DNA of 64,000 nucleotides, from NCBI GenBank assembly GCA_000158135.1, contig DS999531.1, positions 1,803,485 through 1,867,484 of the forward strand, given 5' to 3'. This document shows positions 1 to 64,000 of the stretch, in pieces. Below the pieces are notes generated by a model that made no database searches, was not told where the DNA came from, and saw only the letters and a program-made list of their open reading frames with translations. Both the position numbers and the translations under genes were made by a program. The DNA comes from Rhodobacteraceae bacterium KLH11 (GTDB taxonomy: Bacteria > Pseudomonadota > Alphaproteobacteria > Rhodobacterales > Rhodobacteraceae). Position 1 is the stretch's first letter; every line of letters starts with the position of its first letter.

Positions 1-106
1 AGGACGCAAGGCCGAAGGCCGCGCAGTTTTATGGAGAGACCACGTTGCTGATCACTGATTGCGTTGCCATGATCGCCAAAGAATGGTTGACCGAAAGGAA
101 CCCGCC

Positions 107-859
107 ATGGCTGCGTCGAACAAAGACCGCATATGCGCCTTGCTTAAGAGTATCGAGACCGGGGATCCGGGCCCGATATCGGTGGTGAATGAATCCCGGT
201 ACATTCAGCATAACCCGCAGACGCATGAGGGCAGTGAGGGTTTGGCCGTGCTGTTCAAACGGTTATCCGAGACCTCTCCTCGCGTGAACATCGTGCGCGC
301 ATTCGAGGATGGGCCATTTGTTTTCGCGCATACTGAGTACGATTTTTCACGCCGGAATATCGGCTTTGAAGTGTTTCGTTTTGAGGATGGTCAAGCGGTC
401 GAGCATTGGGACAATATTCAGCAACGGCAGGGTCCCAACATCTCGGGGCGCAGCATGGTGGATGGCACTGCCGAAGTGAAGGATACCGCAAAAACCGAAG
501 AAAACCGTGCCTTTGTCCGTTGCTTTGTGGAAACGGCTCTGATTGGTGGGGATCTGGGCCAGATTGATATCTGTATCGATACTGCCGCTTTTGTGGAGCA
601 CAACCCCCGGTTTTCCGATGATCTTGCAGAGTTGCGCGTGGCTTTGTCGGATACGGGTGGTGTGAATTATCAGCGGTTGCATCGCGTGCTGGCCGAAGGG
701 GATTTTGTTCTGACTGTCTGCGAGGGCACGTTTCAAGGCGTGCACAGCTCGTTTTATGATCTGTTCCGCGTGGCTGGTGGCAGGATTGTCGAACATTGGG
801 ATACGGTTGAAACCATTGCGCCGCGCAATGTCTGGAAGAATGACAACGGCAAGTTCTGA
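107..859 (+). CDS. tandem SnoaL-like (NTF2-fold) protein
   Basis: The protein has 250 residues and consists of two copies of a SnoaL-like domain, roughly residues 1-120 and 128-245. The copies share the signatures YIQHNP / FVEHNP and VEHWD, which are typical of small NTF2-fold polyketide-cyclase-like or ketosteroid-isomerase-like proteins of unknown substrate. I chose the ATG at 107 because it follows a purine-rich GAAAGGA and begins the conserved part; a longer frame to 59 has no such support. The gene is convergent with the LysR gene that ends 8 bases downstream. The duplication is visible in the sequence; the substrate and reaction cannot be read from it. Confidence 0.8.
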   Translation: MAASNKDRICALLKSIETGDPGPISVVNESRYIQHNPQTHEGSEGLAVLFKRLSETSPRVNIVRAFEDGPFVFAHTEYDFSRRNIGFEVFRFEDGQAVEHWDNIQQRQGPNISGRSMVDGTAEVKDTAKTEENRAFVRCFVETALIGGDLGQIDICIDTAAFVEHNPRFSDDLAELRVALSDTGGVNYQRLHRVLAEGDFVLTVCEGTFQGVHSSFYDLFRVAGGRIVEHWDTVETIAPRNVWKNDNGKF

Positions 860-866
860 GGCGTCT

Positions 867-1766
867 CTATGGGGCGATATCTGTGTTCAACTGAGCTTTT
901 AGCCACTCCTGAAAAGATCGCAGAGGCTCGGGTGTGGCCCGGTCATTTGGCCAGACGAGATAATAGCTGCCGAGGCTTATTGCCGGGCCATGCCATGCCT
1001 TGATGAGCCGCCCTGCATTCAGATCATCCTCAACCAGATAAGAGGGCAGCAGGGCCACACCCAACCCGTGGATTGTTGCCTGAATCATGGTTGAAAACTG
1101 GTCAAACAGCATTCCATGCAGGCCCGTGACCGATTGACCCTGCAGTTCGAACCAGCGCTCCCACGCGTCAGGCCGGGATTGCAGATGCAGCTGTGGTGCG
1201 GCGCGCAATATGTTCAGAGTGTCAAAACCGGCAGGGGCAAGGTTTGGTGCACAGACGGGCAGGACCTCTTCCCGCATGATTGGCAGATAATACACACCCG
1301 TCCAATCCTGACGACCAAAATGGATGGCAGCATCAAAGGGTTCCGAGGCGAAATTGAAAGGGTTCAGCCGCGTACCCAGGTTGACTGTGACCTCGGGATG
1401 GCGACGCGCGAAATCCTGCAGGCGAGGGGCCAGCCAATGCATCCCGAACGCAGGCAGGATCGACAGATCAAGCGATCCGCCCGCCGGATTTGCCTTGAGC
1501 CTGAGCGCCGCTTGCGCCAGATTCTGCACCGCAGACCTTGCAGTTTGCACATAATCTTTGGCTGCGGGCGTCAGATGCAATCGCATCTGGTTCCGCTCGA
1601 TCAGCTGCACGCCCAGCTGATCCTCCATCGTCTTCAGTTGCCGACTGATCGCACTTTGTGTCAAAGAGAGTTCTTCAGCCGCAGCTGACGCGCTGCCCAA
1701 ACGATCCACGGCCTCAAGCGCAAGCAGGGATGAGATCGAAGGCAGGAACCGGCGGGGGGCAATCAT
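867..1766 (-). CDS. LysR-type transcriptional regulator (GcvA-like)
   Basis: The protein has 299 residues with an N-terminal winged helix-turn-helix (about residues 8-65, LGSASAAAEELSLTQSAISR) followed by a LysR substrate-binding domain. The frame stays open upstream to 2108, but that part is low-complexity and lies in the divergent promoter region. The ATG at 1766 is preceded by GAGGA at 8 bases and starts with the MxxPRRFLPS pattern of the GcvA-like subgroup. The gene is divergent from the 2-oxoacid dehydrogenase operon that begins at 1985, so it most likely regulates that operon. The effector is unknown. Confidence 0.9.
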   Translation of the reverse strand: MIAPRRFLPSISSLLALEAVDRLGSASAAAEELSLTQSAISRQLKTMEDQLGVQLIERNQMRLHLTPAAKDYVQTARSAVQNLAQAALRLKANPAGGSLDLSILPAFGMHWLAPRLQDFARRHPEVTVNLGTRLNPFNFASEPFDAAIHFGRQDWTGVYYLPIMREEVLPVCAPNLAPAGFDTLNILRAAPQLHLQSRPDAWERWFELQGQSVTGLHGMLFDQFSTMIQATIHGLGVALLPSYLVEDDLNAGRLIKAWHGPAISLGSYYLVWPNDRATPEPLRSFQEWLKAQLNTDIAP

Positions 1767-1984
1767 ATGATAAATCCTCATACCTTTTGAATGCAATAAC
1801 ACTGGTTTTCCCGGGCTGCCAGAGTGATGACTGTCAGGACGCGCCGCACTGTCCCCAGCAAGGTGGCGCGATCCGCAGGCTTGAAATTCATACCAAGGCG
1901 CGGGACAAACCCAAGGTGGGCTGTGCCCCGCAGACCCAGACCTGCCGGGGCCGATGAAACTGATCAGACAAAAAAGCGAGACCC

Positions 1985-4177
1985 ATGGACCGCGCCCAGA
2001 TTGTACATGAGAATTTTCTGACCCGAGTGGCGGGCGGGGATCTGCCGGATGGTGCGCCGCCGGCTCCGGGGTTGAGCGACACGGATGCTGTTTCGCTGTT
2101 TCGGTCACAGGTCCTCAGCCGGGCACTGGATCGCACCAGCCGGGCGATGCAGAAGGCAGGGCAGGGGTTTTATACTATTGGCTCGTCAGGGCACGAAGGA
2201 ATGGCGGCAGTGGCCTGGGCCGTGCGCCCGACCGACATCGCCTTTCTGCATTATCGCGATGCGGCGTTCCAGATCGCGCGGGCCGAGCAGGTGCCGGGCC
2301 AGCAGATCACGTGGGATATGCTGCTCAGCTTTGCCTGCTCGAAAGAGGATCCAACCTCGGGCGGGCGCCACAAGGTGCTGGGATCCAGAGCGTTGATGAT
2401 CCCGCCGCAGACCTCGACCATCGCCAGCCATCTTCCCAAGGCTGTTGGTGCGGCATATGCACTGGGGGCTGCGCGGCGCAATGCGCCCGAGCATCGTGTG
2501 TTGCCGGAAGATGGGATTGCGATCTGTTCCTTCGGCGATGCTTCGGCCAATCACTCGACAGCGCAGGGGGCCATCAACACCGCAGGCTGGACCAGCGTGC
2601 AGTCGACGCCGTTGCCGTTGTTGTTTGTGTGCGAGGATAACGGCATCGGTATCTCGGTCAAAACACCCAAAGGCTGGATTCAGGCCTCGATGGAGCACCG
2701 CCCCGGTATCAGGTATTTTCAGGCCAACGGTCTGGATATCTATGAAACCTATGCGGTTGCGAAAGAGGCTGTGGATTACGTGCGCAAACGCCGGAAACCG
2801 GCCTTTCTGCACCTGAGAACCGTGCGCCTTTATGGTCATGCGGGGGCGGATGTGCCCACGACCTATCTGCCCAAAGCCGAAGTCGAGGCGGATGAAGCCA
2901 ATGATCCATTGCTGCATTCCGTGCGTTTGCTGGATCAGGCCGGGGCTTTGTCACTGGATCAGGCGTTGAAACTCTACCACGACAGCTGCGCCCGCACTGA
3001 TCGCGTGGCGGCAGAGGCAGCGACGCGCCCGCATTTGGGCAATGCCTCTGAGGTGATGGCGAGCCTGATCCCGCCCAAGCGCGATTGCAAGCCCACCAAT
3101 GGTCCCGGTGCCGAAGCCCGGGCCAGGGCATTCGGGGGCGACATGCGTGCGATGGATGAACCCCAGCCGATGAGCCGCCTGATCAACTGGGCTTTGACCG
3201 ATCTGATGCTGGAGCATGGTGAGATCGTTTGCATGGGCGAAGATGTCGGCCGAAAGGGGGGTGTTTATGGCGTAACACAGAAGCTGCAACAGCGGTTTGG
3301 CCCGGACCGAGTGATTGATACCTTGCTGGATGAGCAATCCATTCTCGGGCTTGCTATTGGTATGGGTCATAACGGGTTCATTCCGATCCCCGAGATCCAG
3401 TTTCTGGCCTATCTGCACAATGCCGAAGACCAGATCCGGGGCGAGGCTGCAACTTTGCCGTTCTTCTCGAACGGGCAGTTTTCGAACCCGATGGTGCTGC
3501 GCATCGCCGGGCTGGGGTATCAAAAGGGCTTTGGGGGCCACTTTCACAATGACAACTCGCTTGCGGTGTTGCGCGATATTCCGGGCGTGATTATTGCCTG
3601 CCCGTCCAATGGGGCCGATGCCGCGCAGATGTTGCGGGAATGCGTGCGGCTGGCGCGCGAGGAACAGCGGGTGGTGGTGTTTCTGGAGCCGATTGCGCTG
3701 TACCCGATGCGTGATCTGCGCGAGGTGCAGGATGGAGGATGGATGACGGCTTATCCAACTCCGGATCAAAAGATCGCTTTGGGTGAGATCGGGATACATG
3801 GGGATGGTACGGATCTGGCCATCGTGACCTATGGCAACGGGCACTACTTGTCGCAACAGGCGCTGCCAGAGCTGCAGCGCGCGGGGGTGAAAACCCGGAT
3901 CATCGATATGCGCTGGTTGGCCCCGTTACCGGTTGAGGCGTTGCGCGAGGCCACCAAAACATGCGCGCATGTTTTGATCGTCGACGAATGCCGCCGCACC
4001 GGCAGCCAATCCGAGGCGCTGATGACTTTCTTCGTCGAAGAAAGTCCCTCTACCCCAACCGCCCGCGTTGCGGCAGAGGATTGTTTTATTGCCACCGGCC
4101 CCGCTTATGCTGCGCCTTTGCCGTCGAAAGATGGGATCGTCGCTGCTGCGCTGGCCTTGACCGGAGGTCAGTCATGA
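1985..4177 (+). CDS. fused alpha/beta E1 component, thiamine diphosphate 2-oxoacid dehydrogenase
   Basis: The protein has 730 residues. The N-terminal part (about 1-370) is an E1-alpha domain with a thiamine-diphosphate motif, GDASANHSTAQGAIN followed by EDNGIGIS; this departs from the common GDG start. The C-terminal part (about 390-725) is an E1-beta transketolase-like domain with MGEDVGRKGGVYG and GFIPIPEIQFLAYL. Such fusions decarboxylate a branched or other 2-oxoacid and pass the acyl group to an E2 lipoyl domain. No E2 or E3 gene is present in the window, so the partner is elsewhere or the acyl group goes to another acceptor. The gene overlaps the acyltransferase gene by ATGA and heads a three-gene operon. 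Substrate not determined. Confidence 0.85.
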   Translation: MDRAQIVHENFLTRVAGGDLPDGAPPAPGLSDTDAVSLFRSQVLSRALDRTSRAMQKAGQGFYTIGSSGHEGMAAVAWAVRPTDIAFLHYRDAAFQIARAEQVPGQQITWDMLLSFACSKEDPTSGGRHKVLGSRALMIPPQTSTIASHLPKAVGAAYALGAARRNAPEHRVLPEDGIAICSFGDASANHSTAQGAINTAGWTSVQSTPLPLLFVCEDNGIGISVKTPKGWIQASMEHRPGIRYFQANGLDIYETYAVAKEAVDYVRKRRKPAFLHLRTVRLYGHAGADVPTTYLPKAEVEADEANDPLLHSVRLLDQAGALSLDQALKLYHDSCARTDRVAAEAATRPHLGNASEVMASLIPPKRDCKPTNGPGAEARARAFGGDMRAMDEPQPMSRLINWALTDLMLEHGEIVCMGEDVGRKGGVYGVTQKLQQRFGPDRVIDTLLDEQSILGLAIGMGHNGFIPIPEIQFLAYLHNAEDQIRGEAATLPFFSNGQFSNPMVLRIAGLGYQKGFGGHFHNDNSLAVLRDIPGVIIACPSNGADAAQMLRECVRLAREEQRVVVFLEPIALYPMRDLREVQDGGWMTAYPTPDQKIALGEIGIHGDGTDLAIVTYGNGHYLSQQALPELQRAGVKTRIIDMRWLAPLPVEALREATKTCAHVLIVDECRRTGSQSEALMTFFVEESPSTPTARVAAEDCFIATGPAYAAPLPSKDGIVAAALALTGGQS

Positions 4178-5208
4178 GCCGCACTGCCGTGGTGATCTGC
4201 CCGGGCCGGGGCACCTATAATAAAGATGAGCTGGGGTATCTGCATCAGTTCCACGCGGACCGTATGGATATGTTTCGCAGCTTCGACGCTGTCCGTGCCG
4301 AGGCCGGGCAGGAGCCGGTGACCGCGCTGGATGGGGCTGAGCGTTTTAGCATGGGTAAGTATTCGCGCGGTGATGTGGCCTCACCCTTGATCTATGCTGC
4401 GGCTTTGGCAGATGCACAGGCCCTTGCCGAAGATATCGAGGTGGTTGCGGTTACCGGGAATTCGATGGGATGGTACATTGCGCTGGCCGCAGCCGGGGCT
4501 TTGTCATCGGAAAACGGATTTCGCGTGGTCAACACGATGGGTACGCTGATGCAGCAGCATCTGATCGGCGGCCAGATGGTCTATCCTTTCGTCGGGGACG
4601 AGTGGCAGGATGATCCCGCCCGCAAAGCTGCATTGCTGGACGCAGTGGCGGGGATAAACGCCCAGAAAGACCACGTGCTGGCACTGTCAATTGATCTGGG
4701 TGGGATGTTGGTATTGGCAGGCAATGAAGCCGGGCTGAAAGCTTTCGAGACCACTCAGCCCAGTATGCAAGACCGGTTCCCGCTTCGCTTGACCAACCAT
4801 GCCGCGTTTCATACGGCGCTGCAGGCCCCGGTTGCTGCAGAGGGGCGTGCCAAACTGGATGCAGATCTTTTTGAGCAGCCCACACATCCGGTGATTGACG
4901 GGCGTGGCAAGATCTGGTGGCCGGGGGCGACAGATACTGAAGCCTTGTGGAACTACACTCTGGGGCATCAGGTCACCGAGACCTATGATTTCACGCGCGC
5001 CATTCAGACCGCTGCACGCGAATTTGCGCCTGATCTGTTCATTGTCACCGGCCCGGGCGCGACGCTGGGCGGGGCGGTGGCGCAATCGCTGGTGCTCGCA
5101 AACTGGCGGGGCATGCAGGACAAGGCTTCGTTCCAGACGGCGCAGGCAGCGCAACCGTTTCTGATTGCGATGGGGCGAGGGGACCAGCGTGCGCTTGCAA
5201 CTGGTTGA
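4174..5208 (+). CDS. FabD-like acyltransferase (malonyl-CoA:ACP transacylase family)
   Basis: The protein has 344 residues and one acyltransferase fold. The nucleophile elbow GNSMG (near residue 94) and the His of HAAFHT (near residue 210) fit the Ser-His pair of malonyl-CoA:ACP transacylases. The start at 4174 overlaps the upstream stop in ATGA and follows GGAGG at 4162-4166. The family moves acyl groups from CoA to a carrier or other acceptor. Its place directly after a fused E1 dehydrogenase suggests that the two act on the same acyl group, which is inference. It is not the housekeeping fabD, because no fatty-acid synthesis genes are near it. Confidence 0.75.
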   Translation: MSRTAVVICPGRGTYNKDELGYLHQFHADRMDMFRSFDAVRAEAGQEPVTALDGAERFSMGKYSRGDVASPLIYAAALADAQALAEDIEVVAVTGNSMGWYIALAAAGALSSENGFRVVNTMGTLMQQHLIGGQMVYPFVGDEWQDDPARKAALLDAVAGINAQKDHVLALSIDLGGMLVLAGNEAGLKAFETTQPSMQDRFPLRLTNHAAFHTALQAPVAAEGRAKLDADLFEQPTHPVIDGRGKIWWPGATDTEALWNYTLGHQVTETYDFTRAIQTAAREFAPDLFIVTGPGATLGGAVAQSLVLANWRGMQDKASFQTAQAAQPFLIAMGRGDQRALATG

Positions 5209-5249
5209 GACCGATCCGCTGGGCGGCAGAACCCCTGCGAGGCATCGGT

Positions 5250-6521
5250 ATGGCTGACTATGATCAACCGCTTTGGCAAGCGACCAACAGCGAGCGTCTG
5301 GATGCGCCATCGCTGATCGGTGACGTGACGGCTGATCTTGCCATCATTGGCGGAGGATATACCGGATGTTCGGCGGCGTTGACAGCGGCGCAAGCGGGCG
5401 CTTCGGTCTGCCTGCTTGAAGCGCATCAGATCGGGCATGGCGGATCGGGGCGGAATGTCGGGCTGGTCAATGCGGGGCTCTGGTTGCCGCCGGATGAGAT
5501 ACGGGCGCATCTGGGCCAGACGGGGGGCGACCGGTTGATCAAGCTGCTGGCCGATGCCCCGTCAGAGGTTTTTGCGCGGATCGAGGCGCACGGGATGGCC
5601 TGCGAGCCGATGCGAAATGGCACGCTGCACTGTGCGCATTCGGTGGCGGGTTATCGTGACCTGAAAGCACGCCACGCTCAGTTGAGCGATGCCGGGGCAC
5701 CTGTTCAACTGCTGGGTGTCGAACGCTCAAGGCAGCGAACCGGCAGCCCGGCTGTTCATGGGGCCTTGTTCGACCCCCGCGCAGGAACCATTCAGCCTCT
5801 GGCCTATGCGGTCGGGCTGGCGCGCGCCGCGCAGCAGGCCGGGGCGCGGATATTTACCCAAAGCCCGGTGCAGTCTCTGCGTCAGGATGCGGGGGGCTGG
5901 ATTTTGCACAGCCACACTGGAACCGTTCGGGCCAGATCGGTGATTCAGGCAACCAATGCCTATCATCAGGGGCTGGCGGGCACTGCGCCGGCATATGTCT
6001 CGGTGTATTATTTCCAATATGCCACGGCGCCGCTGTCCGATAATTTGCGGGCCAGCATATTGCCCGAGGGCGAGGGCTGCTGGGATACCGGGCTGATCAT
6101 GACGTCATTCCGGCTGGATCGGGCGGGTCGGTTTGTCATCGGCGGCATGGGCGATCTGGGGGGTGCCGGAGGGTCCGTTCACAAGGCCTGGGCCCGGCGT
6201 AAGCTGGCGGAGCTTTATCCGCAACTGACGGATCAGGCGCTGATCGAAGGTTGGCATGGGCGGATCGCCATGACCTCGGATCATATTCCCAAAATCACAG
6301 CGATTGGCCCGAACGCACTGGCGGCGCACGGGTTCTCTGGGCGTGGGATCGGGCCGGGTACGGTATTCGGGCACTTGATGGCGCAGAGTTTGCTGGAAGA
6401 TGACCCATCCCTGCTGCCCGTACCGTCCGTGCCGGGTTACAGCGAAAACTGGACAGGCCTGCGCCGCGCTTTTTTCGAAACCGGTGCGGCGCTGACCCAT
6501 TTGGTCAAGGCGCGGCTCTGA
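5250..6521 (+). CDS. FAD-dependent amine/amino-acid oxidoreductase (DAO family)
   Basis: The protein has 423 residues. An N-terminal FAD-binding Rossmann motif (IIGGGYTGCSAALTAAQAG, near residues 31-49) is followed by HGGSGRNVGLVN, typical of DAO-fold oxidases such as gamma-glutamylputrescine oxidase, and by a C-terminal GFSGRGIGPGTVFG FAD contact. The ATG at 5250 has CGAGG upstream; a TTG at 5205 would overlap the previous stop and lacks support. The gene is the third of the operon beginning at 1985. The substrate is likely a secondary amine or an N-substituted amino acid, but this is family-level knowledge only. Confidence 0.8.
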   Translation: MADYDQPLWQATNSERLDAPSLIGDVTADLAIIGGGYTGCSAALTAAQAGASVCLLEAHQIGHGGSGRNVGLVNAGLWLPPDEIRAHLGQTGGDRLIKLLADAPSEVFARIEAHGMACEPMRNGTLHCAHSVAGYRDLKARHAQLSDAGAPVQLLGVERSRQRTGSPAVHGALFDPRAGTIQPLAYAVGLARAAQQAGARIFTQSPVQSLRQDAGGWILHSHTGTVRARSVIQATNAYHQGLAGTAPAYVSVYYFQYATAPLSDNLRASILPEGEGCWDTGLIMTSFRLDRAGRFVIGGMGDLGGAGGSVHKAWARRKLAELYPQLTDQALIEGWHGRIAMTSDHIPKITAIGPNALAAHGFSGRGIGPGTVFGHLMAQSLLEDDPSLLPVPSVPGYSENWTGLRRAFFETGAALTHLVKARL

Positions 6522-6523
6522 GC

Positions 6524-7225
6524 CTAGACAGATCGCGTGATACCGCCATCGACGCGGATGTTCTGTCCGGTGATATAGCCTCCGCCCTCTGAGGCGAGCA
6601 ATGCAACGACCGAGGCGATCTCGTCATAGCTGCGCCCATAACGGCCCAACGGGATACGGGTGCGGAACTCTTCCTTTTCGGGCAGGCTGTCGATGAAACC
6701 GGGCAGAACGTTGTTCATGCGGATGTTGTCTGCGGCGTATCTGTCCGAAAACAGCTTGGTGAACGCTGCCAATCCAGCACGGAAAACACCTGATGTGGGG
6801 AAAACGGGATCGGGTTCAAATGCCGCAAAGGTTGAGATGTTGATGATCGACCCGCCGCCCTGTTTCTGCATGATCGGGGTTACCAACCGGGCGGGGCGCA
6901 CTGCGTTCATGAAGTATACATCCATACCGGTGTGCCACTCTGCATCTGTCAGCTCCAATACCGGCGCGCGGGGGCCGTGCCCGGCCGAATTGACCAGCAC
7001 ATCTATCCGTCCCCAATGGGCCATGGCGGTATCGATCAATTTCTGCAGATCGTCATTCGACTGGTTTGACCCGGTGATACCCACGCCGCCCAGCTCATGC
7101 GCCAGGGCCTCTCCCTTGCCCGATGATGAGAGGATGCCGAGTTTGAACCCGTCTGCCGCCAATCTGCGCGCAGCATCTGCGCCCATGCCGCTGCCGCCCG
7201 CCGTGACCAAAGCTACTTTCACCAT
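6524..7225 (-). CDS. short-chain dehydrogenase/reductase-like protein lacking the Tyr-Lys pair
   Basis: The protein has 233 residues and a classical SDR layout: TGxxxGxG-like glycine motif (TAGGSGMGADAA), NSAG, an NIST strand and a C-terminal TGQNIRVDGG. Where YxxxK is expected the sequence reads SGVFRAGLAAF, so the catalytic Tyr aligns with Ser and the Lys with Arg. The fold is therefore clear, but reductase activity by the usual mechanism is doubtful. GGAG lies before the ATG. The gene converges on the DAO-type gene with 2 bases between them and is divergent from the LysR at 7331, which probably controls it. Confidence 0.85.
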   Translation of the reverse strand: MVKVALVTAGGSGMGADAARRLAADGFKLGILSSSGKGEALAHELGGVGITGSNQSNDDLQKLIDTAMAHWGRIDVLVNSAGHGPRAPVLELTDAEWHTGMDVYFMNAVRPARLVTPIMQKQGGGSIINISTFAAFEPDPVFPTSGVFRAGLAAFTKLFSDRYAADNIRMNNVLPGFIDSLPEKEEFRTRIPLGRYGRSYDEIASVVALLASEGGGYITGQNIRVDGGITRSV

Positions 7226-7330
7226 TCTGCCGCTCCTGTATGTTGCCTGTGCTTAGGATGGGTGTCGTGGGTCTGTTTGACCAATCAGTTATGCTGCGAT
7301 AAGTCTGTAGAAAATCTATAGCCTGAGGAT

Positions 7331-8182
7331 ATGGTTGCCCTTCCCCCGCTGAACGCCCTGCGCGCCTTCGAGGCGTCCGCCCGCCATCTGAACTTTCGTC
7401 TTGCGGCAGAAGAGTTGGGTGTTACGCAAGGTGCTGTTGCCCAACAGGTGCGCGGGCTGGAAGCCCGATTGGGGATTGATTTGTTCGAACGGCTGCCGCG
7501 CGGACTGCGCCTGACTGAAACGGGGCGCACGTTTCATGCGCCGCTCAGCCGTGCGTTTCGATTGATTGCAGAGGCGGTGGATGATCTGTCGGGTCAGCGC
7601 CAGATCGTAATTTCGGTAACGCCCAGCTTTGCCTCGAAATGGCTGGTGCCGCGCTTGAATGATTTTATGACGCGTCATCCGGATATCGCGGTGCGGGTTG
7701 ATGCGCGCGAACGACTGGCGGATTTCCAGTCTGACGGAATCGATATCGCAGTGCGCCAAAGCCGTGCGCCCATCGCGCGGAATCTGGATGCCGTGCCATT
7801 GTTTTCGAACGAATTTGTTGTTGTTGGCAGCCCCGGATTGGCGGCGCAGATCACCGGGCCGGGGGATCTGATGCAGCACGTTCTGCTGAGCGATGCACAC
7901 GGGCTCTGGCCGCTGTATTTGGAGCGGGCAGGCGTCGAAGCCCGCCCCCGGATGATAAGCTTCAGCCAGACCAGTCTGGCTATAGACGCCGCAATCTCAG
8001 GTCAGGGCTTTGCGCTGGCCCCTATGCCGCTTGTCTCGGCCGAGCTGGCTTCGGGGCGATTGGTGCAGCCGCTGTTCGAGGTGCTGATCGACGACCTGGG
8101 CTTTTTTGTCGTGACACCGAAAAAGCCGCGTCAGCCGGAATTGGTCAGGCAAATGCGTGACTGGCTGCTGTCCCGGAGCTGA
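7331..8182 (+). CDS. LysR-type transcriptional regulator (GcvA-like)
   Basis: The protein has 283 residues with an N-terminal helix-turn-helix (about residues 5-64; LNFRLAAEELGVTQGAVAQQ) and a type-2 periplasmic-binding-like effector domain. TGAGG lies just before the ATG. It is divergent from the SDR gene, separated by about 105 bases that should hold both promoters and the operator. A possible promoter in that gap has TTGACC at 7277 but a poor -10. The adjacent SDR is the likely target; the dehalogenase gene 205 bases downstream could be a second one. Confidence 0.9.
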   Translation: MVALPPLNALRAFEASARHLNFRLAAEELGVTQGAVAQQVRGLEARLGIDLFERLPRGLRLTETGRTFHAPLSRAFRLIAEAVDDLSGQRQIVISVTPSFASKWLVPRLNDFMTRHPDIAVRVDARERLADFQSDGIDIAVRQSRAPIARNLDAVPLFSNEFVVVGSPGLAAQITGPGDLMQHVLLSDAHGLWPLYLERAGVEARPRMISFSQTSLAIDAAISGQGFALAPMPLVSAELASGRLVQPLFEVLIDDLGFFVVTPKKPRQPELVRQMRDWLLSRS

Positions 8183-8387
8183 AGCGCGTTGTTGATCACC
8201 GATTGCATGAGGCCGAAACCAACAGTGCTTTCAAGGCCGGGCTTTCCTCAAGGGCCAGCAGAGACACCCGTAAGCTCTTGCCATCTGAAATGGTGAGATC
8301 AGTTTCACATGTCCCATTCACGGCTATTCAAGAATGGATTTGCTGCCCGCTCCGGGTTAGGGACAATCAGCAAGCAGGAGGCGCGCG

Positions 8388-11300
8388 ATGGGGATCCGCT
8401 TTTTCTCGGACAGGAAGCGACCGGTACATATGGGCCCGTACCCGCTGGAACGGCTGGCACGGCAGGATCAAAGCCCCGATCTGTCGCAGGTGCCGCCGAT
8501 GCGGGCACTCGGCTTTCACCGGCCCGCTCAGCCTGAAAGCATCGTCAACGCGATGGGTGAGTTTCAGGCGATGATGGACGCGATCCGCGACGGGTTTGTG
8601 AATCCGGTTGCGTCCGACATACCTTCGGACCCCGCCACGCGTGCCAACCATCTCAAGGCCTTTGGATATTTCAACGACGCGTCGATGATGGGATGCGGGC
8701 CTTTGCCAGCCGATGCGTTTTTACCCGCGCCGCGTCGCAACCCGGATATCGACAGGTTGGCCCATGCATTGAAGACACGTCAAACCAAGACGCTGGCCTC
8801 GGGGATCGACGTGATCATGGCTGATCTGAAAGAGAGTATGGAGGCCGCGCCTAAACCCATCGACTCTCATCATCATGCGATTGTCTTTGTCTATGAATTC
8901 AATCGCGATCCGGACCCGGCAGAGCCGGGCGCTGACTGGATCGCGGATGCGCAGGATCACCGGGCCTGCCTGCTGGCGACCGAGAATGCGACTGTGATTG
9001 CAAATTACATCCGTCTTCTGGGGTTCGATGCGCGGGCTCATTCGGCGATGTCCTCTGAGGTTGATCTGGGCAAGCTGGCGGTTGCGGCGGGCCTGGCCGC
9101 AGTCGAAGACGGCGCAGTGGCGGTGCCGTGGCTGGGCAAACGTTTTGGTCTGGCCGCGGTGACAACAGAGATGGAGATCGCCCACGATCGCCCCTTGCGC
9201 CCCTTGGGCCAGCAGCCATGGTTCCGTACCCAGGGCCCGGCGTGGTGGCTGGGTACCGGATTTGCCAAGAACGCGATGAACCGCGACGCCTATGCCAGAC
9301 GGCGCTATGTGGATGGTGCGCACCCGTTTGAAAGGCTCAAGCGGGTCGACAGCCCCACCACATATATCGACGAAGAGAATGTTGCCCGTGTGCCCAAGCG
9401 CGCGGATATGTTTGCGCGTGCCCAGTTTGGCGATATGGGCAAGGCACTGCAGGACGGGGCCAAAGGTGGCCACTACGCGCGCAAGGCGGCACCCAGCTTT
9501 GCGCAACGCCGCGCGCTGGGCGCATTTGTTTTGCTGCAGGACGGCGACAGCGCGGATGTTGCTCCTTCCACGGATGCTGAACGCAATGCGGCGAATATCA
9601 AGGCTGCGACCTACTTTCTGGGGGTCGATGCGGTTGGCCTCAGCCGGTGCCCGGACTGGAGCTGGTATTCGCATGACGCCACCGGGGAAGAGATCACCCC
9701 GCCTCATGATCAGGCGATCAGCATGATCATCGATCAGGGCTATGAGACGATGGAAGGGGCCAGTGGGGATGACTGGATCAGCGTGGCCCAGTCGATGCGC
9801 GCCTATCTGCGCTTCTCGCTGCTGGGTGGGGTGATCGCGCAACAAATCCGCAACCTTGGCTACAAGGCCAAGGCGCATACTGTGATGGATGGCGAAGTGT
9901 TGCAGCCGCCCCTGTTGCTGCTCTCAGGTCTGGGAGAGGTCAGCCGGATCGGCGAGGTCATCCTGAACCCCTATCTCGGCCCGCGCCTGAAATCGGGCGT
10001 GGTGACAACCGATATGCCGATGGCGCATGACAAGCCCATCGATTTCGGCCTGCAGGTCTTTTGCGAGGCTTGCAACAAATGCGCGCGCGAATGCCCTTCG
10101 GGCGCGATTACAGCCGGGCCGAAACTGATGTTCAACGGCTACGAGATCTGGAAGTCCGACAGCCAGAAATGCGCCACCTACCGGATCACCACGCCCGGAG
10201 GCGCCATGTGCGGGCGCTGCATGAAAACCTGCCCGTGGAATCTGGAAGGTTTGTTCAAGGAACGCCCCTTTCGCTGGGCCGCGATGAACATACCGCAGGC
10301 GGCACCTGCGCTGGCGAAACTGGATGATGCGGTGGGCAATGGCGGCCTTAACGATACCAAGAAATGGTGGTGGGATATCGAACTGCAGGCCGACGGGGCC
10401 TACCGCCCGTCGAAACACGCGTTGAACCGGCGAGACCTGCAAAAAGACCTCGACCTGAAATACGAGGATCAGACGCTTGCCGTCTATCCTGCCCCTCTCG
10501 CCCCGCATCCGTGGCCATACCCGTTTGCAATGGACCGCGAAGCCGGGATCGCGGCTTATGAGGCGCTGGTCACCGCAGACGAATATCAGGCCCGCAAAGC
10601 CGCCGGGGACATGTCCGTCATCCACCGCTATCAGATCGCCGGGGACGCTCCGGTGATGCGGGTTGCGCTGACCAAGGTCGACAAGATGACGGCAGATGTC
10701 ACAAAATACGAATTCTCGACCCTTGATGGCGCTCCGTTGCCCGCGTGGACAGCGGGCGCGCATCTGGACGTTCTGGTCGCGCCCGAGTTTCTGCGTCAGT
10801 ATTCCATGTCAGGCGATCCGGCTGATACGAGCCGATATCAGATTGGCGTTCTGCGCGAGGATGAAGGGCGCGGCGGATCAGCCCTGTTGCACCGCATCTT
10901 CAACGAAGGGCGCAGGGTCTTTATCTCGAAACCCATCAATCATTTCGAACTGGACGAACGGGCCGCGAAAACCTTTCTGATGGGTGGCGGTATCGGCATC
11001 ACGCCAATGATTGCCTTTGCCCATCGGCTGCACAGTCTGGGCAAAGTTTTTGAGCTGCATTACTCCGCCAGCACCCGCGCCGCGGCGGGGTATCTGGATG
11101 ATCTTGCCAATGCGCCATGGGCGGATCGGGTGCACTATCATTTCTCGGACGAAGCACGCGCGCCGATCTTGATACCCTCCTGTCCGGCTATCAGACGGCT
11201 GGCATGTGTATACTGCGGGCCTGACCGGTACATGGACGGCGTCATGCGCGCAGCCGAAGCGCAGGGTTTCCCCGAAGAGGCGCGGCATCTGGAATATTTC

Positions 11301-11597
11301 TCGGTTCCCGAGCAGCCCGAGTATGAGAACCACCCGTTCACGCTGAAACTGGCGCGGTCAGGGCGCGAACTTTCGGTGCCAGCGGATAAGGACGCAGCAC
11401 AGGTGCTGAACGAGGCGGGGTTTCATGTCGACGTGAAATGTGCAGACGGGATTTGTGGTGTGTGCAAATGCGGTGTGATTTCCGGCGATATCGAACACCG
11501 GGATTTCGTGTTGTCAAACCGACAGCGCCGAGATGCGATCATTCTGTGCCAAAGCCGCGCGGCCGAGCCCGACGGGGTGATCGAGATCGATCTGTGA
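8388..11597 (+). CDS. self-sufficient reductive dehalogenase fused to NAD(P)H oxidoreductase
   Basis: The protein has 1069 residues. The first 700 or so resemble soluble RdhA enzymes of the NpRdhA/BhbA type: no Tat signal, a corrinoid-binding region, and two [4Fe-4S] ligand sets, Cys559/562/565/569 and Cys595/608/611/615. Tyr427 and Lys493 are candidates for the catalytic Tyr/Lys pair, by position only. The remainder is a phthalate-dioxygenase-reductase-like unit: a flavin site near YSMSG (about 805), NAD(P) motif GGGIGITPM (about 866) and a plant-type [2Fe-2S] cluster at Cys1018/1023/1026/1054. An internal duplication shows as DWIADAQDHRACLL versus DWISVAQSMRAYLR. The start has AGGAGG upstream. 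The expected reaction is cobalamin-dependent removal of halide from an aromatic compound with NAD(P)H; the substrate is unknown. Confidence 0.88.
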   Translation: MGIRFFSDRKRPVHMGPYPLERLARQDQSPDLSQVPPMRALGFHRPAQPESIVNAMGEFQAMMDAIRDGFVNPVASDIPSDPATRANHLKAFGYFNDASMMGCGPLPADAFLPAPRRNPDIDRLAHALKTRQTKTLASGIDVIMADLKESMEAAPKPIDSHHHAIVFVYEFNRDPDPAEPGADWIADAQDHRACLLATENATVIANYIRLLGFDARAHSAMSSEVDLGKLAVAAGLAAVEDGAVAVPWLGKRFGLAAVTTEMEIAHDRPLRPLGQQPWFRTQGPAWWLGTGFAKNAMNRDAYARRRYVDGAHPFERLKRVDSPTTYIDEENVARVPKRADMFARAQFGDMGKALQDGAKGGHYARKAAPSFAQRRALGAFVLLQDGDSADVAPSTDAERNAANIKAATYFLGVDAVGLSRCPDWSWYSHDATGEEITPPHDQAISMIIDQGYETMEGASGDDWISVAQSMRAYLRFSLLGGVIAQQIRNLGYKAKAHTVMDGEVLQPPLLLLSGLGEVSRIGEVILNPYLGPRLKSGVVTTDMPMAHDKPIDFGLQVFCEACNKCARECPSGAITAGPKLMFNGYEIWKSDSQKCATYRITTPGGAMCGRCMKTCPWNLEGLFKERPFRWAAMNIPQAAPALAKLDDAVGNGGLNDTKKWWWDIELQADGAYRPSKHALNRRDLQKDLDLKYEDQTLAVYPAPLAPHPWPYPFAMDREAGIAAYEALVTADEYQARKAAGDMSVIHRYQIAGDAPVMRVALTKVDKMTADVTKYEFSTLDGAPLPAWTAGAHLDVLVAPEFLRQYSMSGDPADTSRYQIGVLREDEGRGGSALLHRIFNEGRRVFISKPINHFELDERAAKTFLMGGGIGITPMIAFAHRLHSLGKVFELHYSASTRAAAGYLDDLANAPWADRVHYHFSDEARAPILIPSCPAIRRLACVYCGPDRYMDGVMRAAEAQGFPEEARHLEYFSVPEQPEYENHPFTLKLARSGRELSVPADKDAAQVLNEAGFHVDVKCADGICGVCKCGVISGDIEHRDFVLSNRQRRDAIILCQSRAAEPDGVIEIDL

Positions 11598-11727
11598 CCG
11601 GTCGCTTGAAAACGACATTTTGAATCGTAAAAAATTGGTCACTCCGGCCATGGACGCCGTCAGTTTGCTGCACTAACGTCCCCAGCGAACCCCAGTGGAT
11701 CCTGATCAACAGGTGCGAGGTATTTTT

Positions 11728-12594
11728 ATGGATTATCACAGCCCCGCCAGCTTTGCCGAAGCGTCGGCTCTGGCTGCAAATGCGTCGGGCATCACGCGAT
11801 TTCTGGCCGGTGGCACTGATGTGCTGGTGCAGTTGCGTTCGGACCTTGTGACGCCCGACACGCTGATTGATATCAAGAAAATCAACGGTGTAAGCGACAT
11901 CACCCGCAATGCCGACGGAAGCTGGACGCTGGGCGTTGCGGTGACCGGCGCGGAGATGAGCGAACATTCCGGTCTTGGCCGCGACTGGCCGGGTGTGGTC
12001 GAGGCGATGGACCTGGTCGGATCGACTCAGGTGCAGGGGCGCGCGACGCTGACGGGCAACCTGTGTAACGGCTCGCCCGCAGCTGATTCCGTGCCCGCCA
12101 TGGTGGCGGCTGGCGTGACGGTGATGGTGACCGGCCCCGGCGGAACGCGCGAGGTCGCGGTTGAGGATATTCCGACCGGGCCCGGCAAAACCGCGCTGGC
12201 GAAGGGTGAATTGATCTCGGCGGTGAATATCCCGGCGCGTGGCGAAAGGGGCGGGGATGCCTATTTGCGTTTCATCCCGCGCACTGAGATGGATATCGCC
12301 GTTGTTGGCGTGGGTGTGAACCTGCGTCTGGATGGCGACACCATTACCGAGGCGCGCGTTTCTCTGGGTGCGGTTGCCCCAACCGTTCTGTTGGTCGAAG
12401 ACTGCGCCAAGGCGATTGTCGGCAGCGCGCTGGATGATGCGGCACTGGATGCGCTGGCCTCTGCTGCCTCTGCTGCCTGCAATCCGATCGATGACAAACG
12501 CGGTACGATTGAATTCCGCACCGAGGTCACTGGCGTGCTGGCCAAACGCGCTGCCAAAATCGCCTATGCCCGCGCGAAGGGAGAAGACTTATGA
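11728..12594 (+). CDS. FAD-binding subunit of a molybdenum hydroxylase (CoxM/XdhB-like)
   Basis: The protein has 288 residues, the medium subunit of a xanthine-oxidase-family complex. It has both FAD-contact motifs, AGGTDVLVQLR (about residues 32-42) and TLTGNLCNGSPAADSVPA (about 108-125), and a C-terminal CO-dehydrogenase flavoprotein domain. The ATG at 11728 follows GCGAGG; the frame extends to 11695 without support. It passes electrons from the iron-sulfur subunit to NAD or a quinone. Its stop overlaps the start of the small subunit, so the three subunit genes are one operon. Confidence 0.9.
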   Translation: MDYHSPASFAEASALAANASGITRFLAGGTDVLVQLRSDLVTPDTLIDIKKINGVSDITRNADGSWTLGVAVTGAEMSEHSGLGRDWPGVVEAMDLVGSTQVQGRATLTGNLCNGSPAADSVPAMVAAGVTVMVTGPGGTREVAVEDIPTGPGKTALAKGELISAVNIPARGERGGDAYLRFIPRTEMDIAVVGVGVNLRLDGDTITEARVSLGAVAPTVLLVEDCAKAIVGSALDDAALDALASAASAACNPIDDKRGTIEFRTEVTGVLAKRAAKIAYARAKGEDL

Positions 12595-13070
12595 GCAAGC
12601 TCCACGTATCCACAACCGTGAACGGGGACGCGGTCGAATACCTGTGCGACCCGCGCGAAACCCTGCTGGATTGCCTGCGTGACAAGCTGAACCTGACCGG
12701 TGCCAAAGAAGGTTGCGGCACGGGTGACTGTGGTGCGTGCTCGGTCACCGTCGATGGCCGTCTCGTTTGTTCCTGCCTGATGCTGGGGGTCGAGGCCGAG
12801 GGCAAACAGATCGAAACCGTCGAGGGGATCGCGGATGGTGACATCCTGCACCCGCTGCAGAAGAAGATGATCGAATATGCCGCCCTGCAATGCGGTATCT
12901 GCACGCCGGGTATTCTGGTGGCTGCCAAGTCGCTGCTGGAAAACAACCCCAACCCCTCGGAAGAGGAAACCCGATACTGGCTGGCAGGCAATCTTTGCCG
13001 CTGCACCGGCTATGACAAGATCATTCGCGCCGTGATGGATACGGCGGCTGAGATGCGGGAGGCTTCGTAA
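12591..13070 (+). CDS. [2Fe-2S] subunit of a molybdenum hydroxylase (CoxS/XdhA-like)
   Basis: The protein has 159 residues with two clusters. A plant-type [2Fe-2S] domain has CGTGDCGACSV (about residues 42-52) with a fourth Cys near 62, and the helical C-terminal domain has CGICTPG and CRCTGY. This is the usual size and motif set for the small subunit, which relays electrons from the Mo centre to FAD. The start overlaps the FAD-subunit stop by 4 bases, and the stop shares one base with the ATG of the large subunit. Confidence 0.95.
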   Translation: MSKLHVSTTVNGDAVEYLCDPRETLLDCLRDKLNLTGAKEGCGTGDCGACSVTVDGRLVCSCLMLGVEAEGKQIETVEGIADGDILHPLQKKMIEYAALQCGICTPGILVAAKSLLENNPNPSEEETRYWLAGNLCRCTGYDKIIRAVMDTAAEMREAS

Positions 13071-15328
13071 TGGCTCTGGACGATCGCAAATCTGACTTCA
13101 ATTTCGTTGGCACGCGTCCCGATCGCCCTGATGGTCTGGACAAGGTGACCGGTCGCGCAAAGTTTGGCGCAGACGTTTCGGCCCCGGGCATGCTGCACGG
13201 CGCAATCCTGCGCTCGCCCCATGCGCATGCGCGGATCGTCAGAATCAACACCGCAAAGGCCGAGGCGCATCAGGACGTAAAGGCGGTCATCACCCGCGCT
13301 GATTTCTCGGACAAGCCGGAGTTCCGGCCCGGTCTGGAAGGCGAATTCTGGAACGTGCTGGAAAACGTCATGGCGGGGGAAAAGGCGCTGTATGACGGGC
13401 ATGCGGTGGCTGCTGTGGCTGCCACATCTGCCTTGGCGGCGCGCGATGCGCTTAAGCTGATCGAGGTTGAATACGAGGTGCTGCCGCATGTCACTGATGT
13501 TGACAAGGCGATGGCCCCGGACGCGCCTGTTATCCGCGAAGGGGCGGCGGATTATTCGGTGCCCGAGGGGATGCACCCCAACGTTGTGCGCTATCACGAA
13601 AGTGGCCATGGCGATGTCGAGGCGGGGTTTGCCGAGGCCGATCTGATCGTCGAGGACAGTTTTGTCACCGAAGCGACCCATCAAGGTTATATCGAGCCGC
13701 ACGCCTGCATGGGCTCACTGGGCGCGGATGGCCGCGGAGAGCTTTGGTGCACCACGCAGGGCCATTGGTACGCGCAGAAATACTGCGCAGCTCTGGTCGG
13801 TATCGAAACGGCGCAGCTGCGGGTCACGGCATCCGAGATCGGCGGCGGATTTGGCGGTAAAACCACCGTGTTCATCGAACCGGTGGCACTGGCGCTGAGC
13901 CGCAAGGCCAACCGCCCGGTCAAGGTTGTCATGAGCCGATCCGAAGTGTTCCGCGCCACCGGTCCGACCGCGTCCGCATCGATGGATATCAAGATCGGCA
14001 TGAAGAAGGATGGCACGATCACGGCGGCCGAAGGGATTTTCCGCCTTCAGGGCGGGGCCTTCCCCGGCGCACCCGGCGACATGACCGCCATGTGCGCCTT
14101 TGCGCCTTATAACCTGACCAACGTGCGTCAGGTGGGCTATGACGTGATGGCCAACCGCCCGAAACAGGCGGCCTATCGCGCGCCGGGGGCGCCGATGGGT
14201 GCATTTGCGGTTGAATCCGTGCTGGATGAGCTTTGCAATCAACTGGGCCTCGACCCGGTGGAGGTGCGTCTGAAGAACGCGGCCTATGAGGGCACAAAGG
14301 CCAATTATGGCCCCACCTATCCCCGGATCGGTCTGGTCGAAACGCTTGAGGCCGCCAAAGCGCACCCGCATTACGCGGCCCCGCTGAAACCGGGGCAGGG
14401 GCGCGGTATCTCTTGTGGTTTCTGGTTCAACCATGGCGGTGAGACTTCGGTTTCGCTGGCACTGTCCGAGGACGGGTCGGCGCAGGTTATGGTCGGTACA
14501 CCCGATATTGGCGGCTCGCGTGCGTCGATGGCGCTGATGGCGGCCGAAGTGCTGGGTATTCCCTATGAAAATATCCGCGTTACCATCGCCGATACGGCGA
14601 CGCTGGGCTATAATGACGTCAGCCATGGCAGTCGTGTAACCTATGCCTCGGGGCTGGCGACCATCAAGGCCGCCAGACATGCGATAGAACGGCTGTGCGA
14701 GCGCGCGGCAGCCAAATGGGGTATCCCGGTGGATGCGGTGAAGTGGGAAAACGGCTGCGCGGTGCCCTCGGGGCCCAACGCCGGCGATTTTGACCCCATG
14801 CCATTGGCGGATATCACAGCTGACATGGGCGCCACCGGCGGCCCGATCTCGGGCCATTTCGAAGCGACCCCGGAAGGGGCGGGCGTCTCTTTCGGCACCC
14901 ATATCGTCGATGCCGAGGTTGATCCGGAAACCGGCAAGACCAGCATCATCCGCTATACGGTCATTCAGGATGCGGGCAAAGCCATCCATCCTGACTATGT
15001 CGAGGGGCAGTATCAGGGCGGGGCGGTGCAAGGCATCGGCTGGGCCCTGAACGAGGAATATATCTATGGTGAGGATGGACGGTTGCAGAACTCGATCTTC
15101 CTCGATTACCGCATCCCGGTGGCCAGTGACCTGCCGATGATCGACACGGTGATCGTCGAGGTGCCCAATCCCGGCCACCCGTTTGGTGTGCGCGGTGTGG
15201 GCGAGACAGGCATCGTGCCGCCGCTGGCAGCAATCGCAAACGCGGTGTCCAACGCGGCTGGTGTGCGGATGCGGCAATTGCCGATGACCCCGCCGCGCAT
15301 TCTGGCCGCCCTCAAGGACAATGGTTGA
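13070..15328 (+). CDS. molybdopterin-binding large subunit of a molybdenum hydroxylase
   Basis: The protein has 752 residues, the catalytic subunit. It has the GGGFGGK molybdopterin motif (about residue 260), the AYRAPGAPMGAF segment near residue 368, and the catalytic Glu in GVGETG (Glu712). The active-site loop is not the AYxCSFR of form I CO dehydrogenase, so CO oxidation is unlikely; hydroxylation of an N-heterocycle, aldehyde or aromatic acyl compound is more probable. It is last of the three subunit genes and overlaps the MoaD/ThiS-like gene. No CoxD/E/F or XdhC maturation factor lies in the window. Confidence 0.9.
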   Translation: MALDDRKSDFNFVGTRPDRPDGLDKVTGRAKFGADVSAPGMLHGAILRSPHAHARIVRINTAKAEAHQDVKAVITRADFSDKPEFRPGLEGEFWNVLENVMAGEKALYDGHAVAAVAATSALAARDALKLIEVEYEVLPHVTDVDKAMAPDAPVIREGAADYSVPEGMHPNVVRYHESGHGDVEAGFAEADLIVEDSFVTEATHQGYIEPHACMGSLGADGRGELWCTTQGHWYAQKYCAALVGIETAQLRVTASEIGGGFGGKTTVFIEPVALALSRKANRPVKVVMSRSEVFRATGPTASASMDIKIGMKKDGTITAAEGIFRLQGGAFPGAPGDMTAMCAFAPYNLTNVRQVGYDVMANRPKQAAYRAPGAPMGAFAVESVLDELCNQLGLDPVEVRLKNAAYEGTKANYGPTYPRIGLVETLEAAKAHPHYAAPLKPGQGRGISCGFWFNHGGETSVSLALSEDGSAQVMVGTPDIGGSRASMALMAAEVLGIPYENIRVTIADTATLGYNDVSHGSRVTYASGLATIKAARHAIERLCERAAAKWGIPVDAVKWENGCAVPSGPNAGDFDPMPLADITADMGATGGPISGHFEATPEGAGVSFGTHIVDAEVDPETGKTSIIRYTVIQDAGKAIHPDYVEGQYQGGAVQGIGWALNEEYIYGEDGRLQNSIFLDYRIPVASDLPMIDTVIVEVPNPGHPFGVRGVGETGIVPPLAAIANAVSNAAGVRMRQLPMTPPRILAALKDNG

Positions 15329-15566
15329 GGTCCACCTCTGGTCCGGCCTCCGATCGCTGACCGGGGGCCGACAGGTGGTAGAGGTTGAGGCCAAAACCAC
15401 CGGAGAGCTGCTGCGGGAACTGGTCCGGGCGCACCCGCAGCTTCAGGCGCCGATTGATGCAGGCGTGTCCATCGCCATCGACGGGCGCGTCATTGCCAGC
15501 GGTTTAACCGAACCGATCCCACCCGGTGCCGAAATCTATCTGATGCAACGTCTGCGCGGGGGTTGA
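15321..15566 (+). CDS. MoaD/ThiS-like sulfur-carrier protein
   Basis: The protein has 81 residues, a beta-grasp ubiquitin-like fold ending in Gly-Gly (RLRGG), the thiocarboxylate-bearing tail of MoaD and ThiS. The PPGAEIYLMQRLRGG end is conserved in this family. It overlaps the large-subunit stop by 8 bases and so belongs to the molybdenum hydroxylase operon. The context suggests a role in cofactor biosynthesis or sulfuration for that enzyme. It may be a dedicated paralogue and not the housekeeping MoaD. Confidence 0.8.
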   Translation: MVEVHLWSGLRSLTGGRQVVEVEAKTTGELLRELVRAHPQLQAPIDAGVSIAIDGRVIASGLTEPIPPGAEIYLMQRLRGG

Positions 15567-15570
15567 CACC

Positions 15571-15891
15571 CTAGTAGCGATAGTACCGTTTGGGTGCATA
15601 TCGGTAATAGTTCCTGCGAGAGCTTTTGTATTTCGGATATGGCTTGTACACCCGATGTTTTTTGGGGGCCTTATAAACATGCCGCTTGTGTGTTCGCTTG
15701 GCTTTGTGTTTCCCATAAAACTTGAGCTTCAGCTTGTGGCCGTTGACCTTGACCACGGAAGGTTCAGTCACCACGGATTTACGGGTTTCATAGCCCGCAT
15801 CGCTGATCTGAGCACTGGCCGGGCCATTGCTCAGGCTGATGACAAGCAGGCTCATAAGTACCGACAGATATGTACTGGCTGAGTATTTCAT
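15571..15891 (-). CDS. small secreted basic protein rich in Tyr, Lys and Arg
   Basis: The protein has 106 residues. It begins with a signal peptide (MKYSASTYLSVLMSLLVISL, with a likely cut after ASA near residue 27). The mature part is strongly basic and ends in a Tyr/Lys/Arg/Pro-rich tail (YYRYAPKRYYRY). I place the start at 15891, where GGGAGA lies 5 bases upstream, and not at the ATG four codons earlier. I do not recognise a family. The composition would fit binding to acidic polymers or a wall or matrix role, but nothing shows it. It converges on the MoaD-like gene with 4 bases between. Confidence 0.65.
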   Translation of the reverse strand: MKYSASTYLSVLMSLLVISLSNGPASAQISDAGYETRKSVVTEPSVVKVNGHKLKLKFYGKHKAKRTHKRHVYKAPKKHRVYKPYPKYKSSRRNYYRYAPKRYYRY

Positions 15892-16306
15892 CGCGTCTCC
15901 CACCTCTGACCTGACTTGCAGGCCTTGGAACAGAGGTGGGAACGCATGCCGCCAATACCCAATAAATCCTGCTCACGCCGAGGCGAGATAGTGTGTGTCT
16001 GGGCAAAGCCTCTGTCAAACCCAGCCTGACCCATCGGCGTGGGCGGTCGCCGCGCTGGGAAGGGCGGATCACACGCGCGGGTGCCATTGGCAGTCTTTGA
16101 CCCGGGGCTCGAATGCGAAATCACCTTCACGCGGCTTTATCGAACTCGTTGCAATGTTCTGAGAACTTCTCTTCGGCCTCGGCCAGATGTTCGGAACCCA
16201 ACAATCATACTGAACCACTTCAGAGGGGCTGATCAATCATTTCCGATTGACATTGAGGCCTTTGGCGGAGCCAATGCGGCGATAGTTTTGACCGGAACAA
16301 TTCCTG
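15892..16306. other. intergenic stretch, no gene seen
   Basis: About 415 bases between the small secreted protein and the DMT transporter. Open frames here lack ribosome sites and family resemblance. The stretch must hold the promoters of both divergent neighbours. I see no clear hairpin or repeat. Confidence 0.5.
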
Positions 16307-17179
16307 ATGACTCCCAATGTCAAAGGCGCGCTGCTGATGGTGGGCAGCATGGCGGCATTTACCGTCAACGATACGCTGGTGAAACTGGCGGGGCGGGATT
16401 TGCCTCTGTTTCAACTGGTTGCGATGCGTGGCGCGCTCGCGACGGTTCTGGTGTTCTTTCTGGCGCGGAATCTTGGGGCGCTGCACCTGAATTTCCCGCG
16501 TCACGACAAGTGGCTGGTTGCGTTTCGCTGTCTGAGCGAGCTGTCGGCTACCTTCTTCTTTCTGACCGCGCTTATGCATATGCCGCTGGCCAATGTGACG
16601 GCGGTTTTGCAGGCATTGCCACTGACGGTGACACTGGGTGCCGCGCTGTTTTTTGGCGAAACGATTGGCTGGCGCCGGATCGTGGCCATCGCGATGGGGT
16701 TTGCCGGGATGCTGCTGATCGTGCGCCCGGGGCCGGACGGGTTCAGTATCTATTCGATTTATGCCCTGATTGCGGTGGCCTCGGTTACCGTTCGCGACCT
16801 GACGACGCGGCGCATGTCAGCAGATGTTCCATCGATGGTGGTCACGCTGGCGACCTCGCTATCGATTACATCAGCGGCGGCGATTGCGTCGGTTTTTGAA
16901 GGATGGGTGGCGATACCAGCCACCTCGGGTGCGATGGTGGCGGGGGCGGCTGTATTTGTTCTGATGGGCTATCTGTTCAGCGTCATGGTCATGCGCGTGG
17001 GCGAGGTCGGTTTTGTCGCACCGTTCCGTTATTCCAGTTTGCTTTGGGCTTTGGGTCTCGGCTGGGTCATATTCGGCGACTGGCCGGACCTGGTTACATT
17101 GCTGGGTGCATCACTGGTTGTGGGGGCAGGGCTGTTCACACTGTTCCGCGAGCGGTCACGGCGTGAATCCGACGGGTGA
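16307..17179 (+). CDS. DMT-family (EamA) membrane transporter
   Basis: The protein has 290 residues with about ten hydrophobic segments in two EamA repeats (about residues 6-138 and 148-280), the layout of drug/metabolite transporters. Family features include the early FTVNDTLVKLAG and the GEVGFVAPFRYSSLLWAL segment before the last helices. It sits in the inner membrane and probably exports a small metabolite; the substrate is unknown. Its last 44 bases overlap the convergent glycosyltransferase-like gene. Confidence 0.85.
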   Translation: MTPNVKGALLMVGSMAAFTVNDTLVKLAGRDLPLFQLVAMRGALATVLVFFLARNLGALHLNFPRHDKWLVAFRCLSELSATFFFLTALMHMPLANVTAVLQALPLTVTLGAALFFGETIGWRRIVAIAMGFAGMLLIVRPGPDGFSIYSIYALIAVASVTVRDLTTRRMSADVPSMVVTLATSLSITSAAAIASVFEGWVAIPATSGAMVAGAAVFVLMGYLFSVMVMRVGEVGFVAPFRYSSLLWALGLGWVIFGDWPDLVTLLGASLVVGAGLFTLFRERSRRESDG

Positions 17180-17966
17180 TGACTGGATCGATGGCAAAGC
17201 GTGTCATGAAGTCGCGCTGCATTTCAGCGGTGAGAGGCGTCAGTTGCGATTTTTGCTTTTCGGCGCGGCGGGAATCATTGAACTGATTTAAGGAACGCAC
17301 CCACATGGACGCATCAGGATAGCTGATGACGGGCATGAAGCGTCCGATCCTGTTATGGGCGAAACTGATGATGGTGTGGGAACAGTCGCCCGCGATATAC
17401 ATGCCCAGCCCCACGCCCAGCAGCGATTTGTAGACGGGCGCTGCCCGCACGCCTTGCGCTCCGAACTCGGCGAGGTAACCGTTGGTAAAATCAATGCCGA
17501 TGGTTTCGTTCTTCGCAATCAGCGCTTCGCCATCTTTTGCCGCCAGCCGCAGCCGCTCTATAAAATCCACCGCTACGGCGTCATCATCATCGTGGCGGAA
17601 TTGCAGGCAGGGGCTCCCCGGCTCAAGGCGCGCTGCCTGCAGGACCTGTTTCATGGCTTGCCGGTGTTTCTGGTTCGGGTCGACCGGTTTTTGAATGATC
17701 CGGATCTGCTTGACAGGCGCGACAAGATCATTGAGCCGGTCCGACGCGGCTTTGGGCAGGCAATCGCCGACGACGATCAGCAATTCAAAATCTTCATCGG
17801 TCTGCGCGCGAAAGCCGGGCAGGGTTACGGCCTCAAACAGGCGAAACCGTTCTTCCAGGCGGGCGGGGTCATACAAATATCTGCGGCGCTCTTCGACCGT
17901 GTCATGTTCGATCTGAAAATCGCCAAGGGCAGGAAAGGAAAAACGGCACAGGCCAAGGACTTGCAT
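17136..17966 (-). CDS. putative rhamnosyltransferase-family protein
   Basis: The protein has 276 residues and resembles the putative rhamnosyltransferase family (PF11316) common in roseobacters: an N-terminal LxRFSFP start, ERRRYLYDPARLEERFRLFE, and a DxD-like FRHDDDDAV segment near residue 124 that would bind a nucleotide sugar and metal. There is no signal or membrane segment, so it is cytoplasmic. The acceptor is unknown, and the rhamnose assignment is the family name only. It overlaps the 3' end of the DMT transporter by 44 bases on the opposite strand. Confidence 0.75.
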   Translation of the reverse strand: MQVLGLCRFSFPALGDFQIEHDTVEERRRYLYDPARLEERFRLFEAVTLPGFRAQTDEDFELLIVVGDCLPKAASDRLNDLVAPVKQIRIIQKPVDPNQKHRQAMKQVLQAARLEPGSPCLQFRHDDDDAVAVDFIERLRLAAKDGEALIAKNETIGIDFTNGYLAEFGAQGVRAAPVYKSLLGVGLGMYIAGDCSHTIISFAHNRIGRFMPVISYPDASMWVRSLNQFNDSRRAEKQKSQLTPLTAEMQRDFMTRFAIDPVITRRIHAVTARGTV

Positions 17967-18349
17967 GGATTATCCACCGGATTGCGGGATATATGCAGTA
18001 TGCACCGCGATCCGCCTGCCCGCAATCAATGAGGGCAGAGCGCTATGATCCGGCCCCGATAAGGCATTCACGAAACGCCGCAGCCTCAGGGCTGTTGACA
18101 CCTGGTGCGACTCCGCTTAATACGCGCGCATCTCGGTACCGGGGGCCGCCCCATAACCGATTTCAGTAATGAACTGGTCAAGGCCCGGACAATTTTGCCG
18201 TTCGCGCCCTCTGATAACCAACCGCGACGTTCACCTCGGAATGGGAACGCTCGCGGATTTTGCGCTTGTGGACGCATAAGTGCAGCGAATTTAACCGCAC
18301 GCAGCCCGCGTGCATGTCATGTGTGTTGCAAAACGGGGAAAGAACCGGA
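17967..18349. other. leader region of the str operon
   Basis: About 380 bases with no convincing gene, between the divergent glycosyltransferase-like gene and rpsL. It must contain the promoter of the ribosomal operon. I could not settle on a -35/-10 pair by eye. AAAACGGGGAAAG lies before the rpsL start. Confidence 0.5.
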
Positions 18350-18721
18350 ATGCCAACTATTCAACAGCTGATCCGCAAACCGCGGCAGCCTAAAGTAAAA
18401 CGCTCGAAGTCCATGCACCTGGAGCAGTGCCCGCAGAAACGCGGCGTCTGCACCCGGGTCTACACCACCACACCGAAAAAGCCGAACTCGGCGATGCGTA
18501 AGGTTGCCAAGGTGCGCCTGACCAACGGGTTCGAGGTGATCTCGTACATCCCCGGTGAAAGCCACAACCTGCAGGAACACTCGGTTGTTCTGATCCGTGG
18601 CGGCCGTGTGAAAGACCTTCCCGGTGTGCGGTATCACATCCTGCGCGGTGTTCTGGATACTCAGGGCGTCAAAGACCGTAAGCAGCGTCGTTCGAAATAC
18701 GGCGCGAAGCGTCCCAAGTAA
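18350..18721 (+). CDS. rpsL: 30S ribosomal protein S12
   Basis: The protein has 123 residues, the standard size. The decoding-site signature [19 protein letters not shown] is present. Lys43 and Lys88, where changes give streptomycin resistance in other bacteria, are both wild type, and Asp89, the known methylthiolation site, is present. The frame is open upstream to 18260, but family alignment fixes [10 protein letters not shown] as the start. It is the first gene of the rpsL-rpsG-fusA-tuf operon. Confidence 0.98.
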
Positions 18722-19207
<486 letters not shown>

Positions 19208-19225
19208 TTCAGAGGCTTATCAAAA

Positions 19226-21343
19226 ATGGCACGCGAATATCCGCTCGAACTGTACCGTAACTTCGGTATCATGGCGCACATCGACGCAGGTAAGACCACC
19301 TGCTCGGAGCGTATCCTGTATTACACTGGTAAATCCCACAACATCGGTGAGGTGCACGATGGTGCAGCCACCATGGACTGGATGGAGCAGGAGCAGGAAC
19401 GCGGCATCACCATCACCTCGGCTGCGACCACCACATTCTGGGAACGCACCGAAGATGGTCAGCATGCTGACACGCCCAAGCACCGCCTGAACATCATCGA
19501 CACCCCTGGCCACGTTGACTTCACCATCGAAGTCGAACGCTCGCTGGCGGTTCTCGACGGTGCCGTCTGCGTTCTGGACGCAAACGCCGGTGTTGAACCC
19601 CAAACCGAAACCGTGTGGCGTCAGGCTGACCGCTACAAGGTTCCGCGTATGGTTTTCGTCAACAAGATGGACAAGATCGGCGCAGACTTTTTCAACTGCG
19701 TTCGCATGATCGAAGACCGCACCGGCGCACGTGCTGTTCCGGTTGGTATTCCGATCGGCGCCGAAACCGAGCTGGAAGGTCTGATCGATCTGGTCACCAT
19801 GGAAGAATGGCTGTGGCAGGGCGAAGATCTGGGCGCAAGCTGGATCAAGGCACCGATCCGCGACAGCCTGAAAGACATGGCTGACGAATGGCGCGGCAAG
19901 ATGATCGAAGCGGCCGTCGAAATGGACGACGACGCAATGATGGAATACCTGGAAGGCAATGAGCCCGATGTTGAGACCCTGCGCGCCCTGCTGCGCAAAG
20001 GCACTCTGGAAATCGCGTTCGTTCCGGTTCTGGGTGGGTCTGCGTTCAAGAACAAAGGCGTTCAGCCGCTGCTCAACGCTGTGATCGACTATCTGCCCAG
20101 CCCGCTGGACGTTGTTGATTACATGGGCTTCAAACCCGGCGACGAGGAAGAAGTTCGTGACATCGCGCGTCGTGCCGATGACGACATGGCCTTCTCGGGT
20201 CTGGCGTTCAAAATCATGAACGACCCGTTTGTGGGCTCGCTGACCTTTACCCGGATCTATTCGGGCACCATGAACAAGGGTGACTCGATCCTGAACTCGA
20301 CCAAAGGTAAGAAAGAGCGCATCGGTCGTATGATGATGATGCACTCGAACAACCGGGAAGAGATCGAAGAAGCGTTTGCAGGCGACATCATCGCGCTGGC
20401 GGGTCTGAAAGACACCACCACCGGTGACACCCTGTGTGACGCGAAAGAGCCGGTGGTTCTGGAAACCATGACCTTCCCCGATCCGGTGATCGAGATCGCG
20501 GTTGAGCCCAAAACCAAGGGCGACCAGGAGAAGATGTCGCAAGGTCTGGCCCGTCTGGCCGCCGAAGACCCGTCTTTCCGTGTGGAAACTGATCTGGAAT
20601 CCGGTCAGACCATTATGAAAGGCATGGGCGAACTTCACCTGGACATTCTGGTGGATCGTCTGAAGCGCGAGTTCAAGGTTGAAGCCAACATCGGTGCGCC
20701 GCAGGTGGCCTATCGTGAGACCATCGGTCACGAGGTCGAACACACCTACACCCACAAGAAACAGTCGGGTGGTTCGGGTCAGTTCGCCGAAGTGAAGATG
20801 ATCATCTCGCCGACAGAACCTGCCGAGGGCTATTCGTTCGAAAGCCGCATCGTTGGTGGTGCCGTGCCCAAGGAATACATCCCGGGCGTTGAAAAAGGCA
20901 TCAACTCGGTCATGGACAGCGGCCCGCTGGCTGGCTTCCCCGTGATCGACTTCAAGGTTGCCCTGATCGACGGTAAGTTCCACGACGTTGACTCAAGCGT
21001 TCTGGCCTTCGAAATCGCGGCCCGTATGTGTATGCGTGAAGGCATGCGCAAAGCTGGCGCGAAACTGCTGGAACCGATCATGAAGGTCGAAGTGATCACC
21101 CCGGAAGAATATACCGGCGGTATCATCGGCGATCTGACCTCGCGTCGGGGTCAGGTATCTGGTCAGGAACCGCGCGGCAACGCGATCGCGATCGACGCGT
21201 TTGTGCCGCTGGCGAACATGTTCGGCTACATCAACACCTTGCGTTCGATGTCGTCGGGCCGTGCCCAGTTCACCATGCAGTTCGACCACTACGATCCGGT
21301 TCCGCAGAACATCTCGGACGAGATTCAGGCGAAATACGCATAA
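19226..21343 (+). CDS. fusA: elongation factor G
   Basis: The protein has 705 residues. GTPase motifs are intact: AHIDAGKTT (P-loop, near residue 17), the [11 protein letters not shown] switch I region, DTPGHVDFT and NKMD. Domains II-V follow, with the GSGQFAEV segment of domain IV and the C-terminal [11 protein letters not shown]. It drives translocation and, with RRF, ribosome recycling. The place after rpsG in the str operon marks it as the housekeeping copy. Confidence 0.98.
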
Positions 21344-21353
21344 GCGAAGATTT

Positions 21354-21380
21354 GAGGGAGCTCCGGTCAGGGGCTCCCTT
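21354..21380 (+). promoter_or_regulatory. stem-loop between fusA and tuf
   Basis: AGGGAGC (21355-21361) pairs with GCTCCCT (21373-21379), extended by a G-U and two G-C pairs around a five-base loop. No long T-run follows, so it is a weak terminator at best. It may be an attenuating or RNA-stabilising element that sets tuf output against fusA. AAAAAGGAGG, a strong ribosome site, follows it. Confidence 0.5.
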
Positions 21381-21403
21381 CATTACCGAAAAAGGAGGCC
21401 ATC

Positions 21404-22579
<1,176 letters not shown>

Positions 22580-22604
22580 GTCGCATTAGCGAATGATCGA
22601 ACGG

Positions 22605-22634
22605 AAAGGGCGTCCCCCGGGGACGCCCTTTTTT
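22605..22634 (+). terminator. intrinsic terminator of the str operon
   Basis: AAAGGGCGTCCC is followed by its complement GGGACGCCC and a run of six T. The GC-rich stem of about 12 pairs with a small loop and T-tail is a textbook Rho-independent terminator, 25 bases after the tuf stop. Confidence 0.92.
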
Positions 22635-22742
22635 GTTTGATAATCATACCTGCCTCGCCTGAGATTATTCGTCGAATAATCTCGGACCAAGACCCAACAG
22701 GTGAAACTAAAGACAAGGCTACTCTTGCAAGCAGCGCGCGCC

Positions 22743-23084
22743 TCAGTCGTAAGCCGCGTCCACGATGAACTCCACTTTCAACTCGGGCCGGGCCAGTTTG
22801 GCTTCGCCACATGCCCGCGCAGGTGCATGGCCGGTTGGAACCCATGCATTCCAGACCTCGTTCAACCCGGCAAAGTCTTTCATATCAGCCAGCCAGATGG
22901 TCACGCGAAGCATTTTTTCGCGCGATGACCCGGCTTTTTCGAGCAGGGCGTCGATCTTTTCTAGGCAAACCCGGACCTGCTCCTGAATCGTCTCACCTTC
23001 GGCAACTTGCCCGGTCAGATAAGCAACGCCGTTATGTTTCACGATTTTGGAAGACCGTTCGCCGGTTTCGATACGTTCAATCAT
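22743..23084 (-). CDS. RidA-family (YjgF/YER057c/UK114) protein
   Basis: The protein has 113 residues, a trimeric chorismate-mutase-like fold. It keeps VAYLTGQV near residue 20, VRVCLEKIDALLEKAGSS, and a conserved Arg in PARACGEAKLA near residue 90 that in RidA binds the carboxylate of 2-iminoacids. The core family hydrolyses reactive enamine/imine intermediates. The C-terminal ELKVEFIVDA is typical of the wider RidA-like subfamilies, some of which have other substrates. It lies downstream of, and in the same direction as, the acyltransferase gene. Confidence 0.85.
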   Translation of the reverse strand: MIERIETGERSSKIVKHNGVAYLTGQVAEGETIQEQVRVCLEKIDALLEKAGSSREKMLRVTIWLADMKDFAGLNEVWNAWVPTGHAPARACGEAKLARPELKVEFIVDAAYD

Positions 23085-23186
23085 CAGAAATTCTCATTGT
23101 TGATGTGTGATGCAGGTGTTCTTGTTCATAACAAGCCGGGTTTGGCAAATGGAAACCGTGGGTGGCCTCGGCGCAGCGAGGGTGAC

Positions 23187-23894
23187 CTAGCCCTTTCCAG
23201 CCACCCAAGGAACCCGTCCAACCATTTTGTCAGCTTCGGCGGTGATATCGTTCATATGGTGCTCAAGACTCAGTCGCAGTGTTTCGATTTGGTCTTCTGT
23301 CGCCTTTCGGGGTACCGGATCGGTCCACTCACGGCACAGAAACACGCCTTTGTTCCGCCAGGGGCGCGGCATCAGCAAACGGTCCCAGGTTCCGGCCTCG
23401 CGCCCATGGCAGGCTGAATAGGTGATGCCGAAGACGCGTTTGCCAGATGTGCGCGCCCAGACCAGCGGAACGGTTGAAGACACGCGTTCAGGGCCGCGCG
23501 GCCCGTCAGCGGCGATGCCGATCGATATGCCCTGTTTCATCTTGCCCAGAACTTCGCGCGATAGCGCAACATGGCGTTTGCGGCTGGACATGGCGATCGT
23601 GTCCATGCCGAACAGCTTTTGTACACGTCCTACCATGCTACCGGCGCGGGCAGCGGAGGTAATCGAACAGATGCGCCCCTTGTCGAGCGGAAAAAAATAG
23701 GGCGATTGCGCCAGTCGCTGATGCCATAAAACAACGATGACCGGCTCGCCTTGTTCAGCAAGCTGGTCGAGCTCTTCATATCCGATGCGTTGCCAGCGCG
23801 TATTACGGTGCACCATTCGGATATAGCTTGCGATGCGCCGGGCCACCCAGTTCAGCACGGCGTCGCTGTCGGCTATTTTTGTGCGGATGCTCAA
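23187..23894 (-). CDS. lysophospholipid-acyltransferase-like protein (DUF374)
   Basis: The protein has 235 residues. It shows the acyltransferase-like His in VVLWHQRLAQSPYFF (about residues 63-77) and AADGPRGP (about residue 142), the pattern of the DUF374/LPLAT group. I chose a TTG start at 23894, where AGAGGGA precedes it and the protein starts like its relatives; a frame to 23987 adds a basic segment with no family match. Related proteins act in lipid A or phospholipid acylation at the inner membrane. Exact acceptor unknown. Confidence 0.75.
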   Translation of the reverse strand: MSIRTKIADSDAVLNWVARRIASYIRMVHRNTRWQRIGYEELDQLAEQGEPVIVVLWHQRLAQSPYFFPLDKGRICSITSAARAGSMVGRVQKLFGMDTIAMSSRKRHVALSREVLGKMKQGISIGIAADGPRGPERVSSTVPLVWARTSGKRVFGITYSACHGREAGTWDRLLMPRPWRNKGVFLCREWTDPVPRKATEDQIETLRLSLEHHMNDITAEADKMVGRVPWVAGKG

Positions 23895-24036
23895 GATCGT
23901 GGTCCCTCTGCTGGCCGTGCCTTGTCTTAAAGAACTGCGTGTCGGGTGCAACTTTTTTATCCGTGGCAAAGTGCTTGGAAAACACAAAAAGCCTCTTGAG
24001 TCCTTTGCTCGGCTGGCATATCTGAGGGCCCAGCCT

Positions 24037-24112
24037 AGGGGTATAGCTCAGTTGGTAGAGCGACGGTCTCCAAAACCGTAGGTCGCGGGTTCGAACCCTG
24101 CTGCCCCTGCCA
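24037..24112 (+). tRNA. tRNA-Trp (anticodon CCA)
   Basis: A complete 76-base cloverleaf including an encoded CCA end. The acceptor stem AGGGGTA pairs with TGCCCCT with one G-U, the D arm is GCTC...GAGC, the anticodon stem is ACGGT/ACCGT with loop CTCCAAA (anticodon 24070-24072), and the T arm is GCGGG TTCGAAC CCTGC. In many relatives secE and nusG follow this tRNA; here they do not. Confidence 0.97.
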
Positions 24113-24340
24113 TTTCCTTCAGACTGCATCAAATTCCTGCCACAGGCGTGGCGTATCAGGGTATTTGTTCGGCGCAATTCACTTGACGTGCTGGGCAAGA
24201 AAGAAAAAGCTTGATCAAGGCTGTGGGAAAAGCCATCAGGTTGGTCCGGCTAACACGCGAAAGTTGCTGAACTTTTGTTGTGGGCCGGGCAGGCCTGACC
24301 GGGTAGGGGAGCCCGGAACCGAGTGGGGATAATGGGGACA

Positions 24341-27300
24341 ATGGCAGAGATCGACGTATTTCTTGAAGAGCTCGGGCTGTCGAAATACGCGCCTGTTTTT
24401 GCGTCAAATGAAATCTCGCTGAATGATTTGTCTCATCTGTCCGACCATGACCTGATTGATCTGGGTCTGCCACTGGGGCCGCGGCGGCGGCTGATGGCCG
24501 CGCTTGGATCAACGCGCGAGGCGAAACCTGCGCCGGTCAAGGGGCAGGGCAAGATCGTGGCCGAGCGGCGGCAACTGACCGTGATGTTCGTGGATCTGGT
24601 GGGCTCAACCGCGATGTCGGAACGGCTGGACCCCGAAGACCTGGGCGAGTTGCTGCGCCGCTTCAAGGAAATCTGCTCAACATCGGTCGCGCGTTTTGGC
24701 GGACATGTCGCCAGTTTCATGGGCGATGGGGCGATGATCTATTTCGGGTATCCGCATGCGCTGGAAGATGCGGCCTCGCGTGCGGTGCATGCGGGTTTGC
24801 ATATTCTGGACGAGCTGGCCCGCATCGAAGGTCAGGAACAGCTGAGCGCCCGGATCGGCGTGTCGACCGGGCTGGTTGTTGTGGGCGAGATCCACGGCGA
24901 GGGGCTGAAAGAACATGATGTGGTCATGGGGCGTACACCCAATCTGGCCGCGCGTTTGCAGGGGCTGGCCGAGCCCAATACGCTGATCATCAGCCCTTCG
25001 ACCCGCAGGCTGATTGGCAACGCGTTCGATCTGCAGGATCAGGGGTCATTCGCGCTCAAGGGGTTTTCCGAGCAGATACAGGCCTGGACGGTAACCGGCC
25101 AAGCCCGTATCGAGCGCCGGTTTGACATCATGCCGGATGCCGGGGCAGGGCGGCTTGTGGGGCGTCATGCTGAATTTCGCAAACTGACCGACAAATGGCA
25201 TGAGGTGAGCCGCGGCGCTGGTCAGTCCGTACTGATCACGGGCGAGGCCGGGATCGGGAAATCACGCCTGATCGAGGGGCTAAGCCAGGCGCTGCAAGAT
25301 CAGGGGGCATTGCGTCTGAACTTTCAGTGCTCGCCTTTTCATGCCAGTTCGGCCCTTTATCCGGTCATTCAGCATCTGGAACGCGCGGCGGGTTTTGCGC
25401 CGTCTGACAATGATGCGGAAAAGCTTGAAAAACTCGCACATCTCTTGCGGAAGCACTCGCCCGAGCATTTGCGCCTGATCGCGGATCTGCTGAGCGTCGA
25501 TGCTGACGAAACACTGGGGCCGCTTGACCTGCCACCGCAGGCAAAGCTGGAACAAACGCTGGAGGCGGTGACCGAGCAGCTTGTTGCGCTGGCGCAGGAG
25601 CGGCCGGTCCTGGTGTTGTTCGAGGACGCCCATTGGGTTGATCCGACCACGTTATCCCTGACCGACAGGGTGATCGAGCGTATCCGGGATTTGCCGGTGC
25701 TGATCATCGTGACCGCCCGCCCCGGTTTCGATCCTGGCTGGGGGTTGCATCACAACACGCTGCATATCCCACTCAGGCGACTGGAGAATCGGGACGTGGC
25801 CGAGATTGTGGGCGAAGTTGCCGCAGGCAACTCGGTGCCCGCCGAGGTGTGCGATCTGATCGCCGCCAAAACCGACGGCATTCCCCTTTATGTTCAGGAA
25901 GTGACCCGGGGTCTTCTGGAATCGGGTCAATTGCGCCTGACCGATCAGGGTTATGTTCTGCGCGGGCCATTGCCGTCGCTATCGGTTCCAAACACGCTCA
26001 AGGATTCACTGATGGAGCGTCTGGACCGGTTGGGCACGGCCAAAGAAGTGGCCCAGACCGGGGCTGTGTTTGGCCGCCAGTTCTCGATTGCGTTGCTGGC
26101 GTCGGTGTCGATTCTGTCCCCGGCAGTGTTGCAGGCGGGGCTGGATCAGCTTTCGTCGGCCGGGATTATCCTGCAAGCGCCGGATGCGACCGACGATGAG
26201 TTCATCTTTCGCCACGCGTTGATCCGCGACATGGCTTATGACAGCCTGTTACGCACGGAACGGCAAGTGTTGCACGACCGTGCGGCCGGGGCATTGCTGG
26301 ATAGTCAGCCGCAGCTGGCCCAGACCCAGCCCGAGGTTTTGGCCCAGCATTATACCCTGGCCCATCGCACAGACGAAGCCGTGCTGCATTGGCAAAGCGC
26401 CGGACGGCGGGCGATTGAACGCTCGGCCCTGACCGAAGCGCTGACGCATCTGTCGAAAGCGCTGGACCAGTTGGCAGAACTGCCCAAGAGCCGCGAGCGC
26501 GATCTGCAGGAGATCGACATCCAGATTCTGCGCGCCGGTGTTTTACGTTCGACCAGCGGGATATCGGGGGTTGCGACCGGAGAGGCCTATAGCCGCCTGC
26601 GCGATCTGTGTCATCGCGCGGATGAAACTGAACGGCTGTTCCCTGTGCTCAACGGGCTTTATGCCTTTCATCTGGTGCGCGCAGAATACCGGATGGCGCA
26701 GGAAGTGTCGGCGCAGATTCTGGAGCTGGCGGCAGAGACGGGCAAGACTGAACACCGAATGGTTGGCCATCGTGCGATGGGGGCAGTGCAACTTCACCTG
26801 GGTCATCTGGCCCAGGCGCAGAGCCATCTGGAGCAGGCCTGGTCGCTTTATGACTTCGATCAGCACAGCCAACTGGCCTATGTCTATGGAACCGATCACG
26901 CGGCGATCACCTCGGCATTTCTGGGGACCTGCTATTGCCTGATGGGGCGGCATCAGGAAGCGCTGCAGGTGCAGCGCACGGCGCTGGCCTGGGCCAAAGA
27001 CCTCAAGCATGCCCATAGCGTGGCACAAATTCTGGTCTATATGTGCAAGGCGCATCTGCTGGTTCGGGATATTCCGGCGTTGCAGCAGGATGTAGAGGCG
27101 CTGTCCAGCATAGCCGAGGAACACTCGCTGCAGTTTCTGGGGGCCATTGCCCGCTTGTGGGGTAGCTGGGCGCAGGCCACAACCACGGCTGACCCCGAGC
27201 ATATTGAAGACTTGCGACAGGCCTCGGAAGACTGGTGGTCAGTCGGCGCGGGCAACTACAGAAGTTTCTTTCCCTCACTGATTGCCGAGATTCAGATCAG

Positions 27301-27646
27301 CGCCGGGGATCATGAGGCCGCGCGGCAGACTATGAAGCAGGCCGCGCAGGCTTTGCGTGAGACAGAAGAGAAATGGGCCGAGGCCGAGCAACTGCGCATC
27401 GAGGCTGCACTGATCGCCAAAATCGGGGGCGATCCGGAACCCTTGCTGCTTCGCGCGATCAAGACCGCCCAGCACCAAGGCGCCCGCCTTTACGAGCTGC
27501 GCGCGGCCATCGCGCTGACCCAGTGGCGGAAACAGCGTGGAGAGCCGCTTGGCGGGGCACTGAACGCGGCGCTGTCGCATTTCGGACAGAGCGCAGATCA
27601 GTCAGACCTGAAAGACGCGCGGGCCCTGATGGAAGCGACCACTTGA
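24341..27646 (+). CDS. SAM-domain class III cyclase with AAA ATPase and TPR output module
   Basis: The protein has about 1101 residues. Domains in order: a SAM domain (about 3-58), a class III adenylate/guanylate cyclase domain (about 75-245, with metal-binding MFVDLVGST and FMGDGAMIYFG and the purine/transition-state segment GRTPNLAARLQ), a MalT-like ATPase with Walker A GEAGIGKS near residue 302 and Walker B-like VLVLFEDAHW near 426, and a long TPR-like C-terminal half. Cyclase residues look intact, so cyclic nucleotide synthesis is plausible; the ATPase/TPR part probably senses or scaffolds. Starts at 24332 or GTG 24323 are also possible. The gene stands alone after tRNA-Trp. Confidence 0.88.
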   Translation: MAEIDVFLEELGLSKYAPVFASNEISLNDLSHLSDHDLIDLGLPLGPRRRLMAALGSTREAKPAPVKGQGKIVAERRQLTVMFVDLVGSTAMSERLDPEDLGELLRRFKEICSTSVARFGGHVASFMGDGAMIYFGYPHALEDAASRAVHAGLHILDELARIEGQEQLSARIGVSTGLVVVGEIHGEGLKEHDVVMGRTPNLAARLQGLAEPNTLIISPSTRRLIGNAFDLQDQGSFALKGFSEQIQAWTVTGQARIERRFDIMPDAGAGRLVGRHAEFRKLTDKWHEVSRGAGQSVLITGEAGIGKSRLIEGLSQALQDQGALRLNFQCSPFHASSALYPVIQHLERAAGFAPSDNDAEKLEKLAHLLRKHSPEHLRLIADLLSVDADETLGPLDLPPQAKLEQTLEAVTEQLVALAQERPVLVLFEDAHWVDPTTLSLTDRVIERIRDLPVLIIVTARPGFDPGWGLHHNTLHIPLRRLENRDVAEIVGEVAAGNSVPAEVCDLIAAKTDGIPLYVQEVTRGLLESGQLRLTDQGYVLRGPLPSLSVPNTLKDSLMERLDRLGTAKEVAQTGAVFGRQFSIALLASVSILSPAVLQAGLDQLSSAGIILQAPDATDDEFIFRHALIRDMAYDSLLRTERQVLHDRAAGALLDSQPQLAQTQPEVLAQHYTLAHRTDEAVLHWQSAGRRAIERSALTEALTHLSKALDQLAELPKSRERDLQEIDIQILRAGVLRSTSGISGVATGEAYSRLRDLCHRADETERLFPVLNGLYAFHLVRAEYRMAQEVSAQILELAAETGKTEHRMVGHRAMGAVQLHLGHLAQAQSHLEQAWSLYDFDQHSQLAYVYGTDHAAITSAFLGTCYCLMGRHQEALQVQRTALAWAKDLKHAHSVAQILVYMCKAHLLVRDIPALQQDVEALSSIAEEHSLQFLGAIARLWGSWAQATTTADPEHIEDLRQASEDWWSVGAGNYRSFFPSLIAEIQISAGDHEAARQTMKQAAQALRETEEKWAEAEQLRIEAALIAKIGGDPEPLLLRAIKTAQHQGARLYELRAAIALTQWRKQRGEPLGGALNAALSHFGQSADQSDLKDARALMEATT

Positions 27647-27718
27647 CCGACAGGGCCTGTTGCTGCCAGCTTGGGCATCGGCAGAACTGGGATGATATCA
27701 AAAATTTAACAGCGCAGC

Positions 27719-27740
27719 GCAGAGGTGACGCCCTCTGCGG
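27719..27740. promoter_or_regulatory. hairpin upstream of the oxidase operon
   Basis: CGCAGAGG (27719-27726) is the exact complement of CCTCTGCG (27733-27740), with a six-base loop. It lies in the 123 bases between the cyclase and the five-gene oxidase operon. With no T-run directly after, it may be a transcript-end hairpin of the cyclase or a leader element of the operon. Confidence 0.45.
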
Positions 27741-27769
27741 AGCTGCCTTATTTGGTTTGAGGAGACCCG

Positions 27770-29335
27770 ATGCGAAAGATCAGCAAAACCCTTCTGGCCA
27801 AGGATATTTCGGCGCAAAGCCGCACTGATCTGGCGTTGCAGCGGTATCACCCGATCACGCCCGCGCAGATACGCGACTTTGAAAAGGAGCTGATCGGAAC
27901 CGTCACCCTGCCCACCGACCCCGACTACAACAATGACCGTCAGGTCTGGAACCCGGCGTTTCAGGATTACCCCGAGATCATCGTCTATTGCGAAACCATT
28001 CAGGACGTGCGCGCCAGCCTCGCCTTTGCGCGTGAACATGACATTTGGGTTGTCGCGCGATCCGGGCGGCACAGCACGGCAGGGTATTCGGTCAACAACC
28101 AGATGGTGCTGGACACCAGCAAGCTGCGGTACGTGACCGTCGATCCGGCTGTGTCTATGGCCTATGTCGGGCCGGGCACACCGTTCAAGATGCTGAATTC
28201 GGTCCTGAATTCTTATCACCTGCACGTGCCGGGCGGGGCCTGTCAGGACGTTTGCGTGGCGGGTTTCATGATGGGTGGCGGGTACGGCTTTACCTCGCGC
28301 CGTTTCGGGATGGCCTGCGACAACGTTCTGGGCGTCACCGTGATGCTGTGGGACGGTAGCATCGTGATTGCGGACAAGGATACCAACCCCGATCTGTTCT
28401 GGGCCATCCGGGGCGGGACAGGCAACAATTTTGGCATCCTGCTGGAGATACGTTACCAGCTGCACCCGCTCTATAACGTCTGGGGTTGCCACATCACCTG
28501 GCCGCTGGACAAGGCCGCCAAGGCGCTGGAGTTTCTGCAGGCCAATTATATGAGCACCTGCAAAGATGACAGGTTCGGGGCGTATATCTTTCTGGCCTAT
28601 CAGGGAGACAGGAAAGTGTTGCTGGTGTCGGCGCTCTATGACGGCACGCCGGACGAGGGGAACGCGTTCATCCAACCCCTGCTCAGCGATGAAATCGGCG
28701 GCGAGATGGGGCCTGAAGATCAGAACTATGGTACCTATCAGGAAATCAACTCGTGGCTTTATGACGACAAATACGACATCCCCGTCGTGCCGGATCAGGC
28801 GCGTGAGGATAAACAGGCCGGATATATCAAACGCCAGCTCAGCGAGGCCGAATGGCAGCGCGTTGTGGATTATCTGGACAGCACGCCAAACGCCTATGGC
28901 GCGGTTGCGATCGAACCCTATGGCGGCGCGATCAATCAGGTGCCGCTTGGCAAAGAAGGCAATGCCTTCATCCATCGCGATGTGTCGCTGAACTTCTATG
29001 TCGATGTGTTCTGGCTGTCGGAAGAGGAAAAAGAGATCGTCGTGCCGTGGCTCGATGGGTTCATGCAACTGATGACCGAGGAAGGCTATTTCATCGACCG
29101 GGTCTATCAGAACTACCCGCGCCGGACGCAAAAGAACTATCGCTGGCAGTATTGGGGCGAATATTTCAACTCGCTGCTGTTTGTGAAGCAGAAATTCGAT
29201 CCGCAGAATTTCTTCCACTACCAGCAGAGCATTTCTCCGGTGCCCGACGATGCGCCGCCAGACATTATCCGGGACCCGTCCGAGTCAATCTTCAACGACC
29301 CGACCATCACCTATGAGACATATTCGAACCCCTGA
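27770..29335 (+). CDS. BBE-type FAD-linked oxidase, probably with bicovalent flavin
   Basis: The protein has 521 residues. An N-terminal PCMH FAD domain (about 60-240) has ARSGRHSTAGYS, where the His would carry FAD at C8-alpha, and PGGACQDVCVAG, where the Cys fits the second, C6 linkage of bicovalent flavoproteins. The C-terminal berberine-bridge segment (YWGEYFNSLLFVKQKFDPQ) is present. There is no signal peptide. The family oxidises alcohols, sugars or alkaloid-like C-H groups with O2. GAGGAG lies before the ATG. It heads an operon with LodA-like, ferritin-like, radical SAM and flavin monooxygenase genes, 39 bases before the next gene; its substrate is unknown. Confidence 0.85.
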   Translation: MRKISKTLLAKDISAQSRTDLALQRYHPITPAQIRDFEKELIGTVTLPTDPDYNNDRQVWNPAFQDYPEIIVYCETIQDVRASLAFAREHDIWVVARSGRHSTAGYSVNNQMVLDTSKLRYVTVDPAVSMAYVGPGTPFKMLNSVLNSYHLHVPGGACQDVCVAGFMMGGGYGFTSRRFGMACDNVLGVTVMLWDGSIVIADKDTNPDLFWAIRGGTGNNFGILLEIRYQLHPLYNVWGCHITWPLDKAAKALEFLQANYMSTCKDDRFGAYIFLAYQGDRKVLLVSALYDGTPDEGNAFIQPLLSDEIGGEMGPEDQNYGTYQEINSWLYDDKYDIPVVPDQAREDKQAGYIKRQLSEAEWQRVVDYLDSTPNAYGAVAIEPYGGAINQVPLGKEGNAFIHRDVSLNFYVDVFWLSEEEKEIVVPWLDGFMQLMTEEGYFIDRVYQNYPRRTQKNYRWQYWGEYFNSLLFVKQKFDPQNFFHYQQSISPVPDDAPPDIIRDPSESIFNDPTITYETYSNP

Positions 29336-29374
29336 AAACAGGGGCGGCCACGGCCAAACGGGGGAGGGCCCAGC

Positions 29375-31048
29375 ATGGATACGATCCAAGAGATTTTCTT
29401 TCTGCCACCCATGGCGGTTGCCCGGCTGGGGCCGGGTGAGACGCCGCTGGAAAGCTATGAGTGGCAACAGGACATGGATGCCCATGGCAACAACAAGACG
29501 GTCATCCGGTCGAACATAACTCTGCGAGAGGTCGAAGATGGCAGTGTTACTGCCTACCTTCCCGATCCCGACACGATCCGCTTTCGCGACGAAGGCGGCG
29601 CGCTGCGCCCGGTCGCGCCGTTCTTTGAGCTGTGGGCGCGGATGCATGACGCCGAGACGGGCGAGGAATATGAGACGCCAGTGACGCTCGATCTGCTTGA
29701 GGGTCAGGGCCTTTCGCTGCAAAACCTGCGCTACTCAGTCACCGTCGGGAACACCAAGGCCGAGCGTCGCACGGGGGATGCCGCCTGCGGGTTTCGCGCC
29801 CGGGTCGAGATTGCGGGGCAGGATTTCACCCCCAAGCCCCTGCTGGCCTTCAGCCCCTATACCTCCGAACAGCAGCCGATGGTCTATGAGCACAACCCGA
29901 TCCCGCTGGGCGCGATCCGTGTGATGCACCCGGTGCAAGGCTATGATGAGCCGGTCGACGGAGAGTTCATCGACCGCAGCATCCTGCGCCTGCGCTTTAT
30001 GCCGCCCAAAGGTGAGGTTTATGGGCCACCAGATGCGGCTTATGGCCCGGCGACATTGGCTGTGCCGGGATACCAGAACGATCCGCCGAAATCGGAATAT
30101 GGCCGTATCCATGAAATCGTGCCCGAACAGAACCGCATCCTGAACCCTGACACCCCATGGTCGAAATGGATCATGATGTCCGGCACCTCGGACGACCCCG
30201 AGCCGCATGACAGCTATGATGGTGCCCGCGTCGGCAATGACCAATCATGGGGCGTGGCCGATGATACCAGCGACGGCGTGATCGAGGCGACGCTGGCGGT
30301 GCGCGGCGAGCGTCTGACCGCGCGCGCGACGATCATGACCGGACCACCCGATTTCGCGCCGGATGCGCGGCCGTTCTACAGCCTTGAGGATGATCTGGCC
30401 GACCGTGATCTGTCGCTGATCTCGGTGACCGAAGACAATTACCAACACGCCAAGACCGAGGTGGTCGACATCTTCCGCCGCGCGTTTGAGACCAACAGCT
30501 TGATCAACCTCGACGATATCCGGGCGCAGGGCCTGAAGGACAACGCCAAGCTGCAGGCAAAAACCGGGGTCCCCGCGACGCCGGGTCTGCCATCAACCGA
30601 TGCGAAATCCATGACGGAAGAGGACGCAAGGCCGCCCGACAAGATCGACGAACTGATCCGCCCGCAGCCGATCTCGGTCTTTTCCAACTCGGTGCCCAAT
30701 GACCGGCTGCCCTATACGGTGGCCACGAAATTCGTGCATGAGCAGTTGATTGACGAGGCGAACCTGCTGGATTTCCTGCGCCGCCGCCCGGATTTCGTGA
30801 AAACGCTGCTGCGTCCGCCCTATGGTATCCTGACCGAGCTTGAGACCAACCCGAATCCCGATCAGGCCCCGAACCCGGTTTTTCGCGATCCGCGCATCAT
30901 CCGCGATTCGATGCACGACGCGCGGATGCCGCCCTATATGCGCGATTCCAACTATTACCCGCTGTCCCTGTCGCGCAGGCAGTACCATCTGGTGATCTCG
31001 TTCATCGACTATCTGGTTGCACAGGAATCGGAGGCTCAGAATGTCTGA
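29375..31048 (+). CDS. LodA N-terminal-domain-like protein
   Basis: The protein has 557 residues and no signal peptide. The first 350 residues follow the beta-rich N-terminal layout of LodA/GoxA quinoprotein oxidases: PPMAVARLGPG near the start (compare the HPAIGIARVG type), TIRFRDEGGALRPVAPFFELW around residue 68, and TGPPDFAPDARP near 325. Only one Cys occurs, near residue 132, and no Cys/Trp cofactor motif is present, so it cannot form the CTQ cofactor alone. The last 200 residues are Pro-rich and charged and I do not recognise them. It overlaps the next gene, which carries the matching C-terminal motif, by 8 bases. The split-LodA reading is inference. Confidence 0.6.
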   Translation: MDTIQEIFFLPPMAVARLGPGETPLESYEWQQDMDAHGNNKTVIRSNITLREVEDGSVTAYLPDPDTIRFRDEGGALRPVAPFFELWARMHDAETGEEYETPVTLDLLEGQGLSLQNLRYSVTVGNTKAERRTGDAACGFRARVEIAGQDFTPKPLLAFSPYTSEQQPMVYEHNPIPLGAIRVMHPVQGYDEPVDGEFIDRSILRLRFMPPKGEVYGPPDAAYGPATLAVPGYQNDPPKSEYGRIHEIVPEQNRILNPDTPWSKWIMMSGTSDDPEPHDSYDGARVGNDQSWGVADDTSDGVIEATLAVRGERLTARATIMTGPPDFAPDARPFYSLEDDLADRDLSLISVTEDNYQHAKTEVVDIFRRAFETNSLINLDDIRAQGLKDNAKLQAKTGVPATPGLPSTDAKSMTEEDARPPDKIDELIRPQPISVFSNSVPNDRLPYTVATKFVHEQLIDEANLLDFLRRRPDFVKTLLRPPYGILTELETNPNPDQAPNPVFRDPRIIRDSMHDARMPPYMRDSNYYPLSLSRRQYHLVISFIDYLVAQESEAQNV

Positions 31049-32801
31049 TCAACCCGGCCCAATCCGCATCACACCCCGCAACCTGACCGCCCGCGCGGCC
31101 TATAAGGTGCCGGGCAATCCCGACAACACGCGTCTGGACGGATCGGTAGGCAATTGCTTTCCGGGTCTGGAAATGGACGTGCGCAACCTCGACCGGCGCT
31201 TCTTTCCCGGTCTGGTGTTCAACGCGGTGCGTGTGCCGCTGAGCCCGGTGCCCGAGGCGCCGAAGAATTCGCAGGGCTTCCATCTGGTCTTTGTTGATTA
31301 TTTCTACGACCCGATGCTACCCGACAACAGCCCTGAAGACTGGGTGCAGACATTGCTAGAGGCGTATAGCGGCGACATCGGCGCAAAACTCAGCCAGGGG
31401 CGCTGGTTCCTGTCATGGGTTGAACAAAGCGGCAAGCGCATCACTTTCGAGGAGGAAGACGGCACTCCCTATGATGGGCTGATGATCTGGCGGTTTATCC
31501 GCAGTCTGGAACATGGCGATGACAAACCGGTCAGCATTGCTCTGGAACGGCGCAATCATGAAGGCATCGTGGATACCGAGCAGGTCGTCTTGCATGGTTT
31601 CCGCCGCCAGTACCGGACCGAAGCGGGCGTGTTCAGCGAGGCTTACGATCCCGGCGAACTGACGCAAAGCCTGTGCAACCCGTGGTCCCATGATTTCCGC
31701 GACTGTGGCTGCCACTATTGGCCCTCGAACCATCCCGATGTGGTGATGGCTGAGGTGGCGCATGATGACCAGCTGCCCTCGGGCCAGTCGAAGAACCCGA
31801 TCGAGGCCGAGACCTATCTGGATTGGCTGCGCTCAGACAAATCTCCGTCCGGCAACGTCGCGGCGCTGAATACGGTGGAACAGAACCGCCCCTATCAGAT
31901 CGACCACTATCAGGTGAACCAGATGTGGAGCGAGCTGCCCATCGTGGTTGAAGGCCGCGAAACCGGCGAGGTCTATGAGGTCGACCCCGAACTGCCGGGC
32001 GTCGCGCCCTATGACACGCCCGAGGCGATGATCGAGGACCTCAAGACCCGTCTGGCCGCGATGGAGATGACGCTGAGCCTGCAATATCTCTATGCCTATT
32101 TCTCGCTGGCCGATCCTGAGACGGTGGATACCAGGAAATGGCCGACGTTGAAGGATGATCTGATCTTCGCCCGCCGCTCGGTTCTGGAGGTCGCGATTGG
32201 CGAGATGACCCATATGCGCTGGGCGAACCAGTTGCTGTGGGAACTTGAACCCGGCGCTTATGAGCCCGTGCTGACGCCCTCTGAAACCCTGCCGGCGGGC
32301 AAGGGCAAGACACAGCCCCGCGCGCTGCGTCCCCTGACCGCCGAGGCACTTGCGGATTTCATCGAGATCGAGCGCCCCGGCGGCACCATCGACCGCGCCT
32401 ATGCGCAATGCGTGGCGACGCTGGAGCAAGAGGAGTTGTTCCCCGAACGCCGCCTCTATGCGCTGGCCGTGCGGATTGACACCGACGGGGATGAGCATTT
32501 TCTGCGCTTCAGCCAGATGAAGGACGTTCTGGCCAAATATGACAGGGGCGAGGGCACCCCGGCCTACTTGCGCCAGATCGAGGTCGGAACCGAGGCGCAG
32601 GCCAAAACGGCGCTGGACCTGTATGCCAAGGTCAGGGAGGGGCTTGCCAAAGCCTACACCCTTGAGGCCGAGGGACAGTTCGAAGAGTCCCAGACCTATA
32701 TCCAGCAGGTGCGCGATGACATGAAACTGTTCCGGGTCGAGGGCGAGGCGCTGGCCGCCAAAGGGATCGGCATTCCGTTCTGGACGGAGGGCACGGTGTG
32801 A
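31041..32801 (+). CDS. LodA C-terminal-like domain fused to VioB-type ferritin-like domain
   Basis: The protein has 586 residues. Residues 1-260 resemble the catalytic half of LodA/GoxA oxidases: GSVGNCFPGLEMDVRNLDRR near residue 33, and LCNPWSHDFRDCGCHYWPS with Cys212, Cys222, Cys224, Trp215 and Trp227, which corresponds to the Cys/Trp region that forms cysteine tryptophylquinone. Residues 325-500 match the ferritin-like domain of iminophenylpyruvate dimer synthases (VioB/RebD): EMTLSLQYLYAYFS, a GEMTHMRWANQLLW ExxH helix and DGDEHFLRF. The start at 31041 follows CGGAGG. The fusion of a quinoprotein-like domain and a metal-binding four-helix domain is unusual. I infer an oxidative enzyme whose Trp is modified by the next two gene products. 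Confidence 0.7.
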   Translation: MSDQPGPIRITPRNLTARAAYKVPGNPDNTRLDGSVGNCFPGLEMDVRNLDRRFFPGLVFNAVRVPLSPVPEAPKNSQGFHLVFVDYFYDPMLPDNSPEDWVQTLLEAYSGDIGAKLSQGRWFLSWVEQSGKRITFEEEDGTPYDGLMIWRFIRSLEHGDDKPVSIALERRNHEGIVDTEQVVLHGFRRQYRTEAGVFSEAYDPGELTQSLCNPWSHDFRDCGCHYWPSNHPDVVMAEVAHDDQLPSGQSKNPIEAETYLDWLRSDKSPSGNVAALNTVEQNRPYQIDHYQVNQMWSELPIVVEGRETGEVYEVDPELPGVAPYDTPEAMIEDLKTRLAAMEMTLSLQYLYAYFSLADPETVDTRKWPTLKDDLIFARRSVLEVAIGEMTHMRWANQLLWELEPGAYEPVLTPSETLPAGKGKTQPRALRPLTAEALADFIEIERPGGTIDRAYAQCVATLEQEELFPERRLYALAVRIDTDGDEHFLRFSQMKDVLAKYDRGEGTPAYLRQIEVGTEAQAKTALDLYAKVREGLAKAYTLEAEGQFEESQTYIQQVRDDMKLFRVEGEALAAKGIGIPFWTEGTV

Positions 32802-34108
32802 TCCCACCCGCCGCGCAGGTGCATTTCTTCGACACCGATCAGGGAGATCACATGCTGGCCGTTGACGGCTCGCGCGTGTTCGATGTGCCTGCGGGAACGG
32901 CAGGTCGGTTTGCTGCCATGGACGAGCCCGGCCAAAGCGCTTTTCTCAGGTCAATGGGGCTGGATGGCACCCCGTTCATTAATGACACCCCACCGCAGAA
33001 CATGCCCGTGCGTTCGCTGTCGCTGGCCGTGGCGCAGAAATGCAATCTGGCCTGCACCTATTGCTACGCCGCGGGCGGAGAGTTTGGCGGCCCTGCGCGG
33101 AATATGGAGTGGGAGGTTGCCAAAGCCTCGGTCGATCGGCTGGTGGCCGAGGCTGAGCCGGGCGTGCGCATAAACCTCGCCTTTCTGGGCGGAGAGCCGC
33201 TGATCAACCGCGATCTGGTGCAGCGCACGACGGAGTATGCGGTGGAGCAAGCGCAGGCCAACGGGTTGAGCGTCGGGTTTTCGATCACCACCAACGGCAC
33301 CTTGCTGCGCCCCGAGGACGCCGCGTTTTTTGAGGCACATGGTTTTGCCGTCACGATCAGCCTGGATGGCGTGGGCAAGGTCCATGACAGGTTGCGCCCC
33401 AATCGCGGTGGGCGGGGCAGTTTTGATACGATCCTGAAACGGGTCGCGCCCTTGCTGGCCGCCCAGCACCGCATGCAGGTCGGAGCCCGGGTGACGGTGA
33501 CCCCGCAGAACTTGAACCTGCCCGAGACGCTGGAGCAGTTTGTCGGGATGGGGTTTCACTCGGTCGGCTTCTCACCGATGCTGGCCTCGCCCGACGGCCA
33601 GCATGAGCTGGACCGGGGCAATCTGGCCGAAATGCTGACGCAGATGATCCACTGTGGTGAGGTGTTCGAGGCGGCGGTGATCGACGGGCGGCGCTATCCG
33701 TTCTCGAACATGGCTGCGGCGATGCAGGAAATCCATCGCGGTACACACCGCCCTTATGCCTGCGGGGCAGGGGGCGGATATTTCGGCGTATCCGCCGATG
33801 GCGGGCTTTTTGCGTGCCACCGTTTTGTCGAGGACGAGGCAGGCGCCATGGGCGACGTCTATGACGGCCCCGATCTGCGGCGCGAAAACTGGCTGGCGGA
33901 TCGTCACGTGCACACGCAATCCCCCTGCACCACCTGCTGGGCGCGCTATCTGTGCGGCGGTGGCTGTCATCACGAGGTCATTCATCGCGGACGCCCCGCC
34001 TGTGATTACATTCGCGGCTGGCTGCACTATTGCCTGCAGGCCTATGTTCGCCTGTCCGAGGCACGCCCGGATTATTTCGGGACGCCCGCGCAGGTGGTCT
34101 CTGCCTGA
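32798..34108 (+). CDS. radical SAM/SPASM protein-modifying maturase (QhpD-like type)
   Basis: The protein has 436 residues. Radical SAM ligands are Cys82, Cys86 and Cys89 (CNLACTYCYA), followed by FLGGEPLIN and SITTNGTLL. The C-terminal SPASM region has further Cys clusters (CTTCWARYLCGGGCHHE, then CDYIRGWLHYC) for two auxiliary [4Fe-4S] clusters. This architecture belongs to peptide and protein maturases such as QhpD, which makes thioether bonds in the CTQ subunit of quinohemoprotein amine dehydrogenase. The GTG start overlaps the previous stop and has GGAGG 7 bases upstream. The likely target is the Cys-rich segment of the protein encoded just upstream. Confidence 0.85.
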   Translation: MIPPAAQVHFFDTDQGDHMLAVDGSRVFDVPAGTAGRFAAMDEPGQSAFLRSMGLDGTPFINDTPPQNMPVRSLSLAVAQKCNLACTYCYAAGGEFGGPARNMEWEVAKASVDRLVAEAEPGVRINLAFLGGEPLINRDLVQRTTEYAVEQAQANGLSVGFSITTNGTLLRPEDAAFFEAHGFAVTISLDGVGKVHDRLRPNRGGRGSFDTILKRVAPLLAAQHRMQVGARVTVTPQNLNLPETLEQFVGMGFHSVGFSPMLASPDGQHELDRGNLAEMLTQMIHCGEVFEAAVIDGRRYPFSNMAAAMQEIHRGTHRPYACGAGGGYFGVSADGGLFACHRFVEDEAGAMGDVYDGPDLRRENWLADRHVHTQSPCTTCWARYLCGGGCHHEVIHRGRPACDYIRGWLHYCLQAYVRLSEARPDYFGTPAQVVSA

Positions 34109-34112
34109 TCAG

Positions 34113-35561
34113 ATGACGACAGAAACCGAAATCTGTGTGATCGGGGGTGGCCCGGCCGGGGCGGCCACCGCGCTAAGGCTGGCGCAGCTTGGGCGGCAGG
34201 TATGTCTGCTGGAGCGTGCGGCTTTCCCGCGTCAACATGTCGGGGAATCGCTGCCCCCTTCGATCTGGCCAGTGCTTCAACTGCTGGGCGTGGATGACCT
34301 TGTTGCGCAGGCGGGTTTTTTGCGGGCGACGGGTTCTGTTCTGCACTGGGGCGGCGGGTTTGAGCGTCGTGGGAGGAACTCTACCCGCCCCGGGCTACTG
34401 GTTGACCGGGGGCGTTTTGATGCGCTGTTGCTGCAAGCCGCTGCGGCGGCGGGTGTGCAGGTGCCGCAACCCGCGCGCGCCTATCGCCCGGTGCGTCACG
34501 GCGATGGTTGGAAAATTCCGGTGCATTCGAGCGCCGGGCATCATGCCATCACGGCGCAGATACTGGTGGACGCGGCGGGCAGGCAGGCCGGGCTGGGGCG
34601 CCGGTTCCGGCCAACCTCCAAACCGTTGCTGGCGCTTTATGCCTATTGGCAGGTACCACCGGGTTTTGGCGCGCAGGCGCGGGTCGAGGCAGGGCGCGCG
34701 CATTGGTATTGGGGCGCGCTATTGCCGGGCGGTGTGGTCAACGCCATGGTCTTTGTCGACCCCGCAACCTGCACCGGGCTGTCCCCTGCAGCGCGTCGCG
34801 ACCTTTATCTGAACCTGCTGGCCCAATCGACGCTGCTATCCCCGTGTCTGGAGCAACGCCGGATCGGCCCGGTCCGCCGCAGTGACGCGACCAGCCTGAC
34901 CGAAACGACGCGTCCGGCCCCTGATCTGCTGCGGGTGGGTGAGGCCGCTTTCACGGTCGATCCGCTGTCATCCCAGGGGGTGCAGCTCTCGATGGGGCAG
35001 GCTGTGCAGGCTGCCGTTGTGCTCAACACCATTCTGAACAGCCCTGAAAAGGGTGATCTGGCACTGTCGTTCTATGCCGATCGGCAGGCCGAGCGGGTGC
35101 AGACCCACGCCGCGCTGGCTGCCGGGTTCTATGCAAAGCAACAGGCGATCACCCCGGCCCCCTTCTGGGCCAACCGATCCACGCCGTTGGAGCCGGGGCG
35201 CACCGCCCAGCCTGATCTCAATCCGGACGAATTGCGCAGCGATCAGCTGGTGCATCTGTCCCCGCTGACCAGCCTGCAGGTCTCGGGTGTTCAGAGTGCA
35301 ACCCGGATCGAAGCGGCCCCGGTTCTGACGCATCCGAACTTGCCGCGCCCTGTTGCGTGTCTGGAAGGCACGCCGCTTGCGCCCCTGTTGCAGCGGCTGG
35401 AGGGCCGGGCAACCGTCGGCCAGATCAGGCAGCGTTGGTCGGATATGCTGGGGCCCGAGCACGCGATGCGGCTGGTGCACTGGCTCTGGCATCACCGGAT
35501 TCTGGTTCCGGCTGGCGAAAGCGATGTAATCCCGGTTTCCTCTGCCCGCCGAATGACATAA
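34113..35561 (+). CDS. LodB/QhpG-like FAD monooxygenase with PqqD-like C-terminal domain
   Basis: The protein has 482 residues. Residues 1-360 are a flavin monooxygenase/halogenase-like domain: IGGGPAGAATALRLAQLG (about 8-25), RQHVGESLPPSIWPVLQLLG, and a second FAD contact at VGEAAFTVDPLSSQGVQLS. LodB and QhpG are of this type and install oxygen on the cofactor Trp. The last 80 residues (CLEGTPLAPLLQRLEG, then VHWLWHHRILVP) look like a PqqD/RRE winged helix, which in other systems binds a precursor peptide. The frame reaches back to 33756, inside the radical SAM gene, but the ATG at 34113 opens the FAD domain. Last gene of the operon. Confidence 0.8.
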   Translation: MTTETEICVIGGGPAGAATALRLAQLGRQVCLLERAAFPRQHVGESLPPSIWPVLQLLGVDDLVAQAGFLRATGSVLHWGGGFERRGRNSTRPGLLVDRGRFDALLLQAAAAAGVQVPQPARAYRPVRHGDGWKIPVHSSAGHHAITAQILVDAAGRQAGLGRRFRPTSKPLLALYAYWQVPPGFGAQARVEAGRAHWYWGALLPGGVVNAMVFVDPATCTGLSPAARRDLYLNLLAQSTLLSPCLEQRRIGPVRRSDATSLTETTRPAPDLLRVGEAAFTVDPLSSQGVQLSMGQAVQAAVVLNTILNSPEKGDLALSFYADRQAERVQTHAALAAGFYAKQQAITPAPFWANRSTPLEPGRTAQPDLNPDELRSDQLVHLSPLTSLQVSGVQSATRIEAAPVLTHPNLPRPVACLEGTPLAPLLQRLEGRATVGQIRQRWSDMLGPEHAMRLVHWLWHHRILVPAGESDVIPVSSARRMT

Positions 35562-35599
35562 GGTTCGGGCAAGACGCAAACAGCCAATAAAGAGGTCGC

Positions 35600-36739
35600 A
35601 TGTCGCGTTTCGATGGGTATTTCCTGCGGCAATTGCTGGTGCTGTTTGGCTTTTTCACCCTCGTACTGGTTGGGGTGTTCTGGATCACCCGCTCTGTCAG
35701 CCTGTTTGACCGGGTGATCAGCGGCGGTCAGTCGGCGTTTGTGTTTCTGGAGTTCACTGCCTTGACCCTGCCCACGCTGATCCGGACCGTCATGCCCATG
35801 GCTGTCTTTGCCGCTGCTGTTTACGCGACCAACCGGTTGAGCCGGGAAAGTGAAATGACGGTCATGCTTGCCACAGGCTCCAGCCCCTGGCGGCTGGCGC
35901 GCGCTGTGCTGATGTTCGGGCTGAGCGCGGGTCTGATGATGGCGGTCATCAGCGTGTTTCTACGCCCCGCTTCGGTGGAGCGGCTTGAACAAAGACAGGC
36001 CGAAGTGGCGGGCGACGTGACCGCACAATTGCTGAACGAAGGCGAATTCCTGCACCCCGCAGACGGGGTTACGGTTTATATCAGCCGTATTGATCTGGAT
36101 GGAACACTGCACGAGGTGTTCGTCTCGGACCGGCGCGATACGGTCAATCCGGTCAGCTATTCCAGCACCACGGCTTATCTGGTCAATCAGGCCTCGGGCA
36201 TCCATCTGGTGATGTTGGATGGCGTTGCGCTGCGGTTTGATCAACAGGGCAATACGCTGTCGTCTACTTTGTTCGAAGACGCTGCGTATGATGTCTCTGA
36301 ACTGACCAACAACACCGGCACAGACAATCGCAGCCGGGAAGCCATCCCCACGATCGAACTGATCCGGGATCGGGATACTGTTGCTGAGACCGATGACCAT
36401 AGTCTGGGTCAGCTGGTAGACGAATTGCATCAGAGGTTTTCGTGGATTGCCATATGTATCGCGGTGGCGCTGGTGGGGTATTCAACGCTGATGCTTGGCA
36501 GTTTCTCGCGTTTCGGGCTGTGGCCGCAAATCCTGGGCGCGTTCACAATTCTGGTCTTGCTGGAAGGCGTGCGCGGATTTGTTTCGCCCGTGGTGATCGA
36601 GGACCCCCGGCTTTGGGTCCTGCTTTATCTGCCTGCCATATTGGGCGTCGTGGTGTCGGGCCTGTTTCTGACGATCGCCGGGCGCCCATTTTTCCGACGG
36701 GTACAGCAGAGCCGGAACAGCGCGATCGCATCCGCCTGA
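35600..36739 (+). CDS. lptF: LPS export permease LptF
   Basis: The protein has 379 residues with the YjgP/YjgQ layout: N-terminal FDGYFLRQLLVLFGFFTLVLVG, three early transmembrane helices, a periplasmic beta-jellyroll (about residues 130-265) and three helices at the end. LptF and LptG form the membrane part of the LptB2FG extractor that lifts lipopolysaccharide from the inner membrane. AAAGAGGTCGC lies upstream of the ATG. The partner lptG, normally next in line, is absent; the following DNA has accessory character. This could be a second lptF or the place where an island entered the operon. Confidence 0.88.
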   Translation: MSRFDGYFLRQLLVLFGFFTLVLVGVFWITRSVSLFDRVISGGQSAFVFLEFTALTLPTLIRTVMPMAVFAAAVYATNRLSRESEMTVMLATGSSPWRLARAVLMFGLSAGLMMAVISVFLRPASVERLEQRQAEVAGDVTAQLLNEGEFLHPADGVTVYISRIDLDGTLHEVFVSDRRDTVNPVSYSSTTAYLVNQASGIHLVMLDGVALRFDQQGNTLSSTLFEDAAYDVSELTNNTGTDNRSREAIPTIELIRDRDTVAETDDHSLGQLVDELHQRFSWIAICIAVALVGYSTLMLGSFSRFGLWPQILGAFTILVLLEGVRGFVSPVVIEDPRLWVLLYLPAILGVVVSGLFLTIAGRPFFRRVQQSRNSAIASA

Positions 36740-36769
36740 GCACGTGAATGCGGGACGTGCAATTCTTTT
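36740..36769 (+). terminator. probable intrinsic terminator after lptF
   Basis: GCACGT pairs with ACGTGC across a nine-base loop and is followed by AATTCTTTT. It starts at the lptF stop codon, so lptF transcription likely ends here, in keeping with the lack of lptG. Confidence 0.5.
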
Positions 36770-37341
36770 GCGTCGCGGGCCAGTCTGGCTAATGTAATCC
36801 GGCAAACTGCCGGAGGAGCAAGCCATGCTGGACAAGAGGGCAAGTTGATGCCGCGGCTCATCAAGGAACGTGGACTTGCGCGCATTACCGACGTCGATGC
36901 GTCAGTTAGGATTCTGGAGGCGGCGCATTGCAAGCTGCGGCTCAATCGGGCCGGGGATGCCATGGCCAAGCGCGTGTCGCTGCAGATAGGCAGCCTGGTA
37001 GTCAATCCGCGCGGCCAGCTCCTTGATGGTCAGGCGCGCCCCAGTCCGCAGCCGAAACTTGATAACCTCTGCCTCGTCTCGAATTTCCAAGCCGATATCC
37101 AATCCAGTTTAGTGGATTAATTGGCGCCATTCTGAGTCAGAAGGCCTTAAAGGTCAAATTTTTTCTCATATATATCAATGTGTTGGTATCAAGTAGAATC
37201 AACAGTAGATATTTTCTGTGGTGGTTTAATCGCGGAACGGTAAAGGATCGCAGACCCTATTGGTTTGAATTCCATGCACCGCGATTGTAGCACCGCAAAA
37301 TTACTTCTATCGTTTTGACGGATGCAGTTAAGGAGGGCGAT
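36770..37341. other. intergenic stretch at the start of the accessory region
   Basis: About 570 bases. Short frames exist on both strands, for example 36902-37102 on the minus strand with a RLTIKELAARIDYQAAYLQ segment that looks faintly like a DNA-binding helix, but none has a start signal or a recognised family. The AT content rises sharply from about 37100. It may be decayed coding DNA at an island edge. Confidence 0.4.
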
Positions 37342-37896
37342 TTGGCCAACTGGTACACGGCCGATCTACACCTCGGCCACAAGCGGATTAGAGAGTTCTG
37401 CAAGCGCCCGTTCGGTAGCGTGTCCGAAATGAACGCCGCGATCATCGCTAACTTTCAGGCATGTGTCTCGCATGATGATGATCTTTGGATTTTGGGGGAT
37501 TTCGCCTTTGGGCGCTCAGACGACGTCGGACAAATGGAAAGCTGGTTTCACAGCTTGCCTGGACGCAAACATCTGATCATTGGAAATCACGATGATGAGG
37601 CTGTGATTTCTCTGCCTTGGCAAAGCGTTGAGTACATGACCGAACTTGAGGATGGTGCCTTTCCTTTGGTGCTTTGTCATTACCCTATGATTACATGGAA
37701 CCGAGCTCGGCGGGGCGCATTGCAGCTATTCGGACACGTTCATGATCAATGGCCAGGTTCTAGAAACAGCGTGAACGTTGGCGTGGATCAGTGGGGCTTC
37801 CGCCCGGTTCAGCTTGCGGAGGTTCAGAGGCGAGCTGCGAAACTGCCAGTGAACAAGCACTGGGCAGATGTCGAACATGGCAATGAACTGGAATAG
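37342..37896 (+). CDS. calcineurin-like metallophosphoesterase
   Basis: The protein has 184 residues. All five metal-binding blocks are there: DLHLGH (Asp8, His10), GDFAFG, GNHDDE, CHYP and GHVH. This is the small phage/bacterial phosphoesterase type, which hydrolyses phosphodiesters with a two-metal centre. I chose the TTG at 37342 because AAGGAGGG lies just before it; an upstream TTG at 37315 lacks a ribosome site. It stands alone between intergenic stretches, so its substrate cannot be guessed. Confidence 0.85.
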   Translation: MANWYTADLHLGHKRIREFCKRPFGSVSEMNAAIIANFQACVSHDDDLWILGDFAFGRSDDVGQMESWFHSLPGRKHLIIGNHDDEAVISLPWQSVEYMTELEDGAFPLVLCHYPMITWNRARRGALQLFGHVHDQWPGSRNSVNVGVDQWGFRPVQLAEVQRRAAKLPVNKHWADVEHGNELE

Positions 37897-38350
37897 CTGC
37901 TTCCTGAAAGCTGTTTTGGACCTTGAATTTCCTCGGCGGACGCAACCCGCAAGGGTCGCGATCACTGCTGTCATGGGCAAGATCATCGTCATCCTGAATG
38001 CGGTGCTCAAGACAGGTGAACCTGCACGGCGAACCCTGCTAACATAGCGTTTGCGGATATTCGCCGCGATGTCTGCGAACTAGAAAGATGCGGACTTTGC
38101 AGCCATTGCCCTTCCAGGCGTTTGCTAATGCAGCATCCATTCGCGGGCGCCACATACATGTCGCTGCATTGCAACCGATGTCGCCAATGCGGTCACTCAA
38201 AGCCACGACGAAGTCCGATCTCAAGCCGCCCTTTCGCTGCAGTGAGGATCGATCATCAAGACGCGGATGGGACGGATGACGTTTGCACCTGACTGTCGCG
38301 GAATGCGGCATAGTGCCGAAGTCATCTTCTGTTAGGAAAGAAGCCCCATC
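37897..38350. other. intergenic stretch with repeat remnants and IS110 left flank
   Basis: About 450 bases without a gene. GCGGACTTTGCAGCC near 38092 is one of several copies of a short intergenic repeat (others near 47784 and 59163). The last 100 bases lead into the truncated IS110 transposase and are probably its upstream flank. Confidence 0.4.
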
Positions 38351-38680
38351 ATGGAAGTTACAACAGTAGGTCTGGATCTCGGTAAGGACGTTTTCCAAGT
38401 TCATGGAATTTCCGCCAACGGTACGGTTGTTTTCAAGCGGTCGGTCCAGCGCAAACAATTGCTCACGTTTTCCGAGACGCTTCCAAGCTGTCTTGTCGGA
38501 ATAGAGGCCTACGGGTCGGCCCATCATTGGGCGCGTGAATTGAGCGCCATCGGTCACGACGTGCGCCTGATGCTTACCATTTACGTGAAGCCATACGTCA
38601 AACGCGGCAAGACCGACGCGGTTGATACCGAGGCAATCTGCGAAGCACAGCACAGACCCGCAAACCCCCGTTATGAATGA
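38351..38680 (+). pseudogene. truncated IS110-family transposase
   Basis: Only the N-terminal DEDD part remains, about 100 of the usual 340 residues: VGLDLGKDVFQVHG, GIEAYGSAHHWARELSAIGH and VKRGKTDAVDTEAICEA. After EAICEA the frame turns to unrelated residues and stops; the transposase_20 half with its catalytic Ser is missing. It is related to, but clearly different from, the intact copy at 57863, so it is an older, separate insertion. AGGAAAGAAG precedes the ATG. Confidence 0.88.
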
Positions 38681-38759
38681 AAGAGCCTCGGGGCGCAGAT
38701 CATACCAGTTAGAGACAACCCAGAAAAACTTGAGCGCCCACTATATACTAGCAGGAGCT

Positions 38760-39461
38760 CTACGAAGAGACGGCATGTTCACAAAATCTGCTCAGATAGC
38801 CCTGATCTGTTTCCAGATACGCTCTAGCTTCCTTTTTCGCGTTGATATCCCGCTGATCAGTGATGTCCAAACATAGCGCGATGCCGACGGTAATCTCCGC
38901 GATATCATCAAAGAACTCAATCAACTCATCCGTTGGTGGCGGTTGATAAATCCGGGTCAGGACAATAATTCTTGGGTCAAGCGGATAGCGTGCTCTCAGC
39001 CCACAATATTCATAAGTCTCAGAGTCCTTTTCTGCACTACATCCCAAGGCAAACTGTTTGTTTGAAGATTTTGGGGTCAGATATAGAAGCCTGACGCTGT
39101 TTTTACTAAACGAGTTCACAGTATAACCCGGTAACCTGAGATGCTCTGGCACGGGCTCTGGATAAATATATACATCACCTGGACCTGTCGGTGACCACAA
39201 GAAATCGGACGTTTGATTGAGTTTCTTTATGTGAATAACTGTGTTGTCCAGTATCGGATTGGCACTCAACAAGTCATTCAGCCAGTCAATCCTATTCAGC
39301 GGAATGAAATCTGGCTCTGCCCCAATCGACGGTATTTCCTCGCCTGTGTAAAACTGCCTCGATCCAAGTTGGATGGAATAGTCCTCGCCTTCCGCTTGCG
39401 ACCCGTGCGTCGTCAACAAGCCGATAGCAAAGCATAGCAGAATCATTGATTTAGCGGCCAA
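38760..39461 (-). CDS. secreted protein of unknown function
   Basis: The protein has 233 residues. A signal peptide is evident (SMILLCFAIGLLTTHGSQA, likely cut near residue 23). The mature part contains WLNDLLSANPILDNTVIHIK, several Pro-rich turns, and Cys residues that could pair. I do not recognise a family. A TTG start fits GGGAAG 7 bases upstream; an ATG five codons in has no such site. It is divergent from the giant RTX gene, sharing a 57-base gap, so the two may be co-regulated. Confidence 0.65.
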   Translation of the reverse strand: MAAKSMILLCFAIGLLTTHGSQAEGEDYSIQLGSRQFYTGEEIPSIGAEPDFIPLNRIDWLNDLLSANPILDNTVIHIKKLNQTSDFLWSPTGPGDVYIYPEPVPEHLRLPGYTVNSFSKNSVRLLYLTPKSSNKQFALGCSAEKDSETYEYCGLRARYPLDPRIIVLTRIYQPPPTDELIEFFDDIAEITVGIALCLDITDQRDINAKKEARAYLETDQGYLSRFCEHAVSS

Positions 39462-39518
39462 GTTATGCTTCCCATAGTTGTATTGTAAAAAAGTTAATCA
39501 ATCTTGGGAGTATATCCA

Positions 39519-42500
39519 ATGTATTACCTGTCTGAGCAGCAAGTCAATCAACTCCGTGCCGTAGTGAGCAACGAGAATGCCGCAAACCCATATGCGGACA
39601 TGTATGATTTGATTTCAGGATTTCTGCAGTCTTCCGACGATTTTGGGACGGCGGCGACCGGGAACGTAAAGGCATGGTTCGGCGCTGCAGGCCAAGCAAA
39701 CCGAGGCACCGGCGGCGCCTCAGACCTCATTAGAACTTACACTCAAACTCAGCTTGAGATACGTACCGGGCAAAGCATCAGCAACATTGAAGGTGTTCTT
39801 CAGCAGGCTTCTGACGACATAGCAGTTGCCGTTCTCGGGGATATTGAAGACGCGCGAACCGTAATCAACGGTGAGACTTACTATGCACTGCCCAGCGTCC
39901 GACAAATTGGAGTACAGGATGCGCTCGCATCACTGGACGCTCTGTCTTCGTATTCCAACAATCTTGCGGTTTGGTCTGGCAACATCCTGTTTCTGGGACT
40001 GGGCGAAGGAGAGTTCTGGTACGATAATATTCTCGAAACTGATGGGGATACTTACGATCTTTTTGCGTCCGTTAAGTCATTGATAGCTGGTGGGGTCGGC
40101 TCTTTGCTTAGCGGTACAGCAAGCGATTTGATCGGTCTTCAGTGGGATCAAGGCGTAGATGGAATACAGGAGGCGGCGCAGGTTACGGTTGCTGGTGTTT
40201 CTGCGGCCAACGACTTTTTTGTTAAAGCCTATGGAGGATTGTCGGGAGCAAGCAGCTTAGCCACAATGGCCAATCTCCTAACAACAGAAATCATAGTGGG
40301 CTCCGAATCTGCTGATTACAATTTAGAACAAAGTCTGGAGGCTCCAGCAAATACCTTCATCCACGCGGGCGGGGGCAACGACGACATCGTTGGGTCGACC
40401 GGTAATGATCTTATTGATGGCGGCACAGGTGATGACTTGGTGTCATTTGTACCCCTTACCACGACAGATATCGAACTCGTGGCAACTATCGATTATGTTA
40501 ACACTAAAGCCGATTTCTCTGCGTTTGTTGACACGGGTGGAGAAGAGCGAACTGCAATTTTCAATGTTGAGCAACTGTCACTTGGTTTGAATGACGACAC
40601 GCTTATCATATCTGACCTAAGTCACGTTGTTACATCACTCGATTCCGTTCACGGATCAGAAGAAGACACTGCTGGGGATACCATTGACTTGTCGTCAGTA
40701 GTAGGAATAGGCGCGGATGTGTCCCTTGAGGGTGAGACCGTTTCTCTGAAGAACGACGCAAAAGTTCTCGAAATCATTGATTTCGAAAACGTCATTGGTT
40801 CAAATTTTGATGACAATATAGTCGGTGACGATCAAGATAATACTATCGAAGGCGGTGAGGGTATTGACCAAATCGACGGTCTGGGTGGCGCGGACATCCT
40901 ACGTGGGATGGAAGGCGACGATGTCATCGATGGCGGTGCGCCAGTTGGACAGGGCAGTGATGAGGAAGCCGACCGGATAGAGGGCGGGTCTGGCAACGAC
41001 ACAATTTCGATCCACGCAGGCGAAGCTTATGGTCAGGCGGGTAATGATAGCATTTCCACTCTCGACACTGGTGCAACTGGTTCGAATGGAGATTCACCGA
41101 CGGTGCAAGCCTATGGCGGCTCAGGAAACGACATGCTCGATGCACGGGGATCGACTGGCGAGCACTTCCTTTCCGGCGGCAGTGGCGATGATGTTCTTTA
41201 TGGAAACGGAAGCAGCACCATCAGCGCGGGTTCAGGCGCTGACACAGTACATCTTATAACCGGCGACACGCTCGCGGATCGGTTGACGTCTGAGGACGAG
41301 CTCTATGTCGATGGAGTCAGAATATCAGGCCAACTTACGGACAATGGACTACATCATCCGTCTTCCGAAGGATCCGGTTTTTTTTGGGGTTATGCGGTTA
41401 AGCCTCAGGTTCATTCAGGCGGAGAGTTTGCCCTTTCCCTTGAGCCTGAGCGGGCTGCATCTGCGAATAATTTCGCCGTATTTTTCGAAATGAACGAAGA
41501 GCAGGAAGACTTCGATGATACGCTCAGTTCGGTATCATATACCGCCTATATCGTGTCAAACCCTGGCGCGCTTGACGTTGAGTACAGTCCAATTACTGGC
41601 GATTGGTCGGTTCCCCGTCAAATGGTTCTGGACAATGCGGTCGTCATCTCGGATTTCCGCCCCGGTGATTTTGGGTTGATGGAAGCGGTTTCGAATGAGT
41701 ATTTCTACGACAATCGCACAGATGACAGCACTTATTATCGGAAAACCCTGAGAAACATTGAAATCAACGATGAGAACCCTGCTGCGAATAATCTAGAGCT
41801 TGGTGACCCGGCCCCCTATGACGAAGACGATCTGCGTGCCGAGGCTGAGTTTGAGGAAATCACCGAGGCTTTCTCTGACGAGTGGCTTGACGCCCAATCA
41901 GGTGCCGCCGGTACCACAGGAACAGACGACAACGATCTATTTGTGGGTTCCGAACCTTTGACGTCAGGTGGTCTGGGTCGCGATTTCTTTGTACTGAATG
42001 CCGTGGCGAACGTCGCGAGCGGAGGCGCAGATGCTGATTTCATGGTCGGCTCTGCGGGCAATGATACGCTGAATGGCGATTCCGGCAATGATCGGATTTT
42101 TGGCGACGCAGCACCTGGAACAGAGTTCTTTGCCACATTCGACGATCCAACAGTCAGCGACGACGATAACCTGTTTGGCGGAACTGGAGACGACATAGTC
42201 TACGGTGGCCGGGGAGATGATCTTATTGAAGGTAACGAAGACAACGACCTTCTGTTTGGTGAAGACGGCAACGACACGCTTCGAGGTGGCCATGGAATTG
42301 ACCGTCTCGAAGGCGGTGCCGGTTCGGATGAACTGTCTGGCGGCGACGGTGCAGATGAATTGACCGGCGGTACTGGGAATGACACGCTGAACGGCGGCGC
42401 TGGTGAAGACATCTTTGCGTTCAAAACCGGAGACGGGCAGGATGTCATTTCTGATTTCGACCCCGCAAATGATACTATCCATATCAATGGCGATGTGCTT

Positions 42501-45500
42501 GATCCGACAGTCCCCACATCTGGCATTACGTTGATTGAGCAAGGCGATAATGTCCTGATCACCTATGGGTCAAACGACACGATTCTGGTTGAGAACTTAT
42601 CTATCGAAGAGTGGGCCGGATTTTTGCCCAACGCTGGAGACGACACCCTCACTGGAACGTCAGAGCGCGACAAAATCTATGGCGGTGCTGGAAACGATAC
42701 GATTCAGGGGCTCGGTGGAAATGACCTAATTTATGGCAGTTTCGGCGACGACCTGATTGACGGCGGCGAGGGTCATGATGATCTCTATGGCGGTGCGGGA
42801 AATGATCGAATTCTTGGGAATTCTGGAGGAGATTATTTTGATGGTGGCGACGGAATTGATACTATCGACTTCTCTTTGTTCAGCACTAATTTCAACATCG
42901 ACCTGTCCCAATCCAAAGCTGTTCATGAAGGTGGTTTCACTGAGCAGGTGCGAAACTTCGAAAACATTATCGGAGGCTCGGGCAACAACAATTTGACGGG
43001 CAATGTTGGGGCCAATGTTCTTCAAGGCCTGGCCGGCAACGATACCTTCACTACTGGGGCCGGCAACGATACCATTCGCGTTGAAGGCGGAGCTGGTGCA
43101 GATACAGTAACCGACTTTGACATCAACAACGATCTAATTGAAATTGATGGCGTAGCTCTTAATCCAAATAGCGTTCCAACGGGGATCAGCATTACACAAA
43201 ACGGCGCAGATGTGACCATTTCTTATGGAGCTGGTGACACGCTTACCTTGAGTGGAATCGCTCTTTCAGCATGGCAGATCGCAACGAATGTGAAAGCCGT
43301 GGAAGATACTGCAATGGTGCTTGAAGATGGCACTGTTTTGATCGACGTACTCGCCAATGATAGTGATGTCGATGGAGATGCCCTGACCATTACCTCTGTT
43401 TCAGGAGTATTGAATGGAACAGTTAGTATTGAAGATGGACAAATCCGATACACACCGGATGCTAATTTTCATGGAAGTGAGACTCTGATCTACACAGTTG
43501 ATGATGGAAACGGTGCGTCCGACACCGCGACCATAACCATCACGGTAACGCCGGATAATGACAATCCGGTTGCCTCAGATGAAGTCGCCAGTGTGACTGA
43601 GGATGGCACGGTTCTGATCGATGTCCTTACCAACGACAATGATGTGGAAGGAGATGTTCTGACGATCACGTCCGTCACCGGTGCATTAAATGGTTCGGCA
43701 AGCATCGAGGATGGCCAGATCCGCTACACGCCCAATGTCGATTTCCATGGAAGTGAGACATTGACCTATACAGTCGATGACGGAAACGGCGGAACTGATA
43801 CGGCAACCGTGACTGTCACTGTAGCGGCAGAAAACGATGCACCAATTGCCGCGGATGACTCTGTTTCTGTGGTGGAGGACGGCACGATCATGATCGATGT
43901 CCTCGCCAATGATGGAGATGTCGATGGTGATCAGTTGACGATCAGTGATGTTTCGGGCGCAGTCAACGGTGTGGCGATTATAGAAGGCGGACAGATTCGT
44001 TATACGCCGAACGCGAACTTTAACGGCAGCGAGACGTTGACCTACGTAGTCGATGATGGAAACGGAGAAACACACACCGCAAGTGTGACCGTAACCGTAA
44101 CGGCTGAGAATGATGACCCAACGGCCGTTGATGACATCGTTGCTGTGGACGAAAGTGTTGCGGTTGTGATCGATGTTCTTGGCAACGACGGTGATGTTGA
44201 AGGTCATACTCTCAGCATAACCGAGATAGACGGGCAATCCGTGTTTGTCGGGTCTGTAGTGACGCTAAGCTCTGGAGCGTCTGTTGAACTGATGCCGGAC
44301 AACAGTCTGCGGTTTGAACAGAATGGTGCCTTTACCGCCTTAAACGACGGCGAAACCGCTCAGGAAGCCGTTACCTACACGGTCAGTGACGGCAATGGTG
44401 GCAGCGCGACTGCTGTCGCGAACATTACCATCTCTGGTCGCGGCACCGCTCCGACGCCCATAGGCGAAAGTGGAACGGTTTCGGTCGCTCAAACGGGTCC
44501 CGATCAGTGGCACAGCGTTTCGTTTTCGGCAGCTATCAGCAACGCGGTGGTCGTTCTGGGGCCAGTAACAAACGTGGATGGCGACCCGGTGACGACGCGT
44601 GTCAGGAACGTCACGGACACTGGCTTTGAATTCCAGATTGATGAATGGGATTACCTTGATGGGATTCATGGCCTCGAAAGCCTCGGTTGGCTTGCGGTTT
44701 CGGCCGGGACGCATGAACTGGAGTCTGGCCAAAAGATTGTGGCCGGAACAGCTTCGGTCTCGACCGGCTTCACACAACTGAACTACGGTGAGACCCTGGT
44801 AAATCCAATCTTGTTCTCGGAGGTCACATCCGTGAATGAAACGGATGCAGTTACAACCCGAATGCGGAACGTAACCAACACCGGGTTCCAGGCACAGATC
44901 GAAGAACAGGAAAGCGGCGGAGCGCATATTGCGGAAACTGTTTCCTGGATTGCGCTCGAAAGCGGGGCGGGTGCCGGGTTTGAAGCCTTCCGTACAGCGG
45001 ATCAGCTGGACGAAAGGGTAGACCGGTTTGATTTTACAACCTCGTTTGCGTCGGCTCCCGTACTTCTAGCGGATATGCAAAGCACAGATGGTGGAGACAC
45101 TTCAACTGTGCGAATGCAGAGCCTGGATGCGACAGGTGTGTCCTTATTTGTAGCTGAAGAGCAATCCAAGAACGTGGAGGTCGGTCACACCAACGAAACC
45201 GCTGGAATCCTTGCACTTTCTGGGGGCCTTCTTTTCGCAGGGGGTGCAACCGCAAATACGGCTCCTGATGCCGTTGACGACAGTATCACCGTAGCAGAAG
45301 ACGGCACGGTTCTGATCGACATTTTGGCCAATGACAGTGATGCGGACGGCGATGTAGTCGTGATCACTGACGTATCAGGTGCAACGAACGGAACGGCAAG
45401 CGCTGAGGATGGTCAAATCCGCTATACGCCCAATGCCAACTTCCATGGGAGCGAGACATTGACCTATACGGTTGATGATGGAAACGGTGGAACTGACACA

Positions 45501-47531
45501 GCGACAGTGACCGTCACTGTTGTACCAGAAAAAGATGCACCAATTGCCGCAGATGACTCGGCTTATGTAGTGGAGGACGGCACGATCTTGATTGATGTCC
45601 TCGTCAACGACAGTGACATTGATGGTGATGCCCTGACCATCACTTCTGTGGCGAGTGCTCTTAACGGGACGGCCGTAATTGAAGATGGTCAAATCCGGTA
45701 CACACCGAATGCCGACTTCAATGGCAGTGAAACACTGACCTATACGGTCGATGACGGAAACGGCGAAACAGATTCCGCCATGGTCACGATTTCTGTAGCA
45801 CCAGAGAATGATGCCCCTGGGGCGGTGGACGATACCGCCAGTCTGGCAAGTGATGGCACCATTCTGATTGATGTGCTCGCCAATGATGGAGATATCGATG
45901 GAGACACCTTGACCATCTCGGGTGTGACGGGTGCATCAAATGGCGCTGCCGTGATTGAAAACGGCCAGATCCGCTATACGCCCAATGCTGGCTTCTCTGG
46001 CGAGGAAACACTGACCTATGCGGTCGAAGATGGCAACGGAGGCGCCGATACTGCAACGGTCACTGTTACCGTCACATCGGGCAACGAAGCGCCGGTCGCA
46101 GTTGACGACACAGCGAACCTGGATGAGGACGGCACAATCCTGATCGATGTTTTGGCTAATGACAGTGATGCGGATGGCAACACGCTTACGATCACTGAGG
46201 TGACTGGTGCTGCAAACGGTACGGCCGTCGTCGAAGCGGGCCAGATCCGTTACACGCCAGCCAGCGGCTTCAGTGGGACTGATACGATCCACTATACTGT
46301 GTCCGATGGGGCTGGCGGAACTGCGTCCGCATCGGTCGCAATCCAAGTCAATTCTGCACCAACAGGCGCTCCTATCGTCGTGGACGACTATGTTACGATT
46401 GTCAGCGGCGGCACCGTTCTGATCGACGCGCTTGCCAATGACAGCGATCCCGAAGGCGGGCAGATCTATATCTCCAGCGTCGCTCCCACGATTGCCAAAG
46501 GCATTCAGTTTGTCGATGGCAAGGTCCAATATGAAGCTCTGGACAATTACACAGGTGTTGTCGAGATGGACTACACAGTGTCGGACTTTGATGGAAACAG
46601 CACCACGGGCACGGTGTTCATCGACATCGTTGCACCAAACACCGGTCCAATCGCAAATAACGACACGGCATCGCTTACTGAAAATGAATCTGTTCTGATT
46701 GATGTCTTGGCAAACGATGATGCAGGTGGTGGAACACTCATCATTGCATCTATCACAGCCGCTCTGAACGGTACTGCTGTGATTGAGAATGGGCAAATCC
46801 GCTATACTCCGAACACTGACTTCAGCGGCTCAGATACGATCAGTTATACCATCTCCGATGGCAATGGTGGCGAGGCGACCGCTTCTGTGCAGATCGATGT
46901 GGCAGAACTGATCGACGGTGCACCAATCGTCGTTGACGACTATGTAACGGTAGAAAGTGGTGGGACGATCCTGATTGACGCTTTGGCGAACGACAGTGAC
47001 CCGAATGGCGACGGCATCTACATCTCAAGCATTTCCCCTACCATCGCACAAAGCCTTCAGTTCGTGAATGGTCAGATCCAGTATGAGGCGCTGGCCAACT
47101 ACACTGGTGTCGTCGAGATGGTCTACACCGTAACCGACTATGGTGGAATCAGTTCAACAGGCTCGGTGTTCATTGATGTTGTCGCGCCAGGCAGCATCCC
47201 ACCACCGGCTGCTGCGTCGACCGGAGCACCCAACGAGATATTAGGCACGCTTGGCGATGATGTGCTCAGTAGCACCGAGGCTGATGAGGTTCTGACGGGC
47301 GGTGCTGGCGCCGATACCTTTGTCTTCAATGCGCTCGAAGCGGAAGGGGCCGACCATATATCGGATTTCGAGTTGGGGGTTGATACAATCGAAATGGCAG
47401 GGACCACCTATGCTGATCTGACCTTCGCCGATACGGGCACGGGTACGCGCGTGGAGTGGGATAATGGCTCTGTAGAGCTCGATAACATCGATATTGCATC
47501 ACTGACTGAAGACCAGTTCCTGTTTGCTTAA
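39519..47531 (+). CDS. giant RTX/tandem-repeat secreted protein (type I secretion)
   Basis: The protein has 2670 residues, acidic, with no N-terminal signal peptide. Residues 1-270 are an unrecognised helical region. Calcium-binding RTX blocks (GGxGxDxL type, for example GGTGDDLVSF and GGAGNDTI) lie near 280-310, 430-590, 800-970 and 1040-1195. Eleven cadherin-like repeats of the VLIDVLANDSDVDGD type lie at about 1260-1640 and 1915-2560. Between them, about 1650-1910, is a three-fold repeat built on TRxRNVTxTGFxxQIxE. A last RTX segment (GGAGADTFVF) and a DQFLFA end suggest a type I secretion signal. It is probably a surface adhesin. No ABC exporter or TolC gene is nearby. RBS TGGGAG precedes ATG 39519. 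Confidence 0.9.
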   Translation: MYYLSEQQVNQLRAVVSNENAANPYADMYDLISGFLQSSDDFGTAATGNVKAWFGAAGQANRGTGGASDLIRTYTQTQLEIRTGQSISNIEGVLQQASDDIAVAVLGDIEDARTVINGETYYALPSVRQIGVQDALASLDALSSYSNNLAVWSGNILFLGLGEGEFWYDNILETDGDTYDLFASVKSLIAGGVGSLLSGTASDLIGLQWDQGVDGIQEAAQVTVAGVSAANDFFVKAYGGLSGASSLATMANLLTTEIIVGSESADYNLEQSLEAPANTFIHAGGGNDDIVGSTGNDLIDGGTGDDLVSFVPLTTTDIELVATIDYVNTKADFSAFVDTGGEERTAIFNVEQLSLGLNDDTLIISDLSHVVTSLDSVHGSEEDTAGDTIDLSSVVGIGADVSLEGETVSLKNDAKVLEIIDFENVIGSNFDDNIVGDDQDNTIEGGEGIDQIDGLGGADILRGMEGDDVIDGGAPVGQGSDEEADRIEGGSGNDTISIHAGEAYGQAGNDSISTLDTGATGSNGDSPTVQAYGGSGNDMLDARGSTGEHFLSGGSGDDVLYGNGSSTISAGSGADTVHLITGDTLADRLTSEDELYVDGVRISGQLTDNGLHHPSSEGSGFFWGYAVKPQVHSGGEFALSLEPERAASANNFAVFFEMNEEQEDFDDTLSSVSYTAYIVSNPGALDVEYSPITGDWSVPRQMVLDNAVVISDFRPGDFGLMEAVSNEYFYDNRTDDSTYYRKTLRNIEINDENPAANNLELGDPAPYDEDDLRAEAEFEEITEAFSDEWLDAQSGAAGTTGTDDNDLFVGSEPLTSGGLGRDFFVLNAVANVASGGADADFMVGSAGNDTLNGDSGNDRIFGDAAPGTEFFATFDDPTVSDDDNLFGGTGDDIVYGGRGDDLIEGNEDNDLLFGEDGNDTLRGGHGIDRLEGGAGSDELSGGDGADELTGGTGNDTLNGGAGEDIFAFKTGDGQDVISDFDPANDTIHINGDVLDPTVPTSGITLIEQGDNVLITYGSNDTILVENLSIEEWAGFLPNAGDDTLTGTSERDKIYGGAGNDTIQGLGGNDLIYGSFGDDLIDGGEGHDDLYGGAGNDRILGNSGGDYFDGGDGIDTIDFSLFSTNFNIDLSQSKAVHEGGFTEQVRNFENIIGGSGNNNLTGNVGANVLQGLAGNDTFTTGAGNDTIRVEGGAGADTVTDFDINNDLIEIDGVALNPNSVPTGISITQNGADVTISYGAGDTLTLSGIALSAWQIATNVKAVEDTAMVLEDGTVLIDVLANDSDVDGDALTITSVSGVLNGTVSIEDGQIRYTPDANFHGSETLIYTVDDGNGASDTATITITVTPDNDNPVASDEVASVTEDGTVLIDVLTNDNDVEGDVLTITSVTGALNGSASIEDGQIRYTPNVDFHGSETLTYTVDDGNGGTDTATVTVTVAAENDAPIAADDSVSVVEDGTIMIDVLANDGDVDGDQLTISDVSGAVNGVAIIEGGQIRYTPNANFNGSETLTYVVDDGNGETHTASVTVTVTAENDDPTAVDDIVAVDESVAVVIDVLGNDGDVEGHTLSITEIDGQSVFVGSVVTLSSGASVELMPDNSLRFEQNGAFTALNDGETAQEAVTYTVSDGNGGSATAVANITISGRGTAPTPIGESGTVSVAQTGPDQWHSVSFSAAISNAVVVLGPVTNVDGDPVTTRVRNVTDTGFEFQIDEWDYLDGIHGLESLGWLAVSAGTHELESGQKIVAGTASVSTGFTQLNYGETLVNPILFSEVTSVNETDAVTTRMRNVTNTGFQAQIEEQESGGAHIAETVSWIALESGAGAGFEAFRTADQLDERVDRFDFTTSFASAPVLLADMQSTDGGDTSTVRMQSLDATGVSLFVAEEQSKNVEVGHTNETAGILALSGGLLFAGGATANTAPDAVDDSITVAEDGTVLIDILANDSDADGDVVVITDVSGATNGTASAEDGQIRYTPNANFHGSETLTYTVDDGNGGTDTATVTVTVVPEKDAPIAADDSAYVVEDGTILIDVLVNDSDIDGDALTITSVASALNGTAVIEDGQIRYTPNADFNGSETLTYTVDDGNGETDSAMVTISVAPENDAPGAVDDTASLASDGTILIDVLANDGDIDGDTLTISGVTGASNGAAVIENGQIRYTPNAGFSGEETLTYAVEDGNGGADTATVTVTVTSGNEAPVAVDDTANLDEDGTILIDVLANDSDADGNTLTITEVTGAANGTAVVEAGQIRYTPASGFSGTDTIHYTVSDGAGGTASASVAIQVNSAPTGAPIVVDDYVTIVSGGTVLIDALANDSDPEGGQIYISSVAPTIAKGIQFVDGKVQYEALDNYTGVVEMDYTVSDFDGNSTTGTVFIDIVAPNTGPIANNDTASLTENESVLIDVLANDDAGGGTLIIASITAALNGTAVIENGQIRYTPNTDFSGSDTISYTISDGNGGEATASVQIDVAELIDGAPIVVDDYVTVESGGTILIDALANDSDPNGDGIYISSISPTIAQSLQFVNGQIQYEALANYTGVVEMVYTVTDYGGISSTGSVFIDVVAPGSIPPPAAASTGAPNEILGTLGDDVLSSTEADEVLTGGAGADTFVFNALEAEGADHISDFELGVDTIEMAGTTYADLTFADTGTGTRVEWDNGSVELDNIDIASLTEDQFLFA

Positions 47532-47540
47532 GCTGTGCGG

Positions 47541-47571
47541 CTGCCGTTGACCATGGGTGGTCAAACGGCAG
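47541..47571 (+). terminator. hairpin after the RTX gene
   Basis: CTGCCGTTGACC pairs with GGTCAAACGGCAG across a six-base loop, with one bulged base. There is no T-run, so it may be a Rho-assisted or 3'-end-stabilising hairpin. It begins 10 bases after the stop. Confidence 0.55.
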
Positions 47572-47989
47572 TCTAATCCGTTCGATAGGGCACCGCTTTT
47601 GGCAGGGCAGGTTATCGCCGCGAGGCTTTTCCCAAATTCTCACGAACTGTTCCTTCTAAGTAGGCTGGGGGCAGGATAGTACGTTAGCGAGAACCGCCAT
47701 TCATGCAAAACGAGGCGAAGGTGTCGAAAGAGCCCAATTTGACTGATGCTGCGCGATGCCCCAATTGCAGCAATGCGCAGAAAGCGGACTTTGCAAATTT
47801 ACGAGAACCGCACGAAATTACCTTTCACGAAGTGACGAACACGCTGCCACACAATCATGCAAACTTACATTTCGCAGTATTCCAACAGTATCTCTGTGAG
47901 GAACCCGGATTTGCGTTAAGGTTGCGTAAACAACGTTGGTTCCTCATTTTGAGACGAAGTGATCCAAAGCAAGACTGAAAGAGAATTGA
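47572..47989. other. intergenic stretch with dispersed-repeat copy
   Basis: About 420 bases with no supported gene. The segment at about 47690-47800 resembles about 56180-56240 (shared GGCGAAGG, AGAGCCCAA and GATGCTGC or AATGCTGC blocks) and contains GCGGACTTTGC at 47784. A short frame at 47703-47978 is probably chance. Confidence 0.45.
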
Positions 47990-48562
47990 ATGAAACGCCT
48001 GTTTCCATCTCTGCCCGAGAACGCAACACTGGGAAGTGTCTATCAAGCCTTTCCAGACAAGCTTTCTCCGCTTTGTGCGTACGAAAGCCTTGTGATGAGG
48101 GGCGAGAGCGACCTCTCGGTTGCCGAGCGTGAATTAATCGCAGCCTATGTCTCGGGCTTGAATGCTTGTGCGTATTGTCATGGGGCGCACATCGTATTCG
48201 CCAAGGCCTACGGTATTGGTGTCGAGACAATCGAGGCACTGATGGAAGACCGTGATACGGCACCGGTCGAGGATCATCTCAAACCGTTACTGGCATACAT
48301 TGAAAAGCTCACTGTCTCGCCATCACGCATGACGGAAGCCGACGCAAAAGCAGTCTATGCGGCAGGCTGGTCGGAGAGTGCGTTGTTCGATGCTATCCAG
48401 GTCTGTGGTGTCTTTAATCTCGTGAACCGTTTCATAGAAGGAACCGGTGTCCAGAGCCCTGGCAACGACCCAAGACAAGCAGACCAAGCCACTTTGGATC
48501 GATACCGCAGCGACACATTCTACACCGATTTCGGACGAGAGAACGGCCTCGACATCCCTTGA
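47990..48562 (+). CDS. AhpD-like carboxymuconolactone decarboxylase-family peroxidase-related protein
   Basis: The protein has 190 residues. It has the CMD/AhpD core ELIAAYVSGLNACAYCHGAH with the redox CxxC pair and conserved His, near residues 60-67, and a following helical pair, as in the peroxidase-related enzyme subgroup. Such proteins use the Cys pair to reduce peroxides or act as hydroperoxide adaptors. There is no signal peptide. It is followed by 220 bases and a methyltransferase gene in the same direction. Confidence 0.85.
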   Translation: MKRLFPSLPENATLGSVYQAFPDKLSPLCAYESLVMRGESDLSVAERELIAAYVSGLNACAYCHGAHIVFAKAYGIGVETIEALMEDRDTAPVEDHLKPLLAYIEKLTVSPSRMTEADAKAVYAAGWSESALFDAIQVCGVFNLVNRFIEGTGVQSPGNDPRQADQATLDRYRSDTFYTDFGRENGLDIP

Positions 48563-48783
48563 ATTGATGTTGCTCGAACTTTCGAACGACGACAAAAAGC
48601 TGGCCCGATTTCGCGGCAGAAGCGGCCTTATCTCCCGAGGTTAACCAATTGGTGGGTACCAGTCGGCACCCTCGGTTCTCTTGGAAGATCCATGTTCGAA
48701 CCTCGATGATCCACCCTGCTTTTCGCAGCTAACCCATTTTCTGATAAGGTTTGGAAACTTGTAGGCTTTGTAAGGGGAGCGAG

Positions 48784-49563
48784 TTGCTTAAGTTTGGCGC
48801 GGAGACAACGAGATTACTTGAAATTGCCTATCAGGGAGCTGAATTGACACGGCGAAGACAGGCTTCATTTGATGCGCTGTGCCCGGCTCCCGGTGAAACC
48901 ATTTTGGACATCGGATGTGGCAACGGGATGTTAACAGCGGAGTTGGCCCGTGCAGTTGGCTCTGATGGCTGTGTCATCGGGATCGACCCAAGCACTGACA
49001 TGATGGCGGTCGCTAAAGAACGATGCAGCGACTACGCAAACGTGGAGTTTCGTGCTGGTGCCGCAAATAGCTTGCCCATTGAGGATGAGAGTGCTGACAA
49101 GGCCGTCTCGGTACAGGTCTTTGAGTACATCGAAGACGTAGACGGTGCGTTGGCTGACACGCTGCGGTGCGTCAAACCCGGCGGGCGCCTTGTCATCAGC
49201 GATCTGCATTTTGGCAGCTTGATTTGGTTCAGCGAAGAGCCCGACAGAATGCAAAAGATGCTGACATCCTGGAACCGGCACTTTGTGAGTGGTTCCGTCC
49301 CGGAAAGACTGCCCGCACTGATAAAGGCTCGCGGCGACTATGTGGAAGATGTCTTGTCGTTCACAATGACAGATCACCAGCTAAAGCCTGATGGTCTCGC
49401 AATCATGATGATGCACCTTATCAAGCAATACGCTGTCGCAAATGACCATGTTGATCCCACTGTTGCGCAATCGTGGTTTGACGAGCAGCTCAGCCTTGCA
49501 AAAGTTGGGCGCTTCTTTTTCTCCATGACCCAATTTATCGTCGTGGCGCGCAAAAAGGGTTGA
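48784..49563 (+). CDS. class I SAM-dependent methyltransferase
   Basis: The protein has 259 residues. Motif I is ETILDIGCGNGMLTAELARA (near residue 40), with GIDPSTDMM, a post-I EFRAGAANSLPIEDES strand and VKPGGRLVISD. This is the UbiE/ArsM-like methyltransferase fold; the acceptor is not evident. I chose the TTG at 48784 because AAGGGGAG lies just upstream; a longer frame from TTG 48751 begins in a Cys-containing stretch without a ribosome site. It stands alone between intergenic sections. Confidence 0.8.
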   Translation: MLKFGAETTRLLEIAYQGAELTRRRQASFDALCPAPGETILDIGCGNGMLTAELARAVGSDGCVIGIDPSTDMMAVAKERCSDYANVEFRAGAANSLPIEDESADKAVSVQVFEYIEDVDGALADTLRCVKPGGRLVISDLHFGSLIWFSEEPDRMQKMLTSWNRHFVSGSVPERLPALIKARGDYVEDVLSFTMTDHQLKPDGLAIMMMHLIKQYAVANDHVDPTVAQSWFDEQLSLAKVGRFFFSMTQFIVVARKKG

Positions 49564-49795
49564 TCGTTCCACAATACTGCCACTTGACCTCGGCCGCGCT
49601 CGTTACCCCGCACCACCTCTTCGCTTACACTATGTCGGCGTCTATTGGTTACCATGCTTGGTCTCCGCTTCGAAAAATCTGACTTTGTCATCGCCAGACC
49701 GACGCCTCACAAAAGTGATTAGGAATAGGGCGAATAGCAGAACTATGGATTCAATGGATCAGGATGGATAGTCTTCCATGCAGGGGAGGACGGGA

Positions 49796-49951
49796 GTGGA
49801 ACGTCGCCTTACTAACATCTTGAGTATTGACGTCGTGGGCTACTCGCGGCTGATGGAACGCGATGAGGCAGCGACGCTGGCTGCACTAAAGTCGCATTGG
49901 CTGGAACTCATTAACCCCTTTGCGGCGAGTTTTGGCGGCAATCGTGTCTGA
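49796..49951 (+). pseudogene. 5' fragment of a class III cyclase gene, cut by an insertion element
   Basis: About 50 codons read MERRLTNILSIDVVGYSRLM, then a segment like the first part of the cyclase at 59290, up to FGGNR where RIVKxMGDG is expected. There the IS element starts. GGGGAGG lies before the GTG start. After the element the frame does not resume cyclase sequence, so the gene had lost its remainder either before or after the insertion. It is the third of four cyclase-type genes in this window. Confidence 0.75.
49935..49944 (+). repeat. left 10-bp target-site duplication
   Basis: GCGGCAATCG occurs directly before the left end of the IS element and again at 51448-51457 directly after its right end, in the same orientation. 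This fits a target-site duplication. Confidence 0.8.
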
Positions 49952-50030
49952 CGTCAGCGCCTTTGGGTCGAAATAGCGGTATTTGATAAGAGAGTGTTCT
50001 TGGCTCATCGTAACCACTGAGGAGTGGACG

Positions 50031-50396
50031 ATGAGAAAGACAAGTAAGAGCCCCGGCGAGAAGATCGTCAAAGACATCAAGCGGGCGACACGCAAACAGT
50101 ACTCAGCCGAAGAGAAGATCCGGATCGTTCTGGATGGCCTTCGCGGAGAAGACAGCATTGCAGAGCTGTGCCGCCGTGAGGGGATTTCCCAAGGTGTTTA
50201 CTACAAATGGTCGAAGGACTTCATGGAAGCCGGGAAGAAGCGGCTTGCCGGTGACACAGCACGTGCAGCGACAACCGACGAGGTCAAGGACCTGCGGCGC
50301 GAAGCTCGCGATCTGAAAGAGGTTGTTGCGGAACAAACTCTCGAACTGCGCTTGCTCAAAAAAAGCATGACCGGCAATGGGGACGACCACGAATGA
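50031..50396 (+). CDS. IS3-like transposase OrfA (helix-turn-helix)
   Basis: The protein has 121 residues. It has an HTH_Tnp_1-type DNA-binding segment (YSAEEKIRIVLDGLRGE through CRREGISQGVYYKWSKDF) and a C-terminal leucine-rich coiled coil (LRREARDLKEVVAEQTLELR) for dimerisation. GAGGAG lies before the ATG. The stop overlaps the orfB start in ATGA, which suggests translational coupling and not the usual -1 frameshift. Confidence 0.9.
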   Translation: MRKTSKSPGEKIVKDIKRATRKQYSAEEKIRIVLDGLRGEDSIAELCRREGISQGVYYKWSKDFMEAGKKRLAGDTARAATTDEVKDLRREARDLKEVVAEQTLELRLLKKSMTGNGDDHE

Positions 50397-51373
50397 GATA
50401 CTCTGCATCTGAGAAGTTGGAGATCATTCGGTTGATTGAAGAAAGCCATCTGTCAGCACGTCGTACATTGGCCAAACTGGGTATCCCTCGCACCACATTC
50501 TACCGATGGTACGACCGATACCTGCAGCGCGGAGAGGCTGGCCTTGAGGATCGGTCTCCCAAGCCAAAGCATGTCTGGAACCGCGTTCCTGACGAGGTGA
50601 AGCGCAAGGTCGTCAGCTTCGCCTTGAAGGAAACAGAGCTGTCACCCCGCGAGTTGGCGGTGACGTTCACAGACCAAGAACGGTACTTTGTATCGGAATC
50701 CACAGTGTATCGCACGCTCAAGGCACATGACCTGATCACCAGCCCTGCGTTCATCGTGCTGAAAGCCGCAAATGAGTTCGAGCATAAGACAACGGCCATC
50801 AACCAGCTTTGGCAGACCGACTTTACCTATCTCAAGGTTCTGGGGTGGGGCTGGTTTTATCTCAGCACGATCCTGGACGATTACAGCCGCTACATCATCT
50901 CGTGGAAGCTCTGCACGAACATGCGGGCTGAGGATGTGACAGACACCCTCAATTTGGCCTTGCAGGCATCTGGCTGTGATCAGGTCCATGTCGTCCACAA
51001 ACCGCGCCTGCTGAGCGATAATGGGTCCAGCTATGTCTCTGGTGACCTCGCTGAATGGCTGCGAGACAAAGGCATGAAGCACTCACGCGGTGCGCCATAT
51101 CACCCTCAGACACAAGGTAAAATCGAACGATGGCATCAAACCTTGAAGAACCGGATCTTGCTGGAAAACTACTTCCTACCAGGCGATCTCGAAGCCCAAA
51201 TCGAAGCCTTCGTCGATCACTACAATCACCAGCGCTACCACGAGAGCCTGAGCAACGTCACACCCGCCGACGTCTACTTTGGGCGTGACCAAGCCATTCT
51301 GGAACAACGAAAAAGGATCAAACAGAAGACGTTCGAAGCGCGACGCTTGCATCACAGCCAACGCGCAGCATAA
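50393..51373 (+). CDS. IS3-like transposase OrfB (DDE integrase)
   Basis: The protein has 326 residues. A second HTH at the N terminus (RRTLAKLGIPRTTFYRWYDR) precedes an rve-type integrase core with all three acidic residues: WQTDFTYL, LLSDNGSSY and GKIERWHQT, the last followed by the conserved YNHQRYHESL. The frame is intact and probably active. It overlaps orfA by four bases. Confidence 0.93.
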   Translation: MRYSASEKLEIIRLIEESHLSARRTLAKLGIPRTTFYRWYDRYLQRGEAGLEDRSPKPKHVWNRVPDEVKRKVVSFALKETELSPRELAVTFTDQERYFVSESTVYRTLKAHDLITSPAFIVLKAANEFEHKTTAINQLWQTDFTYLKVLGWGWFYLSTILDDYSRYIISWKLCTNMRAEDVTDTLNLALQASGCDQVHVVHKPRLLSDNGSSYVSGDLAEWLRDKGMKHSRGAPYHPQTQGKIERWHQTLKNRILLENYFLPGDLEAQIEAFVDHYNHQRYHESLSNVTPADVYFGRDQAILEQRKRIKQKTFEARRLHHSQRAA

Positions 51374-51447
51374 TCAAACCGACCAGATGAGCCAAACACT
51401 CTCTTAGTTTACGCCGCTCCTGGTTCCAAAAACTCTGACGACGGACA

Positions 51448-51457
51448 GCGGCAATCG
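51448..51457 (+). repeat. right 10-bp target-site duplication
   Basis: GCGGCAATCG, identical to 49935-49944 and in the same orientation, abuts the right end of the IS element. Confidence 0.8.
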
Positions 51458-51578
51458 TAATTTGCAAACCTTGTCTTTTTTCCACTTCTGGCTGCAAATA
51501 ACCGAAACGCAAGTTGTAGTGACTAGCAATAGTGAGCCCGTTGCGGAAAATAGCAGTGCCTATCTTGAACGCCGCACA

Positions 51579-52592
51579 TCAGGAGTAGTGGGAAAATCGA
51601 GACTGGCCGAACATTTTGCGATGTTCCAAAGGAGTCAGCCCTGTCTTTCGCTTAAACAACCTCCGAAACGAAGGCGTATCAAGGTAGCCAACTATTTCTC
51701 CGACCTCCGCAACGGAGCAATCAGTAGTTTCCAGCAACTGCCGAGCCTCTTCAATTCGCAGCGCTAAAACGTAACCTTGAGGCGATTTACTCGTGGCTTT
51801 TCGGAAGCGTCGCGCAAACGTAGTCGACGGCAATCCGGAACGTTTAGCCATTTCTGCGACAGGGTTATTAATGGCGTAATTGTCGGCAATCCATAACTGA
51901 GCCTGTGAGACAATGGCGTCAGCATGAGGTGCCGTAGTGATCATTGAAGAGAATGGTAGCTGGAGTTCTCCGCGGTTGGCCATAAGCCAGACTTTTGCTG
52001 CCCGCACCGCCCTTTGCGCGCCACCATAATGAGCGATCAGGAACGTCGCGAGTTCCTGCCACCCGGTTGTCCCGCCCGATGTAACGGGTCCGCGAGAAGC
52101 ATCGGCAAAGCAAAGGCCTCGGTCGATGCGAAGCCGCACATTTGGGTAAAACCTTTGAAAAAGACCTTCCCAGGCCCAATGGGTCGTCGCTTCTATCCCA
52201 TCCAAAATACCTATTTCCGCCAAATAGACCGCCCCTGTACAGGCCGACACGATACGCGTCTTGGCCAAGTCGCGCTCAGCCAGCCACGCCAAACAAAGAT
52301 GTTGTTCGGGGTCGAGTCGTTCGTGCGGTGAAAGTGTCAGTCCGGGTACGACCACAATATCTGCATCGCTTGCGTTTTTGAATGTCTGGTCTGGCGCGAT
52401 CCACACGCCACTCCCGCAACGAAATCCCTCGGTGTCCGGGCCAACGAGGCTGACGTCAAACACCGGTTTAGGCTCCTCGCCGCTCACCAAGTGCTCCCAG
52501 TCGCGCCCTGCGGCCACCAAAGTGTCATACAGGCCAAACACGCTGGAGGCGCTGGTTTCCGGGGTGGCAACAATCTGAACCGAAAATGGCAT
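51579..52592 (-). CDS. GlxA-family transcriptional regulator (DJ-1/PfpI-AraC)
   Basis: The protein has 337 residues. The N-terminal class I glutamine-amidotransferase-like domain (about 5-180) has the nucleophile-elbow Cys in SACTGAVYLAEIGILDG near residue 117. The C-terminal AraC domain (about 225-330) has two helix-turn-helix units, including PVAEMAKRSGLPSTTFARRF and VAEVGEIVGYLDTPSFRRLF. Such regulators often govern amine, amino-acid or aldehyde use. It lies just outside the IS element and is transcribed towards it; the ABM and GFA genes on its other side are divergent and could be targets. Confidence 0.92.
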   Translation of the reverse strand: MPFSVQIVATPETSASSVFGLYDTLVAAGRDWEHLVSGEEPKPVFDVSLVGPDTEGFRCGSGVWIAPDQTFKNASDADIVVVPGLTLSPHERLDPEQHLCLAWLAERDLAKTRIVSACTGAVYLAEIGILDGIEATTHWAWEGLFQRFYPNVRLRIDRGLCFADASRGPVTSGGTTGWQELATFLIAHYGGAQRAVRAAKVWLMANRGELQLPFSSMITTAPHADAIVSQAQLWIADNYAINNPVAEMAKRSGLPSTTFARRFRKATSKSPQGYVLALRIEEARQLLETTDCSVAEVGEIVGYLDTPSFRRLFKRKTGLTPLEHRKMFGQSRFSHYS

Positions 52593-53101
52593 CGGTAAAG
52601 TTCCAAAAGTGGAGAATTCGCCCCTTTTTAGCCGTTCTGCCGCTCACGCCCAACGAAAAACATCACGCATTCTCCAAGTGCACGAAGCCCGTTGGAAGTT
52701 TCAATGAAAATGAACGCAAAATGGATTCTAGGTTCTCACGCCCAAAAGCAGACCTTTCCGAAGAGGTCCGCATCAGAGCAACTCAACCAAATGGATGAAC
52801 AAAAAAGAGGAACCTACAACTGTAAAGTGACAGAAGAGATGTGGAAATCGGTGATCCATCTTGGACCAGGTTGTTCACTTGTAAGAGACCTTTAGTTTAA
52901 ACATCTTCGATGCTCGTTTCGCCAGCTCAGTTGGTAATTCACAGCCAGAACTTTAACGTCAGCTTCCGGCTGCCATACACAGCGATGCCCGTTGAAAAGA
53001 CCGCCATTTCTGAGCCCAGTCGGGACAAACATCCGATGTGATGATATTATCTGATGGGAGGCATTTTTGCAGGCACCTATTTTTCTGTGGGAGGACACTG
53101 C
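52593..53101. other. divergent intergenic stretch, no gene seen
   Basis: About 510 bases between the GlxA-type regulator and the ABM-domain gene. Short frames here, such as 52586-52798, have no ribosome site or family match. Promoters for both directions must be here. No obvious repeat was found. Confidence 0.45.
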
Positions 53102-53395
53102 ATGATAATGCGTATATTTCAGGTGCGAGTCAGAGACGGCAAGGAAGAAGAGTTTGCAGAATTCTTCTACAAAACCGCGATTCCAATGATGAAAGGAACC
53201 GAAGGGATCGTTCAGGTTTTTCCTGGTGCACCACACGGCGATAGCCCAAGAGATTTTAGTTTTGTGATGGTCTGGAAAGACTTGGCGTCACTCAAAGCGT
53301 TCGTTGGCGAGGACTATAATTCACCCCATATTGACCCTGCTGAAGCTGAGTTGGTCGAGAACAGGCTGATCAAACACTACGATTTGGTGGAGTGA
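53102..53395 (+). CDS. ABM-domain (antibiotic biosynthesis monooxygenase-like) protein
   Basis: The protein has 97 residues, a small ferredoxin-like alpha/beta fold. The IFQVRVRDGKEEEFAEFFY start and the VWKDLASLKAFVGED middle are typical of ABM-domain proteins, which include cofactor-free monooxygenases and heme-degrading enzymes. I chose ATG 53102, with GGGAGG 7 bases upstream; ATG 53108 is also possible. Its stop is 3 bases before the GFA gene, so the two are one operon. Confidence 0.75.
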   Translation: MIMRIFQVRVRDGKEEEFAEFFYKTAIPMMKGTEGIVQVFPGAPHGDSPRDFSFVMVWKDLASLKAFVGEDYNSPHIDPAEAELVENRLIKHYDLVE

Positions 53396-53398
53396 TCC

Positions 53399-53881
53399 AT
53401 GGATTCAGATAAAGCAACCGAATTCACCGGTTCTTGCGGGTGCGGACAATTGACCTATCAAATGTCTTCGGCACCAATGTTTGTTCATTGTTGTCACTGC
53501 AAGGAGTGTCAGAAGCAAACTGGGTCCGCCTACGTTCTGAATGCCATCATCGAAACGGAGCGCGTTACCTGGAGTGGGAAGACCACTAACCACACGTTGG
53601 CAACTCCGAGTGGTAAAGGCCAGAAAATCACAAGATGCGCGATATGTGGTACGGCTGTATTCAGTGAATACTTAGTAAGGCTGGGTAAACTTAGGTACAT
53701 TCGTGTTGGCACATTGGATAACCCTGACCTTTGCCCACCGGACGCTCAGATATTCACATCTAGCAAACAGTCTTGGGTTCCACTTAACCCTGATATACTA
53801 AGCTTTGAGAACTTCTACGAATTCAAAGAGGTGTGGCCCGAAGACGCCTGGACAAGGTTGAACGTGGTGTTTAGCGACTGA
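53399..53881 (+). CDS. GFA-family zinc-binding protein
   Basis: The protein has 160 residues. It shows the GFA (glutathione-dependent formaldehyde-activating enzyme-like) zinc ligands: CGCGQLTYQ, CHCKECQKQTGS and CAICGT. The fold is a Mss4-like zinc module. The prototype GFA speeds S-hydroxymethylglutathione formation, but most homologues have unproven roles. It is co-transcribed with the ABM protein and may follow the GlxA-type regulator. Confidence 0.85.
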   Translation: MDSDKATEFTGSCGCGQLTYQMSSAPMFVHCCHCKECQKQTGSAYVLNAIIETERVTWSGKTTNHTLATPSGKGQKITRCAICGTAVFSEYLVRLGKLRYIRVGTLDNPDLCPPDAQIFTSSKQSWVPLNPDILSFENFYEFKEVWPEDAWTRLNVVFSD

Positions 53882-54017
53882 CCATATAAATGAAAGTTCG
53901 CTTTACGCTACGATCCGCCGCCAGAAAAAAGATGCGAATGGCCTTCTAGAGCCCAAATCGAACACTCCTGAAGTCGATTTCCACCACATCCTAAGCTGTC
54001 GCTACGAAATGTTGTTC

Positions 54018-55733
54018 TTATTCAGGCAAACCAGCTAGCCGCAAAGACGCACAGTCTTTCTCAAGTCTTTCTCTGTCAGAGAAAAGTTGAGTTTTTGCCC
54101 AGTCCGATATGGAAAACTGAGGGCGGAATTTCATCACATTCCTTGCTTCATCGCGAGCGGCGTCGAGGTTTTCCGTCTCTACATGGACGATTACGAGGTC
54201 GAGGTGTCCGAAGCCTTCAACCCTTTGGCCATACTCTGTAAACGCCTTCTTGGCTTCCTCGTATTGACCGTCGAGCCGAAGGGCTAAACCCAATACGCCC
54301 GCATACCAACCTGGATAATGTGGGTTGAGAGTAATGGCCTGTTGCGCGACGCGGATCGCTTCTCTTGCCTGTCCATTGAACCCTAGTGTAAGTGACAATC
54401 TGGCGGCCACATCCGCGTGGTTTGGATTTAGCGCTAGTGCCTCGTTGAACTTCTCGATAGCTGAAACCAGCTTGCCATCGATTGCATCAGCAAAACCCGC
54501 TATAGCGTGAGCCTCCGGGTTGTAGCTGTCTATTTCCAGAGCCCGCTGTGCGCAGTCACGAGCCTCTGCTAGCGTGGCACGCCGATCAGCAACAAAACCA
54601 TGTCTTGCTTCGACCGTGCAAATGAACCCCAAAGTACAATGAGGGGCCGAGTAACCGGGATCGAGCGCAATGGCCTGTTGTGCAAATCGACGCGCGTCGG
54701 TGTGCGCTTCCTTTGTTATTTTGCGCGATGCCTCTACGGCTTGTAGCTGAGCAGTCCAAGCACTCAGGTTTTTAGTCCCAGAGCCTCTGAAACGGGCCAT
54801 TTCCCCCGCCAGTAGTTCGACTTGTAGCTCGGTTGCAATCCTGAGAGCGATTTCATCCTGAACCTCGAAGACATCTTCAATGAGGCGATCATAGCGGTCT
54901 GCCCAAATGTGCATTCCGGACTTCGCGTCTATCAGCTGCGCCGTAATCCTGACCCGGTTGCCGCTTTGACGGACACTTCCCTCAAGAACAAGGTCGACAC
55001 CCTGTTCCAGACCGACCTGTTTCACGTCGACCGAGCGACCCTTGTAGACGAATGTAGAGTTTCGTGCGACGACCAGTAAGCTCGGGAGCTTTGACAGAGT
55101 GGTGATGATCTCTTCGGTAATTCCATCGGCAAAAAACTCCTGATCGGGGTCAGAAGAAAGATTATTAAAAGGTAGGACGCCGATGAGCAGCGATTTTGCA
55201 TGACTAGCCGGAGTTACTCGCGGTGGGGCGGAACCTGGTGGCGACCATTGAAAAACTTCGATTGCTGATGGAGCATTCTTGAACTGTCGCTCTCCAGCGC
55301 GATGGAATTGTTCTGCGAGACGTTCATCGAGGCTGCGATGGACGACATCTGAAATTAACACAGCCCCTTCACTGGAAGCCTCTTGTAGCCGTGCGGATAG
55401 ATTGATGCCATCGCCGAAAATGTCATCTTCGTCGAATACGACATCTCCAAGATGCACGCCCACTCGTAGTTTCAGTGAGGACTGAGTTGACACCTGGCTT
55501 TGAAGATCAAGGGCGCATCGTACTGCATCAGATACCGAGTTAAACTCGACTATCCATCCATCACCCATCCTCTTAGCGACATTACCGCGATGATCGCTAA
55601 CCAAAGGATCAAATAACTCTCGACGTAGAACACGAAGTTCGCTGAGAGTCCTACTTTCATCGGCCTTTATCTGGCCCGAGTAGTTTACTACATCTGCCGA
55701 GAGTACGGCGGAAAGTCTGCGGTCTCCGTTCAT
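54018..55733 (-). CDS. class III cyclase with TolB/FlgO-like and TPR domains
   Basis: The protein has 571 residues. The cyclase domain (about 4-170) has SADVVNYSGQI and KRMGDGWIVEF for the metal Asp residues and DGINLSARLQ. A FlgO/TolB N-terminal-like segment (about 195-320; VLPFNNLSSDPDQEFFADGI) follows, then TPR repeats (about 340-550), including IALDPGYSAPHCTLGF and LALNPNHADVAARL. This architecture is common in alphaproteobacteria; cyclic-nucleotide synthesis is likely but unproven. The ATG at 55733 opens the cyclase domain; the frame reaches 55859 without support. There is no transmembrane segment. Confidence 0.85.
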   Translation of the reverse strand: MNGDRRLSAVLSADVVNYSGQIKADESRTLSELRVLRRELFDPLVSDHRGNVAKRMGDGWIVEFNSVSDAVRCALDLQSQVSTQSSLKLRVGVHLGDVVFDEDDIFGDGINLSARLQEASSEGAVLISDVVHRSLDERLAEQFHRAGERQFKNAPSAIEVFQWSPPGSAPPRVTPASHAKSLLIGVLPFNNLSSDPDQEFFADGITEEIITTLSKLPSLLVVARNSTFVYKGRSVDVKQVGLEQGVDLVLEGSVRQSGNRVRITAQLIDAKSGMHIWADRYDRLIEDVFEVQDEIALRIATELQVELLAGEMARFRGSGTKNLSAWTAQLQAVEASRKITKEAHTDARRFAQQAIALDPGYSAPHCTLGFICTVEARHGFVADRRATLAEARDCAQRALEIDSYNPEAHAIAGFADAIDGKLVSAIEKFNEALALNPNHADVAARLSLTLGFNGQAREAIRVAQQAITLNPHYPGWYAGVLGLALRLDGQYEEAKKAFTEYGQRVEGFGHLDLVIVHVETENLDAARDEARNVMKFRPQFSISDWAKTQLFSDRERLEKDCASLRLAGLPE

Positions 55734-55865
55734 GTCTATTCGTAACGCAAAATGCGTCGTTTGGAAAAGACAACACAATTGCCTGGACTTCGTGCGGTTC
55801 CCAGTAAATGGCTCAGTACACAATTGAAAACTGAAAAGCGTAACTGTGAATGTCCGCATTGGGCT

Positions 55866-56082
55866 GATTCTGTTGAAAAACTCCGGATTTCAGATGTCGT
55901 GATTTTTCGGATAGAACCCGTGATGCCGAAAAGCCCGATGAGATTTGCCATGAGGCGCAGTGAGCTGCCACATGAGCGGCACAAGGCCAGTCTGGCCGAA
56001 CCCCTCGCCGTGAAAAGTTGGTCGCGCTGTACGGACAAAAATTTAACCGATTCCGCCAAAAACGGAGTTTTTCAACGGTATC
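55866..56082. mobile_element. MITE-like element with terminal inverted repeats
   Basis: GATTCTGTTGAAAAACTCCG (55866-55885) and its near-complement at 56063-56082 (rightmost GTTGAAAAACTCCG exact) face each other around about 175 bases. GTTGAAAAACTCC ends are typical of IS5-type elements in these bacteria. The inside has an open frame (part of 55752-56147) without transposase motifs. It is too short to be autonomous and looks like a deletion derivative. Confidence 0.65.
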
Positions 56083-56403
56083 GGCTGCCTGCGGTCATTG
56101 ATCCTAAAACAGGTGAGTGGCCGGATTGTCCCGAACCTTACCTGTAGGAAGGCGATCTCGCGGCTGGCACGGATAGCGTAGTCCGGCCTTTCGTCAAAGA
56201 TGCGGCGAAGGGGCCTGAAGAGCCCAAAATGTCGAATGCTGCATAGGGCTTTAATGGCGGATGAGCACTGTGAGTTGACGGCCCCACAACGGACTATCAC
56301 CAAAATGGACGTTGCCGCAGCATAAATTCACCAAAGCAAACATTCATTGACGGAAAAAGCCGAAGTTACAGCACGCGGTTTGGTCCAAACCCTTGGTCGC
56401 GAC
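56083..56403. other. intergenic stretch with dispersed-repeat copy
   Basis: About 320 bases. The part at 56180-56240 resembles 47690-47770 (GGCGAAGG, AGAGCCCAA and AATGCTGC blocks in the same order). No gene is seen. The secreted-protein gene ends at its right edge. Confidence 0.45.
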
Positions 56404-57006
56404 CTATTGAACCTTGCGCCATTCCGAGCAGGTTAGTTGAATTGTCCACTGTGCATCGAACGGCGGGCTATCCCATGGGGCCGCAGCGGGAGAGGTTTTG
56501 ACAACAGGTTTCTTACCTTTTTTGTCCACATACTGAAAACTGTGGTTCAGCTTGATTTCGCCTTTGGGGCAATACGTTGCTCGTAGAACGGTTTGAGCCA
56601 ATGATATTGCTTGGGACTCGTTTTGTGCCGCCGTGAATGGTGTATAGAACTGCGTGGCGAACGTGTTCTTCAAGCGGGCATGAAACTTTTTGGTAAAGAG
56701 GTTCTTACTGCCTTGCGTGCATAAGTTGTCTGTAACGGCCACAGTCACAGGAAGAGGTTCACCTGTTCCATTGCGCGTATACAAGCCCTTTGCTCCGCGT
56801 TTTGCGTATATCTTAACTTTGGAAATACCGCTGCTATGGCGAACAACGATAAAGCGGCCGTTTTTCGAACTCGGTCCTGAAAAATTCGGCTCGCCGGTTG
56901 CATGTTTTTTGTAGTTAAAGACAGGTAGACGCTTCATGTTGGTACATGCGGCGGCTGCTGAGTGGCTCAGAAGAACAAGCGCCAACGCAGATAGGACAAT
57001 TCTCAT
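56404..57006 (-). CDS. secreted protein of unknown function
   Basis: The protein has 200 residues. It has a clear signal peptide (MRIVLSALALVLLSHSAAA, cut near residue 19-20). The mature part is basic with four Cys, one close to each end (ACTNMK and LTCSEW), and a LAQTVLRATYCPKGEIKL segment. I recognise no family. The start overlaps the lipoprotein gene stop by four bases, so the two are coupled and may work together in the periplasm. Confidence 0.65.
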   Translation of the reverse strand: MRIVLSALALVLLSHSAAAACTNMKRLPVFNYKKHATGEPNFSGPSSKNGRFIVVRHSSGISKVKIYAKRGAKGLYTRNGTGEPLPVTVAVTDNLCTQGSKNLFTKKFHARLKNTFATQFYTPFTAAQNESQAISLAQTVLRATYCPKGEIKLNHSFQYVDKKGKKPVVKTSPAAAPWDSPPFDAQWTIQLTCSEWRKVQ

Positions 57007-57482
57007 TTACAACTCACTTCTTTTACTTGCGCCAATCCTTTCGGCAGGTCGCAACGTTCCCTGGTGTAGGGGAGGTTTCCAGACTTTAGGTTAAAAACAT
57101 CGCCCCTTTGATAAGCGGTGACGCGATACCCCAGAATCCCGGCATACTCGCAGTTCCAAGACCCGCCTCGCTGTAGAGTTTGTGGATTGAAGGTGTTCGA
57201 TCCGTAGCGATAACAGATTTCATCCAATAGAGTCTTCCACTCACCAATTACTGATTTCCGATTACCTGGATACCAGAGATAAGCACGTCCGTCGGGGCTG
57301 AGATATTCGACCTGATAGCCGTGGCCAGTGTCAAAGCTGGCATATGTGAAGCCCGGCTTTGGAAAAGGCGTGACGACGTTGCGCTGCGCCCTCAACTCAT
57401 CAAACATTCTTTCTCGGGGTGTTTGACTGTCACAGGCCGTTAGGCCAACGGCAAGCACACAAATCAAAATCAGTTTTTTCAT
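57003..57482 (-). CDS. predicted lipoprotein of unknown function
   Basis: The protein has 159 residues. The start MKKLILICVLAVGLTACDS is a lipoprotein signal with the lipobox LTAC; the Cys would carry the lipid and the following Asp-Ser may affect sorting. The mature part has Tyr-rich YLSPDGRAYLWYPGNRKSVIGEWK and four Cys that could form disulfides. The frame extends to 57527, but the ATG at 57482 starts the signal. It is first of a two-gene operon with the secreted protein at 56404. Confidence 0.75.
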   Translation of the reverse strand: MKKLILICVLAVGLTACDSQTPRERMFDELRAQRNVVTPFPKPGFTYASFDTGHGYQVEYLSPDGRAYLWYPGNRKSVIGEWKTLLDEICYRYGSNTFNPQTLQRGGSWNCEYAGILGYRVTAYQRGDVFNLKSGNLPYTRERCDLPKGLAQVKEVSCK

Positions 57483-57862
57483 ACGAAACGGGTAGTTTCT
57501 AACTAAGGCGACAATTGGGCATTTCACTCACGCACCGTTTTGCGAATATGATTCATCGACGGCCGCATTGGGCTGTCTTCTGTCCTTGTTGGTTTGCGGT
57601 TAGATGGCAGCAATGTCCGCTCAGCCGACCTTCGTTGTCCCTGTTTAACGAGTGGTTTTCAGGGACAATTTCTGCATCAGCAAAATCAAGAGGTTACTAG
57701 GCAGAAAATCCAATAGGTTCAAATGGTACGCCGTTGCCCCATTTTCTTATGATACGATCCTGCCCCTTACCGGAATTGATGGGGTGGATGCCCTCTCCTG
57801 AAACGGCATCGCAATGTGCCATGGTGGAATTATCGAAGCCACCAAAGAGAAAGAGAGCATCC
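57483..57862. other. intergenic stretch and IS110 left flank
   Basis: About 380 bases without a supported gene. CGCATTGGGCTG at about 57562 is shared with 55856-55867 beside the MITE-like element. The last 150 bases are probably the upstream non-coding part of the IS110 element. Confidence 0.45.
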
Positions 57863-58885
57863 ATGAGCGAAGGTATCATTATCGGAGTTGATCTGGCAAA
57901 GAATGTGTTTCAGTTGCACGGCGCGCGACGGGACGGTCGGGTTTTGTTTCGCAAGAAGCTGACGCGTGCGCAGTTTAGGGTTTTCTGCGAGGGCCACCCC
58001 AAGTGTCTGATGGCGATGGAGGCATGTTCGACATCACATTATTGGGCCCGTGAGTTGCAAGCTATGGGTCATGATGTGCGTCTGCTCCCACCACTTTATG
58101 TTAAACCTTTCGTCAAACGGAATAAAAACGATGCGGCTGATGCTGAAGCAATCACGGAAGCCGCCTTGCGTCCCAGCATGTCATTCGTAGCCCCCAAGTC
58201 GGCGGATCAACAAGCCGCGACAATGATGATGCGCACGCGAGATCAGCTTCTGGAACAACGTACAGCTACGGTGAATGCGTTGCGGGGTCACTTGGCTGAG
58301 TTTGGTATCATTGCGCCAGTGGGGATCAAAAATGTCTCCAAGCTCAGGTCAATCCTTGCTAATGCCTCGGACATCCCCACCCTCGTCACAGAAATGGCCA
58401 AGCTGCATTTTGATCGCATCGACAGCCTGAGCTGTGAGATCGAGGCGTTGGCGGCCAAGATCAATAATCACTGTCGTGAGAGCGATACCGCCAAACGCCT
58501 ACGCTCCATGCCTGGAATTGGGCCAATTGCAGCTATGGTGATCGAGGCTTTCGCGCCAGACATGGCGCATTTTGAGAAAGGGCGAGACTTCGCCGCTTGG
58601 CTTGGCCTTGTACCAAAGCAGCATTCGTCGGGTGGAAAAATCCGCCTTGGCCAGACCAGTAAGATGGGGCAGCGTGATATTCGCCGCGTGTTGATCACGG
58701 GTGCAATGAGCCGGATTGCCGGATATGCGAGACAAAACAGTCGCGCAGAGCCTTGGCTTCAGGACAAGTTGGATCGTAAACCCAAAATGGTTGCCGCGAT
58801 CGCTTTGGCCAACAAAATGGCGCGTCAGATCTGGGCCATGATCACCAAAGAAGAAAAATACCTGCCGAGAGCAGTAGCGACATAG
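57863..58885 (+). CDS. IS110-family transposase, intact
   Basis: The protein has 340 residues. The N-terminal DEDD RuvC-like domain has GVDLAKNVFQLHG, MEACSTSHYWARELQ and NKNDAADAEAITEA; the C-terminal transposase_20 domain has PGIGPIAAMVIEAF and SSGGKIRLGQTSKMGQRDIR with the catalytic Ser. No stop or frameshift breaks it, so it is probably functional. AAAGAGAG precedes the ATG at 57863. IS110 elements lack usual inverted repeats and encode a structured RNA in a flank, so I do not give element borders. Confidence 0.93.
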   Translation: MSEGIIIGVDLAKNVFQLHGARRDGRVLFRKKLTRAQFRVFCEGHPKCLMAMEACSTSHYWARELQAMGHDVRLLPPLYVKPFVKRNKNDAADAEAITEAALRPSMSFVAPKSADQQAATMMMRTRDQLLEQRTATVNALRGHLAEFGIIAPVGIKNVSKLRSILANASDIPTLVTEMAKLHFDRIDSLSCEIEALAAKINNHCRESDTAKRLRSMPGIGPIAAMVIEAFAPDMAHFEKGRDFAAWLGLVPKQHSSGGKIRLGQTSKMGQRDIRRVLITGAMSRIAGYARQNSRAEPWLQDKLDRKPKMVAAIALANKMARQIWAMITKEEKYLPRAVAT

Positions 58886-59289
58886 AAATCTGAGCGCCGC
58901 CCCAGGCGCCAGAGCGTGAGGAATGCACTGAGAAGAATGGACGTCGATTGAACAAGTCCTGATCGGAGAGCCAGATAGGGGTCGGGCGCCAAAATAGCCC
59001 GCGGAATCGAATTGGAACCGATCAGCGAACTTACCATCTTGGCCCGCGGCGCGTGAAAAGCCGCAACACGAGGCCTGACACACGACCGCAATCAATCGCC
59101 TTCAAACCGATCAGAAATTCCTTGCAAAACTGAGGGCATCCACACACGACCCCGGTAAGGTTGCGGACTTTGCGGCCGTTAGTACGGGGGCAGCCGCCAG
59201 TATTCTGCATTTCCTAAAGTAGGCCAAGCATTGTACATTCGCTGGGTTGCCCTCACATTACGAGGGAGGTTGAGAATCGCGAGGGCGGC
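58886..59289. other. intergenic stretch, IS110 right flank and repeat
   Basis: About 400 bases. The first part is probably the 3' non-coding portion of IS110. GCGGACTTTGCGGCC at 59163-59177 is one of the recurring short repeats. GAGGG at 59281 is the ribosome site of the next gene. Confidence 0.45.
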
Positions 59290-60690
59290 GTGGCTCAGTT
59301 CCAAGGTCAGAGAAAACTGGCCGCCATTTTGGCGGCGGATGTTGTCGGATACTCACGGTTGATGGCTCTCGATGAATTGGGAACACATTCACGTCTCAAG
59401 AACGTTTTTGTAGATTTGTTCAGGCCAACTGTGAAACGTCACACGGGTCGAATTTTCAAGATGATGGGAGATGGTGCGCTCGTCGAATTTGCAAGTGTAA
59501 ATCAGGCCGTTGATTGCGCAGTTGAGCTTCAAACACTGCTCGAAAAGGAAGAGCAACAGGACAGCGGGGATGTCGCAATCAAAATGCGCATCGGGATTAG
59601 TTTGGGTGATGTAATCGTTTCTGGTACAGATTTGTTCGGAAACGGAGTGAATATTGCAGCTCGAATGGAGAGTCTCGCTGAACCGGGTTCAGTGTGCATC
59701 TCAGGAAATGTCCGTGAGCACCTAAATGACAGCGATACCATTAAACTAGTCGATTTGGGCCCATGTCTGGTTAAGAACATTCCCCAACCGGTGCAAGTTT
59801 TCCAAGTTCGCCGAAATCAAGAAATGCTCACAACACCAGCCAAAACACCATCTTTTGAGCAAGACATCCAATTTTGTGAAACACCCGATGGCGTTCAAAT
59901 TGCATATGCGATAATTGGTGAGGGCCCTCCTGTAGTATCGGTTTCCAATTGGCTCACTCACCTTGAGTTAGATTTCCAGATACCCATGCGGCGTGAATTG
60001 GTTCGAGTGCTTTCTCCAAACAAACAAGTGATCAGATATGATGCGCGTGGCAGCGGTTTGTCGGACCGACAGGTGGAAGATTTTTCGCTGAACTCATCCG
60101 TTCAAGATTTAACGACCGTCATTGACGCAATTGGTTTGGAACAGGTTTCACTTGTTGGACAGTCTCAAGGTGCGGCTGTCGCGGCAGCTTTTGCTGCTCG
60201 GAACCCCAATAGAGTCACTAAGATGGTCTTGTGCGGTGGATACGCACGAGGTCGCCGGATGAGAGGTTCCAAGGGCCAGATTGCAGAAAGTGACGCATTC
60301 ATAACAATGATTAGAGAGGGTTGGGGAAAAGAGCTAGACGCATACGTTCGAATGTTCGGCGCGTTTTTCATGCCAGATGCAAATGCGGACCAGTTGTCAG
60401 CTTTCACAAACCTACAGAGAAAGGCCACGCCACCCGAGAACGCGGCGAGTATCCAACTTGCAATCGATAGCATCGATATCTCAAACGAACTGTCCAACGT
60501 TCAAGCTTCGACGCTTGTATTTCACGTGCGTGAAGATGCCAGAGCCCCATTTGAAGAGGGGAGACGGATGGCAGCAGGTATTCCCAATGCCAGATTCATT
60601 CCACTCGAAGGGCGCAATCACGTAATGCTCTCTGATGACCCATGTCTTGAGCGTTTCCTGAACGAAATATCCAGATTCCTGGAGCAATAA
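59290..60690 (+). CDS. class III cyclase fused to alpha/beta hydrolase
   Basis: The protein has 466 residues. Residues 7-175 are a cyclase domain: LAADVVGYSRLM and KMMGDGALVEF carry the metal-binding Asp, and NGVNIAARMES the nucleotide contacts. Residues 195-466 are an alpha/beta hydrolase: GQSQGAAVAAAFAA holds the nucleophile Ser, FHVREDARAPF a likely acid, and EGRNHVML the His. Such fusions are seen in proteobacteria, but the hydrolase substrate is not known. GTG start with GCGAGGG upstream. There is no membrane segment. Confidence 0.88.
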   Translation: MAQFQGQRKLAAILAADVVGYSRLMALDELGTHSRLKNVFVDLFRPTVKRHTGRIFKMMGDGALVEFASVNQAVDCAVELQTLLEKEEQQDSGDVAIKMRIGISLGDVIVSGTDLFGNGVNIAARMESLAEPGSVCISGNVREHLNDSDTIKLVDLGPCLVKNIPQPVQVFQVRRNQEMLTTPAKTPSFEQDIQFCETPDGVQIAYAIIGEGPPVVSVSNWLTHLELDFQIPMRRELVRVLSPNKQVIRYDARGSGLSDRQVEDFSLNSSVQDLTTVIDAIGLEQVSLVGQSQGAAVAAAFAARNPNRVTKMVLCGGYARGRRMRGSKGQIAESDAFITMIREGWGKELDAYVRMFGAFFMPDANADQLSAFTNLQRKATPPENAASIQLAIDSIDISNELSNVQASTLVFHVREDARAPFEEGRRMAAGIPNARFIPLEGRNHVMLSDDPCLERFLNEISRFLEQ

Positions 60691-60708
60691 GCGAAAGTCG
60701 TTCTGGCA

Positions 60709-60770
60709 GCTTTGGGCTCATTTCTGGCCTTCTCTGCGGTGATCATGATCGGCTGGGGGCAGCCCAAAGC
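60709..60770. repeat. 10-bp perfect inverted repeat after the cyclase-hydrolase gene
   Basis: GCTTTGGGCT (60709-60718) and AGCCCAAAGC (60761-60770) are exact complements 42 bases apart. It could form the base of a transcript-end structure between the two convergent genes, or be a decayed repeat. Confidence 0.45.
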
Positions 60771-60814
60771 GGATTTTCGACTAATAGGGATTACAGGTTC
60801 TGTTGCCCGACAAA

Positions 60815-61486
60815 TCACCACAATTTAGTATATATGTCTCGGAAAACTGCTTGAGTGATGTCCAGTGTTGGAAGCGCTAGCAAGACAATTCCAACGCTGC
60901 CCAGACTTAGTGATGTGATGCGTGCAGCCCGGAAGATGTGCATCTCCCCCGTCCACCATTCTCGCGCCAGATAGCTGATATAGTCTCCATGATCCGCGAA
61001 CATTCTACTTCGCACATCTGGTCTATATCCCGAAACTACTGGCTTCCTCTCTCGGAACTCATCGTGCACCATCCAAAACAATTTTAATCTTGGGATCCAC
61101 TGTTCAGAGAATACTTTCATTTCCATGTTCGCAAGCTCATGGACACTAAAGCGTTCACCTACTCTGGCTGCAAATTCGATATCGCCCTTGGCAAGCTCCA
61201 AAACAGGTGGGCGAAACACCTTAAAGATCAGATTTGAGAACAACAAAAGCAGACTACCGAAGAAGACCAGCCTCATCTTGGTCAAGCCGGTCAGGTAAAA
61301 CGGTGTTTCTGCGCCCGGTTCAACACCTGCGATCAGTTGAAATGAAGCTATTTCCGCGATTTGGTCGTTAAACAGGATCAGATACCCAATGATCGGCACC
61401 AACGCGATGACACGCGTTAAGTCATTGTTGGCAACTCGTTCAACTGACTGCCATTGCATGAGCTTCCAATCAGAATGGAACTTCAT
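60815..61486 (-). CDS. membrane protein of unknown function
   Basis: The protein has 223 residues with three hydrophobic segments, near residues 26-44 (VIALVPIIGYLILF), 70-88 (MRLVFFGSLLLLFSNLIFKV) and 190-210 (SLSLGSVGIVLLALPTL). Between the second and third is a soluble region of 100 residues, rich in charged and aromatic residues. I recognise no family. It is divergent from the PD-(D/E)XK-like gene with about 160 bases between. Neighbours suggest accessory, perhaps defence-related, DNA. Confidence 0.65.
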   Translation of the reverse strand: MKFHSDWKLMQWQSVERVANNDLTRVIALVPIIGYLILFNDQIAEIASFQLIAGVEPGAETPFYLTGLTKMRLVFFGSLLLLFSNLIFKVFRPPVLELAKGDIEFAARVGERFSVHELANMEMKVFSEQWIPRLKLFWMVHDEFRERKPVVSGYRPDVRSRMFADHGDYISYLAREWWTGEMHIFRAARITSLSLGSVGIVLLALPTLDITQAVFRDIYTKLW

Positions 61487-61644
61487 TGAAATGCGCTACT
61501 CCCTGGCAGCCGTGGTCTCTCAACGACAAGAGCGGCTGTATCCCTCAACGTTTTGGGGACGATACCTCATTGAAAACTTGACGGAAAGCTGCGGCGGATG
61601 TCTATTTAAGACATGACATTCAATTTCAAGTTGTAGGCGCATAG

Positions 61645-63003
61645 ATGACTGAAAAGTTGCCAGATTATCTGGCTCAAGGCGAAGCCGCACGTTTGTTCCC
61701 CGTTCTCTCAACCACGTCAAAAGAAGGACGGACAACATCCATTGTGCTAGCCTGTATGGTTCAGATTGAAGAGCTGGGAGCCGCGCTGCTGCAATCAATA
61801 GGCCAGAAGCGCGGAAAACGGGCCCAGGTTCATGCTTTCACCGAGGTTGTGTTCAAGAACCAATCAAAGACAATCAAGGATCGGCCCGACGGATTGATTG
61901 TCCTGAAGGTTGGCTCCCGCGAGTGGAAGGCCCTTGTTGAAACCAAAGTTGGGAACAATACCCTCGATGCCGAGCAAATTGAAAGATACCGGGCTCTGGC
62001 CAAAGAGAACGGCGTCGATTGCGTCATCACGATATCCAATCAATTCGCAACTACGCCGACGGCGCACCCTGTTGAGGAAGTCAGGAAGAGCAGATCCAAG
62101 ATTCCCGTGTATCACTGGTCGTGGATGCATGTGGTCACGACTGCGGAGTTGTTGATCAGCAATGAGCAGGTCGAGGATAAGGACCAACTACTGTTGCTAA
62201 ATGAGCTTAGGCGCTTCCTCAACCATGAGAGCGCTGGGGTGCAGGGTTTCCATAGGATGCCCAAAGAATGGGGTGATCTCAACAAACTGGTGTCGTCTGG
62301 CGGTGTCATTCCAGCACGGTCACCGGAGGCGCAGATCGTAGTCGATGCTTGGCACCAGGAAACCCGAGACCTGTCACTAATCTTGAGCCGATTGGTAGAA
62401 ACATCTGTTAGTGAGAAACTGTCGCGCAAGCACATCAATGATCCGGCTCAGCGTAAAAAGGATGAGCTGCTGATGCTTCGCGAACACCACCAGCTCCAAT
62501 GCACATTGGATGTCCCGGACACGGCCGCCCCTATCGAAGTCACCGCAGACCTGAAGCGGCGGTGCGTCGACGTCGGTATGACCATCCGAGCGCCTGAAGA
62601 TAAGAAATCGACAAAAGCCAGGCTGAATTGGCTTCTTCGGCAGATCAAGGTCGATAACATGGAGGGCCTGTATATTCGCTTGCTTTGGCCTGGCGCCAGC
62701 GAGCCGACACAGCACTTAGTCTCAGACTTGCGAGAAGACATTGATATCTGCCAAGAAGGCAAAGACCACCTCGTTACGCACGGCTTCCATGTGTTCCTAT
62801 CCAAACGACTCGGCGGTCGTTTCACACAACAGGCCAACTTCATATCGGACTTAGAGGAAGTCGTTCCTCTGTTTTATGGCGATGTCGGCGCAAACCTGTC
62901 CGTCTGGAAGAAGGCTGCGCCCAGGATCAAACATGACAAACCAACTGCTGAAGATGTATCGATAGATGCTATTGCCGAGGATGCCGAGGACTTTGAAGGC
63001 TGA
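61645..63003 (+). CDS. PD-(D/E)XK nuclease-like protein of unknown function
   Basis: The protein has 452 residues. Residues 70-130 carry a nuclease-like signature: Asp82 in KDRPDGLIVL, Glu99-x-Lys101 in LVETKVGNN, then Gln111 in AEQIERYRALA and a VDCVITISNQF strand. This matches the Asp...ExK-Gln order of restriction-endonuclease-like folds. The remaining 320 residues are unrecognised. There is no signal peptide. It lies near the other ExK protein at 63218, facing it. Defence or DNA repair is possible; the sequence does not decide. Confidence 0.65.
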   Translation: MTEKLPDYLAQGEAARLFPVLSTTSKEGRTTSIVLACMVQIEELGAALLQSIGQKRGKRAQVHAFTEVVFKNQSKTIKDRPDGLIVLKVGSREWKALVETKVGNNTLDAEQIERYRALAKENGVDCVITISNQFATTPTAHPVEEVRKSRSKIPVYHWSWMHVVTTAELLISNEQVEDKDQLLLLNELRRFLNHESAGVQGFHRMPKEWGDLNKLVSSGGVIPARSPEAQIVVDAWHQETRDLSLILSRLVETSVSEKLSRKHINDPAQRKKDELLMLREHHQLQCTLDVPDTAAPIEVTADLKRRCVDVGMTIRAPEDKKSTKARLNWLLRQIKVDNMEGLYIRLLWPGASEPTQHLVSDLREDIDICQEGKDHLVTHGFHVFLSKRLGGRFTQQANFISDLEEVVPLFYGDVGANLSVWKKAAPRIKHDKPTAEDVSIDAIAEDAEDFEG

Positions 63004-63217
63004 TTTGAGCTTCAGAAAAGTCGCTCTACGAGCGCCGCCAATATTCAAGAGGGTTTCAGCACGCCACCATCCGCTCAAAGCGGACATAGATTTTGCGGGT
63101 AGCTAAACTGTCTTGTCCGGCAGAGCAGGCGGGAAGTGACTGTTGGTTGCGACTACACACGTTCTGGAATCCGGCATGAAAAACGGACCTTCGAGCTTGT
63201 CAGCTTGTTAACAAGAA

Positions 63218-64000
63218 CTAGGAGTAATCGATGCCTTTTATCGAAAGGTGTAACTCCGGGTTTTGCGACATCAATTCATTAGCCTGTGTTTGAAGATGAA
63301 TGACAACTTCTTGTAGTCCCCACATCGGTCCACCTTCAGGGTTTCGCCACTGCTTTTGGACACGCTGGCAAATAAGGAGGCATCCTACCTTACATCTTTC
63401 GTGTTGAAGATATTGACCGACAAGCTGATCGTGAAGGGCGGTTTCAAACTCAGAAATACTCCAAGTCTCGCGCTTTAGCTCCACCGTTGCATATTCTTGC
63501 AGGGATTTTGGATGGAGCCTTAAGTCCGTACGATTTTCATCCGCGACCACTGCCTCTTGCGTAAAATCAAACACACCCCGGTCTCGCCCTCGAAGCCAAT
63601 TTGAAATGAACGAGCGCAAATCTGATTCTTGGTCCAACAAGCGTAGCGCTTTAATCGGACGATCCTCCGCATGCAGGATGTCGTGTTCAAATGCATCGAG
63701 CCGCCCCATCATTGCTGTAAACAATGACCTGTTGTCGTAGGGAATAAATGCGTTCTCACGGTCTAGTGCTTGAAACGCAGGCAGCGGATAAGGTGTGTCA
63801 TCGCTGATTTGTGCAGCGATCTCATAGGACATTTGGCGAAGACGATCAGGCATATGGGAGAATTCTGGTCTGTCGGCGAGTTCATGAAGTACCGATAGGA
63901 CAGCTGGGTTTCTTACTTCGAGCAAGGTATCAAACAAGAAGGATCGCGCATCTTGAGCGTTATCGCGTATCCCAGGCGAAAAGACACCATCGTGGCTTAC
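63218..64000 (-). CDS. C-terminal part of a larger protein with PD-(D/E)XK-like motif, runs off the window
   Basis: The frame is open to base 64000, so the gene's 5' part lies outside; 260 residues are seen. The C-terminal third has EYATVELKRETWS, an ExK core, after RTDLRL with a possible upstream Asp, and then HDQLVGQYLQHERCKVGCLL, where Gln and the following hydrophobic strand fit restriction-like folds. The N-terminal visible part is helical and unrecognised. Many defence proteins end in this kind of nuclease, but no ATPase or sensor part is visible here. Confidence 0.6.
   Translation of the reverse strand, partial: VSHDGVFSPGIRDNAQDARSFLFDTLLEVRNPAVLSVLHELADRPEFSHMPDRLRQMSYEIAAQISDDTPYPLPAFQALDRENAFIPYDNRSLFTAMMGRLDAFEHDILHAEDRPIKALRLLDQESDLRSFISNWLRGRDRGVFDFTQEAVVADENRTDLRLHPKSLQEYATVELKRETWSISEFETALHDQLVGQYLQHERCKVGCLLICQRVQKQWRNPEGGPMWGLQEVVIHLQTQANELMSQNPELHLSIKGIDYS

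Follow-up and report, generated by a model that had tools for sequence, protein, structure and literature searches.

A split LodA-like protein encoded with QhpD-like and QhpG-type enzymes in Rhodobacteraceae bacterium KLH11: a probable third class of cysteine tryptophylquinone enzyme

LodA and the gamma subunit of QHNDH carry the same cysteine tryptophylquinone (CTQ), which is matured by a flavoprotein without a radical SAM enzyme in the former and with one in the latter. An operon of Rhodobacteraceae bacterium KLH11, in which a LodA-like gene is accompanied by both kinds of enzyme, raises the question of which cofactor is formed there and what the product might do. The window, i.e. the whole stretch of DNA that was analysed, comprises 64,000 nt (DS999531.1, 1,803,485-1,867,484), and the operon of interest (29375-35561 of the window) consists of an N gene, a C gene, a radical SAM gene and a flavoprotein gene (Table 1). 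The N and C genes overlap by 8 nt and the C and radical SAM genes by 4 nt, while 4 nt separate the radical SAM from the flavoprotein gene; the overlapping genes leave no space between them for a separate small precursor on which the radical SAM enzyme might act. A preliminary description of this DNA had placed the last three genes correctly and had also numbered C222, C224 and W227 in the DCGCHYW segment of the C protein correctly. We regard it as probable (about 0.7) that the product of the operon is an amine or amino-acid oxidase which depends on CTQ and has the LodA fold, divided between the N and C proteins and matured in the manner of QHNDH. In this best reading the family would represent a third class of CTQ enzyme, in which the LodA fold is combined with QHNDH-style maturation. 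In searches of an open-access library no published description was recognised in which genes for a radical SAM enzyme and for a flavoprotein accompany a LodA-like target, in agreement with the earlier statement that no described system of this kind was known.

Table 1. Genes of the operon and its upstream neighbours, and segments of the C protein (positions in the window)
Feature	Position	Strand	Basis
Candidate regulator of the cluster, 1107 aa	24323..27646	+	Pfam: SAM domain, class III nucleotide cyclase, AAA_16, TPR
Berberine-type FAD-linked oxidase, 521 aa	27770..29335	+	PF01565 5.4e-28, PF08031 3.9e-10
Putative N half of split LodA-type enzyme, 557 aa	29375..31048	+	hhalign of N family
Putative C half of LodA-type enzyme with fused ferritin-like domain, 586 aa	31041..32801	+	hhalign, Pfam
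C protein residues 39-44 (CFPGLE), site of the proposed C39-E44 thioether	31155..31172	+	Conservation, MAFFT
C protein residues 212-233, CNPWSHDFRDCGCHYWPSNHPD, proposed thioethers and CTQ site	31674..31739	+	Conservation, LodA/QhpC comparison
Ferritin-like domain, C protein residues 340-498	32058..32534	+	PF12902 9.9e-12
QhpD-like SPASM radical SAM enzyme, 436 aa, GTG start	32798..34108	+	TIGR03906, below cut-off
QhpG-type flavoprotein, 482 aa	34113..35561	+	NF049967, above cut-off

The N and C proteins are predicted, from profile comparisons and a structure model, to share the LodA fold between them. The N family (15 proteins) matched 7 LodA-like proteins with an hhalign E of 1.8e-17, and the C family matched the LodA-like C-terminal part with E 1.4e-7. 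Significance was reached in these profile-profile comparisons only, all curated LodA_N, LodA_C and LodA models being below cut-off: the single N sequence scored 16.6 bits against LodA_N (cut-off 26.3) and 18.2 bits against LodA (cut-off 600), and residues 199-234 of the C protein matched LodA_C with E 0.001 and 19.3 bits, under the 25-bit cut-off. Across the KLH11 genome LodA_C found no match at E<=1e-5. Natural N-C fusions exist (L027 and L041), and an AlphaFold model of the former (1143 aa) reached a pTM of 0.85; Foldseek placed 31 PDB entries at E<=0.001 beside this model, every one of them LodA or GoxA. The CTQ loop was poorly modelled, with a pLDDT below 50 when the C protein was modelled alone, versus 59-79 per ten-residue block in the L027 fusion, and for the model of C alone Foldseek returned ferritin-like chains, with no LodA among the 50 matches listed. 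When a mixed fusion alignment was compared with LodA by profiles, the C part alone was recovered. Since the N gene corresponds by hhalign to the N-terminal part of LodA, the LodA unit would consist of two genes. Hence, the single candidate target of the preliminary description is indeed LodA-like but represents only half of the unit, the N gene having been overlooked.

The operon resembles those of LodA and GoxA in the common N+C fold, as judged by profile and model, in the CTQ Cys and Trp, in the active-site Asp and in the presence of a flavoprotein maturase gene. However, LodA and GoxA are single polypeptides, whereas two genes are found here, together with three extra cysteines, a radical SAM gene, a fused ferritin-like domain and a flavoprotein that is closer to QhpG by profile score.

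The conservation of the putative cofactor site was followed in two sets of relatives. The less biased set A1 holds 17 proteins, namely the window, one genome relative and 15 plasmid loci, which were found by tblastn with the C protein (H20 matched by its motif region alone), all 15 records being recovered with the N bait as well. These are 15 of 20 plasmid records; H9, H10, H12 and H15, which bear the same species names as used ones, and H19, which matched in the ferritin part only, were omitted. The genome contigs contributed 80 loci, the best 80 of 214 relatives, and set A4 contains 51 of 78 C proteins scoring above 380 bits; as the genome-contig loci had been retrieved with patterns derived from the motif itself, their counts, like those of A4 over residues 212-233, are in part circular. 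D218 and C222 of the C protein align by profile with the active-site Asp D512 and the cofactor Cys C516 of LodA, and W227 aligns with LodA W581. C212, C222, C224 and W227 are kept in all 17 A1 proteins, i.e. the window and 16 relatives, and the motif residues within 212-233 in 51/51 of A4, with the circularity just mentioned. Of 97 loci that encode a C protein, the window among them, 87 fit the strict motif pattern; seven of the remaining ten have the motif with a different residue separating its two Cys, in L061 and L068 it lies in broken frames, and L099 ends inside it. The preliminary description had proposed the DCGCHYW segment as site of thioether and quinone formation and had named loss of C222, C224 or W227 in relatives with both maturases as evidence to the contrary; this comparison was run, and the predicted site was upheld by the 17/17 conservation.

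The extra cysteines coincide, by sequence, with the radical SAM gene. In the LodA-like controls, 11 proteins from the 11 LodA_C-matching genomes within a 349-genome sample, all 11 have the Cys and Trp of CTQ and the Asp, while Cys at the equivalents of C39, C212 and C224 occurs in 0/11, and a QhpD-like radical SAM gene stood next to none of the seven controls whose surroundings were read. C39 is less constant (50/51 in A4, 14/17 in A1) than E44 (51/51 and 17/17), and its absence from 3 of the 17 A1 proteins was counted against the stapling picture. MAFFT puts the C39 region on the FxPGxE segment of LodA-like proteins. The CTQ Cys and Trp are 5 residues apart here versus 65 in LodA. The idea that staples cause this short spacing was dropped, because the control L129 is equally short without extra Cys.

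The order of these residues recalls QhpC. In QhpC from 5 loci the pattern C-x5-D-x3-C-x3-C-W-W-x5-D lies downstream of a PGWE block, and the published QhpC pairs are Cys7-Glu16, Cys27-Asp33 and Cys41-Asp49 with the CTQ residues Cys37/Trp43 (PMC8172795, PMC7876137). In order, these match C39-E44, C212-D218, C224-D233 and C222/W227 of the C protein, three of the four spacings being different (C39-E44, 5 vs 9; C224-D233, 9 vs 8; C222-W227, 5 vs 6). The profile comparison of the C family with QhpC was not significant (E 0.37, prob 0.2), and LodA-like proteins aligned with QhpC (E 6e-4, prob 28.6) over a WWPAQxP block that leaves the Cys outside the register used here; hence, the sequence kinship with QhpC is at motif level. 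The QhpC gamma subunit model scored 12.9 bits on the C protein (cut-off 50). In the KLH11 genome QhpC found no match over cut-off, the best sub-threshold match being the C-protein motif segment, and the operon was therefore rejected as QHNDH itself. Given this result, the lack of a LodA_C match in the genome and the missing space between the overlapping genes, no target other than the C protein was evident. QHNDH (QhpABC with QhpD, QhpE, QhpF and QhpG) likewise combines a QhpD-like radical SAM enzyme with a QhpG-type flavoprotein and its ordered Cys/Glu-Asp pairs and Cys/Trp have counterparts here at motif level, but its target is a 9-kDa gamma subunit, whereas here it would be a large LodA-fold protein. 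A leader peptide is required by QhpD (PMC7876137) and none was noticed in the operon, which was counted against the QHNDH-style reading; QhpA, QhpB, QhpE and QhpF were not noticed there either.

The two maturase genes were assigned by profile. Among 73 matched families the radical SAM enzyme scored best with QhpD (TIGR03906, 307.6 bits, 1.3e-91, below the cut-off of 453), and its CxxxCxxC and C-terminal Cys patterns resemble those of QhpD from 4 loci, while a quick tree, with the outgroup on very long branches, does not decide membership. The second-best profile was that of the PapB/SCIFF ranthipeptide maturases (269.9 bits, cut-off 340), which belong to the same SPASM subfamily but act on small peptides and not on a large enzyme; PapB is reported to make Cys-Asp thioethers (PMC8172795). 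We propose that the radical SAM enzyme is a thioether former and the flavoprotein a Trp dihydroxylase. The latter passes the NCBIfam QhpG model NF049967 (323.6 bits, cut-off 240) and stays below the LodB and GoxB cut-offs (138.9 and 125.6 of 400 bits), and its closest solved chains are the halogenase 8zop (3.8e-31) and 7ctq, a 'peptidyl tryptophan dihydroxylase' (5.2e-31). A quick tree put it on the LodB side with an SH-aLRT of 90, under the mark of 95 and with long branches, so that it does not decide membership; the earlier label 'LodB-like' fits this tree but not the scores. The flavoproteins of type 2 are strongly diverged.

Both enzymes accompany the C protein beyond what chance would give. 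At the 74 well-covered loci, which have at least 4.5 kb on either flank of C, count the window and retain near-copies, a radical SAM gene lies within 6 kb in 74/74 and a flavoprotein gene in 72/74, counts that are partly circular as far as they come from genome contigs. Profiles and gene neighbourhood bear out the earlier claim that the operon pairs a LodA-like target with maturases of both kinds, the radical SAM enzyme being QhpD-like and the other a flavoprotein. The loci span six phyla, as read from sequence-record titles, and where the genes are annotated in plasmid records they are labelled hypothetical or ferritin-like proteins. A berberine-type oxidase gene, ending 39 nt upstream of the N gene in the window, is close to C in 32 of the 74 loci, and a homologue of the large protein encoded before it adjoins 32 of the 42 loci with a berberine-type oxidase (window counted); this protein is possibly the regulator of the cluster, a role we infer.

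PF12902 assigns a ferritin-like region to the C protein as well (45.6 bits, gathering cut-off 22.3), and Foldseek matches this domain to the Caulobacter ferritin-like structure 3hl1. Its metal-ligand candidates E342, E388xxH391, E444 and H486 are kept in 51/51 A4 proteins. The canonical ferritin-like ExxH has Glu at the position matching residue 483, which is Gly here. Other PF12902 proteins (VioB/RebD type; Caulobacter CC_0557, 3hl1) have the same four-helix domain with E, ExxH, E and H, but here it is fused to a quinone-site domain and Gly replaces the last Glu. The fusion and the preceding berberine-type oxidase had been overlooked in the preliminary description. Two observations would fit a role of the domain in handling peroxide: some relatives have peroxidase-like neighbours, and PMC4417212 reports both fusions of LodA-like proteins with catalase-fold or iron redox domains and fungal lodA genes adjoining PF12902 genes.

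By analogy with the biochemistry of QHNDH and LodA, the QhpD-like enzyme would join C212-D218, C224-D233 and probably C39-E44 as Cys-to-Asp/Glu thioethers, whereupon the QhpG-type flavoprotein would bind the stapled segment and dihydroxylate W227. Oxidation and attack of C222 would then give the cysteine tryptophylquinone, and the N protein would close the active site above it. More speculatively, also as to the substrate, the enzyme might deaminate an amine or amino acid and pass electrons to O2, and the H2O2 formed might be destroyed or used by the fused ferritin-like domain. A new Trp-derived cofactor, as suggested at the outset, was not borne out as default and was set aside: C222, W227 and D218 match LodA and the remaining Cys and Asp/Glu repeat the QhpC pairs, hence CTQ with QhpC-type staples would suffice to explain the conserved Cys, Asp/Glu and Trp.

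It is nevertheless conceivable, if unlikely, that the segment bears a related but non-standard cofactor, either a quinone Trp crosslinked to C224 or one involving Y226. This residue is invariant (17/17 in A1, 51/51 in A4), while the 11 controls have W or F and QhpC has W, and C224 and C222 precede W227 by 3 and 5 residues versus 6 for Cys37-Trp43 of QhpC; however, the profile alignment of D218 and C222 with LodA D512 and C516 speaks for the usual pair, and CTQ with thioethers explains the rest of the motif. That the flavoprotein by itself makes an ordinary LodA-type CTQ, with a radical SAM enzyme that acts elsewhere or makes only structural staples of no consequence for the quinone, appears quite improbable to us. 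The occurrence of the extra Cys with the radical SAM gene (0/11 in controls), the presence of this gene at 74/74 loci and the scoring of the flavoprotein as QhpG, an enzyme known to act on a stapled protein, argue against it, even though the flavoprotein falls on the LodB side of the tree (SH-aLRT 90) and, according to PMC7876137 and PMC4417212, LodA and GoxA come with the flavoproteins LodB or GoxB but with no radical SAM enzyme.

A relic LodA scaffold, with the ferritin-like domain serving as a VioB/RebD-like oxidative coupler of a natural-product pathway and the berberine-type oxidase as its partner, would agree with the PF12902 score over cut-off and with the stand-alone ferritin-like protein of the type-3 locus L009, which matches VioB with 55.7 bits. 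We consider it very improbable, however, given that the CTQ-site residues are invariant in A1, that the ferritin domain is separate from C in the 9 aligned type-3 loci, and that the C protein scores 14.2 of 1250 bits, below cut-off, with the VioB equivalog model. Going beyond the CTQ oxidase with QHNDH-style maturation, one might think of a third, hitherto unrecognised tryptophylquinone class that has one ancestral quinone core in common with LodA and with the gamma subunit of QHNDH. Three thioether staples would give its LodA-type site its shape, and the fused ferritin-like centre would spend quinone-made H2O2 on a second oxidation. This proposal is doubtful at present; if true, the N-C pair would be a two-step oxidative catalyst.

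As it unites the LodA fold with residues patterned as in QhpC and with the two maturases typical of QHNDH, the family would link LodA and QHNDH. Whether thioether staples ready a Trp for QhpG-type dihydroxylation could be tested directly on it, and QhpD-like chemistry would reach large enzymes. Moreover, the loci from six phyla would offer candidate oxidases.

Six genes are closely packed (see the table), and among them the LodA-type N half (N), the C half with its ferritin-like domain (C, P0002), the SPASM radical SAM enzyme (S) and the flavoprotein (F) follow each other with overlaps of 8 nt (N/C) and 4 nt (C/S) and a gap of 4 nt (S/F). The operon reported in the preliminary description is confirmed, and its logic is stronger than could be seen there. 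Among 74 loci in which C is flanked by 4.5 kb or more on both sides, counted without collapsing near-copies such as those of several Ruegeria, S lies within 6 kb of C in all 74, N in 70 (the remainder being the fusions L027 and L041 and the broken loci L061 and L068) and a flavoprotein in 72, of which 43 reach at least 200 bits and 29 are diverged or weaker; L068 and L086 yielded no flavoprotein. The genes recur in three orders, namely oxidase-N-C-S-F, N-S-C-diverged F, and separate ferritin-like gene-N-short C-S-F. A homologue of the cyclase/AAA/TPR protein adjoins 32 of the 42 loci having the berberine oxidase, 12 times immediately upstream on the same strand and 20 times downstream, 19 of these on the other strand; a role as sensor or regulator of the cluster is possible. 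Rhizobial plasmid loci have C25-family cysteine peptidases nearby, which might serve in processing of the target or of a secreted product. In the window, a short ORF 3' of the operon is perhaps a transposon remnant, and a repetitive protein looks, by eye, like a secreted adhesin.

Genes of the operon and other features in the window and in related loci
Sequence	Positions	Strand	Feature
Window	24323-35561	+	all six genes
Window	24323-27646	+	SAM-domain/nucleotide cyclase/AAA/TPR protein
Window	27770-29335	+	berberine-type FAD oxidase
Window	29375-31048	+	N, 557 aa
Window	31041-32801	+	C, 586 aa
Window	32798-34108	+	S, SPASM radical SAM enzyme
Window	34113-35561	+	F, flavoprotein
Window	38351-38680		short ORF, by eye like start of IS110-type transposase
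Window	39504-47531		2675-aa protein, GGxGxD-type and VCBS/cadherin-like repeats
L005	10887-12431		C25-family peptidase
L005	12717-17577		annotated DyP-type and peroxidase-family genes
L006	3715-4983		DyP C-terminal domain gene
L007	2118-3464		weak vanadium-chloroperoxidase-like match
L009	2054-3577		C25-family peptidase
L012	8001-10228		decayed locus, Azospirillum argentinense plasmid
L027	7306-10737		N-C fusion, 1143 aa
L041	7369-10701		N-C fusion
L129	4979-7354		LodA-like gene

The residues previously singled out for modification, Cys222, Cys224 and Trp227, proved to be conserved in 17 of 17 aligned C proteins, as did C212, D218, Y226 and D233. The 16 relatives in this set came from tblastn searches of plasmids with C and N as queries and from whole-protein genome searches; in one of them (H20) the match to the C bait is confined to the motif, and all 15 plasmid records were also recovered with the N bait. 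This bait yielded 16 fetched plasmid loci, 15 of them with the C motif. At the exception, the decayed locus L012, N and S, the latter shortened, adjoin an IS3 transposase, and C was not found, having been lost near the IS3 element. Motif patterns were used to scan GTDB contigs, which makes the motif counts from that scan partly circular; these patterns did not include C39 and E44. The best 80 of its 214 relatives, many of them metagenome bins, were retained and belong by record title to six phyla (Pseudomonadota 53, Actinomycetota 11, Cyanobacteriota 9, Acidobacteriota 4, Planctomycetota 2, Myxococcota 1). The family is sparse: sampling at class level found it in 1 of 289 genomes and sampling at family level in 2 of 198, with the window's own genome counted. 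The host genome resembles Ruegeria, as the C proteins of R. conchae and R. halocynthiae share 95% identity with that of the window in the best segment, and annotated plasmid records label N and C as hypothetical or ferritin-like proteins.

In single-sequence family searches, N (16.6 bits against LodA_N, cut-off 26.3) and C residues 199-234 (19.3 bits against LodA_C, cut-off 25) stay below threshold. The LodA kinship of both is supported by profile-profile comparison with seven LodA-like proteins, which gave E 1.8e-17 for the N family across 366 columns and E 1.4e-7 for the C family across the 100 columns surrounding the cofactor site; when a natural fusion headed a mixed alignment, the C part alone was recovered (E 3e-7). 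N and C are fused into a single gene in a Ruegeria and a Polyangia MAG (L027 and L041). For the L027 fusion, whose AlphaFold model has a pTM of 0.85, all 31 Foldseek matches in the PDB at E<=0.001 are LodA or GoxA, followed by the ferritin-like 3hl1; the structures superpose loosely, with TM-scores of 0.22-0.44 (normalised by target length) and rmsd values of 7.8-18 A.

At the cofactor site, D218 and C222 of C align by profile with D512 and C516 of LodA, and W227 is paired with W581 through the common WP block, the Cys-to-Trp distance being 65 in LodA and 5 in C and in the LodA-like control L129. When the two natural fusions were aligned with 11 LodA-like proteins from a 349-genome sample, Asp, Cys and Trp of the CTQ (cysteine tryptophylquinone) site were present in 11 of 11 controls; no control had Cys in the C212 or C224 column, and two had Asp in the D233 column. 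The LodA-like block F-x-PG-x-E aligns with N-C39-F-PG-L-E44 of C, and the C39 position is Cys in 0 of 11 LodA-like proteins, 14 of the 17 aligned C proteins and 50 of a further set of 51 C proteins, taken from the 78 scoring >380 bits. Hence, C39, C212 and C224, absent from the LodA-like controls, accompany the radical SAM gene. L129, which combines the short spacing with Asp at the position of D233, lacks the extra Cys and an adjacent QhpD-like gene and is a possible intermediate.

QhpC of quinohemoprotein amine dehydrogenase (QHNDH) has these residues in matching order, and its published crosslinks are the thioethers Cys7-Glu16, Cys27-Asp33 and Cys41-Asp49 and a CTQ formed by Cys37 and Trp43 (PMC8172795, PMC7876137). 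The counterparts in C are C39-E44, C212-D218, C224-D233 and C222/W227, and the QhpC motif in five loci reads C..DPGWE.D...LCQPMEADLYGC[AS]DPCWWPAQV.D. The spacings Cys27-Asp33 (+6), Trp43-Asp49 (+6) and Asp33-Cys37 (+4) are identical in both, whereas C39-E44 (5 in C versus 9), C224-D233 (9 versus 8) and C222-W227 (5 versus 6) differ. The C family and QhpC showed no significant match when their profiles were compared; LodA-like and QhpC profiles matched at E 6e-4 (probability 28.6), with the WWPAQxP block aligned and the Cys in a different register. The suggested link of C to QhpC is a motif argument.

S is best matched by QhpD (307.6 bits, below the cut-off of 453) and F by QhpG (323.6 bits, above the cut-off of 240), F scoring 138.9 bits against LodB (cut-off 400). 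In a quick tree of 39 flavoproteins, F groups with LodB-like proteins (SH-aLRT 90), and the flavoproteins of this family's loci are scattered over several branches. In the N-S-C loci L066-L098 they are shorter and highly diverged (25-92 bits or no match against the type-1 model) and were detected with their own profile, hence hydroxylation may differ there. In about 12 kb around 7 of the 11 LodA-like genes, a flavoprotein of the superfamily of F was adjacent in 7 of 7 and a QhpD-like radical SAM gene in 0 of 7; in L128, a SPASM protein scoring 97 bits is encoded about 3.5 kb away. The 4.49 Mb host genome gave no QhpC above the cut-off, no LodA_C match at E<=1e-5 and a second-best QhpD match of 78 bits, and C is the sole evident target of S and F.

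The ferritin-like domain of C (PF12902, 45.6 bits, cut-off 22.3) keeps E342, E388xxH391, E444 and H486 in 51 of 51 proteins, with Gly at position 483. Peroxide handling would be a speculative role; it fits LodA-like fusions with catalase-fold or iron redox domains and PF12902 genes adjoining fungal lodA genes, as reported in a survey (PMC4417212), and the peroxidase-like neighbours in a few relatives. Such genes lie near the N-S-C loci L005, L006 and L007.

Most likely, the radical SAM enzyme would staple C212 to D218, C224 to D233 and probably C39 to E44, the QhpG-type flavoprotein would dihydroxylate W227, and C222 would close the CTQ. N would complete the active site, and the mature enzyme would oxidise an amine or amino acid. 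We infer the crosslinks and the quinone in C by analogy with QHNDH biochemistry, and the new Trp-derived cofactor suggested before is not needed. In searches of an open-access library, we recognised no paper that links a LodA-type protein with a radical SAM gene; the main text of the 2015 survey, which gathered LodA-like genes by BLASTP at 1e-10, nowhere contains the term 'radical SAM' (PMC4417212). The novelty lies in the combination of a split LodA fold, QhpC-like crosslink residues, QHNDH-type maturases and a ferritin-like domain.
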